IMG/VR virus record: IMGVR_UViG_3300027779_002889 | Coordinates: 1-50,770 of that record | DNA length: 50,770 bases | Strand: one strand, 5' to 3' | Source: a virus | The notes under the pieces: model-generated | What the model saw: the letters and a program-made list of their open reading frames with translations, nothing else | The model's database searches: none | What the model was told of the DNA's origin: nothing | Translations under genes and position numbers: made by a program | In this document: positions 1 to 50,770 of the stretch, piece after piece | How positions within the stretch are numbered: the stretch's first letter is position 1 | Layout: the number at the start of each line of letters is the position of its first letter

Positions 1-366
1 AATTTTGGAAAAAAGAATCTTTTTAAAGATGATGATAAGAATATCATTGAAAGAGATTATAATTCTTTTATTATCAATAGAGGATTAAGTTATTTTGTTG
101 ATACTGTTCTTTATGCAAATGAGATGAATCTTAGACATGAATCGAGCAAAAGGATGCAGAATGATTATTTATTATATTCTATTAGAAAAAAGAAAAGATT
201 TTCAAAATGGGCTAAATCAGAAAAATTAGAAAGAATAGAAACAATAAAACAATATTTTAATTATTCTAATCAGAAGGCAAAAGAGGCATCTGATATAATA
301 TCTGATAATCAATACAATGAAATAAAACAAGCATTTGAACAGGGTGGAACTACCAAAAGTAAGTAA
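1..366 (+). CDS. 62: Clamp-loader small subunit gp62, C-terminal part (5' truncated by window)
   Basis: The reading frame is open from base 1 and ends with TAA at 364-366, so only the last 121 residues are present and no start is visible. The text resembles the C-terminal half of gp62 in marine T4-like phages, including the segments INRGLSYFVDTVLYANEMN and KKKRFSKWAK. In T4, gp62 and gp44 form the ATPase that loads the gp45 sliding clamp onto primer-template DNA for polymerase gp43. The RegA gene follows directly, as in T4 (45-44-62-regA-43), which supports the call. The ATG at 124 is an internal methionine, not a start. The match is recalled rather than searched. Confidence 0.85.
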   Translation, partial: NFGKKNLFKDDDKNIIERDYNSFIINRGLSYFVDTVLYANEMNLRHESSKRMQNDYLLYSIRKKKRFSKWAKSEKLERIETIKQYFNYSNQKAKEASDIISDNQYNEIKQAFEQGGTTKSK

Positions 367-410
367 ATTATAAATAATTTCATATAATTACTATACTATT
401 GGGAGTCATT

Positions 411-845
411 ATGTTTAATACTGTCGAGGATTTAATTGAGATTGAATTGGCGAATCCAGACGATTTCTTAAAAGTTAAAGAGACGCTAACCAGAATAGGT
501 ATAGCGTCGAAAAAAGAGAAAATCCTCTATCAATCTTGCCACATCCTCCATAAACAAGGAAAGTACTACATTGTCCATTTTAAGGAATTATTTTCTTTAG
601 ATGGTAAACCTTCGAATTTTTCCGAAAATGATAAAGCGAGAAGAAATACTATCGCTTGTTTATTAGAAGAATGGGAATTATTAGAAATTGTTGATGTAGA
701 TAAAATAAAAGATGATAAAGTATCATTGAATCAATTAAGAATAATTTCTTATAAGGAAAAGGATCAATGGTCATTGATGCCAAAATATAATATTGGAAAT
801 AAGCGAAGGAGTGAAGATGGCAATACCGAGTCTGAAATACTATAA
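411..845 (+). CDS. regA: Translational repressor RegA
   Basis: RegA is the T4 early translational repressor. It binds initiation regions of many early phage mRNAs, including its own. The 144-residue product contains the very conserved blocks FLKVKETLTRIGIA, LYQSCHIL and YYIVHFKE, and ends its core with a WSLMPKYNIGN-like segment matching T4 RegA. I place the start at ATG 411, which has GGGAG at 401-405, instead of the longer TTG frame at 399. T4 RegA is 122 residues; this one has a longer N-terminal lead and a polar C-terminal tail that overlaps the next gene by 29 bases, so translation of the two is probably coupled. Its position between gp62 and gp43 agrees with T4 synteny. Confidence 0.95.
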   Translation: MFNTVEDLIEIELANPDDFLKVKETLTRIGIASKKEKILYQSCHILHKQGKYYIVHFKELFSLDGKPSNFSENDKARRNTIACLLEEWELLEIVDVDKIKDDKVSLNQLRIISYKEKDQWSLMPKYNIGNKRRSEDGNTESEIL

Positions 846-1392
846 AGAGTCTGAAAATATTTTAAGTCCAGAATTTGGAACTACTGGTTCTGCGTGCTTT
901 GACATATATTCACATTTTAATGATGGACACATATCTTTATGGTTAGATGATAAAGAAGCAAAACAAGCAAGACAAACTAAAAGAGATTCACAAGGCAATA
1001 TATATGTACTAATATACCCACAAGAGCGTATGTTAGTTCCTACAGGACTGACTTTTGATATTCCAAAAGATCATTCTGTGAGAATTCATATAAGATCTAG
1101 TGTTGCATTAAGAGATGGTTTATTGTTAGGAAATGGAGAAGGAGTAGTCGATAGTGATTATGTAGATCCATGTTATTTAATATTGTATAATGCAAATAAC
1201 ACCGCCAGACAGATTTTTAATAATACTAGATATGCTCAAGGAGAATTAATTAAAAATTATAAATATGCTCTAACGGAAGTAAAAGAAGCACCAGGACAAA
1301 AAACTGAAAGAGAAGGTGGGTTTGGTTCAACAGATGTAAAATCTGAACCTTCTAAGGGTCCTTCTACTGGAATTTCTGGACTTGCGATATAA
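817..1392 (+). CDS. dut: dUTP pyrophosphatase (dUTPase)
   Basis: A trimeric-type dUTPase hydrolysing dUTP to dUMP and PPi, which keeps uracil out of phage DNA and supplies dUMP for the ThyX encoded further along. All five family motifs can be recognised in order: GSACFDIYS (I), HIRSSVALRDGL (II), GVVDSDYVDP (III), RYAQGELI (IV) and the glycine-rich REGGFGSTD (V) near the C terminus. The start is ATG 817, preceded by AAGGAG at 807-812. A longer frame from 793 has no comparable ribosome site. The product is 191 residues, longer than the usual ~150, because of an insertion between motifs I and II (roughly residues 35-60) and a Gly/Ser/Pro-rich tail after motif V. Confidence 0.93.
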   Translation: MAIPSLKYYKESENILSPEFGTTGSACFDIYSHFNDGHISLWLDDKEAKQARQTKRDSQGNIYVLIYPQERMLVPTGLTFDIPKDHSVRIHIRSSVALRDGLLLGNGEGVVDSDYVDPCYLILYNANNTARQIFNNTRYAQGELIKNYKYALTEVKEAPGQKTEREGGFGSTDVKSEPSKGPSTGISGLAI

Positions 1393-1395
1393 ATA
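1388..1395 (+). promoter_or_regulatory. T4-type late promoter TATAAATA
   Basis: An exact TATAAATA octamer, the T4 late promoter -10 element recognised by gp55-bearing RNA polymerase, overlaps the dUTPase stop. It could drive the small ORF at 1400 or, more likely, hsp20 through the structured leader. AT-rich DNA makes chance copies possible (another octamer lies at 369-376, upstream of regA). Confidence 0.5.
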
Positions 1396-1399
1396 GATT

Positions 1400-1531
1400 A
1401 TGAAAAAAGAATTTAAACTAACAGTTAAAGGATCTGGCACTTATGTTGCAGATTCATTTATAGAATTAATCTGGATAGTTTTTAAACATCGCTGCGAACA
1501 TCTCTTAAAGGGAGAAGGTTGGCGCGACTGA
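1400..1531 (+). CDS. Small ORF, 43 residues, unknown function
   Basis: A short frame from ATG 1400 to TGA 1531 encodes a 43-residue basic peptide with the segments GSGTYVADSF and KHRCEHLLKGEGWRD. The composition (Gly, Trp, His, Cys, low Asn/Ile) is unlike a random read of AT-rich DNA, so I think it is coding. No good ribosome-binding site is visible, and a late promoter starting near 1401 would leave it leaderless; it might be read from upstream transcripts by coupling with dUTPase, which ends only 8 bases before it. I do not recognise a domain. It could also be merely part of the hsp20 leader. Confidence 0.45.
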   Translation: MKKEFKLTVKGSGTYVADSFIELIWIVFKHRCEHLLKGEGWRD

Positions 1532-1622
1532 GGTTGTTCATAGTGAAAACCTCATAACTCAAACCCACTGCCACGTGCTATGGAGTGGGTAATTTATTAA
1601 CCTCGCTTTATAAGGAGGATAT
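1529..1622 (+). promoter_or_regulatory. Structured leader with two hairpins before hsp20
   Basis: Two perfect 7-bp stems are visible: 1529-1535 with 1548-1554 (TGAGGTT/AACCTCA, 12-base loop) and 1563-1569 with 1584-1590 (ACCCACT/AGTGGGT, with a further CCA/TGG pairing inside). No T-run follows, so these are not a classic intrinsic terminator. The region ends in a strong ribosome-binding site, AAGGAGG at 1612-1618, five bases... before ATG 1623 (four bases, 1619-1622, separate them). Thermosensor or RNA-stability roles are possible but untested. Confidence 0.5.
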
Positions 1623-2114
1623 ATGGTAACATCTAGCGCACTCGCGAATTTTCCATTCGCACGACCCCAAGATATAGAAAGAGCATTAAATGTTTCTGTC
1701 GGATTTGATGGAATATTTAATCGTTTATTTGATGATCTTGGTACAGTTCATCATTCAATCAATAGTGGTGGATTTCCCCCATACAATCTCAAAAAAGATG
1801 GATATAAGTATCTAATTGAAATGGCTGTAGCAGGCTTTTCAAAAGATGATATTTCCGTTCATGTTGAGAATGGTGTATTAACCGTTTCTTCTAAAGAGAA
1901 ACAAACTGTAAATGAATCCCATGAATTTGTACATCAAGGAATTGCAACAAGAACATTTAAACGTTCTTGGACAATTGCTGATGATGTTGAAATAAAAGAT
2001 GCGGATCTTGTTGATGGTATGTTAACAATACATTTGGAGCAAATCATCCCTGATTACAAGAAACCACGTGAGATCCCAATCGGCGGAAAAACAAGAAAAG
2101 CTATCAAAGGCTGA
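1623..2114 (+). CDS. hsp20: Small heat-shock protein, Hsp20/alpha-crystallin family
   Basis: An ATP-independent holdase chaperone that binds unfolding proteins in the host cytoplasm. The 163-residue product has a variable N-terminal arm, then an alpha-crystallin domain at about residues 55-150 with the typical YLIEMAVAGFSKDDISV and ENGVLTVSSKEK strands, followed by a C-terminal EIPI that fits the conserved I-x-I oligomerisation motif. Hsp20 genes are a known feature of marine T4-like phages, often found near replication genes as here. The strong AAGGAGG ribosome site at 1612-1618 fixes the start. The 3' end overlaps the Mom-like gene by 47 bases if that gene starts at GTG 2068. Confidence 0.92.
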   Translation: MVTSSALANFPFARPQDIERALNVSVGFDGIFNRLFDDLGTVHHSINSGGFPPYNLKKDGYKYLIEMAVAGFSKDDISVHVENGVLTVSSKEKQTVNESHEFVHQGIATRTFKRSWTIADDVEIKDADLVDGMLTIHLEQIIPDYKKPREIPIGGKTRKAIKG

Positions 2115-2787
2115 TTATACAGTCGAGCCCATAGAAACAAGAGCAGCATTGGATATGGTGATAAAAAATCATTATCTTCATCGTGTTGCCCCATGTTCTA
2201 AGGCTTATGGTATCTTTGAAAAAGGTGGGTTCTTTGGAGGAACATTAAAGGGTGTTGTTTGCTACGGAGTTCCCGCCTATAATCCAATCCTCAAATCCCT
2301 TTGTGGTGCGGATGAAATGAATAATATCTATGAGTTGACAAGACTCTGGATAGACGATGCTGTACCTAAAAATGGAGAAAGTTTTCTTATCTCAAATTCA
2401 ATTAAAAAATTGGATAAAGAGATTATAATATCTTATGCTGATTCATCAATGAATCATTTGGGCACAGTTTATCAATCATCAAATTGGTATTATATAGGAA
2501 TGAATAAAAGACATACTTCAGATATTGCAATAAAAGGAATGGATTTACATCCAGCAAGTATTACTGATAAATTTAGAGGACAAAAGAACAGAGTAGAAAA
2601 GCTCATAGAAATGTTTGGAGAAGAAAATATATATAGAAGAGAGAGATCATTAAAGTTTAGATATGTTGTCTTTAATGCAAATAAAAGACGTAAAAAGGAA
2701 CTAATGAAAAAATTAACTTATACTATTTTGCCATATCCAAAGGAAATTGAAAAAGGAGACAATGATGGAAAACTTACGACTAAGTAA
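2068..2787 (+). CDS. Mom-like adenine-modification protein (GNAT-fold acyltransferase-like)
   Basis: The sequence resembles the phage Mu Mom family, GNAT-fold enzymes that convert adenine in phage DNA to a bulky N6 derivative and protect it from restriction. Supporting text: NHYLHRV near the N terminus (about residue 34), YELTRLWIDD with PKNGESFLIS in the middle (about residues 88-108), and IISYADSSMNHLGTVYQSSN (about residues 120-140). The same layout recurs in the gene at 26312-27037. No ATG is well placed; GTG 2068 is the only reasonable start and overlaps hsp20 by 47 bases with no clear ribosome site, suggesting coupled translation. The end overlaps the endolysin gene. Family assignment is from remembered motifs; another GNAT activity is possible. 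Confidence 0.65.
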   Translation: MRSQSAEKQEKLSKADYTVEPIETRAALDMVIKNHYLHRVAPCSKAYGIFEKGGFFGGTLKGVVCYGVPAYNPILKSLCGADEMNNIYELTRLWIDDAVPKNGESFLISNSIKKLDKEIIISYADSSMNHLGTVYQSSNWYYIGMNKRHTSDIAIKGMDLHPASITDKFRGQKNRVEKLIEMFGEENIYRRERSLKFRYVVFNANKRRKKELMKKLTYTILPYPKEIEKGDNDGKLTTK

Positions 2788-3244
2788 GAATTTTCACTTA
2801 AATGAATTCATAAAAAGTGCTACAGCAGAAAGATTGGGAATTGATAATGCTCCGGCAACTACTGAACATTTAATTAATTTATCAGTACTTGCTCATGCAG
2901 TATTGCAACCAATAAGAGAAGTTCACGGAGTTATTACTTTAAATTCTGGATATCGTTCTCCTACACTCAATTCAAAAGTGGGTGGGTCTAAAACGAGTCA
3001 GCATTGTAATGGAGAAGCTGCTGATTTTGAAAGTTATCAAATTTCTAATCCAAAACTTGCTAAATGGATAGCAGATAATCTAGAATTTGATCAATTAATT
3101 CTTGAATTTTATAATGGTGTAGATCCTAATTCAGGATGGATACATTGTTCTTATAAAAGAGATGGATCAAATCGAGGGAATTGTTTAACAGCCTTAAAGC
3201 AAAAAGGAAAAATAAAATATGTCAAAGGCCTTATGGGAATCTAA
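2765..3244 (+). CDS. Endolysin, peptidase M15A family (zinc D-Ala-type peptidase)
   Basis: A zinc peptidase of the VanY/M15 type that would cut peptidoglycan cross-links at lysis. The 159-residue product carries the hallmark SGYRSPTLN (about 61-69) and the zinc ligands H80 (TSQH), D87 (GEAADF) and H127 (GWIH). No signal peptide is visible, so it would need a holin or other export. ATG 2765 is preferred, six bases after AAGGAG at 2753-2758; ATG 2762 is the next codon upstream. It overlaps the end of the Mom-like gene by 23 bases. A lysis gene beside replication genes is odd for T4 itself but is seen in marine relatives. Confidence 0.88.
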   Translation: MENLRLSKNFHLNEFIKSATAERLGIDNAPATTEHLINLSVLAHAVLQPIREVHGVITLNSGYRSPTLNSKVGGSKTSQHCNGEAADFESYQISNPKLAKWIADNLEFDQLILEFYNGVDPNSGWIHCSYKRDGSNRGNCLTALKQKGKIKYVKGLMGI

Positions 3245-3259
3245 AAAGATTTTATTGTC

Positions 3260-3288
3260 TTGACAAAGAGTCTTCTATTTGATATAAT
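3260..3288 (+). promoter_or_regulatory. Perfect sigma70 promoter upstream of gp43
   Basis: TTGACA at 3260-3265 and TATAAT at 3283-3288 are separated by exactly 17 bases, the full bacterial sigma70 consensus. It lies in the only non-coding gap before DNA polymerase (starts 3326), so it most likely is an early promoter for the gp43-uvsX-gp41 run read by unmodified host RNA polymerase. Confidence 0.85.
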
Positions 3289-3325
3289 ATATTATGCACA
3301 CTAGAAATACACATAAAAAACATAA

Positions 3326-5839
3326 ATGAAATTTTATACAAATGTTTCACAGTATGGAAACTTTGTTCTTGAGCGTGGTATTGAGAATGGAGAACCATTT
3401 AAAAATAAGATAGAATACGCTCCAACACTTTTTATCCCTTCAAAAGAAAAATCAAAATATAAAACTCTTAGTGGAAAATCAGTATCCAAAATGAAATTTG
3501 GAAACATTGCTGATGCCAAAGAGTTTATGAATAAGTATGATACTGTAGAAAATTTTGAAATCTACGGATATACTAGTTGGATGTATTGTCATCTTTCTGA
3601 TGAATATCCCAAAACAATTACATATGATTTTAATCAAATTAAATTAATGTATATTGATATTGAGGTTGCTTCTGAACATGGATTCCCAAAACCGGAAGAG
3701 GCAAAAGAAGAGATCACCGCAATATCAATGAAATGTGGAAAAGATTTTATTGTAATTGGTTGTGGAGATTATAATAATACAAGAGAAGATATTGAGTATA
3801 TTAAATGTGAATCAGAGAAAGAATTAATTTATGCATTTGTAGAACATTGGAAAAGAATATCACCTGATATTATAACTGGATGGAATATTAAGTTTTTTGA
3901 TATTCCATATATTGTGAATAGACTTGTAAATTTGTTTGGTGAAAAATATATAAAACAATTATCGCCCTGGAACTTTGTTAGAGAATCAAAAGTTATGGGT
4001 CTTGGAGGAAAATTTCACCAGACATATAATCTAACTGGTATTTCAGTACTTGATTATTTGGATTTATACAAAAAATTTACCTTAGTCAATCAAGAATCTT
4101 ATAGACTTGATCATATTGCTAACGTTGAATTGGGAGAGGCTAAATTAGATTATTCCGAATATGATACATTACATCAACTTTATAGACTTGATCATCAAAA
4201 GTTTATTGATTATAATATTAAAGATGTAGAATTGATTGAACAGATTGAGGAAAAAAAGAAATTAGTTGAACAGGCTGTCGTTCTTGCTTATGATGGAAAA
4301 ACAAATTATGATGATGTGTTTAAACAAGTAAGAATGTGGGATATTCTCACCTTTAATTATTTAAGACAAAATGACATTGTTATTCCACAAAAAGAAAGAA
4401 AATTTAAAGATCAGGCATATGCGGGAGCATATGTAAAAGATCCACAAATTGGAAGACATGATTGGGTTGTTTCTTTTGATTTGAATAGTTTGTATCCACA
4501 TCTTATTATGCAATATAATATTTCACCAGAAACTTTAATAACTGGTGAGTTACCAGCAGATATTCAAAAATTAAAGAATGAAATAACTGTTGATAATTTA
4601 TTAAATCGTAAAATAGATTCTTCTATTTTGAAGAAATATAATTTGTGTATGGCAGCGAATGGACACTTTTTTAGAAGAGATATTCATGGGTTTCTTCCAA
4701 AAATGATGCAGAATATGTATGATGATCGTGTTCAGTATAAGAAGCAAATGATAGATGCTTTAATAGAATATGAGAAAAATAAAACTAAAGCAATTTCTAA
4801 TAGAGTAGATAAATTTAAAAATTTACAAATGGCGAAAAAGGTTTCACTTAATTCTGCATATGGAGCGTTGGGTAATCAATATTTTCGTTTTTATGATACT
4901 AGACAGGCGGAGGCGGTCACTAAATCTGGACAATTAACTATTCAATGGATTGAGAGAGATGTTAATAATTTCTTAAATAAGTTATTAAAAACTGAGAATA
5001 AGGATTATGTTATTGCTAGTGATACAGATTCAATTTATGTGGTTCTTGATAAATTGGTTAATAGCGTATTTAAAGATGAAATTGACAAAGAAAAAGTTAT
5101 TAATTTTCTTGATAAAGTATGTGAGGGTAAGATTCAGGAAGTGATTAATGAGTCATTTCAGAATTTATTTGAATATATGAATGCTTATGAACAGAAAATG
5201 TTTATGAAGCGCGAAGGACTTTCAGATAAAGGCATTTGGACATCTAAAAAAAGATATATGTTGAATGTTTATGATAATGAGGGTGTTCGCTACAAAGAAC
5301 CTAAAATTAAAATGATGGGCATTGAGGCAGTTAAATCATCAACTCCTTCTGCGTGTCGTGATAAATTGAGAGATGCAATTAGCATTATTATGAATAAGGA
5401 TGAATCAACGTTATTGGATTTCATTGAAGAGTTTAAAGGGAATTTTAAAAATCTTCCAATAGAAGAAATTTCTTTTCCAAGGTCAGTTCAAGGAGTTAAT
5501 AAATATTATGATTCTAATCAACTTTGGAAAAAAGGAACTCCACTTCATATTCGTGGAGCAATCATATATAATGATATGATCCGCAAAAATAGTTTGGGAA
5601 GAAAATATCAAGTTATTCAAGAAGGTGAAAAAATTAAATATACCTATCTTAAAGTACCAAATCCTACAACAGCTAATGTCATTGCTATGTTAAATACATT
5701 TCCTAAAGAATTTCAACTGGAAAAATACATAGATTATGACTTACAATTTACTAAATCATTTCTTGATCCACTTAAAATCATTCTTGATACTATTGGATGG
5801 GAAACTGAAAGAAAATCAACATTAGAAAATTTTTTTTGA
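3326..5839 (+). CDS. 43: Family B DNA polymerase gp43
   Basis: The replicative polymerase with 3'-5' proofreading. Exonuclease motifs are intact: YIDIEVA (Exo I, about 108-114), GWNIKFFDIPYI (Exo II) and YNIKDVELI (Exo III). Polymerase motifs follow in order: DLNSLYPHLIMQYNIS (motif A, about 384), KKVSLNSAYGALGNQY (motif B, about 503) and IASDTDSIYV (motif C, about 563), with both catalytic aspartates present. The product is 837 residues, slightly shorter than T4 gp43 (898). It would work with the gp45 clamp and the gp44/62 loader. It sits behind a perfect sigma70 promoter, an independent transcription start from the upstream regA group. Confidence 0.98.
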   Translation: MKFYTNVSQYGNFVLERGIENGEPFKNKIEYAPTLFIPSKEKSKYKTLSGKSVSKMKFGNIADAKEFMNKYDTVENFEIYGYTSWMYCHLSDEYPKTITYDFNQIKLMYIDIEVASEHGFPKPEEAKEEITAISMKCGKDFIVIGCGDYNNTREDIEYIKCESEKELIYAFVEHWKRISPDIITGWNIKFFDIPYIVNRLVNLFGEKYIKQLSPWNFVRESKVMGLGGKFHQTYNLTGISVLDYLDLYKKFTLVNQESYRLDHIANVELGEAKLDYSEYDTLHQLYRLDHQKFIDYNIKDVELIEQIEEKKKLVEQAVVLAYDGKTNYDDVFKQVRMWDILTFNYLRQNDIVIPQKERKFKDQAYAGAYVKDPQIGRHDWVVSFDLNSLYPHLIMQYNISPETLITGELPADIQKLKNEITVDNLLNRKIDSSILKKYNLCMAANGHFFRRDIHGFLPKMMQNMYDDRVQYKKQMIDALIEYEKNKTKAISNRVDKFKNLQMAKKVSLNSAYGALGNQYFRFYDTRQAEAVTKSGQLTIQWIERDVNNFLNKLLKTENKDYVIASDTDSIYVVLDKLVNSVFKDEIDKEKVINFLDKVCEGKIQEVINESFQNLFEYMNAYEQKMFMKREGLSDKGIWTSKKRYMLNVYDNEGVRYKEPKIKMMGIEAVKSSTPSACRDKLRDAISIIMNKDESTLLDFIEEFKGNFKNLPIEEISFPRSVQGVNKYYDSNQLWKKGTPLHIRGAIIYNDMIRKNSLGRKYQVIQEGEKIKYTYLKVPNPTTANVIAMLNTFPKEFQLEKYIDYDLQFTKSFLDPLKIILDTIGWETERKSTLENFF

Positions 5840-5851
5840 TGAAAGGAAAAA

Positions 5852-6097
5852 ATGAATATATTAAATAAAATGAAAGCTTGGTTTATTGGAAGTGGCTATA
5901 CTGAATCCACAAAAAAACCAAAAATACCTATAAATCATGAACCAATAGAAATTGAACCAGCTGAAGTAAATATTGAATCCATGACTAAAAAACAACTTGA
6001 AGCATTTGCTCGTGATGAGTTTAATGTAGAATTGGATAGAAGGCACAATAAAAAACGACTTTTTAATCAAGTACGAAAATTAATTAAGGAAAAATAA
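5852..6097 (+). CDS. Conserved small protein between gp43 and uvsX
   Basis: An 81-residue protein with a Lys/Glu/Pro-rich first half and a compact C-terminal helical motif, roughly [20 protein letters not shown] followed by a basic helix [10 protein letters not shown] (about residues 44-78). That layout resembles the helix-extended-helix modules (SAP/LEM/Rho N-terminal type) used in nucleic-acid binding. A similar small ORF sits between gp43 and uvsX in marine T4-like phages, as I recall. AAAGGA lies just upstream of the ATG. Only three bases separate it from uvsX, so it is translated with the recombination genes. Function unknown. Confidence 0.75.
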
Positions 6098-6099
6098 TT

Positions 6100-7131
6100 A
6101 TGACATTTTTGAGTAGAGCAAAAACTATTGCGGACAATCCATATGCTTCGATTGCGGTCGAAGGAATAGATACTGCAGACATAGATGAATATGTGGATAC
6201 AGGATGTTACACTTTAAATGCACTTTTATCAGGAGATATAAGGGGTGGGTTACCATCTAATAAGATTACCGCTATTGCGGGAGAAAGTTCAACAGGTAAA
6301 ACTTTTTTCACACTTGGTATATGTAAACATTTTCTTGATAATAATATAGAAAGTAGTGTTATATATTTTGAAAGTGAATCTGCAGTAACAAAAGCGATGT
6401 TGGATGCCAGAGAAGTTCCTACTGATAGATTTTTAGTTATTCCTGTAACTACAGTTCAAGAATTTGCAAATCAATGTTCAAAAATCATAGCAGAATATGA
6501 AAAGGAATCAGAAAAAACGCCATTGTTAATGTGTCTAGACTCTTTGGGCAATTTGTCAACTACTAAAGAGATGGAAGACACTACTAGTGGTTCTGATAAA
6601 AGAGATATGACAAGAGCCCCCGCTTTAAAAGGAGCTTTTAGAGTTTTAACTTTGAGACTTGCAAGAGCGGGAATTCCTATGATTGTAACAAATCATACTT
6701 ATGATCAAATAGGGTCGATGTTTCCTACTAAAGAAATGGGTGGAGGATCTGGTTTAAAATATGCAGCATCAACTATATTATTTTTGTCAAAGAAAAAGGA
6801 AAAGGTTGGTAACGTAGTAGTTGGTAATATCATACATTGTAAAACACATAAATCTAGATTAACAAAAGAGAATAGAATAGTGGATGTTCTTTTAACATAT
6901 GATAAAGGATTAGATAGATATTATGGACTACTTGACATTGCAGAAAAGTATGGTATAATAAAGAAGGTATCAAATAGATATGAATTTCCAGATGGAGGAA
7001 AACATTATGGAAAGGCGGTTTATGCAGATCCAGACAAGTTTTTTACAGATGATATTATGGATGGTATAAATGCAGCTTGCAAAAAAGAATTTTTATATGG
7101 TCAAGTGGGAGTAACAGAATTAGATGGATAG
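6100..7131 (+). CDS. uvsX: UvsX recombinase (RecA family)
   Basis: The phage RecA-like strand-exchange protein, used in recombination-dependent replication and repair. Walker A is GESSTGKT at residues 61-68, and Walker B is represented by [12 protein letters not shown] (about 143-154). A DNA-binding loop region with [12 protein letters not shown] follows at about 213-224. At 343 residues it is a little shorter than T4 UvsX (391). The 3' end overlaps gp41 by eight bases, an arrangement that couples recombinase and helicase expression. A sigma70-like promoter sequence lies inside the gene at 6932-6959. Confidence 0.95.
6932..6959 (+). promoter_or_regulatory. Internal sigma70-like promoter in uvsX
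   Basis: TTGACA at 6932-6937 and TATAAT at 6954-6959 with a 16-base spacer lie within the uvsX coding region, about 165 bases before the gp41 start. The hexamers are perfect, but codon constraint could explain them; activity is unproven. It could give gp41 extra early transcription. Confidence 0.4.
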
Positions 7132-8548
7132 AGTTGAACATTTAATATTAAAAAATCTATTATATAATGAAACGTATACTCGCAAAGTTATACCTTATCT
7201 TAAAGGTGTATTTTTTGAAGATAAAGGAGAAAAGGCACTTTTTGAAGAATTGCATTCATTTATTTCGACTTATAATAATCTCCCAACAAAAGAGGCAGTT
7301 GTAATTAATTTGAGTGAAAGGACAGATCTTCATGAAGATGATTATAATAGTTGTGTTAAACTTGTTGGATTTTTAGAAGAAAATAAAGAAGAAATATCTG
7401 ATGAGGAGTGGTTACTTAATACTACAGAATCATTTTGTCAAGATAAATCCATTTATAATGCTATTATGGAAAGTGTTCAAATCATTAGTCCTAATAGTAA
7501 AACTAAAGAAGATAAAGGAAAGATACCAGAAATTCTTACAGATGCTTTAGCAGTAACATTTGATCCTCATATTGGTCATGATTATATAAATGATAGTAAT
7601 GAACGTTATGATTTTTATCATAAGGTTGAGGAAAAGGTCCCTTTTGATTTAGAATATTTTAATAAGATTACAAAGGGTGGATTATCAAAAAAGACATTAA
7701 ATATTTGTTTGGCTGGTACAGGAGTTGGTAAATCTTTATTCATGTGTCATGTTGCGGCTAATTGTTTAAATGAAAGTAAAAATGTATTATATATTACATT
7801 AGAAATGGCAGAAGAAAAGATTGCAATGAGAATTGATGCGAATCTTTTAAATGTTTCTATGGATGATATTTCTGATTTACCAAAGGCTATTTTTGATCAA
7901 AAAGTAGAAAAGCTGAAAAATAAGGCTAAAGGAACATTAATTATAAAAGAATATCCAACTGCCGCAGCAGGAGCCCAACATTTTAGAAGTCTTCTGAATG
8001 AATTGGCTTTAAAAAGAGATTTTAAACCAGATATTATTTTTATTGATTATTTAAATATATGTACTTCATCTAGAATCAAAGCAGGAGCATATGTAAATTC
8101 TTATTCATATATTAAATCTATTGCGGAAGAATTAAGAGGTCTTGCCGTTGAATATAATGTTCCTATTGTTTCTGCTACACAAACTACAAGAAGTGGATTT
8201 ACTTCTACAGATATTGGATTGGAAGATACGTCTGAATCTTTTGGTTTACCTGCCACGGCTGATTTTATGTTTGCCATAATATCTACAGAAGAGCTTGAAG
8301 AATTGGGTCAATTTTTAGTTAAGCAATTAAAAAATAGATATAGCGACCCAACATATTATAAAAGATTTATGATTGGGGTGGATAGAACAAAAATGAGACT
8401 GTTTGATCTTGAAGAGTCTGCACAAACAGGTATTACTGATATTGTTGATAATAGCAAAAAAGTTAAAAAAACAGATGAATATGATGATGTTCCTTCCACA
8501 GAGAATACTGAAAAAAAGAAAGACTTTGACAAGTTTAATTTTAACTAA
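7124..8548 (+). CDS. 41: Replicative DNA helicase gp41 (DnaB family)
   Basis: The hexameric 5'-3' helicase that partners with primase gp61 at the fork. It has a helical N-terminal domain, then the RecA-type core with Walker A AGTGVGKS (about 196-203), [15 protein letters not shown] (DnaB motif H1a region) and Walker B FIDYLNIC (about 306). [11 protein letters not shown] further on fits the DnaB motif with Q and an arginine contact. Its length (474) matches T4 gp41 (475). The last ~40 residues are Lys/Asp/Glu-rich. It starts inside uvsX (8-base overlap). The primase gene is not adjacent as in T4 but lies 17 kb downstream at 25303. Confidence 0.95.
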
Positions 8549-8551
8549 ATA
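8544..8551 (+). promoter_or_regulatory. Possible late promoter (CTAAATA variant) overlapping a sigma70-like element
   Basis: ACTAAATA lies about 33 bases before the ATG at 8585 and resembles late-promoter variants described for marine T4-like phages. A TTGACA at 8526-8531 followed 18 bases later by TATAGC could also act as a weak sigma70 promoter. This is the only gap between the replication block and the capsid-tag block, so a promoter is expected here. Confidence 0.4.
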
Positions 8552-8584
8552 TAGCAAATACATATTACTATAACGGAGACTATT

Positions 8585-9106
8585 ATGTGGTTTACTGAGA
8601 AATCAAAATTTGAAAATTTAAATAACGCTGTTTTGTCGGTAGTTAATCCTTCCGCAAACCCACCTGAGACAGATACACCTGAAGACGTTCAACCGGAAAT
8701 GACACCAGAAGAACAAAGAATTCCTGATGAAAATTCAGAAGTTTTACAAGAAACCGTAGATGAGGGCCTAGAATTACAAGTAAAGATGGCATTGTCTGAT
8801 ATTAATGTAGAAGGTAAATGGAAAAAAGGAAAACTTCATGTTCCAGCGAAACATGTAGATAAAGTCGATAAGCATTTAAGAAGTCAAGGAGTTAAGGATA
8901 CTTTTCATATCATGGGTGAAGAGGAAAATAAGTCAAACTTCGCTGATGCAATAGCGAAATTTAAAAAGCGTGGTGGAAAAGTTGAAAAATTACCACAGTC
9001 TCCTAATTATGGTAATTATGGTCATGGAATGACTAGAAAAGATAAAGAAGATGCTCAAAAAATTATAAAGTATCGAGATGAAAAAGGATATGCACTAAAA
9101 AAATGA
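8585..9106 (+). CDS. Uncharacterised acidic/lysine-rich protein, first gene of the tag cassette
   Basis: A 173-residue protein I do not recognise. After a short N-terminal stretch it has an acidic, proline-rich segment (about residues 20-60), then a basic domain with EGKWKKGKLHVPAKHVDKV (about 77-95) and a C-terminal Gly/Tyr/Lys-rich part. The GKW..GKLHV...V segment has a weaker counterpart in the next gene (around its residues 295-330), hinting at a shared module. It does not start with the MKTFK-type leader of its neighbours. GGAG at 8575-8578 sets the start, and its stop overlaps the next ATG (ATGA). Confidence 0.7.
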   Translation: MWFTEKSKFENLNNAVLSVVNPSANPPETDTPEDVQPEMTPEEQRIPDENSEVLQETVDEGLELQVKMALSDINVEGKWKKGKLHVPAKHVDKVDKHLRSQGVKDTFHIMGEEENKSNFADAIAKFKKRGGKVEKLPQSPNYGNYGHGMTRKDKEDAQKIIKYRDEKGYALKK

Positions 9107-10890
9107 AAACATTTAAATCTTATCAATCAGTAGAACTTGAAGAAGGTTCATCAGATACAACAGATATGTATGCATTGATGGTGAAGGGGTTGAAATCTAT
9201 GCCTGGTTCACCAAAACAAAAAGAGATCATCAAGCAGATAAATGTCATACGAAAAAGAATGGGTATGAAATTGATGAAAGAAGATTTCAATTTTGATGAA
9301 GCATCAAAATTACCTCCCCATCTCGCAAAGTTCTTTGACAAAAAAGGTAATCCAAAACCAGAAGTTGCAGCACGCATGAGAAAAGGGGCGAGACTACGAG
9401 ATGTAGAAATAACAGATGTAACGCCTAAGGGATATGGTCCTAAAGAAGAATTGGAAGTTAAAGAAGGATGGAAAAAAGGTAAACATAAAATTACTGATGA
9501 TAAAGGAAACATAGTTAGTACTCACAGTTCTGGAGCCAAAGCAGAACGAGAACAACAGAAACTTATGCAAACAGGTGATCACAAAAAACTAACTGTTGCA
9601 CAGGTAGGATCAACAAGCATATGGAAAAATGAAGAAGCGGATCTTGAAGAAGGTGATGATCGAAGGCAACGAAGTGAAAGAGAAGCAGTAAACAAAATTT
9701 CAAAAAAAGAATCTGAATGGGCGAAATCAAAACGTCTCGATAAAGAGATGGAAAACAAGTATGAAAAAATACATCAAGAACGAGATAAACGTTATATAGA
9801 GCAACAGAAAAACCAAAAGAAAGAAGAAGTTCAACAAGAAGGACATAAGGTAAAATGTCCAGAATGTAAAGGTAAAGGTTGTGATCATTGTGATGATAAA
9901 GGATTTCATATTGAAGAAGTTAAGCTTGAGGAAATGCCCAATAGAAGAAATATGGAAAGGATTAATTCTCTATTGAAGAAACATTCTGGAAAATTTAAAT
10001 GGAGAGATGATACATTACATGTTGAAAAGGGAATAGAGCGTGGTGTTAAGAGTACACTTTCTAAAGCTAAAAAGGATGTGCATGACCCGTTAGCTCATCA
10101 TCCAACAATTAAAGTTTCTGATAATCCAATGAGAGAAAATAAAAATTATAAACAATTTGAGAAAAATAAAAGTAATGTTTCAAAAAAGGATTCTATGAAA
10201 GAGGTTGAAAAATCCAATAAAGCCCAAGCAGGAATTGAAGAAGCACGAAAACCATATGACATATATCATCCAACTTATTCTGCAGCAGTTCAACACGCAA
10301 AAGATCACACCAAAAAAGCTCATGGTTTTGATGTAGATCAAGATTCATGGGACAGAGAAGTTACATTTGGGCAAAGAAAACCATCACCCGGCAAAACCGC
10401 TATCAAAAAAGTCAATTTAACAAAGGATGGAAAATCTGTTAAAAAAAGATTACACATGCAGGTTTATGGAATGGATAGTGGTAAATATGAATTAAACAAG
10501 TATGTTGAAGACTATGACGGCCCAATTGAAAATATCGCAAAACAAATATTAACAGAAGGCAATGGTCTTACTAAAGCAGATATTGCAGCGATGGCTAAAA
10601 AATTACGAGTACCACTTATTGATATTATAAATTGGGATCATGGTCCTGGTGCAGGAGGAAAAGAATGGCTCATTACATTAAGAGGTGGTCAACATTTAGA
10701 ATATATGGAAAAAAGTGGAATAGTAAAAATCCCTAAGGCAGCAAATCCTGATATGAAGGCAATGAAGGATTATTTAAAAAATATGAAAAGTATTGGTGGA
10801 GAAGCACCAGGAAAAATCGCAGATGTAAAATTAGGGAAAAATTATCTCATCGGCGGATTAGAAAATGCCTTCAAACTCCTTTCTAGATAA
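9103..10890 (+). CDS. Capsid-tag family protein with a CxxC zinc-type motif
   Basis: A 595-residue, very polar protein beginning MKTFKSYQSVELEEG, a variant of the leader shared by ten genes here and similar to the T4 internal-protein capsid-targeting sequence. L-E-E before G fits the L/I-x-E rule of prohead protease gp21. A cysteine cluster CPECKGKGCDHCDDKG (about residues 250-265) resembles half of a DnaJ-type zinc finger. The C-terminal ~130 residues (from about 460) look globular. Long Lys/Glu stretches contain many further L-x-E sites, so it might be processed into several pieces. Function unknown; it may be an internal head or core protein. The start overlaps the previous stop as ATGA. 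Confidence 0.75.
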   Translation: MKTFKSYQSVELEEGSSDTTDMYALMVKGLKSMPGSPKQKEIIKQINVIRKRMGMKLMKEDFNFDEASKLPPHLAKFFDKKGNPKPEVAARMRKGARLRDVEITDVTPKGYGPKEELEVKEGWKKGKHKITDDKGNIVSTHSSGAKAEREQQKLMQTGDHKKLTVAQVGSTSIWKNEEADLEEGDDRRQRSEREAVNKISKKESEWAKSKRLDKEMENKYEKIHQERDKRYIEQQKNQKKEEVQQEGHKVKCPECKGKGCDHCDDKGFHIEEVKLEEMPNRRNMERINSLLKKHSGKFKWRDDTLHVEKGIERGVKSTLSKAKKDVHDPLAHHPTIKVSDNPMRENKNYKQFEKNKSNVSKKDSMKEVEKSNKAQAGIEEARKPYDIYHPTYSAAVQHAKDHTKKAHGFDVDQDSWDREVTFGQRKPSPGKTAIKKVNLTKDGKSVKKRLHMQVYGMDSGKYELNKYVEDYDGPIENIAKQILTEGNGLTKADIAAMAKKLRVPLIDIINWDHGPGAGGKEWLITLRGGQHLEYMEKSGIVKIPKAANPDMKAMKDYLKNMKSIGGEAPGKIADVKLGKNYLIGGLENAFKLLSR

Positions 10891-10911
10891 CTCAAGAGAC
10901 AATTTTATAAA

Positions 10912-10919
10912 CATAAATA
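10912..10919 (+). promoter_or_regulatory. Late-type promoter CATAAATA
   Basis: CATAAATA fits the NATAAATA late motif described for marine T4-like phages and lies 34 bases upstream of the ATG at 10954, in a 63-base gap that also holds the ribosome site AGGAT. This placement suggests late transcription of the capsid-tag genes from 10954 onward. Confidence 0.55.
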
Positions 10920-10953
10920 GTTATAATCTTTAATTATAGCAGGATATTGAGTT

Positions 10954-12969
10954 ATGCCACAATCATTTAATCAATTTATAAGGGAAGAGCCAGGCCCTTA
11001 TAGAGATAAAGACTCCAAATCAAAAGACCCACACGCATATCATGTAGATCAACATGCCCATCACACAAAGCAGCAAAAAGATAAGAAACATCAAGGATTT
11101 AAACAATTAAGAAGAGGTGTAATATATAAAAGTAATAGTGGTTCTTGGGTTGGTGTTAAAAATGGTGAAAATAAAAGAGAATATTTTAATGATGCAATCC
11201 ATGCTACAGCTTGGGTTAATGGAACTCATCCGACAGGTGGTGAAGAAATTCAAAAATTAGATAGAAAAACCCAACAGAAAGATGATAAAGCTGAAAAACA
11301 TGGTTATAGTAAAGATGAAGTCCCACACGATTTTCGACATCCCTCTGAATCAAAAAAGAAAAGAGTAAAATCTGACACTCAAAATGCAAAATCTGTAGTT
11401 ACAAAATCAGAGAAAAAACCAACAGTAAAAGAAAAAACATCCGATCAAAAAAATAAACATAGACAAATTGAAACAGTAAGTATTGAAGATGCACAAAATA
11501 GTGATAGAGTGAATGAACCAATTGGTAAAGGAAAAGACTTAGAAGAATTTTTAGGTAATGTTAAATTTGCCACCCAGGGCCCTCCACCAGATAGATTTAA
11601 AATTCCAAATAATTTGCGTGGAAAAAAAGTGTCTCCTAGAGTTTTTGATCTTATTGAAAGAATGGCAAATTGTGAAGCCTCTGGTGCGGCGTCAGGAAAA
11701 TATCAGAATTATTCAGATGTTAAGGGTGGTGCTGGTAAAATCTTTGCTCAAGCGGGAGAATTGATGACAATGGCTATGACAACAATGGATGATAAAGATG
11801 CTGATCAATTTAGAGATGTTTTAAAAAAATATAATAAAGATTTAGAAGACACATACCCTGATTATAAAAAAGATAAGAAGGGGAAGATAAAAAGGAAAAA
11901 AGTAATTGATGATTCTTGGGTTGATGCGGCACACGGAAATAGAAAAGCAATATTTAATTATTTGAAAAAAGAACATGGAGAAGGTTCTGAAATAGAGTTT
12001 GGTTGTTGGGATACAAAAGAAGATGTTGAGGCTATGTGGGGTGAAGGTTATGATGAAAATAAAGGATATTCAACAGATGTTTTTTTCAGAGTTAAAGGAA
12101 AGGACGGCAGTTTTCTTCATGAAGTTTCATTAAAAAAATCTACACTTGTAAACTTTTTAAATTCTGGTACAGGAAAATTTGAAGCTTGGGATGATCAGTT
12201 ACCAGACCCCATTAAAGCATCTTTATTTGGGGAAAATCAAAGAAATAGATTAGTAGAGGCGGTAACTAAACATTTTGATAAAATTAATCCCAATGAACCA
12301 CCTTTATCAGACTTAATGAAGTCAAAAAAAGTTAGTGATTTAAAAGAACTGATAACAAACAAGAAAGAGGGCGGAAAGTGGGATTTAACTAGAGATAAAT
12401 CAAAAGTATTGTTGACAGCATTAAATCAAGTAGCGAAGGCTGGTGATGGAGAAGCTAAACAATTTCTTAAAGAACATAGACAAGTTAGCCAAGATTATCA
12501 AGATGCGGCAATAACGGCTATACTAGAAAATCCTAAATTAACAGAAGGAATGATGACTGATATCAAAGGTAATTTTCCATTGAAGGGCGTTTCTGAAAGA
12601 GAAGAAGTTATGGCAATTGGGGATCTTTCTTTAGATCCACATACAATGAAACATATATTTGGTACAGATGATTATAGTAAAATAAGTGAACGTTTTGAAC
12701 CATTGAAAGATGAAAAAGGAAACCCTTATATTGGATATAATGTTGAAGGTTCAAAAGAAGTTATTCCTGTTGCAGGTATTGGAATTAGAGAAGATGGGAA
12801 TGGATATGGTGGACAATTTAAATTTGAAATGGTATTACACAAAGGTTTTGCTGAACATCTAAAGAATGCTAATGACGCAATTTATGGAAATAAAAAACAA
12901 GATGAACAGGTTAAATATAAATCTATAGCACACGGTATTCATGAAATCCTTCAAACAAATAATACATGA
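10954..12969 (+). CDS. Large capsid-tag family protein; weak PD-(D/E)xK-like motif
   Basis: A 671-residue protein starting MPQSFNQFIREEPGP. SFNQFIRE aligns with the leader of its neighbours and I-R-E before E fits a gp21 cut. Residues about 20-190 are His/Lys-rich and probably disordered, with a small module GSWVGVKNG at about 63-71. The central part (200-450) is globular. YSTDVFF followed by FLHEVSLKKS (about 372-397) has the D...E-x-x-x-K spacing seen in PD-(D/E)xK nucleases, but this is a loose resemblance. The C-terminal 200 residues show nothing I recognise. A late-type promoter CATAAATA precedes it and its end overlaps the next gene by 29 bases. It may be an injected head protein. Confidence 0.72.
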   Translation: MPQSFNQFIREEPGPYRDKDSKSKDPHAYHVDQHAHHTKQQKDKKHQGFKQLRRGVIYKSNSGSWVGVKNGENKREYFNDAIHATAWVNGTHPTGGEEIQKLDRKTQQKDDKAEKHGYSKDEVPHDFRHPSESKKKRVKSDTQNAKSVVTKSEKKPTVKEKTSDQKNKHRQIETVSIEDAQNSDRVNEPIGKGKDLEEFLGNVKFATQGPPPDRFKIPNNLRGKKVSPRVFDLIERMANCEASGAASGKYQNYSDVKGGAGKIFAQAGELMTMAMTTMDDKDADQFRDVLKKYNKDLEDTYPDYKKDKKGKIKRKKVIDDSWVDAAHGNRKAIFNYLKKEHGEGSEIEFGCWDTKEDVEAMWGEGYDENKGYSTDVFFRVKGKDGSFLHEVSLKKSTLVNFLNSGTGKFEAWDDQLPDPIKASLFGENQRNRLVEAVTKHFDKINPNEPPLSDLMKSKKVSDLKELITNKKEGGKWDLTRDKSKVLLTALNQVAKAGDGEAKQFLKEHRQVSQDYQDAAITAILENPKLTEGMMTDIKGNFPLKGVSEREEVMAIGDLSLDPHTMKHIFGTDDYSKISERFEPLKDEKGNPYIGYNVEGSKEVIPVAGIGIREDGNGYGGQFKFEMVLHKGFAEHLKNANDAIYGNKKQDEQVKYKSIAHGIHEILQTNNT

Positions 12970-14572
12970 AAATGATCTTGCGGCAACACTTTCTACTGAT
13001 GTAAGAAATGCGGTCAAACGAGGTGGTGGTAAGATATATCAAATTGGTGGTGCGGTAAGAGATGAAATTTTAGGAAAAGTATCAAAAGATTTAGATCTTT
13101 TAGTGGTTGGAATAGAATTAGAAGCTTTAGGTAAAATTTTAGAACCATTTGGAAAGGTAAATCTGGTTGGAAAATCTTTTGGTATTATTAAGTATACTCC
13201 AGAAGGTAGCTCCGGAGAAATTGATATTTCAATTCCTAGAATAGATTCAAAGAGTACGGGAAAGGGACATAAGGATTTTGAAGTCAAATTAGGAAAGGGA
13301 ATTACACTTCAACAAGATCAATTAAGAAGAGATTTTTGGATTAATGCTCTAGCAAAAGATTTAGATACAGGAAAAGTAATTGATATAGGTCGAAAAGGTA
13401 TGACGGATTTGAAGAAAAAAGAAATCCGTATGATTAGTCCAGTTGCATTTGAAGAAGATCCATTGAGAATGTTGCGTGCAGTACAGTTTGCGGCAAGATT
13501 TGAATTTAAGATTGAATCAAAAACATTTGAAGAAATAAAGAAAAACGCAAAGTCTATATCAACAGTTTCATCAGAGAGATTTCAAGAAGAGTTTCGTAAG
13601 ATGTTTACTAAAGCAGAGAAACCTAGTATTGGAATTAAATTATTATTTGATACAGGATTAATTGATCATATTTTACCACAATCAAATTTAAGAAAAATTG
13701 ATCTTGCATCAATTGATAAACTTGATAAAAAAGCATTTCCCGCATTTATGGGAATGTTAATGAATGGATATGGTACAAATGCAGGAAAAGAGGTTATAAG
13801 TAAAATGAGATTATCAAATAATGATGCTGAAGCAGTTCAAAGTGTAGTCACATATACAGATAACTCTCCATTTTTAGAAAAAAATGATTTTAAACTTGTT
13901 CAATTTATAAAAAATGTTGATAATAAAGGTATCGCAAATATAGATGAATATTTAAAGGTAAAGAATAGACCTACTCTTTCTAGTAGACTTAGAAGAATGA
14001 CTGTGACATCAATTAAAGATCTTTCAATTGGAGGAAGAGATTTAATGGGAATAGGACTGAAAGGGATACAAGTAGGAGATGCTCTTAATTATGCTCTTGA
14101 ATTTGCAGTTAATACTGGTAAAAATAATAAATTAGAATTATTGAGAGCAATTAAAAATAAATATAACATTAAAGAAGAAGTCAAGGTTGAAAGTGTTTTG
14201 AAGTATATGTTATCTTCAAAAGATATGGGAGCATTATCAAAAATGAGAGATGGTGTTGTGACGAAAAATTCAGATATGAAACCAATAAAAGATTTACATA
14301 TAACTCTTGCAGCTGGGCCTGAATGGAAAAAATTGAGAAAAAGATTATTTCATAATTCTTTACCAGACCCAAATTTTAAATTAGAGTTTGAAAAACCAAA
14401 GAAAGTGAAGTTTGGTGGAAGAGTATCGTGGTATACGAAAGTAAAACAGCAAAAACAACTCAAGGATTATGTTACTGATTTAATACAAGCAAATCCAGAT
14501 CCTAAGAGAATTTTTCATGTATCACTTGCAAATAAAACAGGTAATTCAGGAGATTCAGTTGCGAACATTTAA
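12941..14572 (+). CDS. tRNA nucleotidyltransferase / poly(A) polymerase family, with capsid-tag leader
   Basis: A class II CCA-adding or poly(A)-polymerase-type enzyme that would add nucleotides to RNA 3' ends. Evidence: IGGAVRD (residues 35-41), catalytic D50 and D52 in KDLDLLV, RRDFWINALA (129-138), EEDPLRMLRAVQFAARF (about 171-187) and the following helical neck. No HD phosphohydrolase domain is seen. The C-terminal ~130 residues (from about 415) form a basic extra domain. The N terminus, MKSFKQIIHEN, precedes the enzyme core and matches the leader shared by its neighbours, with I-H-E as a likely gp21 cut. This suggests packaging in the head, which is unusual for this family. CCA versus poly(A) specificity cannot be read by eye. 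Confidence 0.85.
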   Translation: MKSFKQIIHENDLAATLSTDVRNAVKRGGGKIYQIGGAVRDEILGKVSKDLDLLVVGIELEALGKILEPFGKVNLVGKSFGIIKYTPEGSSGEIDISIPRIDSKSTGKGHKDFEVKLGKGITLQQDQLRRDFWINALAKDLDTGKVIDIGRKGMTDLKKKEIRMISPVAFEEDPLRMLRAVQFAARFEFKIESKTFEEIKKNAKSISTVSSERFQEEFRKMFTKAEKPSIGIKLLFDTGLIDHILPQSNLRKIDLASIDKLDKKAFPAFMGMLMNGYGTNAGKEVISKMRLSNNDAEAVQSVVTYTDNSPFLEKNDFKLVQFIKNVDNKGIANIDEYLKVKNRPTLSSRLRRMTVTSIKDLSIGGRDLMGIGLKGIQVGDALNYALEFAVNTGKNNKLELLRAIKNKYNIKEEVKVESVLKYMLSSKDMGALSKMRDGVVTKNSDMKPIKDLHITLAAGPEWKKLRKRLFHNSLPDPNFKLEFEKPKKVKFGGRVSWYTKVKQQKQLKDYVTDLIQANPDPKRIFHVSLANKTGNSGDSVANI

Positions 14573-14828
14573 ACAACATCTAAAAGAAAAAGTAGAATAT
14601 TATTTGGACACATCTAAGGATAATACTGAGAAATATGTAGCATATGATGGTAGCTCTTGGCATACAGGTAGAGTTGGTGTGAAAGGAGAAAATATGTTTA
14701 TAAAGCTCGTGGCTACACATGGAAAAAATAGTTATTTTGAACGTGCCAAGTTAAAAAAGGTAACACCAGAGAAACTTGAAAAAGAAGCTGGTACAAGAGT
14801 GGATTTTAAAAAACTTTATAAAAGATGA
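14559..14828 (+). CDS. Small capsid-tag family protein, 89 residues
   Basis: I start this gene at TTG 14559 and not at the upstream ATG 14517: AGGAG at 14548-14552 is correctly spaced for 14559, and the resulting N terminus MRTFKQHLKEK reproduces the leader of its neighbours, with L-K-E as the likely gp21 site. The remaining ~78 residues are basic, with alternating hydrophobic residues and WHTGRVGVKGENMFIKL (about 35-51), suggesting a small beta-barrel or SH3-like fold. No family is recognised. It overlaps the nucleotidyltransferase gene by 14 bases and its stop overlaps the next ATG, so all three are translationally linked. Confidence 0.75.
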   Translation: MRTFKQHLKEKVEYYLDTSKDNTEKYVAYDGSSWHTGRVGVKGENMFIKLVATHGKNSYFERAKLKKVTPEKLEKEAGTRVDFKKLYKR

Positions 14829-15760
14829 AAACATTTAAAGGATATCTAAAAGAAGACCCGCCAGCTTGGCAAAGAAGCGCTTCTGAAAAAATATTTGAAT
14901 TTCAACAAATTCAGTATATGCAAATTCCATTAACATCTAGCACAATGGAATGGATTTTTCAAGTACAATTACCAAGAGCAACGGTGTTTCATGTTACAAA
15001 TGGTATTGGTTTAGATAAGTTAAAGAAATTACAGAATAGGAAAAAATCAATTTCTGCTTTTTTTAATATGGACGCCGGTACTATGGAACATGGTATACAA
15101 GGTGGGGGCGGACTTATTGTAGAATTAGATGCAAATATTATTATGTCAAGTAAGGGTGATTTGATGAGTATGCCAGATAAAACCGGCAGACGATGGGTTG
15201 AATTGATGAACATAGACAAAAAAAAGACTATGCATAAAGAACTTGAAAAGATGTTGATAGACCTTGCAATAAAACATGATCCAAAAACTAAAGAACTCAT
15301 AAAAATAGAACCAGATATAGGATTGGGAGCTTGGTGGCATTTACAAGGAGCCTTTAAAGATGATGGTAAAAAGATGTCTTTGATAATTGCAGATTATATT
15401 GATGGTGTAAATGTAATTCTCAAGAAGCATAAAAAAGATATTCAAGGAGCAGTTCATGGATATTATGTCAGAAGGGGAACAGTAGCAGTTAAGCATCCCT
15501 CTGGTCGTATGGTAGGAGGAGATTCAGAATTATCAGAATGGAATGTATACGATGAACAAGTAGTCGATAAAATTAAAATTATAAAAGTTCATACTTTTAA
15601 TACGAAAACTAGAGAAACAGATTGGATAAAAAAATCAGTAATTCCAAGATTAGGTAAAATTCCTCATACACATTGGGTGAATGGAGCTAGAGACTTATCA
15701 AATTATGTTACTAAAATTGCACAAACAGAAGTACAAGCCTTGAGGAGAAGTAAAGGTTGA
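14825..15760 (+). CDS. Capsid-tag family protein, possible ADP-ribosyltransferase (paralogue 1)
   Basis: A 311-residue protein starting MKTFKGYLKED, the shared leader with L-K-E before D. It is a paralogue of the next gene: both contain TVFHV (H56 here), KKSISAFF (S75/S77), a GGGGLIVELDA strand, GRRWVEL and YDEQVVDKIKIIKV (D243/E244). The order H, S-x-S, then E followed by a beta strand recalls the catalytic order of ADP-ribosyltransferases, and the last part resembles the equivalent segment of T4 Alt. Alt is itself a packaged, injected ADP-ribosyltransferase acting on host RNA polymerase. The function is inferred from motif order alone. ATGA overlap with the previous gene. Confidence 0.7.
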   Translation: MKTFKGYLKEDPPAWQRSASEKIFEFQQIQYMQIPLTSSTMEWIFQVQLPRATVFHVTNGIGLDKLKKLQNRKKSISAFFNMDAGTMEHGIQGGGGLIVELDANIIMSSKGDLMSMPDKTGRRWVELMNIDKKKTMHKELEKMLIDLAIKHDPKTKELIKIEPDIGLGAWWHLQGAFKDDGKKMSLIIADYIDGVNVILKKHKKDIQGAVHGYYVRRGTVAVKHPSGRMVGGDSELSEWNVYDEQVVDKIKIIKVHTFNTKTRETDWIKKSVIPRLGKIPHTHWVNGARDLSNYVTKIAQTEVQALRRSKG

Positions 15761-16683
15761 AAACCTATCTTGATTTAGTTTTAACAGAATTTGCGCAAAC
15801 AAGTGCGTCAAATCTTGTGTTTGATGTTGCAAGTCAAGGGAGAGCCTCTAGTGCTTTAAAGATTCCTATTTCAGGGCCCATGTTTAAAAGGATATGGCCA
15901 GATACGATACGTACAACAGTTTTTCATGTGCTGAGGGCAGAAAACTTATATGAATTAAAAAAACTTGAGGGGGGAAAGAGGTCCATCTCAGCATTTTTCA
16001 CAATGATGTCTCGTTATTTGGAAGGTGGTATAGCTGCAGGAGGCGGCGTTGTTGCAGAACTGGATGCCGATATTATTGTATCTGCCAGAGATGATATAAT
16101 GAGTACTGTAGATACAGCGGGTAGAAGATGGGTTGAAATGTCTTGGTTTGCTAATGCACAAAGGGGTGGAACGGGACCCAAATTTGCAGTAGTAGAACGT
16201 GAACTTAATGTTTTAATAAGAGAACTTGTATTAAAACATCTTAGTCCAATACTGGGAAAAGATAGAGTGCGAAGAGAATTTGAATTTGAACTTTGGAATG
16301 ACATGAAAAAACACCTGTCTGGAGATGGTAGAGCATTAAGATTGGTAATAAAAGATTATTTTGATGGTGTAGAGAAAATTATTAAAAAGAATTCAGAGGT
16401 AATGAGTAGTATATTTTATGGTTATGCAAAATCAAAAAGACAAACAGATAGTTCATGGGATGAACAAATAGTCAATAATATTAAGATTAAAAAAATTCAT
16501 TATATACCAATTAAAGTAGATAATGAAGAAGAAGATGGAAATATTGAAAATGAAGAACAGCAAGAAAATATAGATGCATTTGTTGCAAAATACAGGATAC
16601 CATCAAAGAGATGGGAATATTCTTCGGAGTTAGAAATTTATACAAGAGAAGTTGTTGCAAAAGAAATTGGAAGGAAAATTTGA
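15757..16683 (+). CDS. Capsid-tag family protein, possible ADP-ribosyltransferase (paralogue 2)
   Basis: A 308-residue paralogue of the preceding product. The start is TTG 15757, overlapping the previous stop (TTGA), with GAGGAG at 15742-15747 and AAAGG closer in. The leader MKTYLDLVLTE ends in L-T-E before F, again the gp21 pattern. Matching positions are TVFHV (H57), KRSISAFF (S76/S78), GGGVVAELDA, GRRWVEM and SWDEQIVNNIKIKKI (E236). It differs from paralogue 1 in the middle (about 135-185) and has an acidic segment rich in Glu/Asn/Asp near 255-275. An ADP-ribosyltransferase-like fold is my inference; an entirely different fold cannot be excluded. Two diverged copies suggest different targets. 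Confidence 0.7.
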   Translation: MKTYLDLVLTEFAQTSASNLVFDVASQGRASSALKIPISGPMFKRIWPDTIRTTVFHVLRAENLYELKKLEGGKRSISAFFTMMSRYLEGGIAAGGGVVAELDADIIVSARDDIMSTVDTAGRRWVEMSWFANAQRGGTGPKFAVVERELNVLIRELVLKHLSPILGKDRVRREFEFELWNDMKKHLSGDGRALRLVIKDYFDGVEKIIKKNSEVMSSIFYGYAKSKRQTDSSWDEQIVNNIKIKKIHYIPIKVDNEEEDGNIENEEQQENIDAFVAKYRIPSKRWEYSSELEIYTREVVAKEIGRKI

Positions 16684-16916
16684 TGAAAACTTTTAAAGAC
16701 CATTTAATTGAGGGTATGCCAAGAGGTATGATAGTTGCATTTGATGCACCTAAAGGTGAAGTTCAAATTTATAGAAAAGGATTAAAAGGATTTTATGGTG
16801 ATGCATGGAACAAATTTGATTTTTCAGCAAAAGATGTAAAAGAACTTAGAGACAAATTAAAAGATATGGGGGTTAATCCAGATAAACCTTCTTTTGGGGA
16901 ATTACCAAAAAAATGA
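16683..16916 (+). CDS. Small capsid-tag family protein, 77 residues
   Basis: The ATG at 16683, with AAGGA a few bases upstream, gives the leader MKTFKDHLIEG (L-I-E before G, a textbook gp21 site); a longer frame from 16611 lies inside the previous gene and would hide it. The rest is a small domain with GMIVAFDAPKGEVQIYRKG and a C-terminal helix followed by a Pro-rich end. No family recognised. Its start overlaps the preceding TGA by one base and its stop overlaps the next ATG, so it is a middle member of a tightly coupled string. It resembles T4 internal proteins in being small, basic and leader-bearing. Confidence 0.75.
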   Translation: MKTFKDHLIEGMPRGMIVAFDAPKGEVQIYRKGLKGFYGDAWNKFDFSAKDVKELRDKLKDMGVNPDKPSFGELPKK

Positions 16917-18145
16917 AAACGTTTAGAGACATATTACTTATTGAAGCAAAAGCTGGTAAAAATCTACATTTAGAACACATAGAAGATGAAGTTTTAAATG
17001 GTGGAGTGGCTGGGACTAGAGGTTCAATTAATTTTATGCAATCACTTAGAGATATGTTGGCGGGATCTTCAACGAAAAATACCTACATTACCACTAAATG
17101 GGACGGTGCACCTGCGGTTTTTTGTGGAATTAATCCTGATAATGGTAAATTTTTTGTTGGATCGAAAAGCATTTTCAATAAAACACCTAAAATAAATTAC
17201 ACACCACAAGATATTGATGATAATCATCCTCCTGGACTTGCATCAAAGTTAAAAGTTGCTCTGGAACATTTACCAAAATTGGGAATTAGCGGGGTATTAC
17301 AGGGAGATATGATGTTTGCTAAAGAAGATTTGCTAATTAAAACCATAGAAGGAGAGAGATATATCACTTTTCATCCAAATACTATAGTTTATGCGGTTCC
17401 TTTGGGTTCTGATTTGGGAAAAACGATATTAAACTCAAAAATGGGCATTGTTTTTCATACGGAATACAAAGGTACAAAATTAGAAGATATGAAATCGTCT
17501 TTCAATATAAATATTAACAGGTTATTAAAGAATAAAGATATCTGGTTTAGAGATGCAGAATTTACTGATGCATCCGGTACAGCAAGCTTCACAGCAAGGG
17601 ACACGGAGACTATTACTAAAATTCTTTCTTCTGTAGGAAGAACTTTTCAAAACATATCAGCGAATACACTAAACATGATAGCTGATGATTCTGAAATTAA
17701 TACAATTATAAAAACTTTTAATAATAGCAAAATAAAAACAGGACAACAAATAAGAAATACAAGAACACATGTGACACAATTGATAAGATATATAGGAAAT
17801 AAATACGATAAAGATATTAATAAATTAAAAACTGATGCATCTAAAGATAAAAAAACACAACGGAAAAATGAGTTTTTGAAGTTCTTCCTACAGAAGAAAG
17901 CTGATTTAGAAAAAATATTCGATTTAATGAATATGTTAATTGATGCTAAAATGATGATAATATCTAAATTGGAAAATATGGAACAATTAACGCAAACTTT
18001 TGTTAAAGATGGTGCTGGTTATAAAGTAACTGCTCCAGAGGGGTTTGTGGCGGTAGATCAAATAAAAGGCGGAGCAGTCAAATTGGTTGACCGGCTAGAA
18101 TTTTCAAGAAATAATTTTAATGTAGAACTAAAGAATTGGAGCTAA
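16913..18145 (+). CDS. Capsid-tag family protein with ligase-like KWDG motif
   Basis: A 410-residue protein with leader MKTFRDILLIEAKAG (L-I-E before A). A conserved-looking core follows: TTKWDGAPAVFCGI (K62-W-D-G65), GKFFVGSKSIFNK (about 78-90), GVLQGDMMF (127-135) and ERYITFHPNTIVYAV (about 147-161). K-x-D-G is motif I of nucleotidyltransferase-fold DNA/RNA ligases, where the lysine is adenylated, and LQGDMM is in the right place for the motif III strand, though ligases normally have E where this has D. I recall similar uncharacterised proteins in marine T4-like phages. Residues 230-410 are mostly helical and Lys-rich. Ligase or capping-like activity is a hypothesis. ATGA overlap with the previous gene. 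Confidence 0.75.
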   Translation: MKTFRDILLIEAKAGKNLHLEHIEDEVLNGGVAGTRGSINFMQSLRDMLAGSSTKNTYITTKWDGAPAVFCGINPDNGKFFVGSKSIFNKTPKINYTPQDIDDNHPPGLASKLKVALEHLPKLGISGVLQGDMMFAKEDLLIKTIEGERYITFHPNTIVYAVPLGSDLGKTILNSKMGIVFHTEYKGTKLEDMKSSFNININRLLKNKDIWFRDAEFTDASGTASFTARDTETITKILSSVGRTFQNISANTLNMIADDSEINTIIKTFNNSKIKTGQQIRNTRTHVTQLIRYIGNKYDKDINKLKTDASKDKKTQRKNEFLKFFLQKKADLEKIFDLMNMLIDAKMMIISKLENMEQLTQTFVKDGAGYKVTAPEGFVAVDQIKGGAVKLVDRLEFSRNNFNVELKNWS

Positions 18146-18148
18146 TAA

Positions 18149-19042
18149 ATGGATAGTTTAACACAAACGTCTTATAAAGTGATGATAGACGAAGAAGAGG
18201 GTATGTCCACAAAATTAAGACAGCTGGTTATGGCTGGATTAATTCAAGACAAAAAGGACTTACCTTATTTTAAGTCAGCACTGAAAAAAATTAAAGGCGG
18301 GACAATAACAACCGTTGTGGAAAGACAAATTTTAATAAATGTTCTTCAACAATTTTTAGGTATGGTTGATGAAGCTCCTGAATTCTTTAATTTGTTAAGA
18401 AGACAATTATCAAAGAGTAAGAATAAGAAAAAAGAAGTAAAGAAGGAGGAGTTTATATTAGCCTTTGAACAAGTTGCGAAAAGACGGGCGGATAAAAGAA
18501 ATTCAGAAACGTCTCCACATAAACAAGGAAGTTCTGATGAAGGTACTCCTGGACAAGTAAATGAGGATGACCAAGAACGGGCACGGGATGCGTGGTATAA
18601 GGGGGATGATCATTTTGCACAACACAAAAAAGCAAATCCAACAGTACACGCAAAGGTTCCTGTAAAGAAAAAGGGAATGGATATACCTAAAGGACATCTA
18701 CCTCCAGATAAGCAAGAAAGAGATCGTGCTGCGTTTTATGCGAAAAAAGAAGGTGTAGAAATACCAGATAATGTGGGACATTCAACAAAAATAAAAAAGA
18801 AGACAGGTACTCCTACTACTACTGTTGTGAAAGATCCTGACTATAAAGAAAGTGTAGATTATGGATTTACTTCATTTAAAGAATGGCGAGCACAGAAATC
18901 GGAAGACGTTCAACCGGATGCTGCAGATGATATGAAGAAAGAAAAAGAAAAAAAGAAAAGAGAAGCGATGGATAAAGAAAATACCTGGAGAAGGGCACAA
19001 AGAGCAAATCGTAAAGCTTCCGGAATTTTCAGACAGGATTGA
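18149..19042 (+). CDS. Uncharacterised highly charged protein of the cassette
   Basis: A 297-residue protein without the standard leader at its N terminus (MDSLTQTSYKVMIDEEEG). Residues about 20-100 look helical and globular (LRQLVMAGLIQDKKDLPYF), and the rest is a long Lys/Glu/Asp-rich, probably disordered tail. Near the C terminus YGFTSFKEWRAQKSE (about 244-258) resembles the tag seen at the start of the neighbours, so a fused or internal tag is possible. The C-terminal tail is basic, WRRAQRANRKASGI. Spacing to both neighbours is three bases. Function unknown; a role in the prohead core or as packaged protein would fit the context. Confidence 0.65.
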   Translation: MDSLTQTSYKVMIDEEEGMSTKLRQLVMAGLIQDKKDLPYFKSALKKIKGGTITTVVERQILINVLQQFLGMVDEAPEFFNLLRRQLSKSKNKKKEVKKEEFILAFEQVAKRRADKRNSETSPHKQGSSDEGTPGQVNEDDQERARDAWYKGDDHFAQHKKANPTVHAKVPVKKKGMDIPKGHLPPDKQERDRAAFYAKKEGVEIPDNVGHSTKIKKKTGTPTTTVVKDPDYKESVDYGFTSFKEWRAQKSEDVQPDAADDMKKEKEKKKREAMDKENTWRRAQRANRKASGIFRQD

Positions 19043-19045
19043 AAT

Positions 19046-19516
19046 ATGGGTAAAGGATTTTCTGATTATTTGAAAAAAGAAGACGTTAAAGTTAATGAAA
19101 TGTCTAAAGAATTGCTTTATAAAGCTGCAAGGAAAGCAGAAGTTCAAGGAAGAGAGCCTAACCCTACTGGTGCAGATTATAGCATGAAGAGCCCTGAAAT
19201 AAGAAAAAAACGAAGAGGACAAGCTGTAAAATTTGTTAAAGGAATGGCTAAAAAAGAATTTGGTGAAAAGAAAGAAGGATCTTTTGCAGATTTTAAATCA
19301 TTCTTTGAGGGAGTGAATAAGAATCAAAATTATGGAGTTGTAAAAATAAAAGGAAAACCAGAACGAATTCCTCAACATTCTTCAGGTGAAATTGTTTTCC
19401 TTGGCAATAAAAAGGTAGCATCAAAACATTTAAAACAACTTAAAAAAGATGGCAATAACGGGTATTTGACTTTTGGTATGCATCAGAAACTTGGAGATAA
19501 GGTTAAGGGAAAATGA
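19046..19516 (+). CDS. Capsid-tag-like basic protein, 156 residues
   Basis: The N terminus MGKGFSDYLKKEDVKVNE is a looser version of the shared leader (F-S-D-Y-L-K-K-E), lacking a strict L/I-x-E at that point. Internally, FADFKSFFEG (about residues 81-90) looks like a second tag copy, so the gene may be a fusion of two tag-bearing units. The C-terminal half contains VVKIKGKPERIPQHSSGE and a Lys-rich helix. The protein is strongly basic, as expected for DNA-associated internal head proteins. No family is recognised. The stop overlaps the next ATG (ATGA). Confidence 0.65.
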   Translation: MGKGFSDYLKKEDVKVNEMSKELLYKAARKAEVQGREPNPTGADYSMKSPEIRKKRRGQAVKFVKGMAKKEFGEKKEGSFADFKSFFEGVNKNQNYGVVKIKGKPERIPQHSSGEIVFLGNKKVASKHLKQLKKDGNNGYLTFGMHQKLGDKVKGK

Positions 19517-20904
19517 AAACATATAAAAATCTCATAAAAGAAGCAAAAGGTAAGACAGGAGTATTTGTTTTTGGTAGATTTAATCCACCAACAACTGGTC
19601 ATGGTCGATTGTTGGAAGGGGCAAGTAATGTAGCAAAAAGATATAATACTGAATTACATGTTTTTGGAAGTCAATCTCATGATTCTAAAAAGAATCCATT
19701 GACTAATCAACAAAAAATGAAATATATGAAGGAAATGTTTCCTAATTTTGTTAAAACTTTTTCCAGAGATATTAATATTAAAGATGCATTAGGGGCAGCA
19801 GTACAATTAAATGATCAGTATGATAATTTATGTATGGTTGTAGGAAGTGATAGAGTTGCAGATTTTAAAAAATTGTTAGAACAATATAATGGTAAAAAAT
19901 CAAGACATGGATATTATGAATTTGATTACATTAAAGTTCATAGTGCAGGAACAAGAGATCCAGATGCAGAAGGAGTGTCAGGAATGTCTGCTTCTAAAAT
20001 GAGAAAAGCGGCATCAGAAAATGATATAGAATCATTTAAAAAGGGATTACCAGAGGCAATGTCAGATAGATCCGCGATGAAAATGTTGAAGGATGTTAGA
20101 AAGGGATTGAATTTAAGAGAGGCAATGTTTGATAGAGAATGGCCAATTAGACCTGAAAGACTTACAATTGATAAACCAAAAAATGATAATGAATATGTTT
20201 ATTTAAATTATGAAACAGAATATTTTTCAAATATGCCGTTAGTTGAAGAATGTTTCAAAGAACTTAGAGCTATTATATTATCACAATCAAAACATAATGT
20301 TTATGTCGTTGAGGCAATGAAAGAAACGGATAAATTAATTAGTAATATGTTATTGTTTGAACATGGAAAAGATGGATTAGAAGATGGTATAAAATATTCT
20401 GTGAAAAAAATAGATAAACTTTTTGAAAATATAGAACACGATTATAATTGTACAAAGGGAGATATTTTCAACAGACCATTTTTATATCAAATTTTAGAAT
20501 CTTTATCATGGGGTCCACATCCTGGTAAAATGGATACATCAGACACACAAGAAAATGGCAGATTTGGACAACATGTGGATCAGCGTGGGCCGTTGGAATG
20601 GGGAACTCCTGAGATGGTGAAATCTTATGCTGGTGATACTCCAGGACAAGATGCAGAAAAACTTCTTTATGCTACATATAAGTATAAAATGCAAAGAGAT
20701 GTTACGGGAGAGGTTGATGGATATGGAACTGTTGAATTAGCACAAGAAGAAGGCCCAGTAGCAAAAGTAAAAAAAGAATATGCTAAAAAATATAAGGCTT
20801 TAATATCAGATAGAAAAGTAAATGTTGGTGGAGCAAGAGTAGATTATGCGAATAAAACATTAAAATCAGCACAAAAATATAATTCAATTAGAATAGGACA
20901 ATAA
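19513..20904 (+). CDS. Capsid-tag family nucleotidylyltransferase (cytidylyltransferase/NMNAT-like)
   Basis: The leader MKTYKNLIKEA is nearly the T4 internal-protein sequence, with I-K-E before A. It is followed at once by a nucleotidylyltransferase core: VFVFGRFNPPTTGH (residues 17-30, a T-x-G-H form of the HxGH motif), VVGSDRV (about 115-121) and GMSASKMRKA (about 157-166), matching the second conserved motif of NMN/nicotinate-mononucleotide and pantetheine-phosphate adenylyltransferases and cytidylyltransferases. Residues 190-463 are an extra region of unknown fold. Its substrate cannot be told; NAD synthesis from NMN is one possibility, attractive because two neighbours may use NAD. Packaging in the head is inferred from the leader. 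Confidence 0.82.
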   Translation: MKTYKNLIKEAKGKTGVFVFGRFNPPTTGHGRLLEGASNVAKRYNTELHVFGSQSHDSKKNPLTNQQKMKYMKEMFPNFVKTFSRDINIKDALGAAVQLNDQYDNLCMVVGSDRVADFKKLLEQYNGKKSRHGYYEFDYIKVHSAGTRDPDAEGVSGMSASKMRKAASENDIESFKKGLPEAMSDRSAMKMLKDVRKGLNLREAMFDREWPIRPERLTIDKPKNDNEYVYLNYETEYFSNMPLVEECFKELRAIILSQSKHNVYVVEAMKETDKLISNMLLFEHGKDGLEDGIKYSVKKIDKLFENIEHDYNCTKGDIFNRPFLYQILESLSWGPHPGKMDTSDTQENGRFGQHVDQRGPLEWGTPEMVKSYAGDTPGQDAEKLLYATYKYKMQRDVTGEVDGYGTVELAQEEGPVAKVKKEYAKKYKALISDRKVNVGGARVDYANKTLKSAQKYNSIRIGQ

Positions 20905-20905
20905 T

Positions 20906-22267
20906 ATGTCAACTTTAGATGAATCTATTGTACAAGTTTTAACAGTTGGTGGGAATAATGTAAGTGGAACTGCTAAAGTTCAACCATTGACTATAACTGG
21001 TGGACCTCCTTGGTTGAAACAACAAGTTACTGAAGCGGCACCTGAGAAAGAGAAGACAGGTGGAGATGAAGCCGCTGTTATGGATGCACTAAAGATTATT
21101 GCTAAAGGTAAAACATTTGATGAATGGGCAAAAACCGCTAAAGTGAGTCCAGAAATAAAGGATGAAGTAAAAAGCAGATTAGATGCAGAAGAAGGAGACG
21201 GCGAAGGTGAAGAAGAATCACCTAAACATGATAAAGATCATATTACTAAAGCTATGTTTGATACTTTACCAGATGATGAAAAGGCGGGACACCACGATGA
21301 CTTACGAACTTCAATGAAACATCATGGATTTGAAAATGGTGAAGAAGAAGATGAAGAGGGGGGTGAAGAGGATGAAGAAGAATTGGATTATGAAGGTGAA
21401 GAAGAAGGAAATTATGATGGAGATCTAGACCAAACTCCTGAACCGGAAGAAGCACCAGCACCAAAAGAAAAACCAGAACCAAAAATGAAACTTTCTAAGA
21501 AAAAGGAAAAAGTGACTGTTAATCCTAAACTCGAACAAAAATCGCACAATAGAAAAAAATTAATTGAAGATTTAAAAGCAAAAAGAAAGAAACGGTTTGA
21601 AAAGCATGTTAAAGCAATCACCAATAAAGATGATCTTCCAGATATTGAAAAAAAGGTTGAAAAGAATATTAATATACAACATCCAAATGATATTGAAGAT
21701 CATAATAGAAAACAGGGCTATAAAGAAGAAAGAGAAGCTAGAGCAGGTTTACCGACCAGAGAATGGATCAAAAAATCATGGGCAGATCGTACGGCAAAAG
21801 CTAAAGAGAAATTGGTTAAAAAGGTTAGTCATCCAGGATATGAAGAATTTACAAATGAAGAAGCCCCTCCTGGTAGAGAACATCAAGTAAAAGCCCTAAA
21901 GAAGAAAGTTGGAACAGACAAAGCTTATGCATTTGCTTGGGCTCAACATAATAAACACGGTAAACCAGTAGAAGAAGCAAACGAAATGGAAAATCTTGTG
22001 GGTCGTAGATCTACTCCATTAGAAGTTATAAAAACATTAAAAGATAAAGTTGATGCAAAAGATCCTACTGCGATGGAAGGAAATAATTGGTCAGAATTTG
22101 AAAATGAAAGATTGCAACAATTAGAAAGAATGGTTAGGCCAGGAGCTAATGTTTTAATGTTTTTGGATAAACCAGTAGGACATTATGAATTAGAAGAATA
22201 TGTCTTTGTTATGAGGGATAAGATACCTAAATATGTGGAGATGGGTTATAAAATAATAGCCGAGTAA
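20906..22267 (+). CDS. Acidic low-complexity protein, unknown function
   Basis: A 453-residue protein in three parts: an N-terminal segment with LTITGGPPWLKQQV (about 27-40); a long acidic Glu/Asp/Gly-rich region (about 90-185) that turns into a Lys-rich coiled-coil-like stretch (190-280); and a C-terminal domain with PPGREHQVKALKKKVG and YAFAWAQHNKHGK (about 320-355) followed by a compact acidic-aromatic end. The HQVKALKKK...AWAQ element recurs in other phage proteins as I recall, without known function. It lacks the leader but closes the tag cassette two bases after the previous gene. A scaffold or core role would suit its composition, but nothing proves it. Confidence 0.65.
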   Translation: MSTLDESIVQVLTVGGNNVSGTAKVQPLTITGGPPWLKQQVTEAAPEKEKTGGDEAAVMDALKIIAKGKTFDEWAKTAKVSPEIKDEVKSRLDAEEGDGEGEEESPKHDKDHITKAMFDTLPDDEKAGHHDDLRTSMKHHGFENGEEEDEEGGEEDEEELDYEGEEEGNYDGDLDQTPEPEEAPAPKEKPEPKMKLSKKKEKVTVNPKLEQKSHNRKKLIEDLKAKRKKRFEKHVKAITNKDDLPDIEKKVEKNINIQHPNDIEDHNRKQGYKEEREARAGLPTREWIKKSWADRTAKAKEKLVKKVSHPGYEEFTNEEAPPGREHQVKALKKKVGTDKAYAFAWAQHNKHGKPVEEANEMENLVGRRSTPLEVIKTLKDKVDAKDPTAMEGNNWSEFENERLQQLERMVRPGANVLMFLDKPVGHYELEEYVFVMRDKIPKYVEMGYKIIAE

Positions 22268-22289
22268 TTAAATTTAATAGGAGAAAACA

Positions 22290-22901
22290 ATGCCTTTATG
22301 GGGAACAACACACGACTCTGCGGCAAATAAACCAAAATGGTTGCCAGATTCTGCAGATAGTCCTTATGATAAAACTAAGGTCTATGCAACTGAATCCGGC
22401 TGGGTGGCACGTGGAGCCGCAACTGGTAACGGAAATGTAAACGCCGATCCAGAAATTTTAGTCGCACTTGGCGGACTCGCTGGTGCAACTGCAGCAACTG
22501 GATTGAAACATCCAACAATGACAAATCATAGAATAGTTACTTCTGCAGATCATGGTACTTCAAATAATATCGTATTTGAAATTACCTACGATGAATCTGT
22601 AACTTATGAAGCTGGATCAGCAACAACTCTAGTACTTACAGCTGGAGCTGGAGGAAATAGAACAGCAACTTTAACACATGTTAATGGAGTAGCATTAGTA
22701 GATGGTTCTGCTGGAAACGTGTTGAGATTTACTGCAACAAGTGCTCAAGCAACAACTTATGATCTTGCAAATAATGTACAGATGGGTAATCATGCAGATT
22801 TATCTGATACAATAACTGGAACTGCCTTAGAAAATGCATCAGGAAAATTCACTTCTGCAGTTAAAACTGCAATTGGATATTCACAAATTACAATTGCGTA
22901 A
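22290..22901 (+). CDS. Virion structural protein, T4-like marine phage type
   Basis: A 203-residue Ala/Thr/Gly-rich protein whose N-terminal part has NKPKWLPDSADSPYDKTKVY and ESGWV, a pattern I associate with abundant structural proteins of marine T4-like phages. The rest is beta-rich with TLVLTAGAGGNRTATLTHV, compatible with an immunoglobulin-like or jelly-roll decoration domain. Low lysine and high Thr/Ala contrast with the upstream cassette, marking a change of functional block. AGGAG at about 22280 precedes the ATG. A head-decoration or tail role is possible; which cannot be decided here. Confidence 0.72.
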   Translation: MPLWGTTHDSAANKPKWLPDSADSPYDKTKVYATESGWVARGAATGNGNVNADPEILVALGGLAGATAATGLKHPTMTNHRIVTSADHGTSNNIVFEITYDESVTYEAGSATTLVLTAGAGGNRTATLTHVNGVALVDGSAGNVLRFTATSAQATTYDLANNVQMGNHADLSDTITGTALENASGKFTSAVKTAIGYSQITIA

Positions 22902-22916
22902 TAGGATATTGAAATA

Positions 22917-23210
22917 ATGGCTGATAAAAAAATAACAGACTTGACAGCTGCGACAGCGGCAACTAAAGATGATCTAGTTATGGTTGTAGATGATCCAGCT
23001 GGGGCATCTCCAAGTAATAAAAAGATTACAATACAGAACTTTTTTAAAGTTCCGTCAAGTAATACTGGAAATGTTACTGCATACACAAATACTACTGCAG
23101 GACAAATGGCATGGGTGACGGATGGAAACGCAGGAGCTGCGTCATTGGCTGTATTTGATGGTACAAACTGGAAAGTTGTAGCATACGGGTCAACCATCAG
23201 TCACAATTAA
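22917..23210 (+). CDS. Small structural protein with fibre-type N-terminal module
   Basis: A 97-residue protein starting KKITDLTAATAATKDDLVMV, then DDPAGASPSNKKITIQNFF. This I-T-D-L-T...D-x-x-x-V-V-D-D...K-I-T module is common at the start of phage fibre and neck proteins, where it mediates attachment or trimerisation. The C-terminal half (MAWVTDGNAGAASLAVFDGT) looks like a short beta domain also common in fibre proteins. It lies 15 bases after the previous structural gene. Probably a small fibre or virion accessory protein. Confidence 0.65.
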   Translation: MADKKITDLTAATAATKDDLVMVVDDPAGASPSNKKITIQNFFKVPSSNTGNVTAYTNTTAGQMAWVTDGNAGAASLAVFDGTNWKVVAYGSTISHN

Positions 23211-23231
23211 CTTTTTAGATAATGGAATATT

Positions 23232-23459
23232 ATGAGTACAAAAAATGAAGAAAAAACTGAAGATAGCACATTTATCTCTTTAGAAGAGATTACGTCTAGA
23301 CGAGTAGAATTGGTTCAAAATAATAAAGCTCTTGGAGAAAGACTACAGCTTCTGAATCAAGAGATTACCAATGTCACGAACCAAATTCATATGACAAATG
23401 GTGCATTAAATGTTATCAATACGCTTCTTGATGAAAAAGTACAGACAAATGCAGAATGA
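23232..23459 (+). CDS. Small coiled-coil protein
   Basis: A 75-residue protein predicted by eye to be mostly one long helix: after an acidic start, SRRVELVQNNKALGERLQLL and QEITNVTNQIHMTNGALNVI have hydrophobic residues at heptad spacing. No enzymatic motif. It overlaps the next gene by four bases (ATGA). It may be a chaperone or assembly factor for the adjacent structural proteins, but the sequence does not show this. Confidence 0.6.
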   Translation: MSTKNEEKTEDSTFISLEEITSRRVELVQNNKALGERLQLLNQEITNVTNQIHMTNGALNVINTLLDEKVQTNAE

Positions 23460-23848
23460 TATTTTCAGATATAACTGATGGTAATATAAATTTATATGCA
23501 ATGAAAGTGTATGATAATCCTCAATGTATTGATGAAGCAGAATTTCATGAGGATATGAAAAAAACCACTTATATAAAAAGACTATTCAATCATTATAGAT
23601 TAACAGGTGAACTAAAATCTAGATTAATTTTAAATCATTTGATAGTTTTTGCTAATGTTTTTCCTGCGCGAGCTGCTGTTAGGATATTATTTTTTAAAAT
23701 TCATGAAGAATATTATCCAATATTAAAACCATTTTTAGTATCATTATCTATGATGCCAGATAAGGTTGAAGGGGTTAGAGGAAAGGATATACACTCTAGT
23801 GATATTTTTATGGATGATTACGTAATAAAAGAATTAAGGAAACTATAA
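23456..23848 (+). CDS. Conserved T4-like protein of unknown function (130 residues)
   Basis: Contains INLYAMKVYDNPQCIDEAEF, TYIKRLFNHYRLTGELKSRL and ILNHLIVFANVF, a helical protein of a type I recall as conserved in marine T4-like phages next to the following gene. No known catalytic motif. The start overlaps the previous stop (ATGA) and the stop shares one base with the next ATG, so it is translated as a unit with its neighbours. Function unknown; conservation in these phages suggests a core role in morphogenesis or DNA metabolism. Confidence 0.68.
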   Translation: MIFSDITDGNINLYAMKVYDNPQCIDEAEFHEDMKKTTYIKRLFNHYRLTGELKSRLILNHLIVFANVFPARAAVRILFFKIHEEYYPILKPFLVSLSMMPDKVEGVRGKDIHSSDIFMDDYVIKELRKL

Positions 23849-24600
23849 TGTCTGCAATAACTACAGGAGTAGATTATTATCTCGCGTATCAATTCTTAAA
23901 AAAATTGACCACCCCTTTTAATAAAACAGAAGCTTTCAAATTAGGAATCATTGATAAAAATGGTAAGGTTTTGAGGAAGAGAAACAAATTATCTTCCAAA
24001 GAGCGTGATTCTTATAAGATAATGGACACCATTGCATTCAATTTAAAAAAATTATTACAAAAACTTCCTGGTGGAAAAAGTAAAATAGCCTCTCTTGGTG
24101 CCGCGTTGTTTCTTATGAAAGAAGAAACAATTATTAAGGAAAGTTTTCCACAATCAGCATCTTTTAATTATCATAGAGATAATTTTGAAGAAGAATTTAA
24201 ACAGTTTATAAATTCTCAAGAATGTTATGATTCCTTGCAAGGAATGATACAATATTTAAAAGAAGAAGAAGTACAAATATTATTAATTCCAGAAGATGGG
24301 CCGACGGTTGTAACAACTGGACAAGCGGGATTAGGCACTAATCCTCCTGGGCCGTCAAGAAGATTTGCTGGAGCAAAAGTATTTAAAGTTCCAACTACAA
24401 CATTTATGAGAGCAAGGTTGGGCAAAAAGAAATACGCAAGATACAGAAAGATATTAGGTGAAATAGAGAATGGAGAAGAAATAAGACAATATTGTTTGAA
24501 AAATTACAAAGATCCGATTGTTCTTGAAGATGAAAGAACCGGCGCGATGTTATATTTAAGATATGGAAAGGACCGTGATGTTAGCAGGCTTACTATTTAA
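23848..24600 (+). CDS. Conserved T4-like protein of unknown function (250 residues)
   Basis: The N-terminal half has LAYQFLKKLTTPFNKTEAFK, GIIDKNGKVLRKR and LLQKLPGGKSKIASLGAALF, segments I associate with a conserved marine T4-like phage protein. The C-terminal part (about 175-250) has FKVPTTTFMRARLGKKKYAR and EEIRQYCLKNYK followed by a short beta end with basic residues. No enzymatic motif is recognised. It follows the previous gene with a one-base overlap and its 3' end overlaps the next gene by 23 bases. A virion or assembly function is a guess from context. Confidence 0.68.
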   Translation: MSAITTGVDYYLAYQFLKKLTTPFNKTEAFKLGIIDKNGKVLRKRNKLSSKERDSYKIMDTIAFNLKKLLQKLPGGKSKIASLGAALFLMKEETIIKESFPQSASFNYHRDNFEEEFKQFINSQECYDSLQGMIQYLKEEEVQILLIPEDGPTVVTTGQAGLGTNPPGPSRRFAGAKVFKVPTTTFMRARLGKKKYARYRKILGEIENGEEIRQYCLKNYKDPIVLEDERTGAMLYLRYGKDRDVSRLTI

Positions 24601-24889
24601 TGTAATTTCTGGACTTGTGATGGATAAAGCACAAGATTTAGCAACAGAACATGTTGAAAAAATGATTGATTCTATAATTCCAGATGCTGCAAAAAAAGAA
24701 TTAGATAAAGTAATTAAAGATGATCCCACACATGCTTTTAAGACAGCAAAAGATGCACTTAAAGGTGCTGTAGAAGGTAAGCTCCCCATTACTATGAAGG
24801 ATGGGAAGATAATGCCAATCGAATTAAATATTAAAATTAAATATGATCCTACTACTGGGTCAATTGATGTAGAAAAAGCAGTTAAATAA
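24578..24889 (+). CDS. Small protein with hydrophobic N terminus, unknown
   Basis: A 103-residue product. I choose ATG 24578, five bases after GGAAAGGA (24565-24572), over ATG 24563. It opens with a hydrophobic stretch MLAGLLFNVISGLVM, then helical DKAQDLATEHVEKMIDSIIP and a beta-like C-terminal end with IELNIKIKYDP. The hydrophobic start could be a membrane anchor or amphipathic helix; a holin-like role is conceivable but the single short segment is weak support. It overlaps the preceding gene by 23 bases and is followed after 12 bases by a small acidic gene. Confidence 0.6.
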   Translation: MLAGLLFNVISGLVMDKAQDLATEHVEKMIDSIIPDAAKKELDKVIKDDPTHAFKTAKDALKGAVEGKLPITMKDGKIMPIELNIKIKYDPTTGSIDVEKAVK

Positions 24890-24901
24890 AGAAAGGAAGT
24901 T

Positions 24902-25237
24902 ATGGCAGGAATTGAACAAACCAAAGAGGTAATGACTTTCATTTTTTCATTATCAGAAGCGGTGGAAAAATCCTTAGATGATGATGAATTTAGTTGGTCA
25001 GATGCGAGATATTTTCTTGATCCATTAAAAAAATTAAAACCAGCATTAAATGAAATTGATGAAGTTATTCCAGAAATAATGGATTTAGATGATGATGAAC
25101 TATCTGAATTAGTTGCATATGCTAAAGATAAATTTGATTTAGATGATGATGGTGCTGAAGAAAAAGTTGAACGTGTAGTAGATTGCGGCGTTGAACTTCT
25201 CCGATTATTTACAGACCTAAAGAAAAGTCCTGCATAG
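24902..25237 (+). CDS. Small acidic helical protein, unknown
   Basis: A 111-residue, strongly acidic protein with DDDEFSWSDARYFLDPLKKL (about 26-45), LDDDELSELVAYAKDKFDLD and VERVVDCGVELLRLFTDLK. It looks all-helical. I recall similar small acidic ORFs paired with the preceding gene in marine T4-like phages. No motif points to a function; acidic helical phage proteins often bind partner proteins or mimic DNA, but that is not shown here. AAAGGA precedes the ATG. It is the last gene before the sigma70 promoter for primase. Confidence 0.6.
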   Translation: MAGIEQTKEVMTFIFSLSEAVEKSLDDDEFSWSDARYFLDPLKKLKPALNEIDEVIPEIMDLDDDELSELVAYAKDKFDLDDDGAEEKVERVVDCGVELLRLFTDLKKSPA

Positions 25238-25243
25238 AAAAGA

Positions 25244-25272
25244 CTTGACATTTGCCCCTTTGGAGAGTATAA
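25244..25272 (+). promoter_or_regulatory. Perfect sigma70 promoter upstream of primase gp61
   Basis: TTGACA at 25244-25249 and TATAAT at 25267-25272 with a 17-base spacer repeat exactly the architecture found before gp43. It lies in the 65-base gap before the ATG at 25303 and marks the switch from the late block back to early genes. Confidence 0.87.
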
Positions 25273-25302
25273 TTAATAATATATTCTCTAAAGGAAAAAC
25301 TA

Positions 25303-26310
25303 ATGAGTATTTTTACTGATATCAAATATCTAAATCTAGCCTCTTCACATTTACATTCATTTAAGAAAAAGGGAGAACATCTTTGGAATTTCCGCTGCCC
25401 TATTTGTGGTGATTCTCAAAAGAATAAATCTAAGGCTAGAGGATATGTCTATAGAAAACAAAATGCATTATTCTATAAATGTCATAATTGTGGTGATGGT
25501 AGATCTGTATCTAATCTTGTAAAATTTTTAAGTGTAGATATACATAAACAGTATGTTCTTGAAGTTTATAAAGATGGAGAAAATAGATATACAAAACCAA
25601 AAGAAAAACCAAAATATGAATTCAAGCGACCTTCCTTTAAAAAGAAACATCAAATAAAATTACCAAATATTAGATCTCTTCCTGTTGAACATTATGCTAA
25701 ACAGTATGTGTTAAATAGAAAAGTTCCTCTCAATTTTCATTCTTCATTATATTATACTGATGATTTTAAACAATGGGTAAATAGTATTGTAGAAGGAACA
25801 AAATATGAATTACAAGAAAATGATTCTAGATTAGTAATTCCATTTTTTGATAAAGGGGGAAATTTAATAGGTGCACAAGGAAGAGCATTAGATCAATCAG
25901 AATTAAAATATATCACAATTAAAATTAGTGAAGATTTTAAAAAGATATTTGGACTTGATAGAGTTGATATTAACAAACATGTATATGTAGTAGAGGGTCC
26001 AATTGATTCTATGTTTCTGGATAATTGTATTGCAATGGCTGGATCAGATATTTCTGATTTGTCTTTTATTAAAGATAAAGTTATTGTATATGATAATGAA
26101 CCAAGAAATAATGAAATTGTTAAAAAATTAGAGAAGCAAATATTACAGAATAATTCTGTATGTATTTGGCCTTCTAACTTGAAATTTAAAGATATTAATG
26201 ATATAATATTATCCGGAATGAAAAAAGAAAAAATAAAATCAATTATAGATGAAAATACATTTAAAGGTCCAGTAGCTACTCTTAAATTGAATTCTTGGAG
26301 AAGGATATGA
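25303..26310 (+). CDS. 61: DNA primase gp61
   Basis: Makes RNA primers on the lagging strand together with helicase gp41. The N-terminal zinc-binding domain has C32-P-I-C35 and C60-H-N-C63, and the catalytic TOPRIM domain shows VYVVEGPIDSMFLDN (about 226-240) followed by the acidic VIVYDNEPRNN (about 262-272). RLVIPFFDKGGNLIGAQGR in between is the usual primase RNA-polymerase core. Length (335) is close to T4 gp61 (342). Its own sigma70 promoter explains early expression despite lying beyond a late-type block. AAGGA precedes the ATG. Confidence 0.95.
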   Translation: MSIFTDIKYLNLASSHLHSFKKKGEHLWNFRCPICGDSQKNKSKARGYVYRKQNALFYKCHNCGDGRSVSNLVKFLSVDIHKQYVLEVYKDGENRYTKPKEKPKYEFKRPSFKKKHQIKLPNIRSLPVEHYAKQYVLNRKVPLNFHSSLYYTDDFKQWVNSIVEGTKYELQENDSRLVIPFFDKGGNLIGAQGRALDQSELKYITIKISEDFKKIFGLDRVDINKHVYVVEGPIDSMFLDNCIAMAGSDISDLSFIKDKVIVYDNEPRNNEIVKKLEKQILQNNSVCIWPSNLKFKDINDIILSGMKKEKIKSIIDENTFKGPVATLKLNSWRRI

Positions 26311-26311
26311 A

Positions 26312-27037
26312 ATGGTAGATAGCATAAATCATGAAGGAGTAGATTTTCACTTCTATACAGGTGAAAGATTATCCGCTAGAGATCTTGTTTTAAAATATCA
26401 TTATTCTGGAAGATGTCATAATAATCCAATTTTAGTTGGAAGTCTTCATTTAAATGGTGGATTATTTGGTGATAAAGGAGAAATTGTTGCAGCATGTTTT
26501 TTTGCATTGTCTAATAATAATACATGGTCAGTGAAGAAAGTTAATGTTATTGAGCTTGTTAGATTAGTTAGGAAAGAGAGCATTAAAGCTCCTCTTAGTT
26601 GGCTTATATCAAAAACTATCAAAGCTTTAAAGAGAAAGGGTGGTTATGATATTGCGATTTCTTATGCGGATGCTACGCAAAAACATCATGGAGGAATTTA
26701 TCAGGCGTGTTCTTGGAATTTTCATGCATATAGAAAACCAGGAGAAGACGGTTTAATAATTGATGGAGAATTTGTTCCACGCAGAAGCGTTTCAACTAGA
26801 TTTGGAACTTATGCTAAAGGGAAATTGGGAGCAATGTTTGATGAAGTTAAAGATGATCCTGGAATTTTAGCATTTGCTGGTGAAAAGGAAACGGTTAAAA
26901 CTATTGAATGGACTGAACATATTGATAAAGGTAAATATTTATATTGGATTCCATTAAATAAAAAAGGAAAACATATTGCGATAAAGGAATTGGATTTTGA
27001 GAATAATACATATCCAAAACCAGAGAAAGAATTATGA
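26312..27037 (+). CDS. Second Mom-like adenine-modification protein (GNAT-fold)
   Basis: A 241-residue protein with the same motif layout as the product of 2068-2787: KYHYSGR near the N terminus, IELVRLVRKESIKAPLSWLI in the middle, and YDIAISYADATQKHHGGIYQ followed by ACSWNF. These are shared with the Mu Mom-like family, GNAT-fold enzymes that modify adenine in phage DNA. The two copies differ strongly elsewhere, so they are ancient paralogues or separate acquisitions and not a recent duplication. It starts one base after the primase stop, with AAGGA upstream, and overlaps the next gene (ATGA). DNA modification would agree with co-transcription with primase. Confidence 0.65.
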   Translation: MVDSINHEGVDFHFYTGERLSARDLVLKYHYSGRCHNNPILVGSLHLNGGLFGDKGEIVAACFFALSNNNTWSVKKVNVIELVRLVRKESIKAPLSWLISKTIKALKRKGGYDIAISYADATQKHHGGIYQACSWNFHAYRKPGEDGLIIDGEFVPRRSVSTRFGTYAKGKLGAMFDEVKDDPGILAFAGEKETVKTIEWTEHIDKGKYLYWIPLNKKGKHIAIKELDFENNTYPKPEKEL

Positions 27038-27633
27038 GTTGGATTGATGAAGTTTATGATAAAGAATTTGCTAACCTCTTAGATGAAGAACCCACTTTAG
27101 CAAGATCTAATACATTTAGAAAAGTTTTTGAATATTTGATAGGAACGGATAGAAAATATTATCAAATAATTGAAACTGGATCTTTGAGAGCATGGGATCA
27201 ATGGGGAGATGGTCAGAGTACTAGATTATTTGATTCATTTGTAAATTATTATGATGGTGAAGTAATTTCAATAGATAATAGAGAAGAATGTACAACCTTA
27301 ACTGAGGAAAGTACTACTACTAAAGTTACAGCACTTACCGGAGACAGTTTAGAAGTTTTGGGTGAGATAGAAATATGTGCAGACTTATTATATTTGGATT
27401 CCTTTGATTATATACCAGGAAAAGAATTAGAGTCTGGATTACATCATTTATATGAAATGATGTGTTGTATGAATATTCTTGATGATGAATCCCTTATCGT
27501 GATTGATGATACAGAAGAAAGTGGTGAAGGTAAGGGTAAATATATTTTAGAATTTGTTCAAAGAAGTAATAGAGAAATAATTTTCAATGAAGGTAGACAA
27601 TTAGCATTTACTATGAAAAAAGGAAAAAAATGA
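27034..27633 (+). CDS. SAM-dependent methyltransferase-like protein
   Basis: A 199-residue class I methyltransferase-like fold. YQIIETGSLRAWDQWGDGQS (about 43-62) is the glycine-containing SAM loop region, EVISIDN (about 75-81) the acidic end of the second strand, and LLYLDSFDY and SLIVIDD the later strands, the pattern of the Methyltransf_24/TylF-like group. It is the first gene of the glycan island and likely methylates a sugar or related substrate, though the target is unknown. It overlaps both neighbours by four bases, in one translational unit with the glycosyltransferase that follows. Confidence 0.7.
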   Translation: MSWIDEVYDKEFANLLDEEPTLARSNTFRKVFEYLIGTDRKYYQIIETGSLRAWDQWGDGQSTRLFDSFVNYYDGEVISIDNREECTTLTEESTTTKVTALTGDSLEVLGEIEICADLLYLDSFDYIPGKELESGLHHLYEMMCCMNILDDESLIVIDDTEESGEGKGKYILEFVQRSNREIIFNEGRQLAFTMKKGKK

Positions 27634-28601
27634 AACTTACGATATTTCAAGAAAGATTGCCATTACCCGTTCAAGGTTATGGTGGAACGGAAAGAGTATC
27701 ACAATCACATTTTATATCTCAATGTGAATTGGGTAAGCATATTGTTACTTTAGTTTGTAGAACAGAATCAACAATTTCTCATCCAAATGGTAAAGTTATA
27801 AAACTCGAGGAATCTATTTTACAGGATCTCAGAAAAGGAAAAAGAAAAGTTAAAGATTATATTCCAGATGGTGATATTATGTTGGTACAATTTCCTGAAG
27901 ATACCGATCCTATGAATTTAGAAGGTACAAATTATAAACGAGTTTCCGTTTGTAACGGAGATGTTGGAGAAAAAACAGGAAGCGAACATCAAGTATTTCT
28001 TACTCAAGGTCATAAAGCGACACACGAAACATTTAGATCAGGTGATTACAGTAAAAATAAATATGTGATTAATAATGGGATAGTTCCTTATGATTTTAAA
28101 TTGAGGAGGGGCGGCAATAAAATTGTTTGGATGGGTTCATTGGATGGAAGAAAAAGTCCAGAATTAGTTCAACAAATAGCAGACGAATTGGGATGGTTTA
28201 TTAAAGCGGCGGGATCACACGGAACACTTAAACATCCTAGAATTGAATGGTGTGGAGAATTACAAACAGAAAAAGATAAAAGTGAATTCTTTTCTGATGC
28301 AGAAGTTTATATACATACTGCCCATTCACCAAATTTTAATGAACCTTTTGGATTATCTATAGTAGAAGCACAATTTTGTGGGGTACCTGTTGTTGGATTA
28401 CAATCAGGAGGAGTATCTGAAGTAGTTTATGATTCTAGCTATATTTTTAATGATGTAAAAAATATGATAGAATGTTTAAGAAAGAAACCATATTTAAAAC
28501 ACAAACCAGAAGACATTAGAGATTGGGCAATTGAAAAATTTTCACACACAGCGATGGTAGAAAATTATAATAAATTATTTGAAAAGGTTTTAAATGAATG
28601 A
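27630..28601 (+). CDS. Glycosyltransferase, family GT4 (GT-B fold)
   Basis: A 323-residue retaining glycosyltransferase using a nucleotide sugar. The N-terminal GYGGTERVSQ (about 16-25) is the acceptor-side glycine loop, and the C-terminal NEPFGLSIVEAQFCGVPVVG (about 236-255) is the signature E-x7-E donor site of GT4. VWMGSLDGRKSPELV fits the start of the second Rossmann domain. It is a little short for GT4 (usually 350-400). As part of the island it would add a sugar to lipopolysaccharide, capsule or a phage protein. Overlap with both neighbours is 4-8 bases. Confidence 0.87.
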   Translation: MKLTIFQERLPLPVQGYGGTERVSQSHFISQCELGKHIVTLVCRTESTISHPNGKVIKLEESILQDLRKGKRKVKDYIPDGDIMLVQFPEDTDPMNLEGTNYKRVSVCNGDVGEKTGSEHQVFLTQGHKATHETFRSGDYSKNKYVINNGIVPYDFKLRRGGNKIVWMGSLDGRKSPELVQQIADELGWFIKAAGSHGTLKHPRIEWCGELQTEKDKSEFFSDAEVYIHTAHSPNFNEPFGLSIVEAQFCGVPVVGLQSGGVSEVVYDSSYIFNDVKNMIECLRKKPYLKHKPEDIRDWAIEKFSHTAMVENYNKLFEKVLNE

Positions 28602-29247
28602 TATTATATTAATATCATATCTCGCTGGATCATCAGGGCAATTTCTTGAACATTTTTTAATGAAGCATGATGGAATATTCAAGAAAGAGCAAACACAAGT
28701 TTACAAGACTAATGAATGGGCTGTATCATATGCTAATCTTTATGATAAGAACAATTGTATTTTCCTTGAAGAATTAAGAGATGGAAAGAGATATGTGCGG
28801 GGAACTGAAGAAGAGATAGATTATATATTAAATAATCAGTTTGATATTGGTACAGATACACTTACTATTTCATGTCATGAATTAGAAAAAAATTACAAAT
28901 TAGAAAATAAAAATGTATCTATTTTAGGTATAGATGTAGAAGATGATATTTCTAAAAAATATATACGTAATTTATATATATTAAAGGAAAACGGGCAATG
29001 GGAGCATACCGGCAATGCAGATAATCTAACAAACTTTTATAAAGACTATGAAAGCGGAATAACATCTCAAAATGTTCCTTATTATTTTATAAATTATAAA
29101 AAATTCTTTATAGATCAAGAATTGGATGAATATATAAATTTGTGTAAATTTTTAAATATAAAATCTAATATTAAAATGTATATGAAAAACATAGATTATT
29201 ACATGTATGAAAATGACAGACTATTAGATGAGCATAAACTCCTATGA
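28594..29247 (+). CDS. Unknown protein of glycan island, possible sulfotransferase-like
   Basis: A 217-residue protein opening with DIILISYLAGSSGQFLEHFL, a small-residue loop after a first strand that recalls the phosphosulfate-binding P-loop of sulfotransferases, and ending with DEYINLCKFLNIKSN, similar to the C-terminal helix of that family. The evidence is thin and no PAPS 3'-phosphate site is clear. The middle is Asn/Asp/Tyr-rich without recognisable motifs. Tight overlap with the genes on both sides (8 and 4 bases) places it in the glycan operon. Function unknown. Confidence 0.55.
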   Translation: MNDIILISYLAGSSGQFLEHFLMKHDGIFKKEQTQVYKTNEWAVSYANLYDKNNCIFLEELRDGKRYVRGTEEEIDYILNNQFDIGTDTLTISCHELEKNYKLENKNVSILGIDVEDDISKKYIRNLYILKENGQWEHTGNADNLTNFYKDYESGITSQNVPYYFINYKKFFIDQELDEYINLCKFLNIKSNIKMYMKNIDYYMYENDRLLDEHKLL

Positions 29248-30071
29248 TTCTTGATACTATTATGTTTGTTGGTTATGCTAATGAAGTTGATATTTTAGAA
29301 TTCAGATTAGAAGAATATTACGATATTGTAGATAACTTCCTTATTATAGAAGGAACACACACTTTTCAAGGAGATGAAAAACCATTACATTTTAAAGATG
29401 TATTTTCTAAACAGGATAGATTTAAAAAATATATGGATAAAGTTGAAATGGTTACTTTTAATTCTTTAGCAAAAGGAGAAGAAAGTAAAATTCCTTCAGA
29501 TTTTAAACCAAATTATTCAGACATCATTTCTAGTTGGAATGATCATAATCAAAGAAGATTAATTACAGATATTTGTAGTGATTGGGGATTAACAAAAGAT
29601 GATATAATAATTATTGCGGATTGTGATGAAATATATGATAAGCAATATTTACCCAAATTACTAGAAAGCGCATTACCATGTGCAGGATATTTACATTTAT
29701 CAACATATTTTATTAATGTGTGGAGACGGAATTCTTGGAGCGGTGGATATATTATGAACTTTGATTCAGATTTTGATTTAGAGAATACAAGACATAACAG
29801 AGATGATAGACACATGAATTTTCCATTTGATCAAACTAAAACTGGTTGGCATTTGTCGTGGTTGGGTACTGCTGAACAAATAGCAGTTAAAATATTAAGT
29901 GGAGGACACACAGATCATAATCATCATGCTAATAATTTAAATAATTTAAAAGAAAAAATACACAATTTGGAATGGTTTGATTCAAATGAACAGTTCATTT
30001 TAAATAATGATATTGTTCCTTCATTTTTTAAGCAAGATAGATTCGAACATCTTTTTAGAGGTGGATTATGA
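29244..30071 (+). CDS. Glycosyltransferase family 17-like
   Basis: A 275-residue protein whose start, DTIMFVGYANEVDILEFRLE and IVDNFLIIEGTHTFQGDEKP, follows the GT17 pattern (N-E-x-D-x-L-x-x-R-L then D-x-F-x-I-x-E-x-x-x-T-F). IIADCDEIYDKQYL (about 123-136) supplies a D-x-D-E metal/nucleotide-sugar motif. GHTDHNHHANN gives a His-rich segment late in the protein. The known GT17 enzyme is a beta-1,4-GlcNAc transferase of animals, but bacterial and phage members are common; the sugar here is unknown. ATGA-type overlap upstream and a four-base overlap downstream. Confidence 0.78.
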   Translation: MILDTIMFVGYANEVDILEFRLEEYYDIVDNFLIIEGTHTFQGDEKPLHFKDVFSKQDRFKKYMDKVEMVTFNSLAKGEESKIPSDFKPNYSDIISSWNDHNQRRLITDICSDWGLTKDDIIIIADCDEIYDKQYLPKLLESALPCAGYLHLSTYFINVWRRNSWSGGYIMNFDSDFDLENTRHNRDDRHMNFPFDQTKTGWHLSWLGTAEQIAVKILSGGHTDHNHHANNLNNLKEKIHNLEWFDSNEQFILNNDIVPSFFKQDRFEHLFRGGL

Positions 30072-30850
30072 AAACAGCAGTTTGGATGACAGGAGGAATG
30101 AGGTCACATTGGAAAGAGCGATGTTTAAAATCTTTTAAGGAAAAAATTTTAGATGTTTTAGATTGTGATTTATATATTTCAACAGCAAGAACTCAAGGTG
30201 GGGAAGAGGAAATAATAAAAGAAATATATCCTGATGCAAAATTAAATTACATTACAGAAGTTGATGAGATTCCAGGAGGACCAAATATATCTATACAAAC
30301 CAATGATGATATTGTACAATGTTTAACTTGGTATAGAATTTGGGATGCTAGAAGAATGATGGAAGAAAGTGGAGTGCAGTATGATTTAGTTATCAGAGTA
30401 AGACCTGATTTAGAATATCGTGGCAATTTTCCATATTTCGTTTTTAATCCTTCTCATATATGTTGGATATATCAACATCCTTGGAAACAAAAAAATTTGA
30501 TGGAATATGATGATAGATTTGCTGTAGGATCTTTAGGAATAATGTTGTGGTATTCTGAATTATATAATCATTTACCGGAATATAAAAAAGGTTCTAAGTT
30601 TGGAATCAATCAAAATAATAGTGAACATAATTTATTTTGTCATATGGATCAATATAAAGTAGCACATTTTATTTTAAATAATGAATTAGAGCAAAATTAT
30701 TTTCATATACCAAGAGATGGTGAAACGGAAGGTATTGATTGTTGTCTGGCTATTTCATCTATAGCAACAATACGGGATAATGATCCTGATTTACCTCCTG
30801 AAAATTGGAAAGATTTTGTTCCATTTAAAGATCAATGGAGGCCATTTTGA
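30068..30850 (+). CDS. Putative glycosyltransferase-like protein
   Basis: A 260-residue protein with KTAVWMTGGMRSHWKERCLK at the start, LDCDLYISTART, and YDLVIRVRPDLEYRG (about 105-119), features of a group of phage and bacterial GT-like proteins in surface-polysaccharide loci. FAVGSLGIMLWYSELYN in the middle resembles the acceptor-loop region of such enzymes. No D-x-D is certain. The last part, DPDLPPENWKDF, is unremarkable. It overlaps the next gene by four bases, and the GGAGG that serves as that gene's ribosome site lies within its last codons. The activity remains unproven. Confidence 0.6.
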   Translation: MKTAVWMTGGMRSHWKERCLKSFKEKILDVLDCDLYISTARTQGGEEEIIKEIYPDAKLNYITEVDEIPGGPNISIQTNDDIVQCLTWYRIWDARRMMEESGVQYDLVIRVRPDLEYRGNFPYFVFNPSHICWIYQHPWKQKNLMEYDDRFAVGSLGIMLWYSELYNHLPEYKKGSKFGINQNNSEHNLFCHMDQYKVAHFILNNELEQNYFHIPRDGETEGIDCCLAISSIATIRDNDPDLPPENWKDFVPFKDQWRPF

Positions 30851-31419
30851 TTAAATTAGTAATATTAGATGTTGATGGGGTTTTAACAACCGGAAAAAAA
30901 TATTATAATAGAGAAGGTGAGGTTAAGTTAAAATCATTTTGTGATAAAGATTGGACAGCAATTAAAAGATTTCAAGCAATAGGTATTCCAGTTATTTTTA
31001 TTACAGGAGATCCATATAATAAACAAATACTTGATAATAGAAATCTGGAAAATTATATTTGTAGAAGTGGAGTATTTCGAGAAGAGTTTAAAAAAGATGA
31101 AGTAGTTGAAGTTCTTGATAAGGCTGATCTTTTTCCTGAAATATGTGAAAAATATAATTGTAATGGAAATGAAATGGTATACGCTGGTGATGATTTATTA
31201 GATATTGGGATTATGAGAAAAATAGAATGGAGTTTTTGTCCACATGATGCACCAATAGTAGTAAAGGAATATGCGAAGTATACATTGGATAAAGCTGGTG
31301 GAGATAATTTTGTTGTAACTCTTTTTGAACACTTAGAATCTCTACAACTTATACCAATTTATTCATTTGATGAAGTGATTGATAAGATATATGCACTGGA
31401 TGCAAAAGAAAAATTTTAA
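30847..31419 (+). CDS. HAD phosphatase, KdsC-like (3-deoxy-sugar 8-phosphate phosphatase type)
   Basis: The start is TTG 30847, placed five bases after GGAGG (30837-30841), which yields the usual KdsC opening MIKLVILDVDGVLTTGKKYY with nucleophile D8 and D10. A frame from ATG 30835 has no ribosome site. IGIPVIFITGDP is motif II, and YAGDDLLDIGIMRKI (about 117-131) carries the motif IV acidic pair. At 190 residues it is cap-less and matches KdsC/NeuNAc-9-P phosphatase-type tetramers. Its neighbours, a sugar kinase and a nucleotidyltransferase-isomerase fusion, suggest it dephosphorylates a sugar intermediate on the way to an activated sugar. Exact substrate unknown. Confidence 0.85.
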   Translation: MIKLVILDVDGVLTTGKKYYNREGEVKLKSFCDKDWTAIKRFQAIGIPVIFITGDPYNKQILDNRNLENYICRSGVFREEFKKDEVVEVLDKADLFPEICEKYNCNGNEMVYAGDDLLDIGIMRKIEWSFCPHDAPIVVKEYAKYTLDKAGGDNFVVTLFEHLESLQLIPIYSFDEVIDKIYALDAKEKF

Positions 31420-32069
31420 TGTATGATATATCTCTATATGGACATTTGACCGTTGATAGAATTTTTGAAAAATTTAATAAAAGAAATGGATTAGGTTCTA
31501 TCGCAAATGTTTGGAAGGCTTTGATAAATGAGAGTCCTGAATTAAAACTATATATTTGTCCAACTGAAATTGGCTCTGCAATTGTTTATATAGATAAAGA
31601 TATAGGAGAAAGATATTCAAAAGCATCTTTATCTAATTTTATACAAAAACCAAAAATAGAAAATTCAAAAATTAATCATATTCTTTATTTGAATGAACTT
31701 GTAGAACCATCTTTCATTTCTCAATTGGACGGAATTAATTGTGCAGATATTTGTGTTGGTAAAAAGGTAGATTATTCATTGTTGAAATATATAGATTATC
31801 TATTCATTGCTGATGAAGATTGTGATGATTATGAAGAATTAAAAAAACACACCAGAGGAAAAGTTATAGTGCATAGTTCAAATGGAAGTTATTGGGAAGG
31901 TGGTTCTTATGATTTACCACCATCACAGATTTTAAAAAATGTAAATGTATTGGGAGCAGGAGATCTATTTGCGGCAAATTTTATGCTTGGTTTATTAGAA
32001 AACTATTCTTTTCCCAAAATAATTGAAGAAGCACATCTTAAAACAACTGAAAGGTTATCAAATGGTTAA
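31419..32069 (+). CDS. PfkB/ribokinase-family sugar kinase, short
   Basis: A 216-residue protein ending with NVLGAGDLFAANFMLGLL (about 177-194), the hallmark G-A-G-D of PfkB kinases whose aspartate is the catalytic base. The start, ISLYGHLTVDRIF, resembles the family's first strand, and NGLGSIANVWKAL matches the G-G-x-x-x-N substrate segment. It is clearly shorter than the normal ~300 residues, missing much of the lid and central part, so it may be a minimal or degenerate kinase. Gene order with a KdsC-like phosphatase and an NTP-transferase resembles heptose or ulosonic-acid activation pathways. The 3' end overlaps the next gene by eight bases. Confidence 0.75.
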   Translation: MYDISLYGHLTVDRIFEKFNKRNGLGSIANVWKALINESPELKLYICPTEIGSAIVYIDKDIGERYSKASLSNFIQKPKIENSKINHILYLNELVEPSFISQLDGINCADICVGKKVDYSLLKYIDYLFIADEDCDDYEELKKHTRGKVIVHSSNGSYWEGGSYDLPPSQILKNVNVLGAGDLFAANFMLGLLENYSFPKIIEEAHLKTTERLSNG

Positions 32070-33225
32070 TGTATTAATACCAATGGCGGGAGCAGGAAGT
32101 CGATTTGTTAAACAGGGCATTAAATCTCCAAAACAACTTTTGTCAGTTAGAGGTAAACATGTTCTTGATATATCATTAGAGAGTATGTTGGGATGGGAAA
32201 ATAATTATAATAATTTAATTTTTATTGTCAGGGATGAACAAGTATATAATTTTCATATTGATAAAGTATTAAAACAAAAATATGGAGATAAAATAAAAAT
32301 TGTTACTACAGATGGATTAACTGAGGGTTCTGTATGTAGTTGTCTTTTAGCAGAAGAATTTATTAATAATAAAGATCCTTTAGTTATTAATACTTTAGAT
32401 GTTGAATTTAGACCACAATTTAATGTTCAAGAAATGTCTGATATTGTATCAGATGGTTTAATATTAACCTTTAAATCTAATTCTTCAAATTACAGTTATG
32501 CAAGTTTGGATAGTGTGGGCAATGTTGTAAAAACAGCAGAGAAAAAGGTAATAAGTCCAAACGCATGTGTTGGAATTTATGGATTTAAAAGAGGAGATCA
32601 ATTTGTAAAATATGCGAAAGATATGATTAAGAGAGATATTAGACAAAATAATGAATTCTATATTTCTCCATTATATAATCTATTAATAGAAGATGGATTA
32701 AAAATAAAAACAAAACCAGTATTAAAAATGCATATTTTTGGAACTCCAGAAGAATATGAATTTTATAAAAATAACGTAGCGAAAAAAATACAAGATAAAC
32801 CAGTAAGTTTGGCATCAGATCATTCTGGATTTGATGCAAAAGAAACAACAAAAAAGATATTAGAAAAAAATAATATAGAGTATATAGATTTTGGGCCTGT
32901 GATTGGTAATGATTGTGATTATAAAGATTATATTTCTCAAGCAGCAAAGGCTATTAATAATAAAGAATCTGATTTTGGATTTGGATTTTGTCGAACCGGA
33001 CAGGGTGTAAATATGTGTGCTAACAAATATAAAGGAATTAGATCAGCACTAATCTATGATGAAATGGCAATGGAAATGGCTATACGTCATAATTGTGCAA
33101 ACTTTTTTGCAGTTCCTGGTGGCGCTACATTTTCAGAATCTAGAATGGAAAAATTTATACAAATTTGTAAAGAAGAAACATTTGACGGCGGTCGATTTCA
33201 AGAAAGGGTGCAAAATTTAGAATGA
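32062..33225 (+). CDS. Fusion: sugar nucleotidyltransferase + RpiB/LacAB-type sugar-phosphate isomerase
   Basis: A two-domain protein of 387 residues. Residues 1-240 are a sugar-1-phosphate nucleotidyltransferase, with VLIPMAGAGSRF (4-15), SPKQLLSVRGK, and INTLDVEF (about 113-120) as the metal site. Residues about 247-387 are a ribose-5-phosphate isomerase B domain, with LASDHSGFDAKET, FGFGFCRTGQGVNMCANK (catalytic Cys near residue 309) and AIRHNCANFFAVPGG. The classic RpiB C-G-T-G is C-R-T-G here. I start at ATG 32062 with AAAGG eight bases upstream; a longer frame from 32023 adds residues that match no family. Joining isomerase and nucleotidyltransferase suggests consecutive steps on one sugar. 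Confidence 0.88.
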   Translation: MVNVLIPMAGAGSRFVKQGIKSPKQLLSVRGKHVLDISLESMLGWENNYNNLIFIVRDEQVYNFHIDKVLKQKYGDKIKIVTTDGLTEGSVCSCLLAEEFINNKDPLVINTLDVEFRPQFNVQEMSDIVSDGLILTFKSNSSNYSYASLDSVGNVVKTAEKKVISPNACVGIYGFKRGDQFVKYAKDMIKRDIRQNNEFYISPLYNLLIEDGLKIKTKPVLKMHIFGTPEEYEFYKNNVAKKIQDKPVSLASDHSGFDAKETTKKILEKNNIEYIDFGPVIGNDCDYKDYISQAAKAINNKESDFGFGFCRTGQGVNMCANKYKGIRSALIYDEMAMEMAIRHNCANFFAVPGGATFSESRMEKFIQICKEETFDGGRFQERVQNLE

Positions 33226-33578
33226 AAATATCAAATATAGATGAATATAAAAATGGTTGGTTTGTTGGGGATTTTGATCCGGCAATTTTTAAGAATCCAT
33301 TTTTTGAAATAGGTCATCACAAGCATAAAGCAAATGAGGAAACTTTTTCACATACTCATAAAGTAACTACAGAATTAAATTATATTGTTAGTGGTGAATT
33401 GAGTATCAAAGCACCAGATCGACATTATATGAAAAGACAATTATTAACTGCAGGAGACATGTGGATATATCATGCTAATGATATTTCTGATGTGGAATTT
33501 GTTACTGATGTAGAATTAATAGTTGTTAGATGGCCGTCAGTGCCTTCAGATAAATACTTAACTAATGAAAAAACTTAA
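33222..33578 (+). CDS. Cupin-fold protein
   Basis: A 118-residue single-domain cupin. HHKHKANEETFSHTHKVTTE and LNYIVSGELSI (about 27-60) supply the histidines and glycine of cupin motif 1, and LLTAGDMWIYHAND (about 73-86) matches motif 2. Small cupins in sugar operons are often epimerases, isomerases or sensors; this one could act on a nucleotide-sugar or bind a metal. The substrate is unknown. It overlaps its upstream neighbour by four bases and the next gene by fourteen. Confidence 0.78.
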   Translation: MKISNIDEYKNGWFVGDFDPAIFKNPFFEIGHHKHKANEETFSHTHKVTTELNYIVSGELSIKAPDRHYMKRQLLTAGDMWIYHANDISDVEFVTDVELIVVRWPSVPSDKYLTNEKT

Positions 33579-34314
33579 TATAATTTTTAGAACTTGTGAT
33601 GTTGTTAATTCTATACATGGAACAGATAGACCATTTGAATTAACAAAAAAACAAGTAGTGGATGTTTGTTTTGATTCATTGATAAATTCTCTTAATAAAA
33701 CAAAGGGAACATTTATAGGTGGTGTAAAATATGATTTTCATGTAATTGGAGATAAACTTTCTGAAGAAAGAATTGAATATTTAAAACCATATGCCACTAA
33801 AATATATAACGCCGATTTAGGAAATGCTAAATCAATAACTGAAACATTTAATTTAGCATCTACTCTTAATGATGATGATTGGGTATATTTTTGTGAAGAT
33901 GATTATTTGCATACTCCTGAAGCAATGACTTACCTTTATGAATTATTAATTAATAGAGAACAATATTTAAAAGATTTTAAAAATAAAGATTTATTTATTC
34001 ATCCCGCAGATTATCCAGATAGATATAATAGAGTAGAGGATTTTTATAATAAATGGCATCTTATAATAAGTAAAGGATGTCATTGGAGACAAATATATAA
34101 TACAACATATACCTTTCTTTGTTCTGTTAGATCCTTTAAAAAATATAAAGATATTTTTATGAAGTCTGCGGTTAATTGGAATGATGGACTGTTTTCTGAA
34201 CATGTTTATAAAAGAGATGATGTTCTTTGTATAAGTCCAATGCCATCTTTGGCGTGTCACATGCATGAAGTCGCCATGAGCCCACTGGTTGATTGGAAAA
34301 AATTAATTGAATAG
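33565..34314 (+). CDS. Putative GT-A type glycosyltransferase
   Basis: A 249-residue protein with LNIIFRTCDVVNSIHG at the start and DDDWVYFCEDDYLHTPEAMT (about 107-126), where E-D-D follows a hydrophobic strand as in the D-x-D of GT-A enzymes. PMPSLACHMHEVAMSPLVDW at the end has the His-containing segment typical of this kind of glycosyltransferase. Family is not certain (GT2-like). Gene context (glycan island) supports the call. It is followed by thyX with nine bases between. Confidence 0.68.
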   Translation: MKKLNIIFRTCDVVNSIHGTDRPFELTKKQVVDVCFDSLINSLNKTKGTFIGGVKYDFHVIGDKLSEERIEYLKPYATKIYNADLGNAKSITETFNLASTLNDDDWVYFCEDDYLHTPEAMTYLYELLINREQYLKDFKNKDLFIHPADYPDRYNRVEDFYNKWHLIISKGCHWRQIYNTTYTFLCSVRSFKKYKDIFMKSAVNWNDGLFSEHVYKRDDVLCISPMPSLACHMHEVAMSPLVDWKKLIE

Positions 34315-34322
34315 GATATATT

Positions 34323-35144
34323 ATGTTAGATGAAAGAAAAGTGCACAATCATGGATTTGTTAAACTCATTGAAGTTATGGGTGATGATGAAGAAGTGGTT
34401 AATGCGGCAAGAATTAGTTATGGTAAGGGAACTAAAAAGTTTTCCGCAACAAGAAATTTAATTCGATATTTAATGAGACATAAACACACCTCACCCTTTG
34501 AGATGTGTGAAGTTAAGTTCCATTTGAAATTACCAATTTTTATAATGAGACAACTTGTTAGACATAGAACTGCTAATATAAATGAATATTCTGCTAGATA
34601 TTCTGAAATGTCTGATGAATTTTACGAACCAGAAGATAATTATATTCAAAAACAATCTAAACAAAATAATCAAGGTAGAGGCGATCCAGTAGAAGAAAAG
34701 GGATTAATGAGATTTGAAATGAATAGATCAGCTGATGGTGCATATCATGCATATAAACATATGTTGAATTATGATGTTGCTAGAGAATTAGCAAGAATTG
34801 TTCTTCCAGTTTCAAATTATACTGAATGTATTTGGAAAATAGATTTACATAATTTTTTTCATTTTGTTCATTTAAGATCAGATTTTCATGCACAAATTGA
34901 AATACAAGATTATGCTAATGCGATGTATGAATGTATTGAACCACATTTTCCCATATGTTGTGAGGCATATGAGGATTATATTAAAAATGGTAAATCTTTT
35001 TCAGCTCAAGAAATGGGCGTCATTAAAAAACTTTTAGAAAATGCAGATGCAAAAGCAGCACTAGCAAGATGCATGGCTAATCATGAAGGATTTCATTTAG
35101 AAAAATTAGAACAAAAAGAATTTTTATGGAAGCTGGAAGAATAG
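34323..35144 (+). CDS. thyX: Flavin-dependent thymidylate synthase ThyX
   Basis: Makes dTMP from dUMP using FAD and methylenetetrahydrofolate. The RHRx7S signature is exact: R80-H-R82 ... S90, within VRHRTANINEYSARYSEM. The rest, including LARIVLPVSNYTECIWKIDL and FFHFVHLRSDFHAQIEIQDY, matches ThyX helices that bind FAD and substrate. The length (273) is a little above typical (~230-250). Together with dUTPase (817) and ribonucleotide reductase (40044) it completes a route to thymidine nucleotides. It is embedded between glycosyltransferase genes and overlaps the next by 19 bases, so it is co-translated with the island. Confidence 0.96.
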   Translation: MLDERKVHNHGFVKLIEVMGDDEEVVNAARISYGKGTKKFSATRNLIRYLMRHKHTSPFEMCEVKFHLKLPIFIMRQLVRHRTANINEYSARYSEMSDEFYEPEDNYIQKQSKQNNQGRGDPVEEKGLMRFEMNRSADGAYHAYKHMLNYDVARELARIVLPVSNYTECIWKIDLHNFFHFVHLRSDFHAQIEIQDYANAMYECIEPHFPICCEAYEDYIKNGKSFSAQEMGVIKKLLENADAKAALARCMANHEGFHLEKLEQKEFLWKLEE

Positions 35145-35926
35145 GATTCACTTGTACAAATGATGGTGTTCTAGCAGCAAAAAAATCTGGAACAAATTCT
35201 ATAGGTGATTGGGTATGTTTAACATCATTTCCAGAAAATTTTTATAAATTAACAGGTGATCTAATTATTGATGTAGATAAAACGTGGGTATTTGATTCAA
35301 ATCCATATGTTAATAGGAAAGATACTGCAGAACAAATAATAGATACTAAACCCGCATGGTTTAGATATGGTAGAAATTCTCCTGTGATGATGTCATTTGC
35401 GGATAGTCTTATGTCATTATTGGGTACAGATAAATTACCTTGGCTCAGACATCCTAAATTTTATAGGTATGAAGATGAAGAAATAATCCCCACCAGAATA
35501 ATTTTTCATCCAGAGGGCGCACAAAATAAATCTACACCAAGAGTACTAAAATATAGTACAATTCAGTATATATTAGAAAAATATAAAAAGTTTGATATCT
35601 GTCATGTTGGTGGAAAGGGGGATGCGTCTATTGGACATGGAGTACATGATTGTCGAGGAATGGATCTTTGGGAGGTTGTCGAATTAACATCAAAGGCGGC
35701 AATTTTTATTGGTGTTGATTCAGGTCCATATCATATAGCACAAGCATATCCTAGAATTAATAGAAAATTGATCATAACAGAAGACCAATTTAAAACTGAT
35801 TGGCCGCGTGACTCTTATATTTTAGATCCTAAAAGAGATGTGACTTATTGGTATGATTGGGATACTATGTTTTTTAATGAATTTGGTATAGATGTTGGAA
35901 TAACTACAAGTTATTTAAAAATATGA
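35126..35926 (+). CDS. GT9-like (heptosyltransferase-type) protein, copy 1
   Basis: A 266-residue protein with a GT9-like C-terminal half: HPKFYRYEDEE, IIFHPEGAQNKSTPR, FDICHVGGKGD and AAIFIGVDSGPYHIAQAYPR (about 189-208). The G-V-D-S-G-P-x-H-x-A element is the family's nucleotide-sugar site. It is shorter than true heptosyltransferases (about 320-350) and its N-terminal domain looks reduced. It is a paralogue of 36582-37409, with matching CP/FPENFYK and HPRxYKYED stretches and a TSYLKI ending; the third relative lies at 39100. It overlaps thyX by 19 bases. Confidence 0.7.
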   Translation: MEAGRIGFTCTNDGVLAAKKSGTNSIGDWVCLTSFPENFYKLTGDLIIDVDKTWVFDSNPYVNRKDTAEQIIDTKPAWFRYGRNSPVMMSFADSLMSLLGTDKLPWLRHPKFYRYEDEEIIPTRIIFHPEGAQNKSTPRVLKYSTIQYILEKYKKFDICHVGGKGDASIGHGVHDCRGMDLWEVVELTSKAAIFIGVDSGPYHIAQAYPRINRKLIITEDQFKTDWPRDSYILDPKRDVTYWYDWDTMFFNEFGIDVGITTSYLKI

Positions 35927-36582
35927 TAGCTCCCATAATTAATCATTATAAAAAGTTGTCTTTTCAGAATGTAGAAAATAGAACAGCTTTGTGTCAATGT
36001 GGAGAAGAACCACATGATCATCCTGCATGTAAAATAAATTTTTTTGTTGATTGTTGTATTAAAATTAAAGATAAAAATTTAGAAGGTGATGTTGCAGAAT
36101 GTGGAGTATTTAAAGGTGGTAGTGCGAGGATTTTAGCAACAGTTTTTGAAGATAAAAAAATATTATTATTTGATACATTTACTGGTTTACCTGAAGATGA
36201 TGCCCATCCAGAAGGAACTTTAAAAAAGGGTGGATTTGGTGAGGTAACTCTTGATGAAGTTAAAGAATATTTAAGTGATAAAGATAATTGTTTATTTTAT
36301 CCTGGATGGTTCCCCAAATCAGCACAAAGAAGTTCATTATGGCAAAATAATAAAAAGTTTAGTTTTGTACATCTAGATATGGATTTATATCAATCTACTA
36401 AAACAGGAATTGAATTTTTTTGGAAGAAATTAGTTAATGGCGGAGCTATAATTTTTGATGATTTTAAAGGAGTAGATACTCCAGGAATAGAACAATCTAT
36501 TATTGAATATTTTACAGATAGAAATGATTATATTAGTGAAGTTTATCCAAGTATGTGTATAATTTATAAAAAGGAGATATAA
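35923..36582 (+). CDS. TylF-like O-methyltransferase
   Basis: A 219-residue SAM-dependent methyltransferase of the macrocin O-methyltransferase (TylF) group, which methylates sugar hydroxyls. GDVAECGVFKGGSARILATV (about 50-69) is the SAM loop, ILLFDTFTGLPEDDAHPEG (about 76-94) the typical TylF segment, FVHLDMDLYQSTKTGIEFFW (about 147-166) the metal-binding strand, and GGAIIFDDFKG the following acidic strand. It lies between two paralogous GT9-like genes, with short overlaps (4 and 1 bases), so it likely caps or decorates the glycan they build. Confidence 0.9.
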   Translation: MIAPIINHYKKLSFQNVENRTALCQCGEEPHDHPACKINFFVDCCIKIKDKNLEGDVAECGVFKGGSARILATVFEDKKILLFDTFTGLPEDDAHPEGTLKKGGFGEVTLDEVKEYLSDKDNCLFYPGWFPKSAQRSSLWQNNKKFSFVHLDMDLYQSTKTGIEFFWKKLVNGGAIIFDDFKGVDTPGIEQSIIEYFTDRNDYISEVYPSMCIIYKKEI

Positions 36583-37409
36583 TGACATTAGTTGTTGAAC
36601 CGGGCCCTCATCCCGATCCCGCACCAAGATTTGGGATGTTTTTTAGAGAAGATAAAATAGGCGATGGATTAATATATTCATCGTGTCCAGAAAATTTTTA
36701 TAATGCTGGAAAAGGAAAAATTTCAGATGTGAAAAATGCATGGTTTTTTGATCATAATCCATATATTGTTAGAAATACTGCTGCGGTGCAGAATATTGAT
36801 ATGCAAAAATTTGCGGATCAGACGTCATTTTTTCATTATGGAAGATCCAGTTTACCATGTTTATTATCTGTAGCAGATAGGTTTAATACTAAGTTTGGAA
36901 TTCCTACCAGACTAAGACATCCTAGATTATATAAGTATGAGGATTTACCTCAAATACCAAATAAACTTGTGGTACATACTCAAGGAGATTTAAATGAGCC
37001 TATCGCATTATATGAAGACACCCATGCACTTATGACTGATGAAGTTATGGATGTCATTCAAGAAAAATATAGTCAATATGATATTATACAGGTTGGTGGA
37101 AAAAAAGATAAACCTTTTGGAAGAAAGGCTAAAGATAAAAGAGGATTGCCAATTTGGCAGTCAGTTAAGGAAATAGCAGATGCGGCGATATTTATAGGAG
37201 TTAATAGTGGTCCTATGAATATAGCGCTATGTTATCCGAGAATAAATATTAGGATGTTCGAACCACAATTTCCTCAAACCGTATTAGAGAATTTTTTTAT
37301 ACCAATGGATGCTAAATTTGCACACAACCAATGGTTCGATTTTGGTATAAAAATATTTAATAGATATGATGCGGATTTGGGAGCAACCTATAGCTATTTA
37401 AAGATATAA
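36582..37409 (+). CDS. GT9-like (heptosyltransferase-type) protein, copy 2
   Basis: A 275-residue paralogue of 35126-35926. Shared landmarks are GDGLIYSSCPENFYNAGK, WFFDHNPYIVRN, RHPRLYKYEDL, KLVVHTQGD, YDIIQVGGKKDK and AAIFIGVNSGPMNIALCYPR (about 204-223), and both end in S-Y-L-K-I. The nucleotide-sugar element reads G-V-N-S-G-P-M-N-I-A, with Asn replacing the Asp and His of copy 1, so this copy may have altered activity or donor. It begins at the last base of the TylF stop and is followed immediately by the radical SAM gene. Confidence 0.68.
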   Translation: MTLVVEPGPHPDPAPRFGMFFREDKIGDGLIYSSCPENFYNAGKGKISDVKNAWFFDHNPYIVRNTAAVQNIDMQKFADQTSFFHYGRSSLPCLLSVADRFNTKFGIPTRLRHPRLYKYEDLPQIPNKLVVHTQGDLNEPIALYEDTHALMTDEVMDVIQEKYSQYDIIQVGGKKDKPFGRKAKDKRGLPIWQSVKEIADAAIFIGVNSGPMNIALCYPRINIRMFEPQFPQTVLENFFIPMDAKFAHNQWFDFGIKIFNRYDADLGATYSYLKI

Positions 37410-38453
37410 ATGAGAGAAAAAAGCAAAGAAGAACATAAGTTTACCTCCACAGGTATTAAATTTTGGAGACATCAAGAACAGATGTTTAATTATAAAAATG
37501 GTGATCCAAATACTATTATATCAACTCATATAGCACCTGAAGGAGTATGTAATCTCAAATGTCCATATTGTTCTGTGACATATAGAGATACACATGATCG
37601 TATTGATTTAGAAGTTATAAAACAATATGTAAGAGATTTAAAAACTCGAGGACTTAAAGCAGTTATAATAACAGGTGGTGGAGAGCCGACAACTTACAAA
37701 TATTTTAATGAACTTGTTAGATTTATACATGATGAAGAAGAATTAAAAGTTGCTCTTATTAATAATGGAACTTTAACACGTAGAATTAAAGAAGATGTTT
37801 TAAAAATGTTTTCTTGGGTCCGTGTTTCTGTTAATATGTTTGATAGATGGGAAGAAAAAATCAAATTTCCATATCATAAACTTTCCAATGAGTGTATAGT
37901 TGGTTGTTCGAGTGTATTCACTACAGCTCATGAAAAGTCAGAAGATACAGAAAATAAAATAGAAATGTATAAAAAAATATCTAAAGTAGCAGATAATTGT
38001 GGAGCAGAATATATTAGACTTTTACCAGATTGTTTATTAGAACAAGATAAATTAATTGAAAAACATTATGAATTAGATGAGGTATTATTAGAGGTAAATG
38101 ATACAAGGTATTTTCATCAATATAAAGTTCATGGAGCACCACAAACTTCAAAATGTCATCAATCATATTTTAGACCATATCTAAGTGAAGTTAATGGTGG
38201 TACAGTTTTTCCATGTGATTCAGTAGTTTTGAATGGTGCAGTTGCTCATTTTTCAGAACAATATGCATTATGTAAAGCGGAAGATGTTTTGGAATATATT
38301 GATGGTAGAATTAAACAACCATTTGATGCACAAGTACATTGTAAGGGTTGTGTCTTTACAGAGAATGTTAATATGTTGGATGATTTTATTAATGATAAAT
38401 TAAATAAATTTGAGGAATTTGCCTCACCATTAGATCATGAAGAATTTGTATGA
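37410..38453 (+). CDS. Radical SAM enzyme with C-terminal cysteine-rich (SPASM-like) region
   Basis: A 347-residue radical SAM protein. The [4Fe-4S] motif C47-N-L-K-C51-P-Y-C54 is in GVCNLKCPYCSVTYRD, and IITGGGEPTTYK (about 87-98) is the SAM-binding GGE motif. The C-terminal part has Cys residues in SKCHQSYFRP, VFPCDSVV and VHCKGCVFTENVN (about 248-325) which could ligate an auxiliary cluster. Such enzymes in sugar islands carry out epimerisation, dehydration or methylation at unreactive carbons. The product is unknown. It abuts the preceding gene and overlaps the next by four bases. Confidence 0.9.
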   Translation: MREKSKEEHKFTSTGIKFWRHQEQMFNYKNGDPNTIISTHIAPEGVCNLKCPYCSVTYRDTHDRIDLEVIKQYVRDLKTRGLKAVIITGGGEPTTYKYFNELVRFIHDEEELKVALINNGTLTRRIKEDVLKMFSWVRVSVNMFDRWEEKIKFPYHKLSNECIVGCSSVFTTAHEKSEDTENKIEMYKKISKVADNCGAEYIRLLPDCLLEQDKLIEKHYELDEVLLEVNDTRYFHQYKVHGAPQTSKCHQSYFRPYLSEVNGGTVFPCDSVVLNGAVAHFSEQYALCKAEDVLEYIDGRIKQPFDAQVHCKGCVFTENVNMLDDFINDKLNKFEEFASPLDHEEFV

Positions 38454-39103
38454 ATAAAGAATATTTTGATGAAGATTATTTTGAAAGAGGAGCAGAAACA
38501 GGAAAATCATTATATTCACACTATAGATGGATGCCAGAATTAACCATTCCAATGTGTCACCATTTAATTAATACTTGTAATATTACTGAAGATGATACTG
38601 TTTTGGATTTTGGTTGTGCTAAAGGATATGTTACTTATGGATTTCGATTATTAGGAATTGAGGCATATGGAGTTGATATATCAGAATATCCCATATCAAA
38701 AGCACCAAAAGAGGTTGAACAATATTTAACTTTAATAAAACCTCAGGAGAAATTACCAAAAAAAGAGTATAGTTGGGGAATATGTAAAGACATATTAGAA
38801 CACATTCCTTATGATGGAATTAAAAAACAATTGCAAATTTTATATGAACAGTGTGAAAATATTTTTATTATTGTTCCTTTAGGTGATGGTGAAAGATATT
38901 ATATTGATAGTTATGAACATGATAAAAGTCATTATATAAAAGAAGATTTGGTTTGGTGGCATGAGATGTTACAAGAGGTGGGTTACTCAAATGTAAAATC
39001 AACATATGATCTTGGTCCTTTTAAAAAGAATTGGAATTTTGAAAAAAGAGGAAATGGAATGATTATAGGAAATAAGGTTGAGGGGATTATGAAGGGAATA
39101 TGA
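38450..39103 (+). CDS. SAM-dependent methyltransferase (class I)
   Basis: A 217-residue protein with DTVLDFGCAKGYVTYGFRLL (about 48-67), a typical motif I, then IEAYGVDISEYPISKAP (motif I end with acidic residue) and YSWGICKDILEHIPYDGIKK (about 109-128), the post-I/II segment of Methyltransf_11-type enzymes. DILEHIP is very characteristic of sugar and lipid methyltransferases. It is the third methyltransferase of the island and the likely partner of the adjacent radical SAM gene. The neighbours overlap by four bases on each side. Confidence 0.88.
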   Translation: MNKEYFDEDYFERGAETGKSLYSHYRWMPELTIPMCHHLINTCNITEDDTVLDFGCAKGYVTYGFRLLGIEAYGVDISEYPISKAPKEVEQYLTLIKPQEKLPKKEYSWGICKDILEHIPYDGIKKQLQILYEQCENIFIIVPLGDGERYYIDSYEHDKSHYIKEDLVWWHEMLQEVGYSNVKSTYDLGPFKKNWNFEKRGNGMIIGNKVEGIMKGI

Positions 39104-40044
39104 GAGAAGAGATACGGATAAGACATAAACAATTGATGGGCATAGACCCCTCATGCGCCCCTGGGCAAGGCAATAATGCGAAAACTATGGGTAATGACCC
39201 TAGAAATTTATTTCAAGCACCTTGGAGAATTGGTGATGTCATTTCTTTGATGATCTCTGCAAATTTTAAAAAACGTGTACACGGATCTTATATAAAATTT
39301 GAATATATAGATGAAATTCATAAATCTATGCGTTTAGATATTTTATATAAGGATGTTATTGATGAATTTTTAGAGGAACCAATTGAGAATTTACAAGATG
39401 ATATATACGACCCAGGATTACTATGGTTGACTTCTCCCTATTATGTAAAAAAATATGGATATGATATTATACCAACATTACAGTGGGATAAAGAAGAATA
39501 TAATGGACCTGAACTTTCTTGGGGAAAGTATGTAGTATTTGCACCATTGATGGACGCACAATATAATCTCGAAAGAAACATGTCGGCTGAATTTGTTAAT
39601 GATTTTTGCAGGAAATTAAAAGATAAATTTGGCGACGATTTTTATGTCATTACCAATAAAAAAATTGAAATTTTGATAGATACTAAAAACATAAATACTC
39701 TTGATTCCGATAGCATTTATGATCTTGGTTATATTATTTCTCATTCAAAATGCTTCATTGGTGGTGATTCCGGATTTAGTCATTTAGCAGGAAGCTCTCG
39801 ACTACCCAAACAGATTTGTATAGGTTGGCCAAAACAAAGATTAAAAAATTTTAATTGGAGTGGATGGCCTTATTATTTTATTAATCCCTTTTCAATACAG
39901 GGCCAATTCATGAACCAGACCTGGGATATGTTTCCACAAATCGACCCACGTTGCACAGATTATAAAGAATTTTTGTTACAAAATAATTCTCTGAGCGAAG
40001 ACCAAATACAATTAGTATTAACTTATATTACAAAAGGATTATAA
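39100..40044 (+). CDS. GT9-like (heptosyltransferase-type) protein, copy 3
   Basis: A 314-residue protein, longer and more typical than the two copies upstream. WRIGDVISLMISANFKKR (about 42-59) resembles the N-terminal G-D-x acceptor loop of GT9, YVVFAPLMDAQYN starts the second domain, and SKCFIGGDSGFSHLAGSSRL (about 220-239) is the nucleotide-sugar site, with D-S-G-x-x-H-L-A fully preserved. An N-terminal segment NNAKTMGNDPRNLFQAPW is distinctive. It closes the glycan island; its stop shares a base with the ribonucleotide reductase ATG. Confidence 0.75.
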   Translation: MREEIRIRHKQLMGIDPSCAPGQGNNAKTMGNDPRNLFQAPWRIGDVISLMISANFKKRVHGSYIKFEYIDEIHKSMRLDILYKDVIDEFLEEPIENLQDDIYDPGLLWLTSPYYVKKYGYDIIPTLQWDKEEYNGPELSWGKYVVFAPLMDAQYNLERNMSAEFVNDFCRKLKDKFGDDFYVITNKKIEILIDTKNINTLDSDSIYDLGYIISHSKCFIGGDSGFSHLAGSSRLPKQICIGWPKQRLKNFNWSGWPYYFINPFSIQGQFMNQTWDMFPQIDPRCTDYKEFLLQNNSLSEDQIQLVLTYITKGL

Positions 40045-42026
40045 TGCCCCTACCTACTGAGTATCAGTCATTTATACATTTATCACGTTATGCGAGATGG
40101 GACTATAAGGAAGAACGAAGAGAAACGTGGGAAGAAACTGTTAAGAGATATTTTGATTTTTTTCAAAAACATTTAAAGGAAAATAATAATTATAAATTAG
40201 AAAATGGAGAAAGAGCGAAGTTAGAAAACTCAATTATGAACCTAAATGTTATGCCCTCGATGCGTTGTTTAATGACAGCGGGAGCGGCATTAGAAAAGGA
40301 AAATATTGCTGGTTATAATTGTTCTTACGTAAAAGTTGATACTCCGCGCTCTTTTGATGAAATACTTTATGTTTTAATGAATGGTACAGGAGTGGGGTTT
40401 TCTGTGGAAGAAGAATATGTAAATAAACTTCCAGTTGTTCCTGAAGAAATGTATGATACTGATACTACAATTCATGTTGCGGATTCTAAACTTGGTTGGG
40501 CAAAGGCGTTTAAAGAACTTTTGGGTTTGTTGTGGACAGGTCAGATTCCAAAATGGGATCTTTCAAAAGTTCGTGAAGCGGGAGCTCCATTAAAAACATT
40601 TGGTGGAAGAGCATCCGGTCCACAACCGTTGGATGATTTGTTTCACTTTGTAACAAAAATGTTTCGATCCTCCGCAGGAAGAAAACTTAGGTCTATTGAG
40701 GCACATGATATTGTGTGTAAAGTAGCAGAAATAGTTGTGGTGGGCGGTGTTCGTAGAAGTGCTCTTATTAGTCTTTCAGATCTCAATGATAGAGAAATGA
40801 GATTTGCAAAACATGGAGAATGGTATAAACTTAATGTACAACGAGCATTAGCAAACAATTCAGTCAATTATAAAGAAAAGCCAGATGTTGGAACTTTCAT
40901 GCGAGAATGGTTATCTTTGTATGATTCTAAGTCCGGAGAGCGAGGATTTTACAGTAGTTTATCTGCGGAAAAACATGTAACAAATTTAAATAAACAGGAA
41001 AAAGATGAAAACGGAAATTTTATACAACGACGAGAACCAAAACGAGACTTTGGAACTAATCCCTGCAGCGAGATCATTCTTCGAAGCAGAGAATTTTGCA
41101 ACCTCTCAGAAGTCATTATACGAGGATCAGACGATTGGGAATCTTTGGAAGAGAAAGTGCGATATGCGACTATCATTGGCACAATTCAATCCACTCTTAC
41201 CAACTTTAAATACATTGGAAGAGAATGGAAACGAAACTGTGAGGATGAACGACTTCTTGGAGTATCTCTTACAGGAATAATGGATAATCCATTAACAAAT
41301 GGTAAGAAAAAAGATTTAGATAAACTATTAATAAAATTAAAAAATGTCGCAATCGAAACAAACAAAGAATGGTCAGAAAAATTGGGTATCGAAAGATCTG
41401 CCGCTATTACTTGTGTCAAACCGAGTGGAACTGTTTCTCAGCTTGTTGACAGTGCTAGTGGTATTCATGCTCGTCATAATCCCTATTATATACGAACTGT
41501 ACGGGCCGATAATAAAGACCCTCTTTGTGAGTTTATGATAACTGAGGGATTTCCAAATGAACCTGATGTAACTAAACCCAATCATACTACAGTATTCAGT
41601 TTTCCTATGGAAAGTCCTAAAGGAGCAATTTGTCGAAAAGATATGTCAGCATGGAAACAATTATCTTTATGGCATACCTATGCAAAACATTGGTGTGAAC
41701 ATAAGCCCAGTGTAACCGTATCTGTTAAAGAAGAAGAATGGCCGAATACTTCCGCTTGGGTATATGAAAATTTTGATGATATAAGTGGTATTTCATTTTT
41801 ACCATTTAGTGATCATACTTATCAACAAGCACCTTATCAAGATTGTAGTAAAGAAGAATATAATGAATTATTGAAAAAAATGCCCAAAAATGTTAATTGG
41901 GTAAAATTATCTGAATATGAGGCTAAAGATTTTACAATAGCTTCACAGGAATTAGCCTGCTCTGCAGATGGTGGGTGTGAGATCGTTGATTTGCCAGTGA
42001 CTCCAAGCAGAGTGGACGCATCATGA
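40044..42026 (+). CDS. Class II (adenosylcobalamin-dependent) ribonucleotide reductase
   Basis: A 660-residue monomeric-type reductase converting ribonucleotides to deoxyribonucleotides without oxygen. LMNGTGVGFSVEEEYV (about 111-126) and the finger-loop segment TNPCSEIILRSREFCNLSEV (about 335-354) carry the active-site cysteines, CVKPSGTVSQLVDSASGIH (about 456-474) is the phosphate-binding region, and the C terminus has CSADGGC, a pair of cysteines for re-reduction. Length and layout match Lactobacillus-type ribonucleoside-triphosphate reductase (739) in shortened form. Host B12 would be required. The glutaredoxin at 42039 is the obvious electron donor. Class II instead of T4's class I enzyme is usual in marine phages. 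Confidence 0.94.
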   Translation: MPLPTEYQSFIHLSRYARWDYKEERRETWEETVKRYFDFFQKHLKENNNYKLENGERAKLENSIMNLNVMPSMRCLMTAGAALEKENIAGYNCSYVKVDTPRSFDEILYVLMNGTGVGFSVEEEYVNKLPVVPEEMYDTDTTIHVADSKLGWAKAFKELLGLLWTGQIPKWDLSKVREAGAPLKTFGGRASGPQPLDDLFHFVTKMFRSSAGRKLRSIEAHDIVCKVAEIVVVGGVRRSALISLSDLNDREMRFAKHGEWYKLNVQRALANNSVNYKEKPDVGTFMREWLSLYDSKSGERGFYSSLSAEKHVTNLNKQEKDENGNFIQRREPKRDFGTNPCSEIILRSREFCNLSEVIIRGSDDWESLEEKVRYATIIGTIQSTLTNFKYIGREWKRNCEDERLLGVSLTGIMDNPLTNGKKKDLDKLLIKLKNVAIETNKEWSEKLGIERSAAITCVKPSGTVSQLVDSASGIHARHNPYYIRTVRADNKDPLCEFMITEGFPNEPDVTKPNHTTVFSFPMESPKGAICRKDMSAWKQLSLWHTYAKHWCEHKPSVTVSVKEEEWPNTSAWVYENFDDISGISFLPFSDHTYQQAPYQDCSKEEYNELLKKMPKNVNWVKLSEYEAKDFTIASQELACSADGGCEIVDLPVTPSRVDAS

Positions 42027-42038
42027 AGGAGATGAGAA

Positions 42039-42272
42039 ATGAATACAGCAATCATATATGGGACACCAACATGTACTTGGTGTGATAAAGCAGAAGATTT
42101 ATTAGAATCGAAAGGATATGAAGTTAATAAAATAGATATTACGTCATCCAGAAAACATTATGATGATATGCAAAAAGTAGTAGGAAATAATGTAAGAACT
42201 GTTCCACAAATCATATTGAATGATGAATATGTCGGCGGATATGGTGAAGTAGAACAGTATTTGAATAAATAG
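42039..42272 (+). CDS. Glutaredoxin
   Basis: A 77-residue glutaredoxin. IYGTPTCTWCDKAEDLL holds the redox pair C-T-W-C (about 12-15), VRTVPQIILNDEYVGGYGEV provides the cis-proline (TVP) and the G-G glutathione-binding motif. Size and motif order match monomeric phage glutaredoxins. Located 12 bases after the ribonucleotide reductase stop with AAGGAGATGAG ribosome site, it is most likely the reductant for that enzyme's C-terminal cysteine pair. Confidence 0.95.
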   Translation: MNTAIIYGTPTCTWCDKAEDLLESKGYEVNKIDITSSRKHYDDMQKVVGNNVRTVPQIILNDEYVGGYGEVEQYLNK

Positions 42273-42278
42273 AGGTAT

Positions 42279-42301
42279 AAGTACATTGGTTATATGTACT
42301 T
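42279..42301 (+). other. Hairpin between glutaredoxin and membrane protein genes
   Basis: An 8-bp perfect stem AAGTACAT (42279-42286) pairs with ATGTACTT (42294-42301) around a seven-base loop. It is not followed by a T-run, so it is more likely an RNA stability or attenuation element than a terminator. Confidence 0.45.
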
Positions 42302-42331
42302 GGTTAAATTAACATGTCATAGGAGTAATTC

Positions 42332-42553
42332 ATGGTAGAAAAAGTATTAGGCTGGATTCGCAGTCTAACAGAAGTAGGTCTAGCGCTCGTAGCATTAGGT
42401 GTTGTACTTCAAATCATTTTTGGTGCTGCAGTACCATTTTTAGGTATAGATATGGTTGGTTCAGTAGTATCTCTGGTTAAACAACTAGGGAGTGAAGGAT
42501 TAATTGGACTTGTAGCTATATGGGTACTTTGGGGAATTTATTCGAAACAATAA
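42332..42553 (+). CDS. Small membrane protein (two transmembrane segments)
   Basis: A 73-residue protein with two hydrophobic helices: VGLALVALGVVLQIIFGAAV (about 15-34) and GLIGLVAIWVLWGIYS (about 56-71), joined by FLGIDMVGSVVSLVKQLGSE. The short basic-acidic start and very short C terminus fit a small holin or other membrane protein, but no lysis partner is adjacent (the endolysin lies at 2765). AGGAG precedes the ATG. A late-gene or lysis role is plausible because the gene is last before the terminator. The function is unknown. Confidence 0.65.
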   Translation: MVEKVLGWIRSLTEVGLALVALGVVLQIIFGAAVPFLGIDMVGSVVSLVKQLGSEGLIGLVAIWVLWGIYSKQ

Positions 42554-42561
42554 ATTTCCAT

Positions 42562-42576
42562 CTAAGTCTGACTTAG
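42562..42576 (+). other. Perfect palindrome before the terminator
   Basis: CTAAGTC-T-GACTTAG is a perfect 7+1+7 palindrome just downstream of the membrane protein stop and about 24 bases before the terminator stem. A flanking TCCAT/ATGGA pair could extend it. Could be a transcript-stabilising hairpin or protein site. Confidence 0.4.
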
Positions 42577-42599
42577 TTTAACATGGATCGTTACTAAAG

Positions 42600-42628
42600 T
42601 GGGAGTCAATTTGACTCCCATTTTTTTT
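42600..42628 (+). terminator. Rho-independent terminator
   Basis: TGGGAGTC (42600-42607) pairs with GACTCCCA (42613-42620) around a short loop AATTT and is followed directly by eight T residues (42621-42628). This is a textbook intrinsic terminator that ends the island, reductase and glutaredoxin transcripts before the late structural block. Confidence 0.93.
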
Positions 42629-42677
42629 GCCCTGTTTCTGCCATCCATTGAATTTACTAAATAATACTATAAGCATA

Positions 42678-42685
42678 TATAAATA
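42678..42685 (+). promoter_or_regulatory. T4-type late promoter TATAAATA
   Basis: An exact TATAAATA octamer lies 18 bases before the structural gene ATG at 42703, directly after the terminator. A second, weaker match ACTAAATA is at 42656-42663. This is the best placed late promoter in the window and should drive the fibre genes. Confidence 0.85.
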
Positions 42686-42702
42686 GTTGAATAGGAGTAT
42701 CA

Positions 42703-43041
42703 ATGGCACAAACTTTGAATCTGAGGGCCGATCAAGGCTCAGATTTTACAATAAATCTCACAGTAGCTGATAATTTGGGAATAGCATATAATTTGAGTGA
42801 ATGGACGGCTAATTCCTCTTTTAAAAAACATCACGGCTCCTCTACATATTATGATATGACCACTACGACCCTATCCGCACCAGATGGTAATTTAGAACTT
42901 TCATTACTAGCCAATTCTGCCAATAGTGTCATCCCCGATGGTCGATATTTTTATGATGTTGTACTTAAATCTACTTCGAATACAGCTATAAAAAGAGTAA
43001 TGCAAGGAATATTAACTATAGATCCAAAAGTATCACGATGA
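42703..43041 (+). CDS. Small structural protein, baseplate/fibre accessory type
   Basis: A 112-residue beta-rich protein. LRADQGSDFTINLTVADN and AYNLSEWTANSSFKK at the start, then GRYFYDVVLKS and MQGILTIDPKVS, form the immunoglobulin-like pattern seen in small tail-associated proteins of T4-like marine phages and in the N-terminal domain of BppU-type baseplate proteins. It sits 18 bases after a late promoter and 15 bases before the large fibre gene, so a fibre-attachment role is likely. No other function is visible. Confidence 0.65.
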   Translation: MAQTLNLRADQGSDFTINLTVADNLGIAYNLSEWTANSSFKKHHGSSTYYDMTTTTLSAPDGNLELSLLANSANSVIPDGRYFYDVVLKSTSNTAIKRVMQGILTIDPKVSR

Positions 43042-43056
43042 TGGGAGCAAAAATAC

Positions 43057-46000
43057 ATGGCACAAGTTACAGTTGATGTTCCATCCTTTGCATTAACAGT
43101 TGAAAAAAAACAACCAGTACAAGTCAGAACTGATGTTTCATTTGCTAAAATCGCTTCACATGGTGAAGACGGCTTTATTCAATATGCTAATAGTAATGCT
43201 TTAGGTTCACATCCATCTCTCGCCTTTAATGCAAATACAAATACTACCTCTATAGAGAGTTTAAATTCAGTAGATGCTGTTATAACTACTGCAAATATAA
43301 CTACAGCAAACATTTCTACTTTATTTACAGGATCTACCATTGTTTCTGATGGTCAGTTTGGTGATGTAACTATAACAGATGGACTTATTGTTGGTGAAAA
43401 TGTAACAGTTTCAGGAAATCTCACGGTAACTGGACAAACAACCACAATTGAAAGCACAGTATTAACAGTCGATGATAAACATATAGAACTTGCATCAACT
43501 GATTCTCCGTCAGATGTTAATGCTACTGGTGGTGGAATCATACTTAAAGGTGATACTGATAAAACTATAATATGGGCAAATTCTACAAAATCTTGGAATT
43601 TTAACCAAGATGTTGATATTAAAAAAGTCACATCAGCTGATAGTAGATTATTAATTGATGCAGTTCAAGTAGCAAATAGTTCTCTTCTTTCTCCTTCTTC
43701 AAAAATAATTGTTCCAATAGCTAATATAACAACTGCTAATGTAGCAACAGCATATGTTACAGATTTAACAGTTTATAATGCTTTTCAAGTTGGCTCTGGA
43801 ACTACGACAATTACGACAGATTATCTTAAAACTGGAGTAATTAATATAACAACCAGTAATATAGCAACATCATATATTACGTCATCAGCAACGATTTTTA
43901 AAGAAGATGTAGAAGAATCTAATGTAACTGTAGCAAATGTTGGTACTCTATTTGTATCTGGCGATGCCACAGTACATGGTGACATTACAATAGGTGGTGA
44001 AATTAATCTTGGTGATTCTGATACGGATAGTTTAACAATTGCAGCAGATTTAACTTCTCATATAGTTCCAAATGTTGTAGATACTTATGATTTGGGTGAT
44101 GATACTAAACGTTGGAGAAATGTTTATCTCTCTGGTGCAGCACATGCGGCAACAAAGATAACCACTCCTGAGGCGAATATTTCTGTAGCAAATGTTAGTA
44201 CTCTATTTGTAACTGGTGATGCGACAGTACATGGAGATATTACAATTGGTGGAGCAATTGCTCTTGGTGATGCTGATACAGACAGTTTAACAATTGCGGC
44301 AGATTTAACTTCTCATATAGTTCCAAATGCTACAAATACTTATGATTTAGGTACTGATGCGAAGAGATGGAAAGATATTTACCTTTCTGGTGCAGCACAT
44401 GCAGCATCCAAAATAACAACACCTGAAGCAAATATTACAGTTTCTAATACAGTAACTTCATATACAACATCTTCTTTGGTTCTTCCTGTTGGGGATGATG
44501 CCGCTAGAGTAGATACTCAGGGTGGAGTTAGATATAGTACCACACAAAGCACATTTGAAGGTTATGATGGTTCCGCTTGGGGATCTTTGGGTGGGGTTAT
44601 TGATATTGATCAAGATACTTACATTAAAGCTGAAACATCAGCAGGTGCGGACAATGATATTTTAGATTTTTTTGTTACGGGAACAAGACAAGCGTATATT
44701 AGTAATGCGGGAGTTGTAGCAATAACAACTAAGATGACTGTTCCTGAAGCTAATGTTACTGTAGCAAATGTTGGAACCCTTCACGCAACCACAATTAATA
44801 CCGGAACAATTAATGCAAGTGATGGTACAACTGCAATAACTATAGATGATTCAACTGCTAAAGTTATTCTTGCCGGTGATTTACAAGTTGATGGAACAAC
44901 TACCACACTTAATAGTACAACATTAACTGTAGATGATAAAAATATAGTTGTTGCGAGTGGAGCGGCAGACAGTGCTGCGGCTGATGGAGCAGGACTTACA
45001 GTAGATGGTGCATCAGCAACAATTTTATATCAACATAATGGCACTAAATGGATTGTTAATAAACCATTTACGGCGGCGGAAGCAAATCTTACAGTAGCAA
45101 ATATAGCAACTTCATATACCACATCTTCTTTAGTTCTTCCTGTCGGAGATAATAGTACTAGGGTTAATTCACAAGGAGGAATTAGATATAGTACTTCTCT
45201 TGCAACATTTGAAGGGTATGATGGCTCTAATTGGGGATCTCTTGGTGGAGTTATTGATGTCGATCAAGATACTTATATAACAGCAGAAGCGACAGCAGAT
45301 AAAGATAGTTTAGATTTTTTTACTGCCGGCAGCGAACGAATGAGTATTGATTCGACAGGCGACGTAACAATTGATGGGGATTTAAAAAATGCGATTTTAA
45401 GCACAGCAAAAATAGGTACACCTACAGAAGCGACATGGAATGATGGTGCATTAACAGGTATAAACGAAACATATGATAGTCATGTTCCATTAACAGGATT
45501 TTCATCTACTGATAATATACCAGATGCGTTTGATAATGTTAATGAACTTATGCATAATATCTATAAAGAAACATATGTGAGACATGCTAAATTTTCTGCA
45601 AATGTTTTATCTGGTCCGGCAACACTTACAACAACCTTTACTGTAGATTCTGACGTTTATAATGGATACGATGCAAATTCATATGAATGGATTTTTGGTG
45701 ATGGTGGATCTCATACAACAACTAGCACAAGTTATGAATATGATTATACTGGTGCGTCTGGTGGAACATTTGATGTTACATTAACAGCAAGAAATACTAG
45801 TGCTCCAGCTGGTACTGCGGGTAGTTATGCAACATTTAAACGAACAGGATATATAGTAGTTTATACACCGGCACCTGTAGCCCTTTTTACATATGCATAT
45901 AACCAAAAAACAGGATCTGTTGCTGCTACTGCCCATACAACAACACCGGCATATATAGATGAAACTTTACCTGAAAGTGGAACTACTCATGATGTAACAT

Positions 46001-48609
46001 TTAATGTTACTACTTCGACTGATACAACGCATTGGGTAATTGATTTTGGTGATGGGACAACCTATCCAGCAACTGCTAACCCAAATGAAACTAATCAACA
46101 AGTAATCGAAGGAAATTCTGGAAGTACTCCTTGGGAAGTATATTCAACTACAAAAATAACTACACATCCTTTTGCAATCACAACTCAAGATTTATCAAGA
46201 TCTGTTATATTATATGTGTGGAGTTCAACTGCTGGTGCTACTGGTGCTAAAGCATATTCTTCTACATTAGATATGCGAATGATGAAAGATTATACAGGAT
46301 TACTTTCATTTACTACTAGTCCGTCACCTGCTACAAATAATAATGATACAGCAAGTTGGAATAATACATATAAGAGTATTAATACAGAAGGGGTGTATAT
46401 AGAATTTACACCTGCATTAACTGGTAGTAATGCTGTTAACGGTACTTATGGTTCTCAGCTTTCATGGAATTTAGTTAATAGTAATAATAGTGAAAGTACT
46501 ACAACATTTGCATATTCTGCGGCACTTGCACAGAAAAATATAGTGTTTACAAGAGCAAATAATACGAGTTCACCAGATGGTGAAGTTAGAAATATCGCTC
46601 TTACAATAACTAGTCAGCATACTAGTACACCTTTTACAGGAGGAAATGCTGATATAACTATTAAACGAGATCCACGTGCAGACTTTACGGGACAATTTGA
46701 TACATTAACTTCAGGACAAAGTGGATCAAGCAACCAAATAGGTTATATATTTACGGATTATAATGGTGACGCTAGAAATATATTAACATTTACTGATAGT
46801 TCAGATAACAATGGTATTACTGGATGGTCGTGGGATGTTGATAAAAATGTAAGTGCGGGCGCAGATTACACTACACAAAATCCACAACATACGTATACTG
46901 CAGTAGGTAATCATACAGTAGAGTTAACGTTAACACATCCTAATACATATGGATCTAATGACGTAGATTATATTGAAACAAAAACAAATTATATAACAAT
47001 TTCTAGTAATCCTACAGCACCAGCAACATTAGTAGGAAAAACTATATCTATTACTAATGATGGTACATATACTGCAAAATTATGTTCTGGTGTTACAAAT
47101 AATAGTAGTGAATCAGCTCCAGCGGCAGGAGCAACAGTAACACGCACAGAAGATACTACACCCACATCAGGCGAACATAGTTATGCAAACGAATTTCCAT
47201 CCAATGGAGATAATACAGGTAATGTAAGAGCAGTTATTAATGGAACAGCAGAAACTGGTGGTAGTATTAAAACATTTACAACGGGCAGCGACACAGGAAC
47301 AACGGGATCATTAATAATAACTTATGATATTGATTCATCCGCCTCAGGATCAGGTACACAAAATACTATACCCAATAATTGGTATAGGGTATTTAAATCC
47401 AAAGTAGAAAGTTCAAGTGCATTAAGTGCTGGTGTTAATACATACGCTATTAGACAATTATTCAGCAGCGGTAGTACACAACGTGATACTGCTGTAGCTC
47501 AATTTGTTGTTGATACAATGACAACTGCTCCAGCAGTTCAATCAGGTTATGCAGTAGGATTAGATAGTATTGGAACTCCAAGATATATGTCACAAATAAG
47601 ATATTTTGATTCATCAGGATCATTATCTATAACTAGTTTAGACATTAATAATTTGTCAGGACAAACATATGCAGACGAAGATCCACTTGAAATTGCACCT
47701 TTGTCAGGATCATTATTATCAACGACTACAAAATCATATGGAAGTATAACTGGAATTTCAACTCCTCTTGCTGTTAATCTAAGTCCAACTGGATTATCAA
47801 CAACAGTAAGCGTTTCTGGTTCTGGATATGGAGTAGGTACTATAAAACTAAGATCTCGAAACATTAATGGTTACGGAAGTTATCAAAATAATAGTACTAA
47901 TTCATTGTATTGGTATAATAGTGTAAGTTTAGACGAACAATCAATGGATAATGATATAACTGGAGGAACAGCAATATCAGGCAAAGGGGATTTAATACGG
48001 GTTGAAGGATTTGATGATGCAAGTGTATATCCATCATATACAGCAGCAAATTTTTATGCTGATAATAATTGGGTATCTGCTACAGAAGCATTAGGAACAT
48101 ATGAAGCACCACTTTTATATACAAGTGGGGGAAGATTTGTTTGGGATGATACAAATTGGCAAACATATTTGCCAGGGTTAACTAATAATCCAAATAATTC
48201 AAGTAGGGGTGCAGGAAACCAATTTGTTACTTTAGTTTTTAGTAGAAAAGCCATTAATAGTTTTACAATAAAATATACGGGAACAATAGCATCATTGTGG
48301 ATTGCATTACCTGGATTAGGAACAGATACTTCAAGTGGTTTTAATGGTTGGTTAGATTGTAATACTGATTATGGTGGTGCGGGCCAGCCTGGTTCTGGAA
48401 CTGGAGGAAATGGTGGTGATGGAGTAAGAGATCCAAACGATGGAGGTACTGGTGTTATAGGATCCGCCGGAACAAATGCTACATTTAAATTAAATTTAGG
48501 CACAGCAAGTACAGGTGGTTCAGGTAGTATTGCATTAGATTGTCCAATATTAATTAGATTTGGATTAGCAAGTGACAAACATGTGTCGAATATTAATGTG
48601 GAGAATTAA
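43057..48609 (+). CDS. Large tail fibre/adhesin with repeats, PKD-like domains and Gly-rich tip
   Basis: A 1850-residue virion fibre protein. Residues 1-820 are built from modules: VSGNLTVTGQTTTIESTVLT type (at about 118 and again near 608), two tandem 85-residue units at 43930-44439, and two copies of an SLVLPVGD...FEGYDGSAWGS unit. PKD-like domains with WIFGDGG (about 877), WVIDFGDGTTY (about 994) and WSWDVD (about 1256) follow. The C-terminal third is Ser/Thr/Asn-rich, with a glycine-rich segment GGAGQPGSGTGGNGGDG (about 1772-1788) near the end that recalls the receptor-binding loops of T-even gp38 adhesins. The protein therefore looks like a long fibre ending in a receptor-binding tip. 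GGGAG precedes the ATG. Confidence 0.85.
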   Translation: MAQVTVDVPSFALTVEKKQPVQVRTDVSFAKIASHGEDGFIQYANSNALGSHPSLAFNANTNTTSIESLNSVDAVITTANITTANISTLFTGSTIVSDGQFGDVTITDGLIVGENVTVSGNLTVTGQTTTIESTVLTVDDKHIELASTDSPSDVNATGGGIILKGDTDKTIIWANSTKSWNFNQDVDIKKVTSADSRLLIDAVQVANSSLLSPSSKIIVPIANITTANVATAYVTDLTVYNAFQVGSGTTTITTDYLKTGVINITTSNIATSYITSSATIFKEDVEESNVTVANVGTLFVSGDATVHGDITIGGEINLGDSDTDSLTIAADLTSHIVPNVVDTYDLGDDTKRWRNVYLSGAAHAATKITTPEANISVANVSTLFVTGDATVHGDITIGGAIALGDADTDSLTIAADLTSHIVPNATNTYDLGTDAKRWKDIYLSGAAHAASKITTPEANITVSNTVTSYTTSSLVLPVGDDAARVDTQGGVRYSTTQSTFEGYDGSAWGSLGGVIDIDQDTYIKAETSAGADNDILDFFVTGTRQAYISNAGVVAITTKMTVPEANVTVANVGTLHATTINTGTINASDGTTAITIDDSTAKVILAGDLQVDGTTTTLNSTTLTVDDKNIVVASGAADSAAADGAGLTVDGASATILYQHNGTKWIVNKPFTAAEANLTVANIATSYTTSSLVLPVGDNSTRVNSQGGIRYSTSLATFEGYDGSNWGSLGGVIDVDQDTYITAEATADKDSLDFFTAGSERMSIDSTGDVTIDGDLKNAILSTAKIGTPTEATWNDGALTGINETYDSHVPLTGFSSTDNIPDAFDNVNELMHNIYKETYVRHAKFSANVLSGPATLTTTFTVDSDVYNGYDANSYEWIFGDGGSHTTTSTSYEYDYTGASGGTFDVTLTARNTSAPAGTAGSYATFKRTGYIVVYTPAPVALFTYAYNQKTGSVAATAHTTTPAYIDETLPESGTTHDVTFNVTTSTDTTHWVIDFGDGTTYPATANPNETNQQVIEGNSGSTPWEVYSTTKITTHPFAITTQDLSRSVILYVWSSTAGATGAKAYSSTLDMRMMKDYTGLLSFTTSPSPATNNNDTASWNNTYKSINTEGVYIEFTPALTGSNAVNGTYGSQLSWNLVNSNNSESTTTFAYSAALAQKNIVFTRANNTSSPDGEVRNIALTITSQHTSTPFTGGNADITIKRDPRADFTGQFDTLTSGQSGSSNQIGYIFTDYNGDARNILTFTDSSDNNGITGWSWDVDKNVSAGADYTTQNPQHTYTAVGNHTVELTLTHPNTYGSNDVDYIETKTNYITISSNPTAPATLVGKTISITNDGTYTAKLCSGVTNNSSESAPAAGATVTRTEDTTPTSGEHSYANEFPSNGDNTGNVRAVINGTAETGGSIKTFTTGSDTGTTGSLIITYDIDSSASGSGTQNTIPNNWYRVFKSKVESSSALSAGVNTYAIRQLFSSGSTQRDTAVAQFVVDTMTTAPAVQSGYAVGLDSIGTPRYMSQIRYFDSSGSLSITSLDINNLSGQTYADEDPLEIAPLSGSLLSTTTKSYGSITGISTPLAVNLSPTGLSTTVSVSGSGYGVGTIKLRSRNINGYGSYQNNSTNSLYWYNSVSLDEQSMDNDITGGTAISGKGDLIRVEGFDDASVYPSYTAANFYADNNWVSATEALGTYEAPLLYTSGGRFVWDDTNWQTYLPGLTNNPNNSSRGAGNQFVTLVFSRKAINSFTIKYTGTIASLWIALPGLGTDTSSGFNGWLDCNTDYGGAGQPGSGTGGNGGDGVRDPNDGGTGVIGSAGTNATFKLNLGTASTGGSGSIALDCPILIRFGLASDKHVSNINVEN
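43930..44439 (+). repeat. Two tandem 255-base (85-residue) repeats in the fibre gene
   Basis: Copies 43930-44184 and 44185-44439 code for near-identical units (GDATVHGDITIGG, SLTIAADLTSHIVPN, YLSGAAHAA). The period is exactly 255 bases from matching start points. Substitutions are mainly synonymous or conservative, so this is a duplication under selection for the protein. Confidence 0.85.
44465..45290 (+). repeat. Direct protein-level repeat (SLVLPVGD...FEGYDG module), two copies
   Basis: A module with SSLVLPVGD, GGVRYSTTQSTFEGYDGSAW and GGVIDIDQDTYI begins near 44465 and recurs near 45120 (GGIRYSTSLATFEGYDGSNW). This is a beta-structured fibre unit, likely duplicated. Confidence 0.75.
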
Positions 48610-48613
48610 TTAA

Positions 48614-50770
48614 ATGGCAATTACAAATGAAATATTAACTAATAGATTAGATAAAAAGATTAACTATGGTGTTGCTAGAACAGGACAAGATAGCGTAAAA
48701 TCTCCTGTTCAAGAATCCGTAGGAAGTCCGTCTCCTAATCCTGCCCAAGATTTATGGATAGATAGTGATAATATTCCAGCCGCAATGCCTGAGACTAATA
48801 CTACTGACCTTCTTATTTACAAATACAAATCAAGTGTTGGTGTTGGAACTGATAATGGAGCTTCTTCAGGTGTTATAGAAATGACACTTGATACTACAGT
48901 AGCGGATGGAACATCATATCTAGCATGTTCAACTCTTAATAATGCATCCACCAGACTCAGTGGATGGGTTGGATTTGGTCTATATGGTGCTCAGTATCTT
49001 ACTAAAATTGTAATTGCCACATCAGGATATCACGGACAAAATTTTGATTTAAGTGGTGCGGCATATTATAAAGTAATACAGCCTGGGGCGAATGGTTATG
49101 AATTTTATTTCGATGTAGATGCTGGTGTTCTTGTTTTTGCTGGAACTAGTGGTGTTCCTACTGAATTATCTTCTGGTAGATCCATTTACTTATCTTCAGG
49201 TGCGAGATATAGAGGAAGAACCGGAATAAAAAATTATATTGATGTAACTACTGAAGGTGAAGTTACTGTTACAGGTAAGATAACGGCTCCTGAAGCGAAC
49301 ATCACTGTAGCAAATGTTTCTACTGCATATATTACATCAGATGCGACTATAGCGACCGCTAAAATTTCTGATTTAACGGATGGTCGAGTTGTTCTTGCTG
49401 GAGCTAGTGGTGAAATTGAAGATTCATCAGGATTAACTTTTGATGGAACTGTCTTAACTTCGACTGAGATCACCACACCTGAAGCTAACATTACTGTAGC
49501 GAATGTTGGAACACTCTATGCAACTACAGGAACTGTGGGTGATTTGTCATTTACCAAGATGACAGCTCCTGAAGCGAATATAACTGTAGCGAATATTGCG
49601 ACTGCATATATTACATCAGATGCGACTATAGCAACTGCTAAAATTTCTGATTTAACTTCTGGAAGAGTGGTTCTTGCAGGTACTAGTGGAGAGATTGAAG
49701 ATAGTACAAATTTAACATTTGACGGAACTGTATTAACTTCGACTGAAGTGACTACACCTGAAGCGAATATAACAGTAGCAAATGTTAGTACCGCATATAT
49801 CACAACATCAGCAACTATGGCGACCGCCAAAGTTTCCGATTTAACTGATGGTCGAGTTGTTCTTGCTGGAACTTCTGGTGAATTAGAAGATTCTTCAGGA
49901 TTAACTTTTGATGGAACAGTTTTAACTTCACCAGAAATAACTACTCCTGAAGCTAATGTTACAGTAGCAAATGTTGCGACATTGTATTCAAAATCAGCGA
50001 GTATTGATGATATATCAGTAATTAGTGGAATTACAGTTGGTAAAAATATAACAGTTTCAGGAAATTTAACAGTTCAAGGAACGACAACTACTATTGATAG
50101 TACAACATTAACTGTTGATGATAAAAATATAGAGTTAGGTTCAGTTGATACACCAACAGATTCTACAGCAGATGGTGGAGGTTTTACTTTAAAAGGTGCA
50201 ACAGATAAAACAATTGTATATACAGATTCATCTAAATCTTGGGATTCTAATCAAGATTGGCATATTAATAAATCTACTGATGATAGTGTATTAAAAATTG
50301 ATACTGTTCAAATAGCAAATAGTTCTGTAGTATCACCAACAATAAAATTATCTACTCATGAAGCTAATGTAACTTCAGTAAATACTTCTTCCCTTTATGT
50401 AACTAGTGATGCGACTATAGCAACCGCTAAAATTTCTGATTTAACGGATGGTCGAGTTGTTCTTGCTGGAACTTCTGGTGAATTAGAAGATAGTACGAAT
50501 TTAACTTTCGATGGAACCGTCTTAACTTCTACAGAAATAACTACTCCTGAAGCTAATGTTACAGTAGCAAATGTTGGAACACTCTATGCAACTAGTGATG
50601 CGACTGTAGCGACAGTTAAAGTTTCTGATTTAACGGATGGTCGAGTTGTTTTGGTGGGTACTTCCGGTGAACTAGAAGATTCATCAGGATTAACTTTTGA
50701 TGGAACTGTTCTCACTTCAACTGAAGTAACTACACCTGAGGCAAACGTTACAGTTGCTAATATTTCTACT
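48614..50770 (+). CDS. Second tail fibre gene, repeat-rich, 3' truncated by window
   Basis: Open from ATG 48614 to the window end (719 codons) without a stop. The first ~200 residues are unique: a start SVKSPVQESVGSPSPNPAQD-like region with DLWIDSDN, then a beta domain with TTVADGTSYLACSTLNNAST. From about residue 225 it consists of repeat modules (T-P-E-A-N-I-T-V-A-N-V, A-T-A-K-I-S-D-L-T-D-G-R-V-V-L-A-G) in 63-residue units, plus one module NLTVQGTTTTIDSTTLTVDD (from about 50050) of the type also in the upstream fibre. It is a long tail fibre subunit or paralogue of its neighbour. GGAGAA lies a few bases before the ATG. Confidence 0.82.
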   Translation, partial: MAITNEILTNRLDKKINYGVARTGQDSVKSPVQESVGSPSPNPAQDLWIDSDNIPAAMPETNTTDLLIYKYKSSVGVGTDNGASSGVIEMTLDTTVADGTSYLACSTLNNASTRLSGWVGFGLYGAQYLTKIVIATSGYHGQNFDLSGAAYYKVIQPGANGYEFYFDVDAGVLVFAGTSGVPTELSSGRSIYLSSGARYRGRTGIKNYIDVTTEGEVTVTGKITAPEANITVANVSTAYITSDATIATAKISDLTDGRVVLAGASGEIEDSSGLTFDGTVLTSTEITTPEANITVANVGTLYATTGTVGDLSFTKMTAPEANITVANIATAYITSDATIATAKISDLTSGRVVLAGTSGEIEDSTNLTFDGTVLTSTEVTTPEANITVANVSTAYITTSATMATAKVSDLTDGRVVLAGTSGELEDSSGLTFDGTVLTSPEITTPEANVTVANVATLYSKSASIDDISVISGITVGKNITVSGNLTVQGTTTTIDSTTLTVDDKNIELGSVDTPTDSTADGGGFTLKGATDKTIVYTDSSKSWDSNQDWHINKSTDDSVLKIDTVQIANSSVVSPTIKLSTHEANVTSVNTSSLYVTSDATIATAKISDLTDGRVVLAGTSGELEDSTNLTFDGTVLTSTEITTPEANVTVANVGTLYATSDATVATVKVSDLTDGRVVLVGTSGELEDSSGLTFDGTVLTSTEVTTPEANVTVANIST
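49289..50770 (+). repeat. 63-residue (189-base) tandem repeats in the second fibre gene
   Basis: Start points of the CCTGAAGC-type anchor lie at 49289, 49478, 49568, 49757, 49946, 50546 and 50735. The spacing is 189 bases in four of the six intervals (one of 90 bases and one of 600 interrupt it). The units encode P-E-A-N-x-T-V-A-N-V then A-T-A-K-x-S-D-L-T-D-G-R-V-V-L-A-G. Nucleotide identity is high between some copies (for example near 49335 and 50404). Confidence 0.85.

Follow-up and report, generated by a model that had tools for sequence, protein, structure and literature searches.

The stretch of DNA considered here (‘the window’) is a 50,770-nucleotide fragment of a T4-like phage (IMG/VR record IMGVR_UViG_3300027779_002889). 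Between positions 9103 and 20904 it harbors eleven genes, ten of which open with a T4-like leader. The original prediction had described ten such genes, of a consecutive type; all ten starts were confirmed, each in frame at its predicted coordinate, but the run is broken by one gene that lacks an N-terminal leader. The block occupies a ‘slot’ bordered by genes for a gp41-like helicase and a gp61-like primase:

7124..8548, + strand: gp41-like helicase, which bounds the slot on the left (PHROG 19, 4.4e-121)
9103..10890, + strand: 595-residue protein; leader MKTFKSYQSVELEE, of wide spacing, with L-x-E at residues 12-14
10954..12969, + strand: 671-residue protein of unknown function; leader MPQSFNQFIRE, shifted by one residue
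12941..14572, + strand: CCA-adding/poly(A) polymerase-type nucleotidyltransferase; leader MKSFKQIIHE
14559..14828, + strand: 89-residue unknown protein; TTG start with AGGAG upstream; leader MRTFKQHLKE
14825..15760, + strand: 311-residue protein, weakly like the ADP-ribosyltransferase fold; leader MKTFKGYLKE
15757..16683, + strand: paralogue of the 14825 product; TTG start; leader MKTYLDLVLTE
16683..16916, + strand: 77-residue unknown protein, starting 24 codons inside a longer open reading frame; leader MKTFKDHLIE
16913..18145, + strand: DUF6267 protein, modelled as an RNA/DNA-ligase-type covalent nucleotidyltransferase; leader MKTFRDILLIE
18149..19042, + strand: the one gene of the cassette that lacks an N-terminal leader
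19046..19516, + strand: 156-residue unknown protein; loose leader MGKGFSDYLKKE
19513..20904, + strand: cytidylyltransferase/NMNAT-like nucleotidylyltransferase; leader MKTYKNLIKE
25303..26310, + strand: gp61-like primase, which bounds the slot on the right (PHROG 47, DNA primase, 5.3e-81)

Nine of the ten leaders end in L/I-x-E, the 19046 product being the exception, exactly as had been claimed. The proposed consensus (M-K-T-F/Y-K-x-x-L/I-x-E) holds in part: the leaders are T4-like, but the exact M-K-T-F/Y-K opening is met in only some of them. A sister contig (G001) carries one additional leader gene within its cassette; its copy of the 9103 product, MKTFKSYQETELVE, retains the L and the E, and its copy of the 19046 product is MSQRFSEYLKKE. 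The late-promoter motif TATAAATA was not enriched (7 matches, where 10.5 would be expected) and does not occur directly ahead of the cassette, a result that says nothing either way, and a PADLOC search of the ten leader proteins returned no family at E values up to 0.05.

Distribution of the leader

For counting, the leader was written as a regular expression (M, one to three residues, F/Y, two residues, any of LIVMFYHQK, any of LIVMF, one or two residues, E) and scanned over mechanical open reading frames, which served as the gene calls outside annotated records, with starts accepted up to 60 codons inside a frame. It matches 9 of the 18 slot genes of the window (the more widely spaced leader of the 9103 product being counted as a miss) and 0 of the 37 genes elsewhere (p 7.6e-6), so that the pattern is not equally frequent on other genes, as had been anticipated; in the sister contig it matches 10 of 18 slot genes and 1 of 72 others (p 7.6e-8). 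With the same expression, the Methylophilales phage Melnitz-3 gives 3/21 in the slot versus 2/192 elsewhere (p 0.007), while no significant enrichment was found in Syn9 (1/11 versus 6/204, p 0.31) and none in HTVC008M (0/18 versus 2/177); the DUF6267 proteins of HTVC008M, Syn9 and S-SM1 lack the full leader. An initial, stricter expression found only 5 matches in the window, because it missed the shifted and longer leaders, and it was widened after that first attempt, so that the choice of pattern was informed by the window itself. A looser pattern is fitted by chance by UvsX N termini.

Such a short pattern, in which variation is allowed, invites the suspicion that the leader is a chance likeness among lysine-rich, AT-rich N termini, and some of its matches elsewhere are clearly accidental. 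Against this stand the scarcity of fits outside the slot and the retention of the leader within families: it is found on 84 of the 88 DUF6267 members recovered and on 25 of 29 in the 14825 family, as well as on all nine recovered members of the 16683 family and on six of seven in the 10954 family (from seven loci, the window included, some of which overlap on one contig). Chance was rejected as the main cause on the slot-versus-elsewhere counts in the window and its sister, and it can hardly account for the pattern. The family counts take in near copies and overlapping stretches of one contig, and the relatives among viral contigs were drawn from the best 80 of at least 596 loci in the first scan.

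Leader positions and the prohead protease site

In the internal protein IPIII of T4, positions 4 and 7 control targeting and positions 8 and 10 control processing, and the prohead protease gp21 cleaves after L/I-x-E (PMC9026906); the T4 leader used here for comparison matched records annotated ipIII. When two unrelated leader-bearing families were compared column by column, the lowest entropy was found at positions 4 and 10, with positions 8 and 7 coming next; position 7 is mostly aromatic, and positions 5 and 6 are variable. The best-kept positions thus agree with T4 capsid-targeting genetics, which supports the assignment of the leaders to that type. Since position 3 in one family and position 9 in the other are conserved equally with position 7, the agreement is good, not perfect.

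On sequence grounds, the end of the leader also resembles the maturation site of gp23 in related phages, for which the alignment gives FLTE/A in T4 (residue 65), LLAE/S in the sister contig, FLSE/A in Melnitz-3, FLGE/I in HTVC008M, ILTE/T in Syn9 and LLTE/A in S-CREM2. Among 96 distinct leaders selected by the regular expression, the residue that follows the glutamate is A in 33, S in 17, D in 12 and G in 10. The protease itself, for which a search elsewhere in the genome had been proposed, has no homologue within the 50,770-base window, but it is present in 9 of the 11 related records searched, the sister contig among them.

The same conservation might reflect a common N-terminal helix with some other use, such as binding a cytoplasmic partner or the adjoining replication machinery, or an element spread by recombination; the position of the cassette between the replication genes gp41 and gp61 fits such a proposal, as does a certain similarity of UvsX N termini. 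However, residue conservation broadly tracks the T4 targeting and cleavage positions, and the four leader-bearing virion proteins of cyanophage S-CREM2 (described below) are encoded at four separate genome places. This explanation is, in our estimation, very unlikely.

Proteins behind the leaders

The leaders precede proteins with differing Pfam domains or none, and whole-gene paralogy was rejected as their main cause. The statement that the shared leader sits on unrelated proteins nevertheless requires one amendment: the 14825 and 15757 products are 33% identical and form a paralogous pair, and the ten are therefore not all unrelated.

The 12941 product matches Pfam PF01743 (7e-19) and PHROG 2244 (1.9e-59), with PF01743 and PF12627 (head domain and RNA-binding domain) both above cut-off. 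Its alignment to the CCA-adding enzyme of PDB entry 6ibp (6e-22) begins at residue 19, and there the aligned segment GGAVRDEILGKVSKDLD meets the GG + DxD motif that we take to define the head domain of a CCA-adding enzyme or class II tRNA nucleotidyltransferase. The 19513 product matches PF01467 (1.2e-5) and PHROG 3041 (1.2e-67). For the 9103 product, searches of Pfam and PHROG found no family.

The 16913 product belongs to DUF6267 (Pfam PF19782, 1.2e-116), a family that had no match by name in the literature searched. When its structural model was given a second look, all 50 rows shown were ligases and the first 13 RNA ligases, these rows having been preselected by Foldseek (best E value 0.095); the best fold match, 1xdn, reaches a Z score of 7.8 (under 8) at 5.1 A over 189 aligned residues. 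The protein also meets what we presume to be the RNA ligase signature (a KxDG lysine motif, an E-G motif and then a further lysine motif), in the form of a nearly invariant KWDG at 62-65, an invariant EG at 376-377 and VKLVDR at 389-394, although the model is poor at 357-410, which includes the latter two motifs. For 33 DUF6267 members, 28 Pfam families came up at E values to 1, and the 25 of these that were displayed include no ligase family; a comparison of DUF6267 with PDB sequences produced no ligase and nothing useful. The protein is, on its model, a candidate RNA-ligase-like enzyme.

The model of the 14825 product, in which residues 1-12 have a pLDDT under 50, was matched to DarT1 (Z 5.2, 4.9 A, 153 aligned residues), DarT (4.5), Tpt1 (4.2) and TreTu (3.5), and an unrelated Hsp70 domain also reaches 4.4; the best Foldseek E value is 0.64. 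Comparison of the family with PDB sequences gave nothing useful, tblastn of the 14825 product against the phage collection gave no match at E 0.01, and a viral fold library likewise yielded nothing useful (best E value 0.19). A weak sixth-ranked row from that library is a PolyVal ADP-ribosyltransferase. As modelled, the 14825 and 15757 products therefore resemble ADP-ribosyltransferases only weakly.

Virion proteins of cyanophages and the proposed packaging route

Evidence that bears on packaging comes from published mass spectrometry of other phages; the papers drawn on for the analysis as a whole were PMC3037559, PMC10665884, PMC9602691, PMC9026906, PMC5694885 and PMC3012670. Purified virions of S-SM1, S-CREM2 and S-SCSM1 contain leader-bearing cytidylyltransferase/NMNAT-type proteins, which are like the window's 19513 product in protein kind and leader; the link rests on the family name, a blastp family shared with the Syn9 homologue and the N terminus, without a pairwise comparison. 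The S-SM1 protein (T4-GC190) begins MKKFSAFLNEA, and the S-SCSM1 protein gp91 likewise carries the leader. The leader-bearing virion proteins of S-CREM2 are gp154, a SAM hydrolase, an APH-like kinase and one unknown, so that four of its five leader-bearing coding sequences specify virion proteins, whereas 48/214 of the remainder do so (p 0.012); a looser pattern (p2) performs less well (5/12).

In S-SCSM1 alone the association is not significant (2/5 versus 46/277, p 0.20), while the pooled figures are 6/10 versus 94/491 (p 0.006). The anticipated tie between leader and virion detection is thus upheld in S-CREM2 and in the pool, in phages other than that of the window, and not in S-SCSM1 by itself. 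The S-SCSM1 and pooled values were computed on the whole S-SCSM1 record, with pattern matches at annotated starts judged by eye and with 48 virion labels counted here versus 45 given in the paper. Of the two S-SCSM1 virion matches, one, gp31 (MPFKNFLWDE), could be accidental; gp30 carries no virion label despite its good leader (MKTFKQFMSES). Within the gp41-gp61 slot of that phage, 7 of 17 coding sequences are labelled virion, versus 41 of 265 elsewhere (p 0.014); six of those seven lack the leader.

If the leader does direct proteins to the prohead core, it might still be no more than a docking tag, on proteins that serve mainly as assembly parts and are then degraded or expelled rather than injected. 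The T4 core proteins gp22, gp67 and gp68 are fragmented by gp21 and the pieces exit the head, and several cassette proteins have no function assigned by Pfam or PHROG. Yet the leader-bearing cytidylyltransferase/NMNAT-type proteins persist in purified virions of three phages, and several of the cargos contain enzyme domains for which a part in assembly is not obvious, and we judge this explanation unlikely.

The account that we favor, and hold to be probably correct, is that of a capsid-targeting leader of the T4 internal-protein type, cut by gp21, on cargo that is packaged in the head and injected, and that is encoded in a swappable slot. The cassette amounts to a version of the T4 capsid-targeting system that is larger and more enzymatic; that the window's own proteins are packaged is inferred, and so are cleavage by gp21 and injection. 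The aromatic positions 4 and 7 would dock each cargo protein to the scaffold core during prohead assembly, gp21 would cleave after L/I-x-E (the same type of site as in gp23), and the freed proteins would remain in the head beside the DNA and enter the host upon infection. The cargo, comprising nucleotide- and RNA-type enzymes together with unknowns, might then act ahead of any phage gene expression, and the gp41-gp61 slot would be a ‘loading dock’ where cargo genes come and go. An earlier review had raised the idea that T4-like phages may load varied proteins by means of such a sequence (PMC9026906). Given a T4-type head-loading label on enzymes, and relatives of one of those enzymes in purified particles of other phages, T4-like phages with such cassettes probably inject a ready-made enzyme kit along with their DNA.

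Were this account to hold, an N-terminal pattern would help in reading the injected payload of T4-like phages, including uncultivable ones, from sequence, and one genome slot would be identified as a site of cargo exchange. A mechanism would also be offered for the enzymes that recur in cyanophage virions, which might otherwise be taken for contaminants; the S-CREM2 authors allow that such enzymes could be contaminants carried through CsCl purification. In the passages of the cyanophage virion papers that were at hand these enzymes are not tied to a targeting sequence, and no such link appears in the titles or abstract openings among the literature matches listed. DUF6267 would furthermore become a testable ligase candidate.

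A narrower interpretation, that the block is a virion-packaged kit for the repair and modification of RNA ends, is possible but doubtful. The window holds the RNA-ligase-like DUF6267 protein, the CCA-adding enzyme and the ART/Tpt1-fold-like proteins, and leader-bearing cargo in relatives includes a P-loop kinase, a 5'-nucleotidase-type phosphatase and a further nucleotidyltransferase-like protein (the last assigned by eye); together these parts recall the kinase-phosphatase-ligase-CCA set by which cleaved tRNAs are healed. If so, and if delivered with the DNA, the kit could undo host defences that cut tRNAs or deplete NAD within minutes of infection, ahead of phage gene expression.

The closest known system is that of T4 IPI-IPIII, where a leader of about ten residues (with an aromatic residue at 4 and usually at 7, a hydrophobic one at 8 and E at 10) is likewise found on otherwise dissimilar proteins of a T4-like phage; gp21 is present in relatives of the window. 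T4, however, has three such genes, whereas the window has a ten-gene block, with several large enzymes and some longer leaders. T4 Alt, a packaged and ejected ADP-ribosyltransferase from which six N-terminal residues are removed at ITE, recalls the possible ADP-ribosyltransferase fold behind a cleavable-type leader in the 14825 and 15757 products, but the fold likeness is weak, with DarT and Tpt1 as the best rows (Alt itself was not compared). In the giant phages SPN3US and phiKZ, many packaged or ejected inner-head proteins also have their N termini trimmed by a protease; the SPN3US propeptides are often more than 100 residues long, unlike the window leaders, and in phiKZ the motif at the cut is S/A-x-E, as compared with L/I-x-E.

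Leader-bearing genes of the gp41-gp61 interval

The window encodes homologues of gp43, UvsX, gp41 and gp61, and is therefore T4-like. The interval between the last two (the 'slot') contains a cassette of 11 genes, named here by start coordinate:

7124-8548, gp41
9103-20904, cassette
25303-26310, gp61

The original prediction, that ten products of this cassette share a leader resembling the T4 capsid-targeting sequence, is borne out: the leader stands at the start of 10 of the 11. Genes were counted with one pattern, widened after a first trial on the window (M, 1-3 residues, F/Y, two residues, L/I/V/M/F/Y/H/Q/K, L/I/V/M/F, 1-2 residues, E). It matches 9 of 18 slot genes and none of the 37 others (p 7.6e-6); the leader is not equally frequent on other window genes. 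The sister contig, G001, gives 10/18 against 1/72 (p 7.6e-8), and Methylophilales phage Melnitz-3 a weaker enrichment (3/21 in the slot, 2/192 elsewhere, p 0.007). With the same pattern, enrichment is not significant in Syn9 (1/11 versus 6/204) and is absent from Pelagibacter phage HTVC008M (0/18 versus 2/177); some slot genes in these phages carry near-miss starts, such as MKSFKDFQNVNE and MTRYTKTMAEA. Within families, the leader is retained in 84 of 88 DUF6267 members found, 25 of 29 relatives of 14825 and all nine of 16683, counts that include many near copies and some loci that overlap on one contig. The UvsX N termini of Syn9, HTVC008M, S-CREM2 and S-SCSM1 (such as MNFLQDVVKE) also fit relaxed versions of the pattern, a warning of false positives.

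DUF6267-type and cytidylyltransferase-type genes occupy the equivalent slot of Melnitz-3, HTVC008M, Syn9 and S-SM1 (the S-SM1 DUF6267 gene being recognised by eye). The window's DUF6267 protein is 97% identical to that of G001; among the matches listed from phage collections, the nearest is Melnitz-3 (49%), with HTVC008M at 41%.

Genes 3' of the cassette (22290-24600) match PHROGs 11617, 407 and 18642/2086, and 22290 resembles, by eye, S-SM1 SSM1_195 and S-SCSM1 gp95, the latter labelled a virion protein; further slot genes may be virion-related. Outside the slot, a long series of genes resembling sugar- and surface-modification genes was noted by eye at 27034-40044, with a ThyX-like protein at 34323.

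Comparison with the T4 capsid-targeting sequence

According to a review (PMC9026906), targeting of T4 IPIII is governed by residues 4 and 7 and processing by residues 8 and 10, with gp21 cleaving after L/I-x-E. In two unrelated leader families (14825 and DUF6267), conservation across positions 3-11 is highest at 4 (F/Y) and 10 (E), then at 8 (L/I) and 7 (usually Y or F), while 5 and 6 vary. The agreement is good rather than perfect, because conservation close to that of 7 is also seen at position 3 of the 14825 family and position 9 of DUF6267. Among 96 distinct pattern-selected leaders, 72 have A, S, D or G directly after the E, a residue that the pattern leaves free. Five related phages have FLSE/A, FLGE/I, ILTE/T, LLTE/A and LLAE/S aligned with the T4 gp23 site, FLTE (E being residue 65).

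Pfam domains begin at residue 17 of 16913, 33 of 12941 and 19 of 19513, and the leader therefore lies outside them; the exception is the PHROG 3041 model of the cytidylyltransferase, which extends from residue 1. The structure model of 14825 has low confidence at residues 1-12. The proposed search for a gp21 homologue failed within the 50,770-base window and succeeded in 9 of 11 related records, sister contig included. Of the features that define a capsid-targeting system, this fragment shows two, the leader itself and its occurrence on proteins whose mature parts differ; for gp21 and for presence in the head, the evidence comes from relatives alone. The leader probably functions like the T4 sequence, with packaging of the window's own proteins, cleavage and injection being inferred.

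Proposed cargo proteins and their turnover

From sequence, 12941 is a CCA-adding-type enzyme and 19513 a cytidylyltransferase/NMNAT-like protein. The structure model of 16913 (DUF6267) matches ligases only, RNA ligases first (best Z 7.8, among 50 matches listed), and its most conserved stretches resemble ligase motifs. The modelling favours a ligase fold class, which remains unproven because Z is below 8, the C-terminal motif region is poorly modelled and no ligase profile match to 16913 was seen. The paralogues 14825 and 15757 have DarT1, DarT and Tpt1 among their best fold matches, all at weak Z, with an unrelated entry at similar Z; no family was assigned to the remaining five leader proteins. 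In relatives, the leader also occurs on a P-loop/zeta-toxin-type kinase, a 5'-nucleotidase-type phosphatase, a RimK-like ATP-grasp protein and others. The G001 cassette has one leader gene more than the window's, and cargo therefore turns over between close relatives.

Several smaller observations concern individual genes (all but the first two by eye):

G001 44443-44649 (L106-L109, reverse strand; script coordinates): extra 68-residue leader gene, MITFSQYLEEANSKY, absent from the window, between counterparts of 14559 and 14825
Melnitz-3 MZ577098, 82-1131 (not in the slot): RimK-like ATP-grasp protein, its start, MTQKFSQFITEEP, close to that of window 10954, MPQSFNQFIREEP
Window 10954-12969: small KGFKQLRRGVIYKSNSGSW-like stretch; modified copies of it lie C-terminally in 14825-type proteins (related loci L016, 2050-3393, and L017, 1913-3259) and also in a leader protein of L018 (from 3083)
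Window 18149-19042: leader-like YGFTSFKEWRAQKSE close to the C terminus
Window 19046-19516: internal leader-like SFADFKSFFEG

The recurrent 10954 stretch suggests domain swapping among cargo genes. Since T4 Alt is also cleaved near its C terminus, C-terminal tags on cassette proteins are possible by analogy.

Virion evidence in other phages

That T4-like phages may load varied proteins through such sequences is a general idea already present in the review (PMC9026906). The novelty lies in the scale (a block of ten genes), in the enzymatic cargo, and in the link between the leader and enzymes found in cyanophage virions, which was not found in the literature searched. In Sullivan et al. (PMC3037559), the putative cytidylyltransferase T4-GC190 is detected in S-SM1 virions, T4-GC15 being the other core protein reported; T4-GC190 is SSM1_190 and begins MKKFSAFLNEAERS.

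For S-CREM2, whose virion table comprises 52 proteins (PMC10665884), the pattern matches 5 of 219 CDS (annotated starts). Four of these five are virion proteins (a SAM hydrolase, an APH-like kinase, a cytidylyltransferase and one unknown), versus 48 of 214 other CDS (p 0.012); the authors of that study themselves allow for contamination. In S-SCSM1, a virion-protein label is carried by 7 of 17 slot CDS and 41 of 265 elsewhere (p 0.014). The NMNAT among them begins MKSFLQFLKEAAES, and the leader is absent from the other six of the seven. In the complete S-SCSM1 record, five CDS fit the leader pattern and only two of them have the label (p 0.20); one of the two, gp31, is a doubtful match, and gp30, with the leader MKTFKQFMSES, is unlabelled. 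When the two phages are pooled, again with the whole S-SCSM1 record, 6 of 10 leader-pattern CDS are virion proteins, versus 94 of 491 others (p 0.006).

Two further S-CREM2 virion proteins were noted:

OR473000, 126012-126725: adjoins the cytidylyltransferase, nucleotidyltransferase-like by eye (GGNANYNYTPYSDIDLHLV), without a leader
OR473000, 7704-10313, minus strand: Cas9-like; RFASFMAEA, which resembles the leader, lies some 20 residues from its N terminus

The packaging of a CRISPR-type nuclease in S-CREM2 virions would, if true, be striking.

What the first reader, a model, noticed from the sequence alone, without database searches (positions are those of the whole stretch)
19513..20904. 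Capsid-tagged nucleotidylyltransferase possibly linked to NAD supply
GRFNPPTTGH and GMSASKMRKA are those of the NMN/cytidylyltransferase superfamily, right after a near-canonical leader MKTYKNLIKEA. If it makes NAD, it could feed the two ADP-ribosyltransferase-like neighbours or refill NAD consumed by NAD-depleting host defences. The substrate is unknown.
Basis: inference. Interest (0 to 1): 0.62.

Follow-up and report, generated by a model that had tools for sequence, protein, structure and literature searches.

The report
Virion-packaged adenylyltransferase paired with ligase-like protein
This marine T4-like phage gene encodes a nucleotide-transferring enzyme that carries the T4-type 'pack me into the head' tag, so it is probably injected with the DNA; its conserved partner looks like an RNA ligase, which makes repair of cut RNA as good a guess for its job as making NAD.

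Summary
ORF 19513-20904 starts with MKTYKNLIKEA (T4 IPII/IPIII: MKTYQEFIAEA) and has an intact HIGH-superfamily nucleotidylyltransferase (NT) domain; homologues occur in 532 phage records. In marine relatives the leader is almost always kept, and a second prohead-protease-like LxE site ends the domain. Orthologues were found by mass spectrometry in virions of cyanophages S-SM1, S-SCSM1, S-CREM2 and S-CBWM1, so packaging is credible and partly published, as is the NMNAT guess. The NAD link is unproven: fold and profiles say adenylyltransferase (PPAT/NMNAT class, nearest NadM), but all hits lie far below NMNAT cut-offs, no Trp is conserved, T replaces H in HxGH, and NAPRTase is absent from 8 of 9 records. 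The 'ART-like' neighbours match no family. New here: the conserved partner DUF6267 (upstream in 46 of 48 loci) has a predicted RNA/DNA-ligase fold (Naegleria RNA ligase, Z 8.1) and invariant ligase-like motifs. NT phages with DUF6267 lack Rnl1/Rnl2; three of four without it have both. Pol-beta, PNK-like kinase and CCA-enzyme genes join the tagged set in some lineages. I favour an injected nucleotide/RNA-end repair set; the substrate is unknown.

The parts
19513..20904 (+). capsid-tagged HIGH-superfamily nucleotidylyltransferase gene (463 aa)
19513..19545 (+). N-terminal leader MKTYKNLIKEA; predicted prohead-protease cut LIKE|A after residue 10
   Evidence: T4 IPII/IPIII leader MKTYQEFIAEA; conserved in relatives
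19573..19602 (+). GRFNPPTTGH, HIGH/TxGH nucleotide-binding motif (residues 21-30)
   Evidence: G21, R22, N24, P25, P26, T27, G29, H30 invariant in 72 sequences
19552..20121 (+). nucleotidylyltransferase domain, residues 14-203
   Evidence: AF2 pLDDT about 90 over most of it; PPAT Z 13.8, NadM/NadD Z 12.6-12.7
19981..20010 (+). GMSASKMRKA, the SxxxxR motif of the superfamily (residues 157-166)
   Evidence: S159, A160, R164 invariant
20113..20124 (+). LREA (residues 201-204), LxE site at the domain end; predicted second prohead-protease cut
   Evidence: [LIV]xE at this place in 77/89 relatives against 19% of background windows
20122..20901 (+). C-terminal tail, residues 204-463, mostly helical, no known domain
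   Evidence: low pLDDT; kept in close relatives only
16913..18145 (+). DUF6267 partner, predicted RNA-ligase fold, leader MKTFRDILLIEA
   Evidence: Pfam DUF6267 1.2e-116; ligase fold; upstream of the NT in 46/48 loci
12941..14572 (+). CCA tRNA nucleotidyltransferase with leader MKSFKQIIHE
   Evidence: PolyA_pol 7e-19; NCBIfam CCA model 1.4e-40
14825..15760 (+). tagged protein (MKTFKGYLKE) of unknown family, the 'ART-like' neighbour 1
   Evidence: no family or PDB hit
15757..16683 (+). paralogue of the previous (TTG start, KTYLDLVLTE), the 'ART-like' neighbour 2
   Evidence: 33% identity to 14825-15760
16683..16916 (+). small tagged protein, internal ATG start MKTFKDHLIE within ORF 16611-16916
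   Evidence: start offset 24 codons
10954..12969 (+). tagged protein MPQSFNQFIREE, 671 aa, unknown family
9103..10890 (+). MKTFKSYQ.. protein, 595 aa, unknown family
19046..19516 (+). small basic protein just upstream, GFSDYLKKE leader-like start

Best explanation
The gene encodes a head-packaged enzyme. Its T4-type leader takes it into the prohead core, and the gp21-type protease probably cuts after LIKE (residue 10) and after LRE (residue 203), freeing a roughly 190-residue HIGH-superfamily nucleotidylyltransferase that enters the host with the DNA. The domain most likely transfers AMP from ATP to a phosphate-bearing acceptor (PPAT/NMNAT-type chemistry). It acts at the start of infection together with a co-conserved, usually co-tagged DUF6267 protein that has a predicted RNA-ligase fold. 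In this window a tagged CCA-adding enzyme joins them; in relatives a Pol-beta nucleotidyltransferase or a PNK-like kinase is fused to, or encoded beside, one of the pair. The most likely role of the set is repair or conditioning of RNA (tRNA) ends, or of the adenylate cofactors this needs, against host RNA-cutting defence. Shown: sequence, conservation, gene association, predicted folds. From papers: virion detection of orthologues. Inferred: processing, injection, AMP transfer, the RNA-repair role.
For: Leader and T4 match. gp21-type protease (PF03420) in all five complete phage genomes checked and in G001, the 79-kb contig of a 97%-identical relative. Virion mass spectrometry of orthologues: PMC3037559 (S-SM1, T4-GC190), PMC9602691 (S-SCSM1, citing S-CBWM1), PMC10665884 (S-CREM2); the detected S-SM1 and S-SCSM1 proteins start MKKFSAFLNEA and MKSFLQFLKEA. 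Fold. Invariant catalytic residues. DUF6267: upstream in 46/48 loci, present in all 11 records with a tagged NT that were searched, ligase fold with all of the best 50 VIA rows ligases, invariant K62-x-D-G, E376-G, K390. Known RNA ligases Rnl1/Rnl2 in 0 of 10 NT records with DUF6267 and in 3 of 4 without. Pol-beta-NT fusions in 7 loci, NT-kinase in 2, kinase-DUF6267 in 1. CCA enzyme.
Against: No activity or substrate data. DUF6267's fold match is modest (Z 8.1, rmsd 3.7) and no sequence profile links it to ligases. In cyanophages S-SM1 and S-SCSM1 the DUF6267 protein is shorter and has no leader, and in S-SCSM1 it is not annotated as a virion protein, so the two need not travel together. Some phages have the NT without DUF6267. 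The CCA enzyme is confined to this clade. The pattern of DUF6267 against Rnl could follow phage lineage rather than function. The virion papers themselves warn of possible carry-over.
Confidence: 0.42

Rival explanations
1. It is an injected NMN (or NaMN) adenylyltransferase that restores or raises NAD at the start of infection, as the first reader and published cyanophage papers suggest.
For: Nearest single comparison is a phage NadM-Nudix NMNAT (hhalign prob 90%, E 1.6e-6); NadD and NadR models match most members weakly (59 and 57 of 82); two NT-kinase fusions recall NadR architecture; literature speculation.
Against: All hits far below cut-offs (25 against 341 bits for NadR); no conserved Trp and Leu/Ile at the NadD Trp position; TxGH instead of HxGH; NAPRTase absent in 8 of 9 records and the ninth has its own NadM-Nudix; the fused kinases are AAA_33/Zeta-like rather than NadR-like.
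Confidence: 0.28
2. It is an adenylyltransferase for another small phosphate ester (phosphopantetheine-like, a flavin, or a defence nucleotide), unrelated to RNA or NAD.
For: Best Z is to PPAT (13.8) with NMNAT within about 1 unit; TxGH and the SKKP/KKNP motif are shared with E. coli CoaD; strictly conserved family-specific insert SAGxRDPD.
Against: Does not explain the near-universal DUF6267 partner or the Pol-beta, kinase and CCA neighbours.
Confidence: 0.22
3. A packaged protein with a lost or minor enzymatic role, kept as a head-core or DNA-condensing protein.
For: Leader, low-complexity charged C-terminal tails and many tagged proteins of unknown family in the block.
Against: All catalytic-motif residues are invariant across 72 diverse sequences; strong purifying selection; untagged stand-alone domains of about 185-190 aa persist in jumbo phages.
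Confidence: 0.06

Closest known systems
T4-GC190 'cytitidyltransferase' / 'NMNAT' of marine T4-like cyanophages (PHROG 395 and 3041)
   Same: Same family, same place after uvsX-gp41, leader present (S-SM1 MKKFSAFLNEA, S-SM2 MKSFFQFLSEA); detected in virions (PMC3037559, PMC9602691, PMC10665884)
   Different: Window protein has the leader directly before the domain and a different C-terminal tail; its neighbours include a tagged CCA enzyme
T4 internal proteins IPII/IPIII and their capsid-targeting sequence
   Same: About 10-aa leader, similar in sequence, with an LxE/IxE cut site; gp21-type protease in relatives
   Different: Cargo is a conserved enzyme, not a small basic protein
NadM/NadM-Nudix NMN adenylyltransferase
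   Same: GRFxP..xGH, KNP and SxxxxR motifs, fold
   Different: Below all cut-offs, T for H in HxGH, no conserved Trp, extra SAGxRDPD insert, no Nudix domain
PPAT (CoaD)
   Same: TxGH, best structural Z
   Different: 15.7 against a cut-off of 103 bits; extra insert
RNA ligases (Naegleria RNA ligase, T. brucei REL1, T4 Rnl1/Rnl2) for the DUF6267 partner
   Same: Predicted fold; KxDG, EGxV and K-L motifs in ligase order
   Different: No sequence-level match; a helical insertion of more than 100 aa before motif IV

Membership tests
T4-type capsid-targeted internal proteins | short N-terminal leader like MKTYQEFIAEA | tested here: met
   7/11 identical; conserved in relatives
T4-type capsid-targeted internal proteins | gp21-type prohead protease in the phage | tested here: met
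   PF03420 in G001 (79-kb contig of a 97%-identical relative) and in 5 complete phage genomes; the window itself is a fragment without head genes
T4-type capsid-targeted internal proteins | presence and cleavage in mature virions | not testable with these tools
   orthologues found by mass spectrometry in papers; cleavage not reported in the passages read
HIGH-superfamily nucleotidylyltransferases | (H/T)xGH and SxxxxR motifs on a Rossmann-like fold | tested here: met
   Pfam over cut-off; Z up to 13.8; invariant motifs
NMN/NaMN adenylyltransferase | score over the curated NadD/NadM/NadR cut-off | tested here: not met
   14-25 bits against 112-341
NMN/NaMN adenylyltransferase | aromatic (Trp) stacking residue for nicotinamide, as in NadD and NadM | tested here: not met
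   no Trp-conserved column; Leu/Ile at the NadD position; role of the Trp is from general knowledge
NMN/NaMN adenylyltransferase | NMN + ATP to NAD activity | not testable with these tools
   enzyme assay needed
PPAT (CoaD) | score over the curated CoaD cut-off | tested here: not met
   15.7 against 103.3 bits
CTP-dependent cytidylyltransferases | match to a CTP-specific model | tested here: inconclusive
   only the general superfamily models match; no TagD/CCT-type model listed
RNA/DNA ligase superfamily (DUF6267 partner) | motif I KxDG, motif IV EGxV, motif V K | tested here: met
   invariant in 46 sequences
RNA/DNA ligase superfamily (DUF6267 partner) | ligase fold | tested here: met
   the 50 best VIA rows are RNA or DNA ligases, best Z 8.1; Foldseek alone weak
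RNA/DNA ligase superfamily (DUF6267 partner) | lysine adenylylation and ligation | not testable with these tools
   assay needed
ADP-ribosyltransferases (the two neighbours) | match to any ART family or structure | tested here: inconclusive
   no hit in Pfam, PHROGs, NCBIfam or PDB sequences; not folded

The most novel reading that the evidence does not exclude
Marine T4-like phages inject a ready-made RNA-end repair set: a DUF6267 RNA ligase of a new family with a dedicated HIGH-superfamily adenylyltransferase, plus in some lineages a Pol-beta or CCA nucleotidyltransferase and a PNK-like kinase. It works before any phage gene is expressed, against host tRNA- or RNA-cutting defences.
Probability: 0.25. 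Interest if true: 0.85.

Novelty: new variant of a known kind. Interest (0 to 1): 0.52.

Why it matters
The family is a core gene of cyanomyoviruses (T4-GC190) that has stood for years as a 'cytitidyltransferase' of unknown role, repeatedly seen in virions. The leader, shared with T4 IPII/IPIII, explains how it could get there. Predicting its constant companion DUF6267 to be an RNA-ligase-fold protein turns a loose NAD guess into two testable alternatives. If the repair reading is right, phages carry RNA repair into the cell with their DNA rather than making it after infection.

Tried and rejected
Substrate by family score: all subfamily models are below cut-off, so undecided. Substrate by fold: PPAT and NMNAT rows lie within about 1.5 Z units, so undecided. 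PDB sequence searches with single protein and profiles: only weak hits, best MJ0951 UPF0348 (E 9e-4), a TmcAL-like lead that I did not pursue further. E. coli NadD, NadR and CoaD comparisons align over motif I or little more. An ART reading of the neighbours: no support. DUF6267 sequence profile against PDB: chance hits only. tRNA and Rfam scans of the window: none. PADLOC: nothing for window proteins. DUF6267 is not named in any paper of the library. Whether the leader in marine phages has been described before could not be settled with the papers held.

Full report
What is there. Window 19513-20904 encodes 463 aa: leader MKTYKNLIKEA, GRFNPPTTGH (21-30), GMSASKMRKA (157-166). The start overlaps the upstream gene (aaATGAaa) with a purine-rich ggttaaggga before it. 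The window is a virus record of 50,770 bases. Gene order DNA polymerase, uvsX, gp41, then a block of tagged genes is that of Kyanoviridae-type T4-like phages such as Methylophilales phage Melnitz and Pelagibacter phage HTVC008M.

Is it real. The NT domain matches Pfam CTP_transf_like above cut-off, PHROGs 3041 and 395 and 532 phage records, mostly marine cyanophages. The gene is under purifying selection. The catalytic-motif residues are invariant across 72 sequences.

The tag. T4 IPII and IPIII both begin MKTYQEFIAEA; the T4 capsid-targeting sequence of about 10 residues is known from IPII/IPIII (PMC9958956). In the window MK[ST][FY] starts are confined to the 8.6-22.3 kb block (5/13 against 0/37). 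In relatives 78/84 NT genes have such a stretch 17-23 residues before the HIGH motif; jumbo-phage relatives (GAP32, Atu_ph07) lack it. A second LxE sits at the end of the domain in 77/89 relatives against 19% of background windows; I infer that the prohead protease frees the domain. A gp21-type protease is present in the relatives whose genomes are complete enough.

Virion evidence from papers. T4-GC190, a cyanophage core gene, was detected in S-SM1 virions (PMC3037559); in S-SCSM1, and by citation S-CBWM1 (PMC9602691); and in S-CREM2 (PMC10665884). The authors caution about carry-over and speculate on NMNAT. The detected S-SM1 and S-SCSM1 proteins carry the leader. Packaging and the NAD idea are therefore not new.

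Substrate. AF2 gives a confident domain (pLDDT about 90 over most of residues 14-203; tail poor). Structural ranking: PPAT Z 13.8, NadM/NadD about 12.6. Sequence models: NadD 59/82, NadR 57/82, CoaD 35/82 members, all far below cut-offs. Nearest single comparison: the NadM-Nudix of phage DLP6, prob 90% over 149 columns. But the family has TxGH rather than HxGH, no conserved Trp, and an invariant SAGxRDPD insert. DLP6 itself carries NAPRTase, a NadM-Nudix and, separately, the tagged NT. I conclude: probably an adenylyltransferase, acceptor unknown.

The partner. DUF6267 (16913-18145) lies upstream of the NT in 46 of 48 loci with enough sequence and occurs in all 11 records with a tagged NT that were searched; the PHROG 455 profile spans both domains. 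Its AF2 model (pLDDT 79) retrieves RNA and DNA ligases in all 50 best VIA rows, Naegleria RNA ligase Z 8.1, REL1 8.0, T4 Rnl2 and Rnl1 7.2; Foldseek alone is weak. K62-x-D-G, E376-G and K390 are invariant and sit in ligase motif order. Known RNA ligases (PF09511, PF09414) are absent from the 10 NT records that have DUF6267 and present in 3 of 4 that lack it, as expected if one replaces the other; lineage could also explain it.

Company. The window adds a tagged CCA enzyme. Relatives fuse the NT to a Pol-beta nucleotidyltransferase (7 loci) or to an AAA_33/Zeta-like kinase (2), or fuse that kinase to DUF6267 (1); leader-bearing adenylate kinases also occur. Pol-beta enzymes, CCA enzymes and kinases beside RNA ligases are the parts list of phage RNA repair in the jumbo-phage survey (PMC7824862).

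Judgement (my estimates). Packaging likely (about 0.85). Adenylyltransferase likely (about 0.75). RNA-end repair set about 0.4, NAD supply about 0.3. The 'ART-like' neighbours are unsupported.

Noticed in passing
window 2068-2787 and 26312-27037: Two Mom-like DNA-modification proteins (PHROG 1384, 8.6e-54 and 9.6e-29) in one phage fragment.
   Followed up: no
L082:3327-5573: One ORF joins a Zeta/PNK-like kinase to DUF6267, the architecture of a kinase-ligase repair enzyme.
   Followed up: partly
L057:1118-2404; L096:6001-7278: NT domain fused to an AAA_33/Zeta-like kinase behind the leader.
   Followed up: partly
L050, L064, L068, L071, L074, L084, L095: Leader-bearing Pol-beta nucleotidyltransferase fused N-terminally to the NT; in L068 a PAP2 phosphatase domain as well.
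   Followed up: partly
L071:3864-4430; L068:62-637: Adenylate kinases with capsid-type leaders (MKSFRQFLEA, MKFFERFIRE) upstream of the NT.
   Followed up: no
L017:8016 (phage C48C1, OQ984149): Annotated start of its cytidyltransferase cuts off the leader and the start of the GR motif; an in-frame upstream start at about 7950 restores both.
   Followed up: yes
window 10954-12969 and 9103-10890: Large leader-bearing proteins with no family; the first shows a possible PD-(D/E)xK-like pattern by eye. L014:12203-13288 and L015:11547-12605 look similar.
   Followed up: no
L105:1242-6720 (phage S-SCSM1): Several genes flanking the NT (SSCSM1_89, 90, 92, 93) are annotated as virion proteins by the depositors; the whole block may be packaged.
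   Followed up: partly
window 43057-48609: 1850-aa protein with PKD domains.
   Followed up: no
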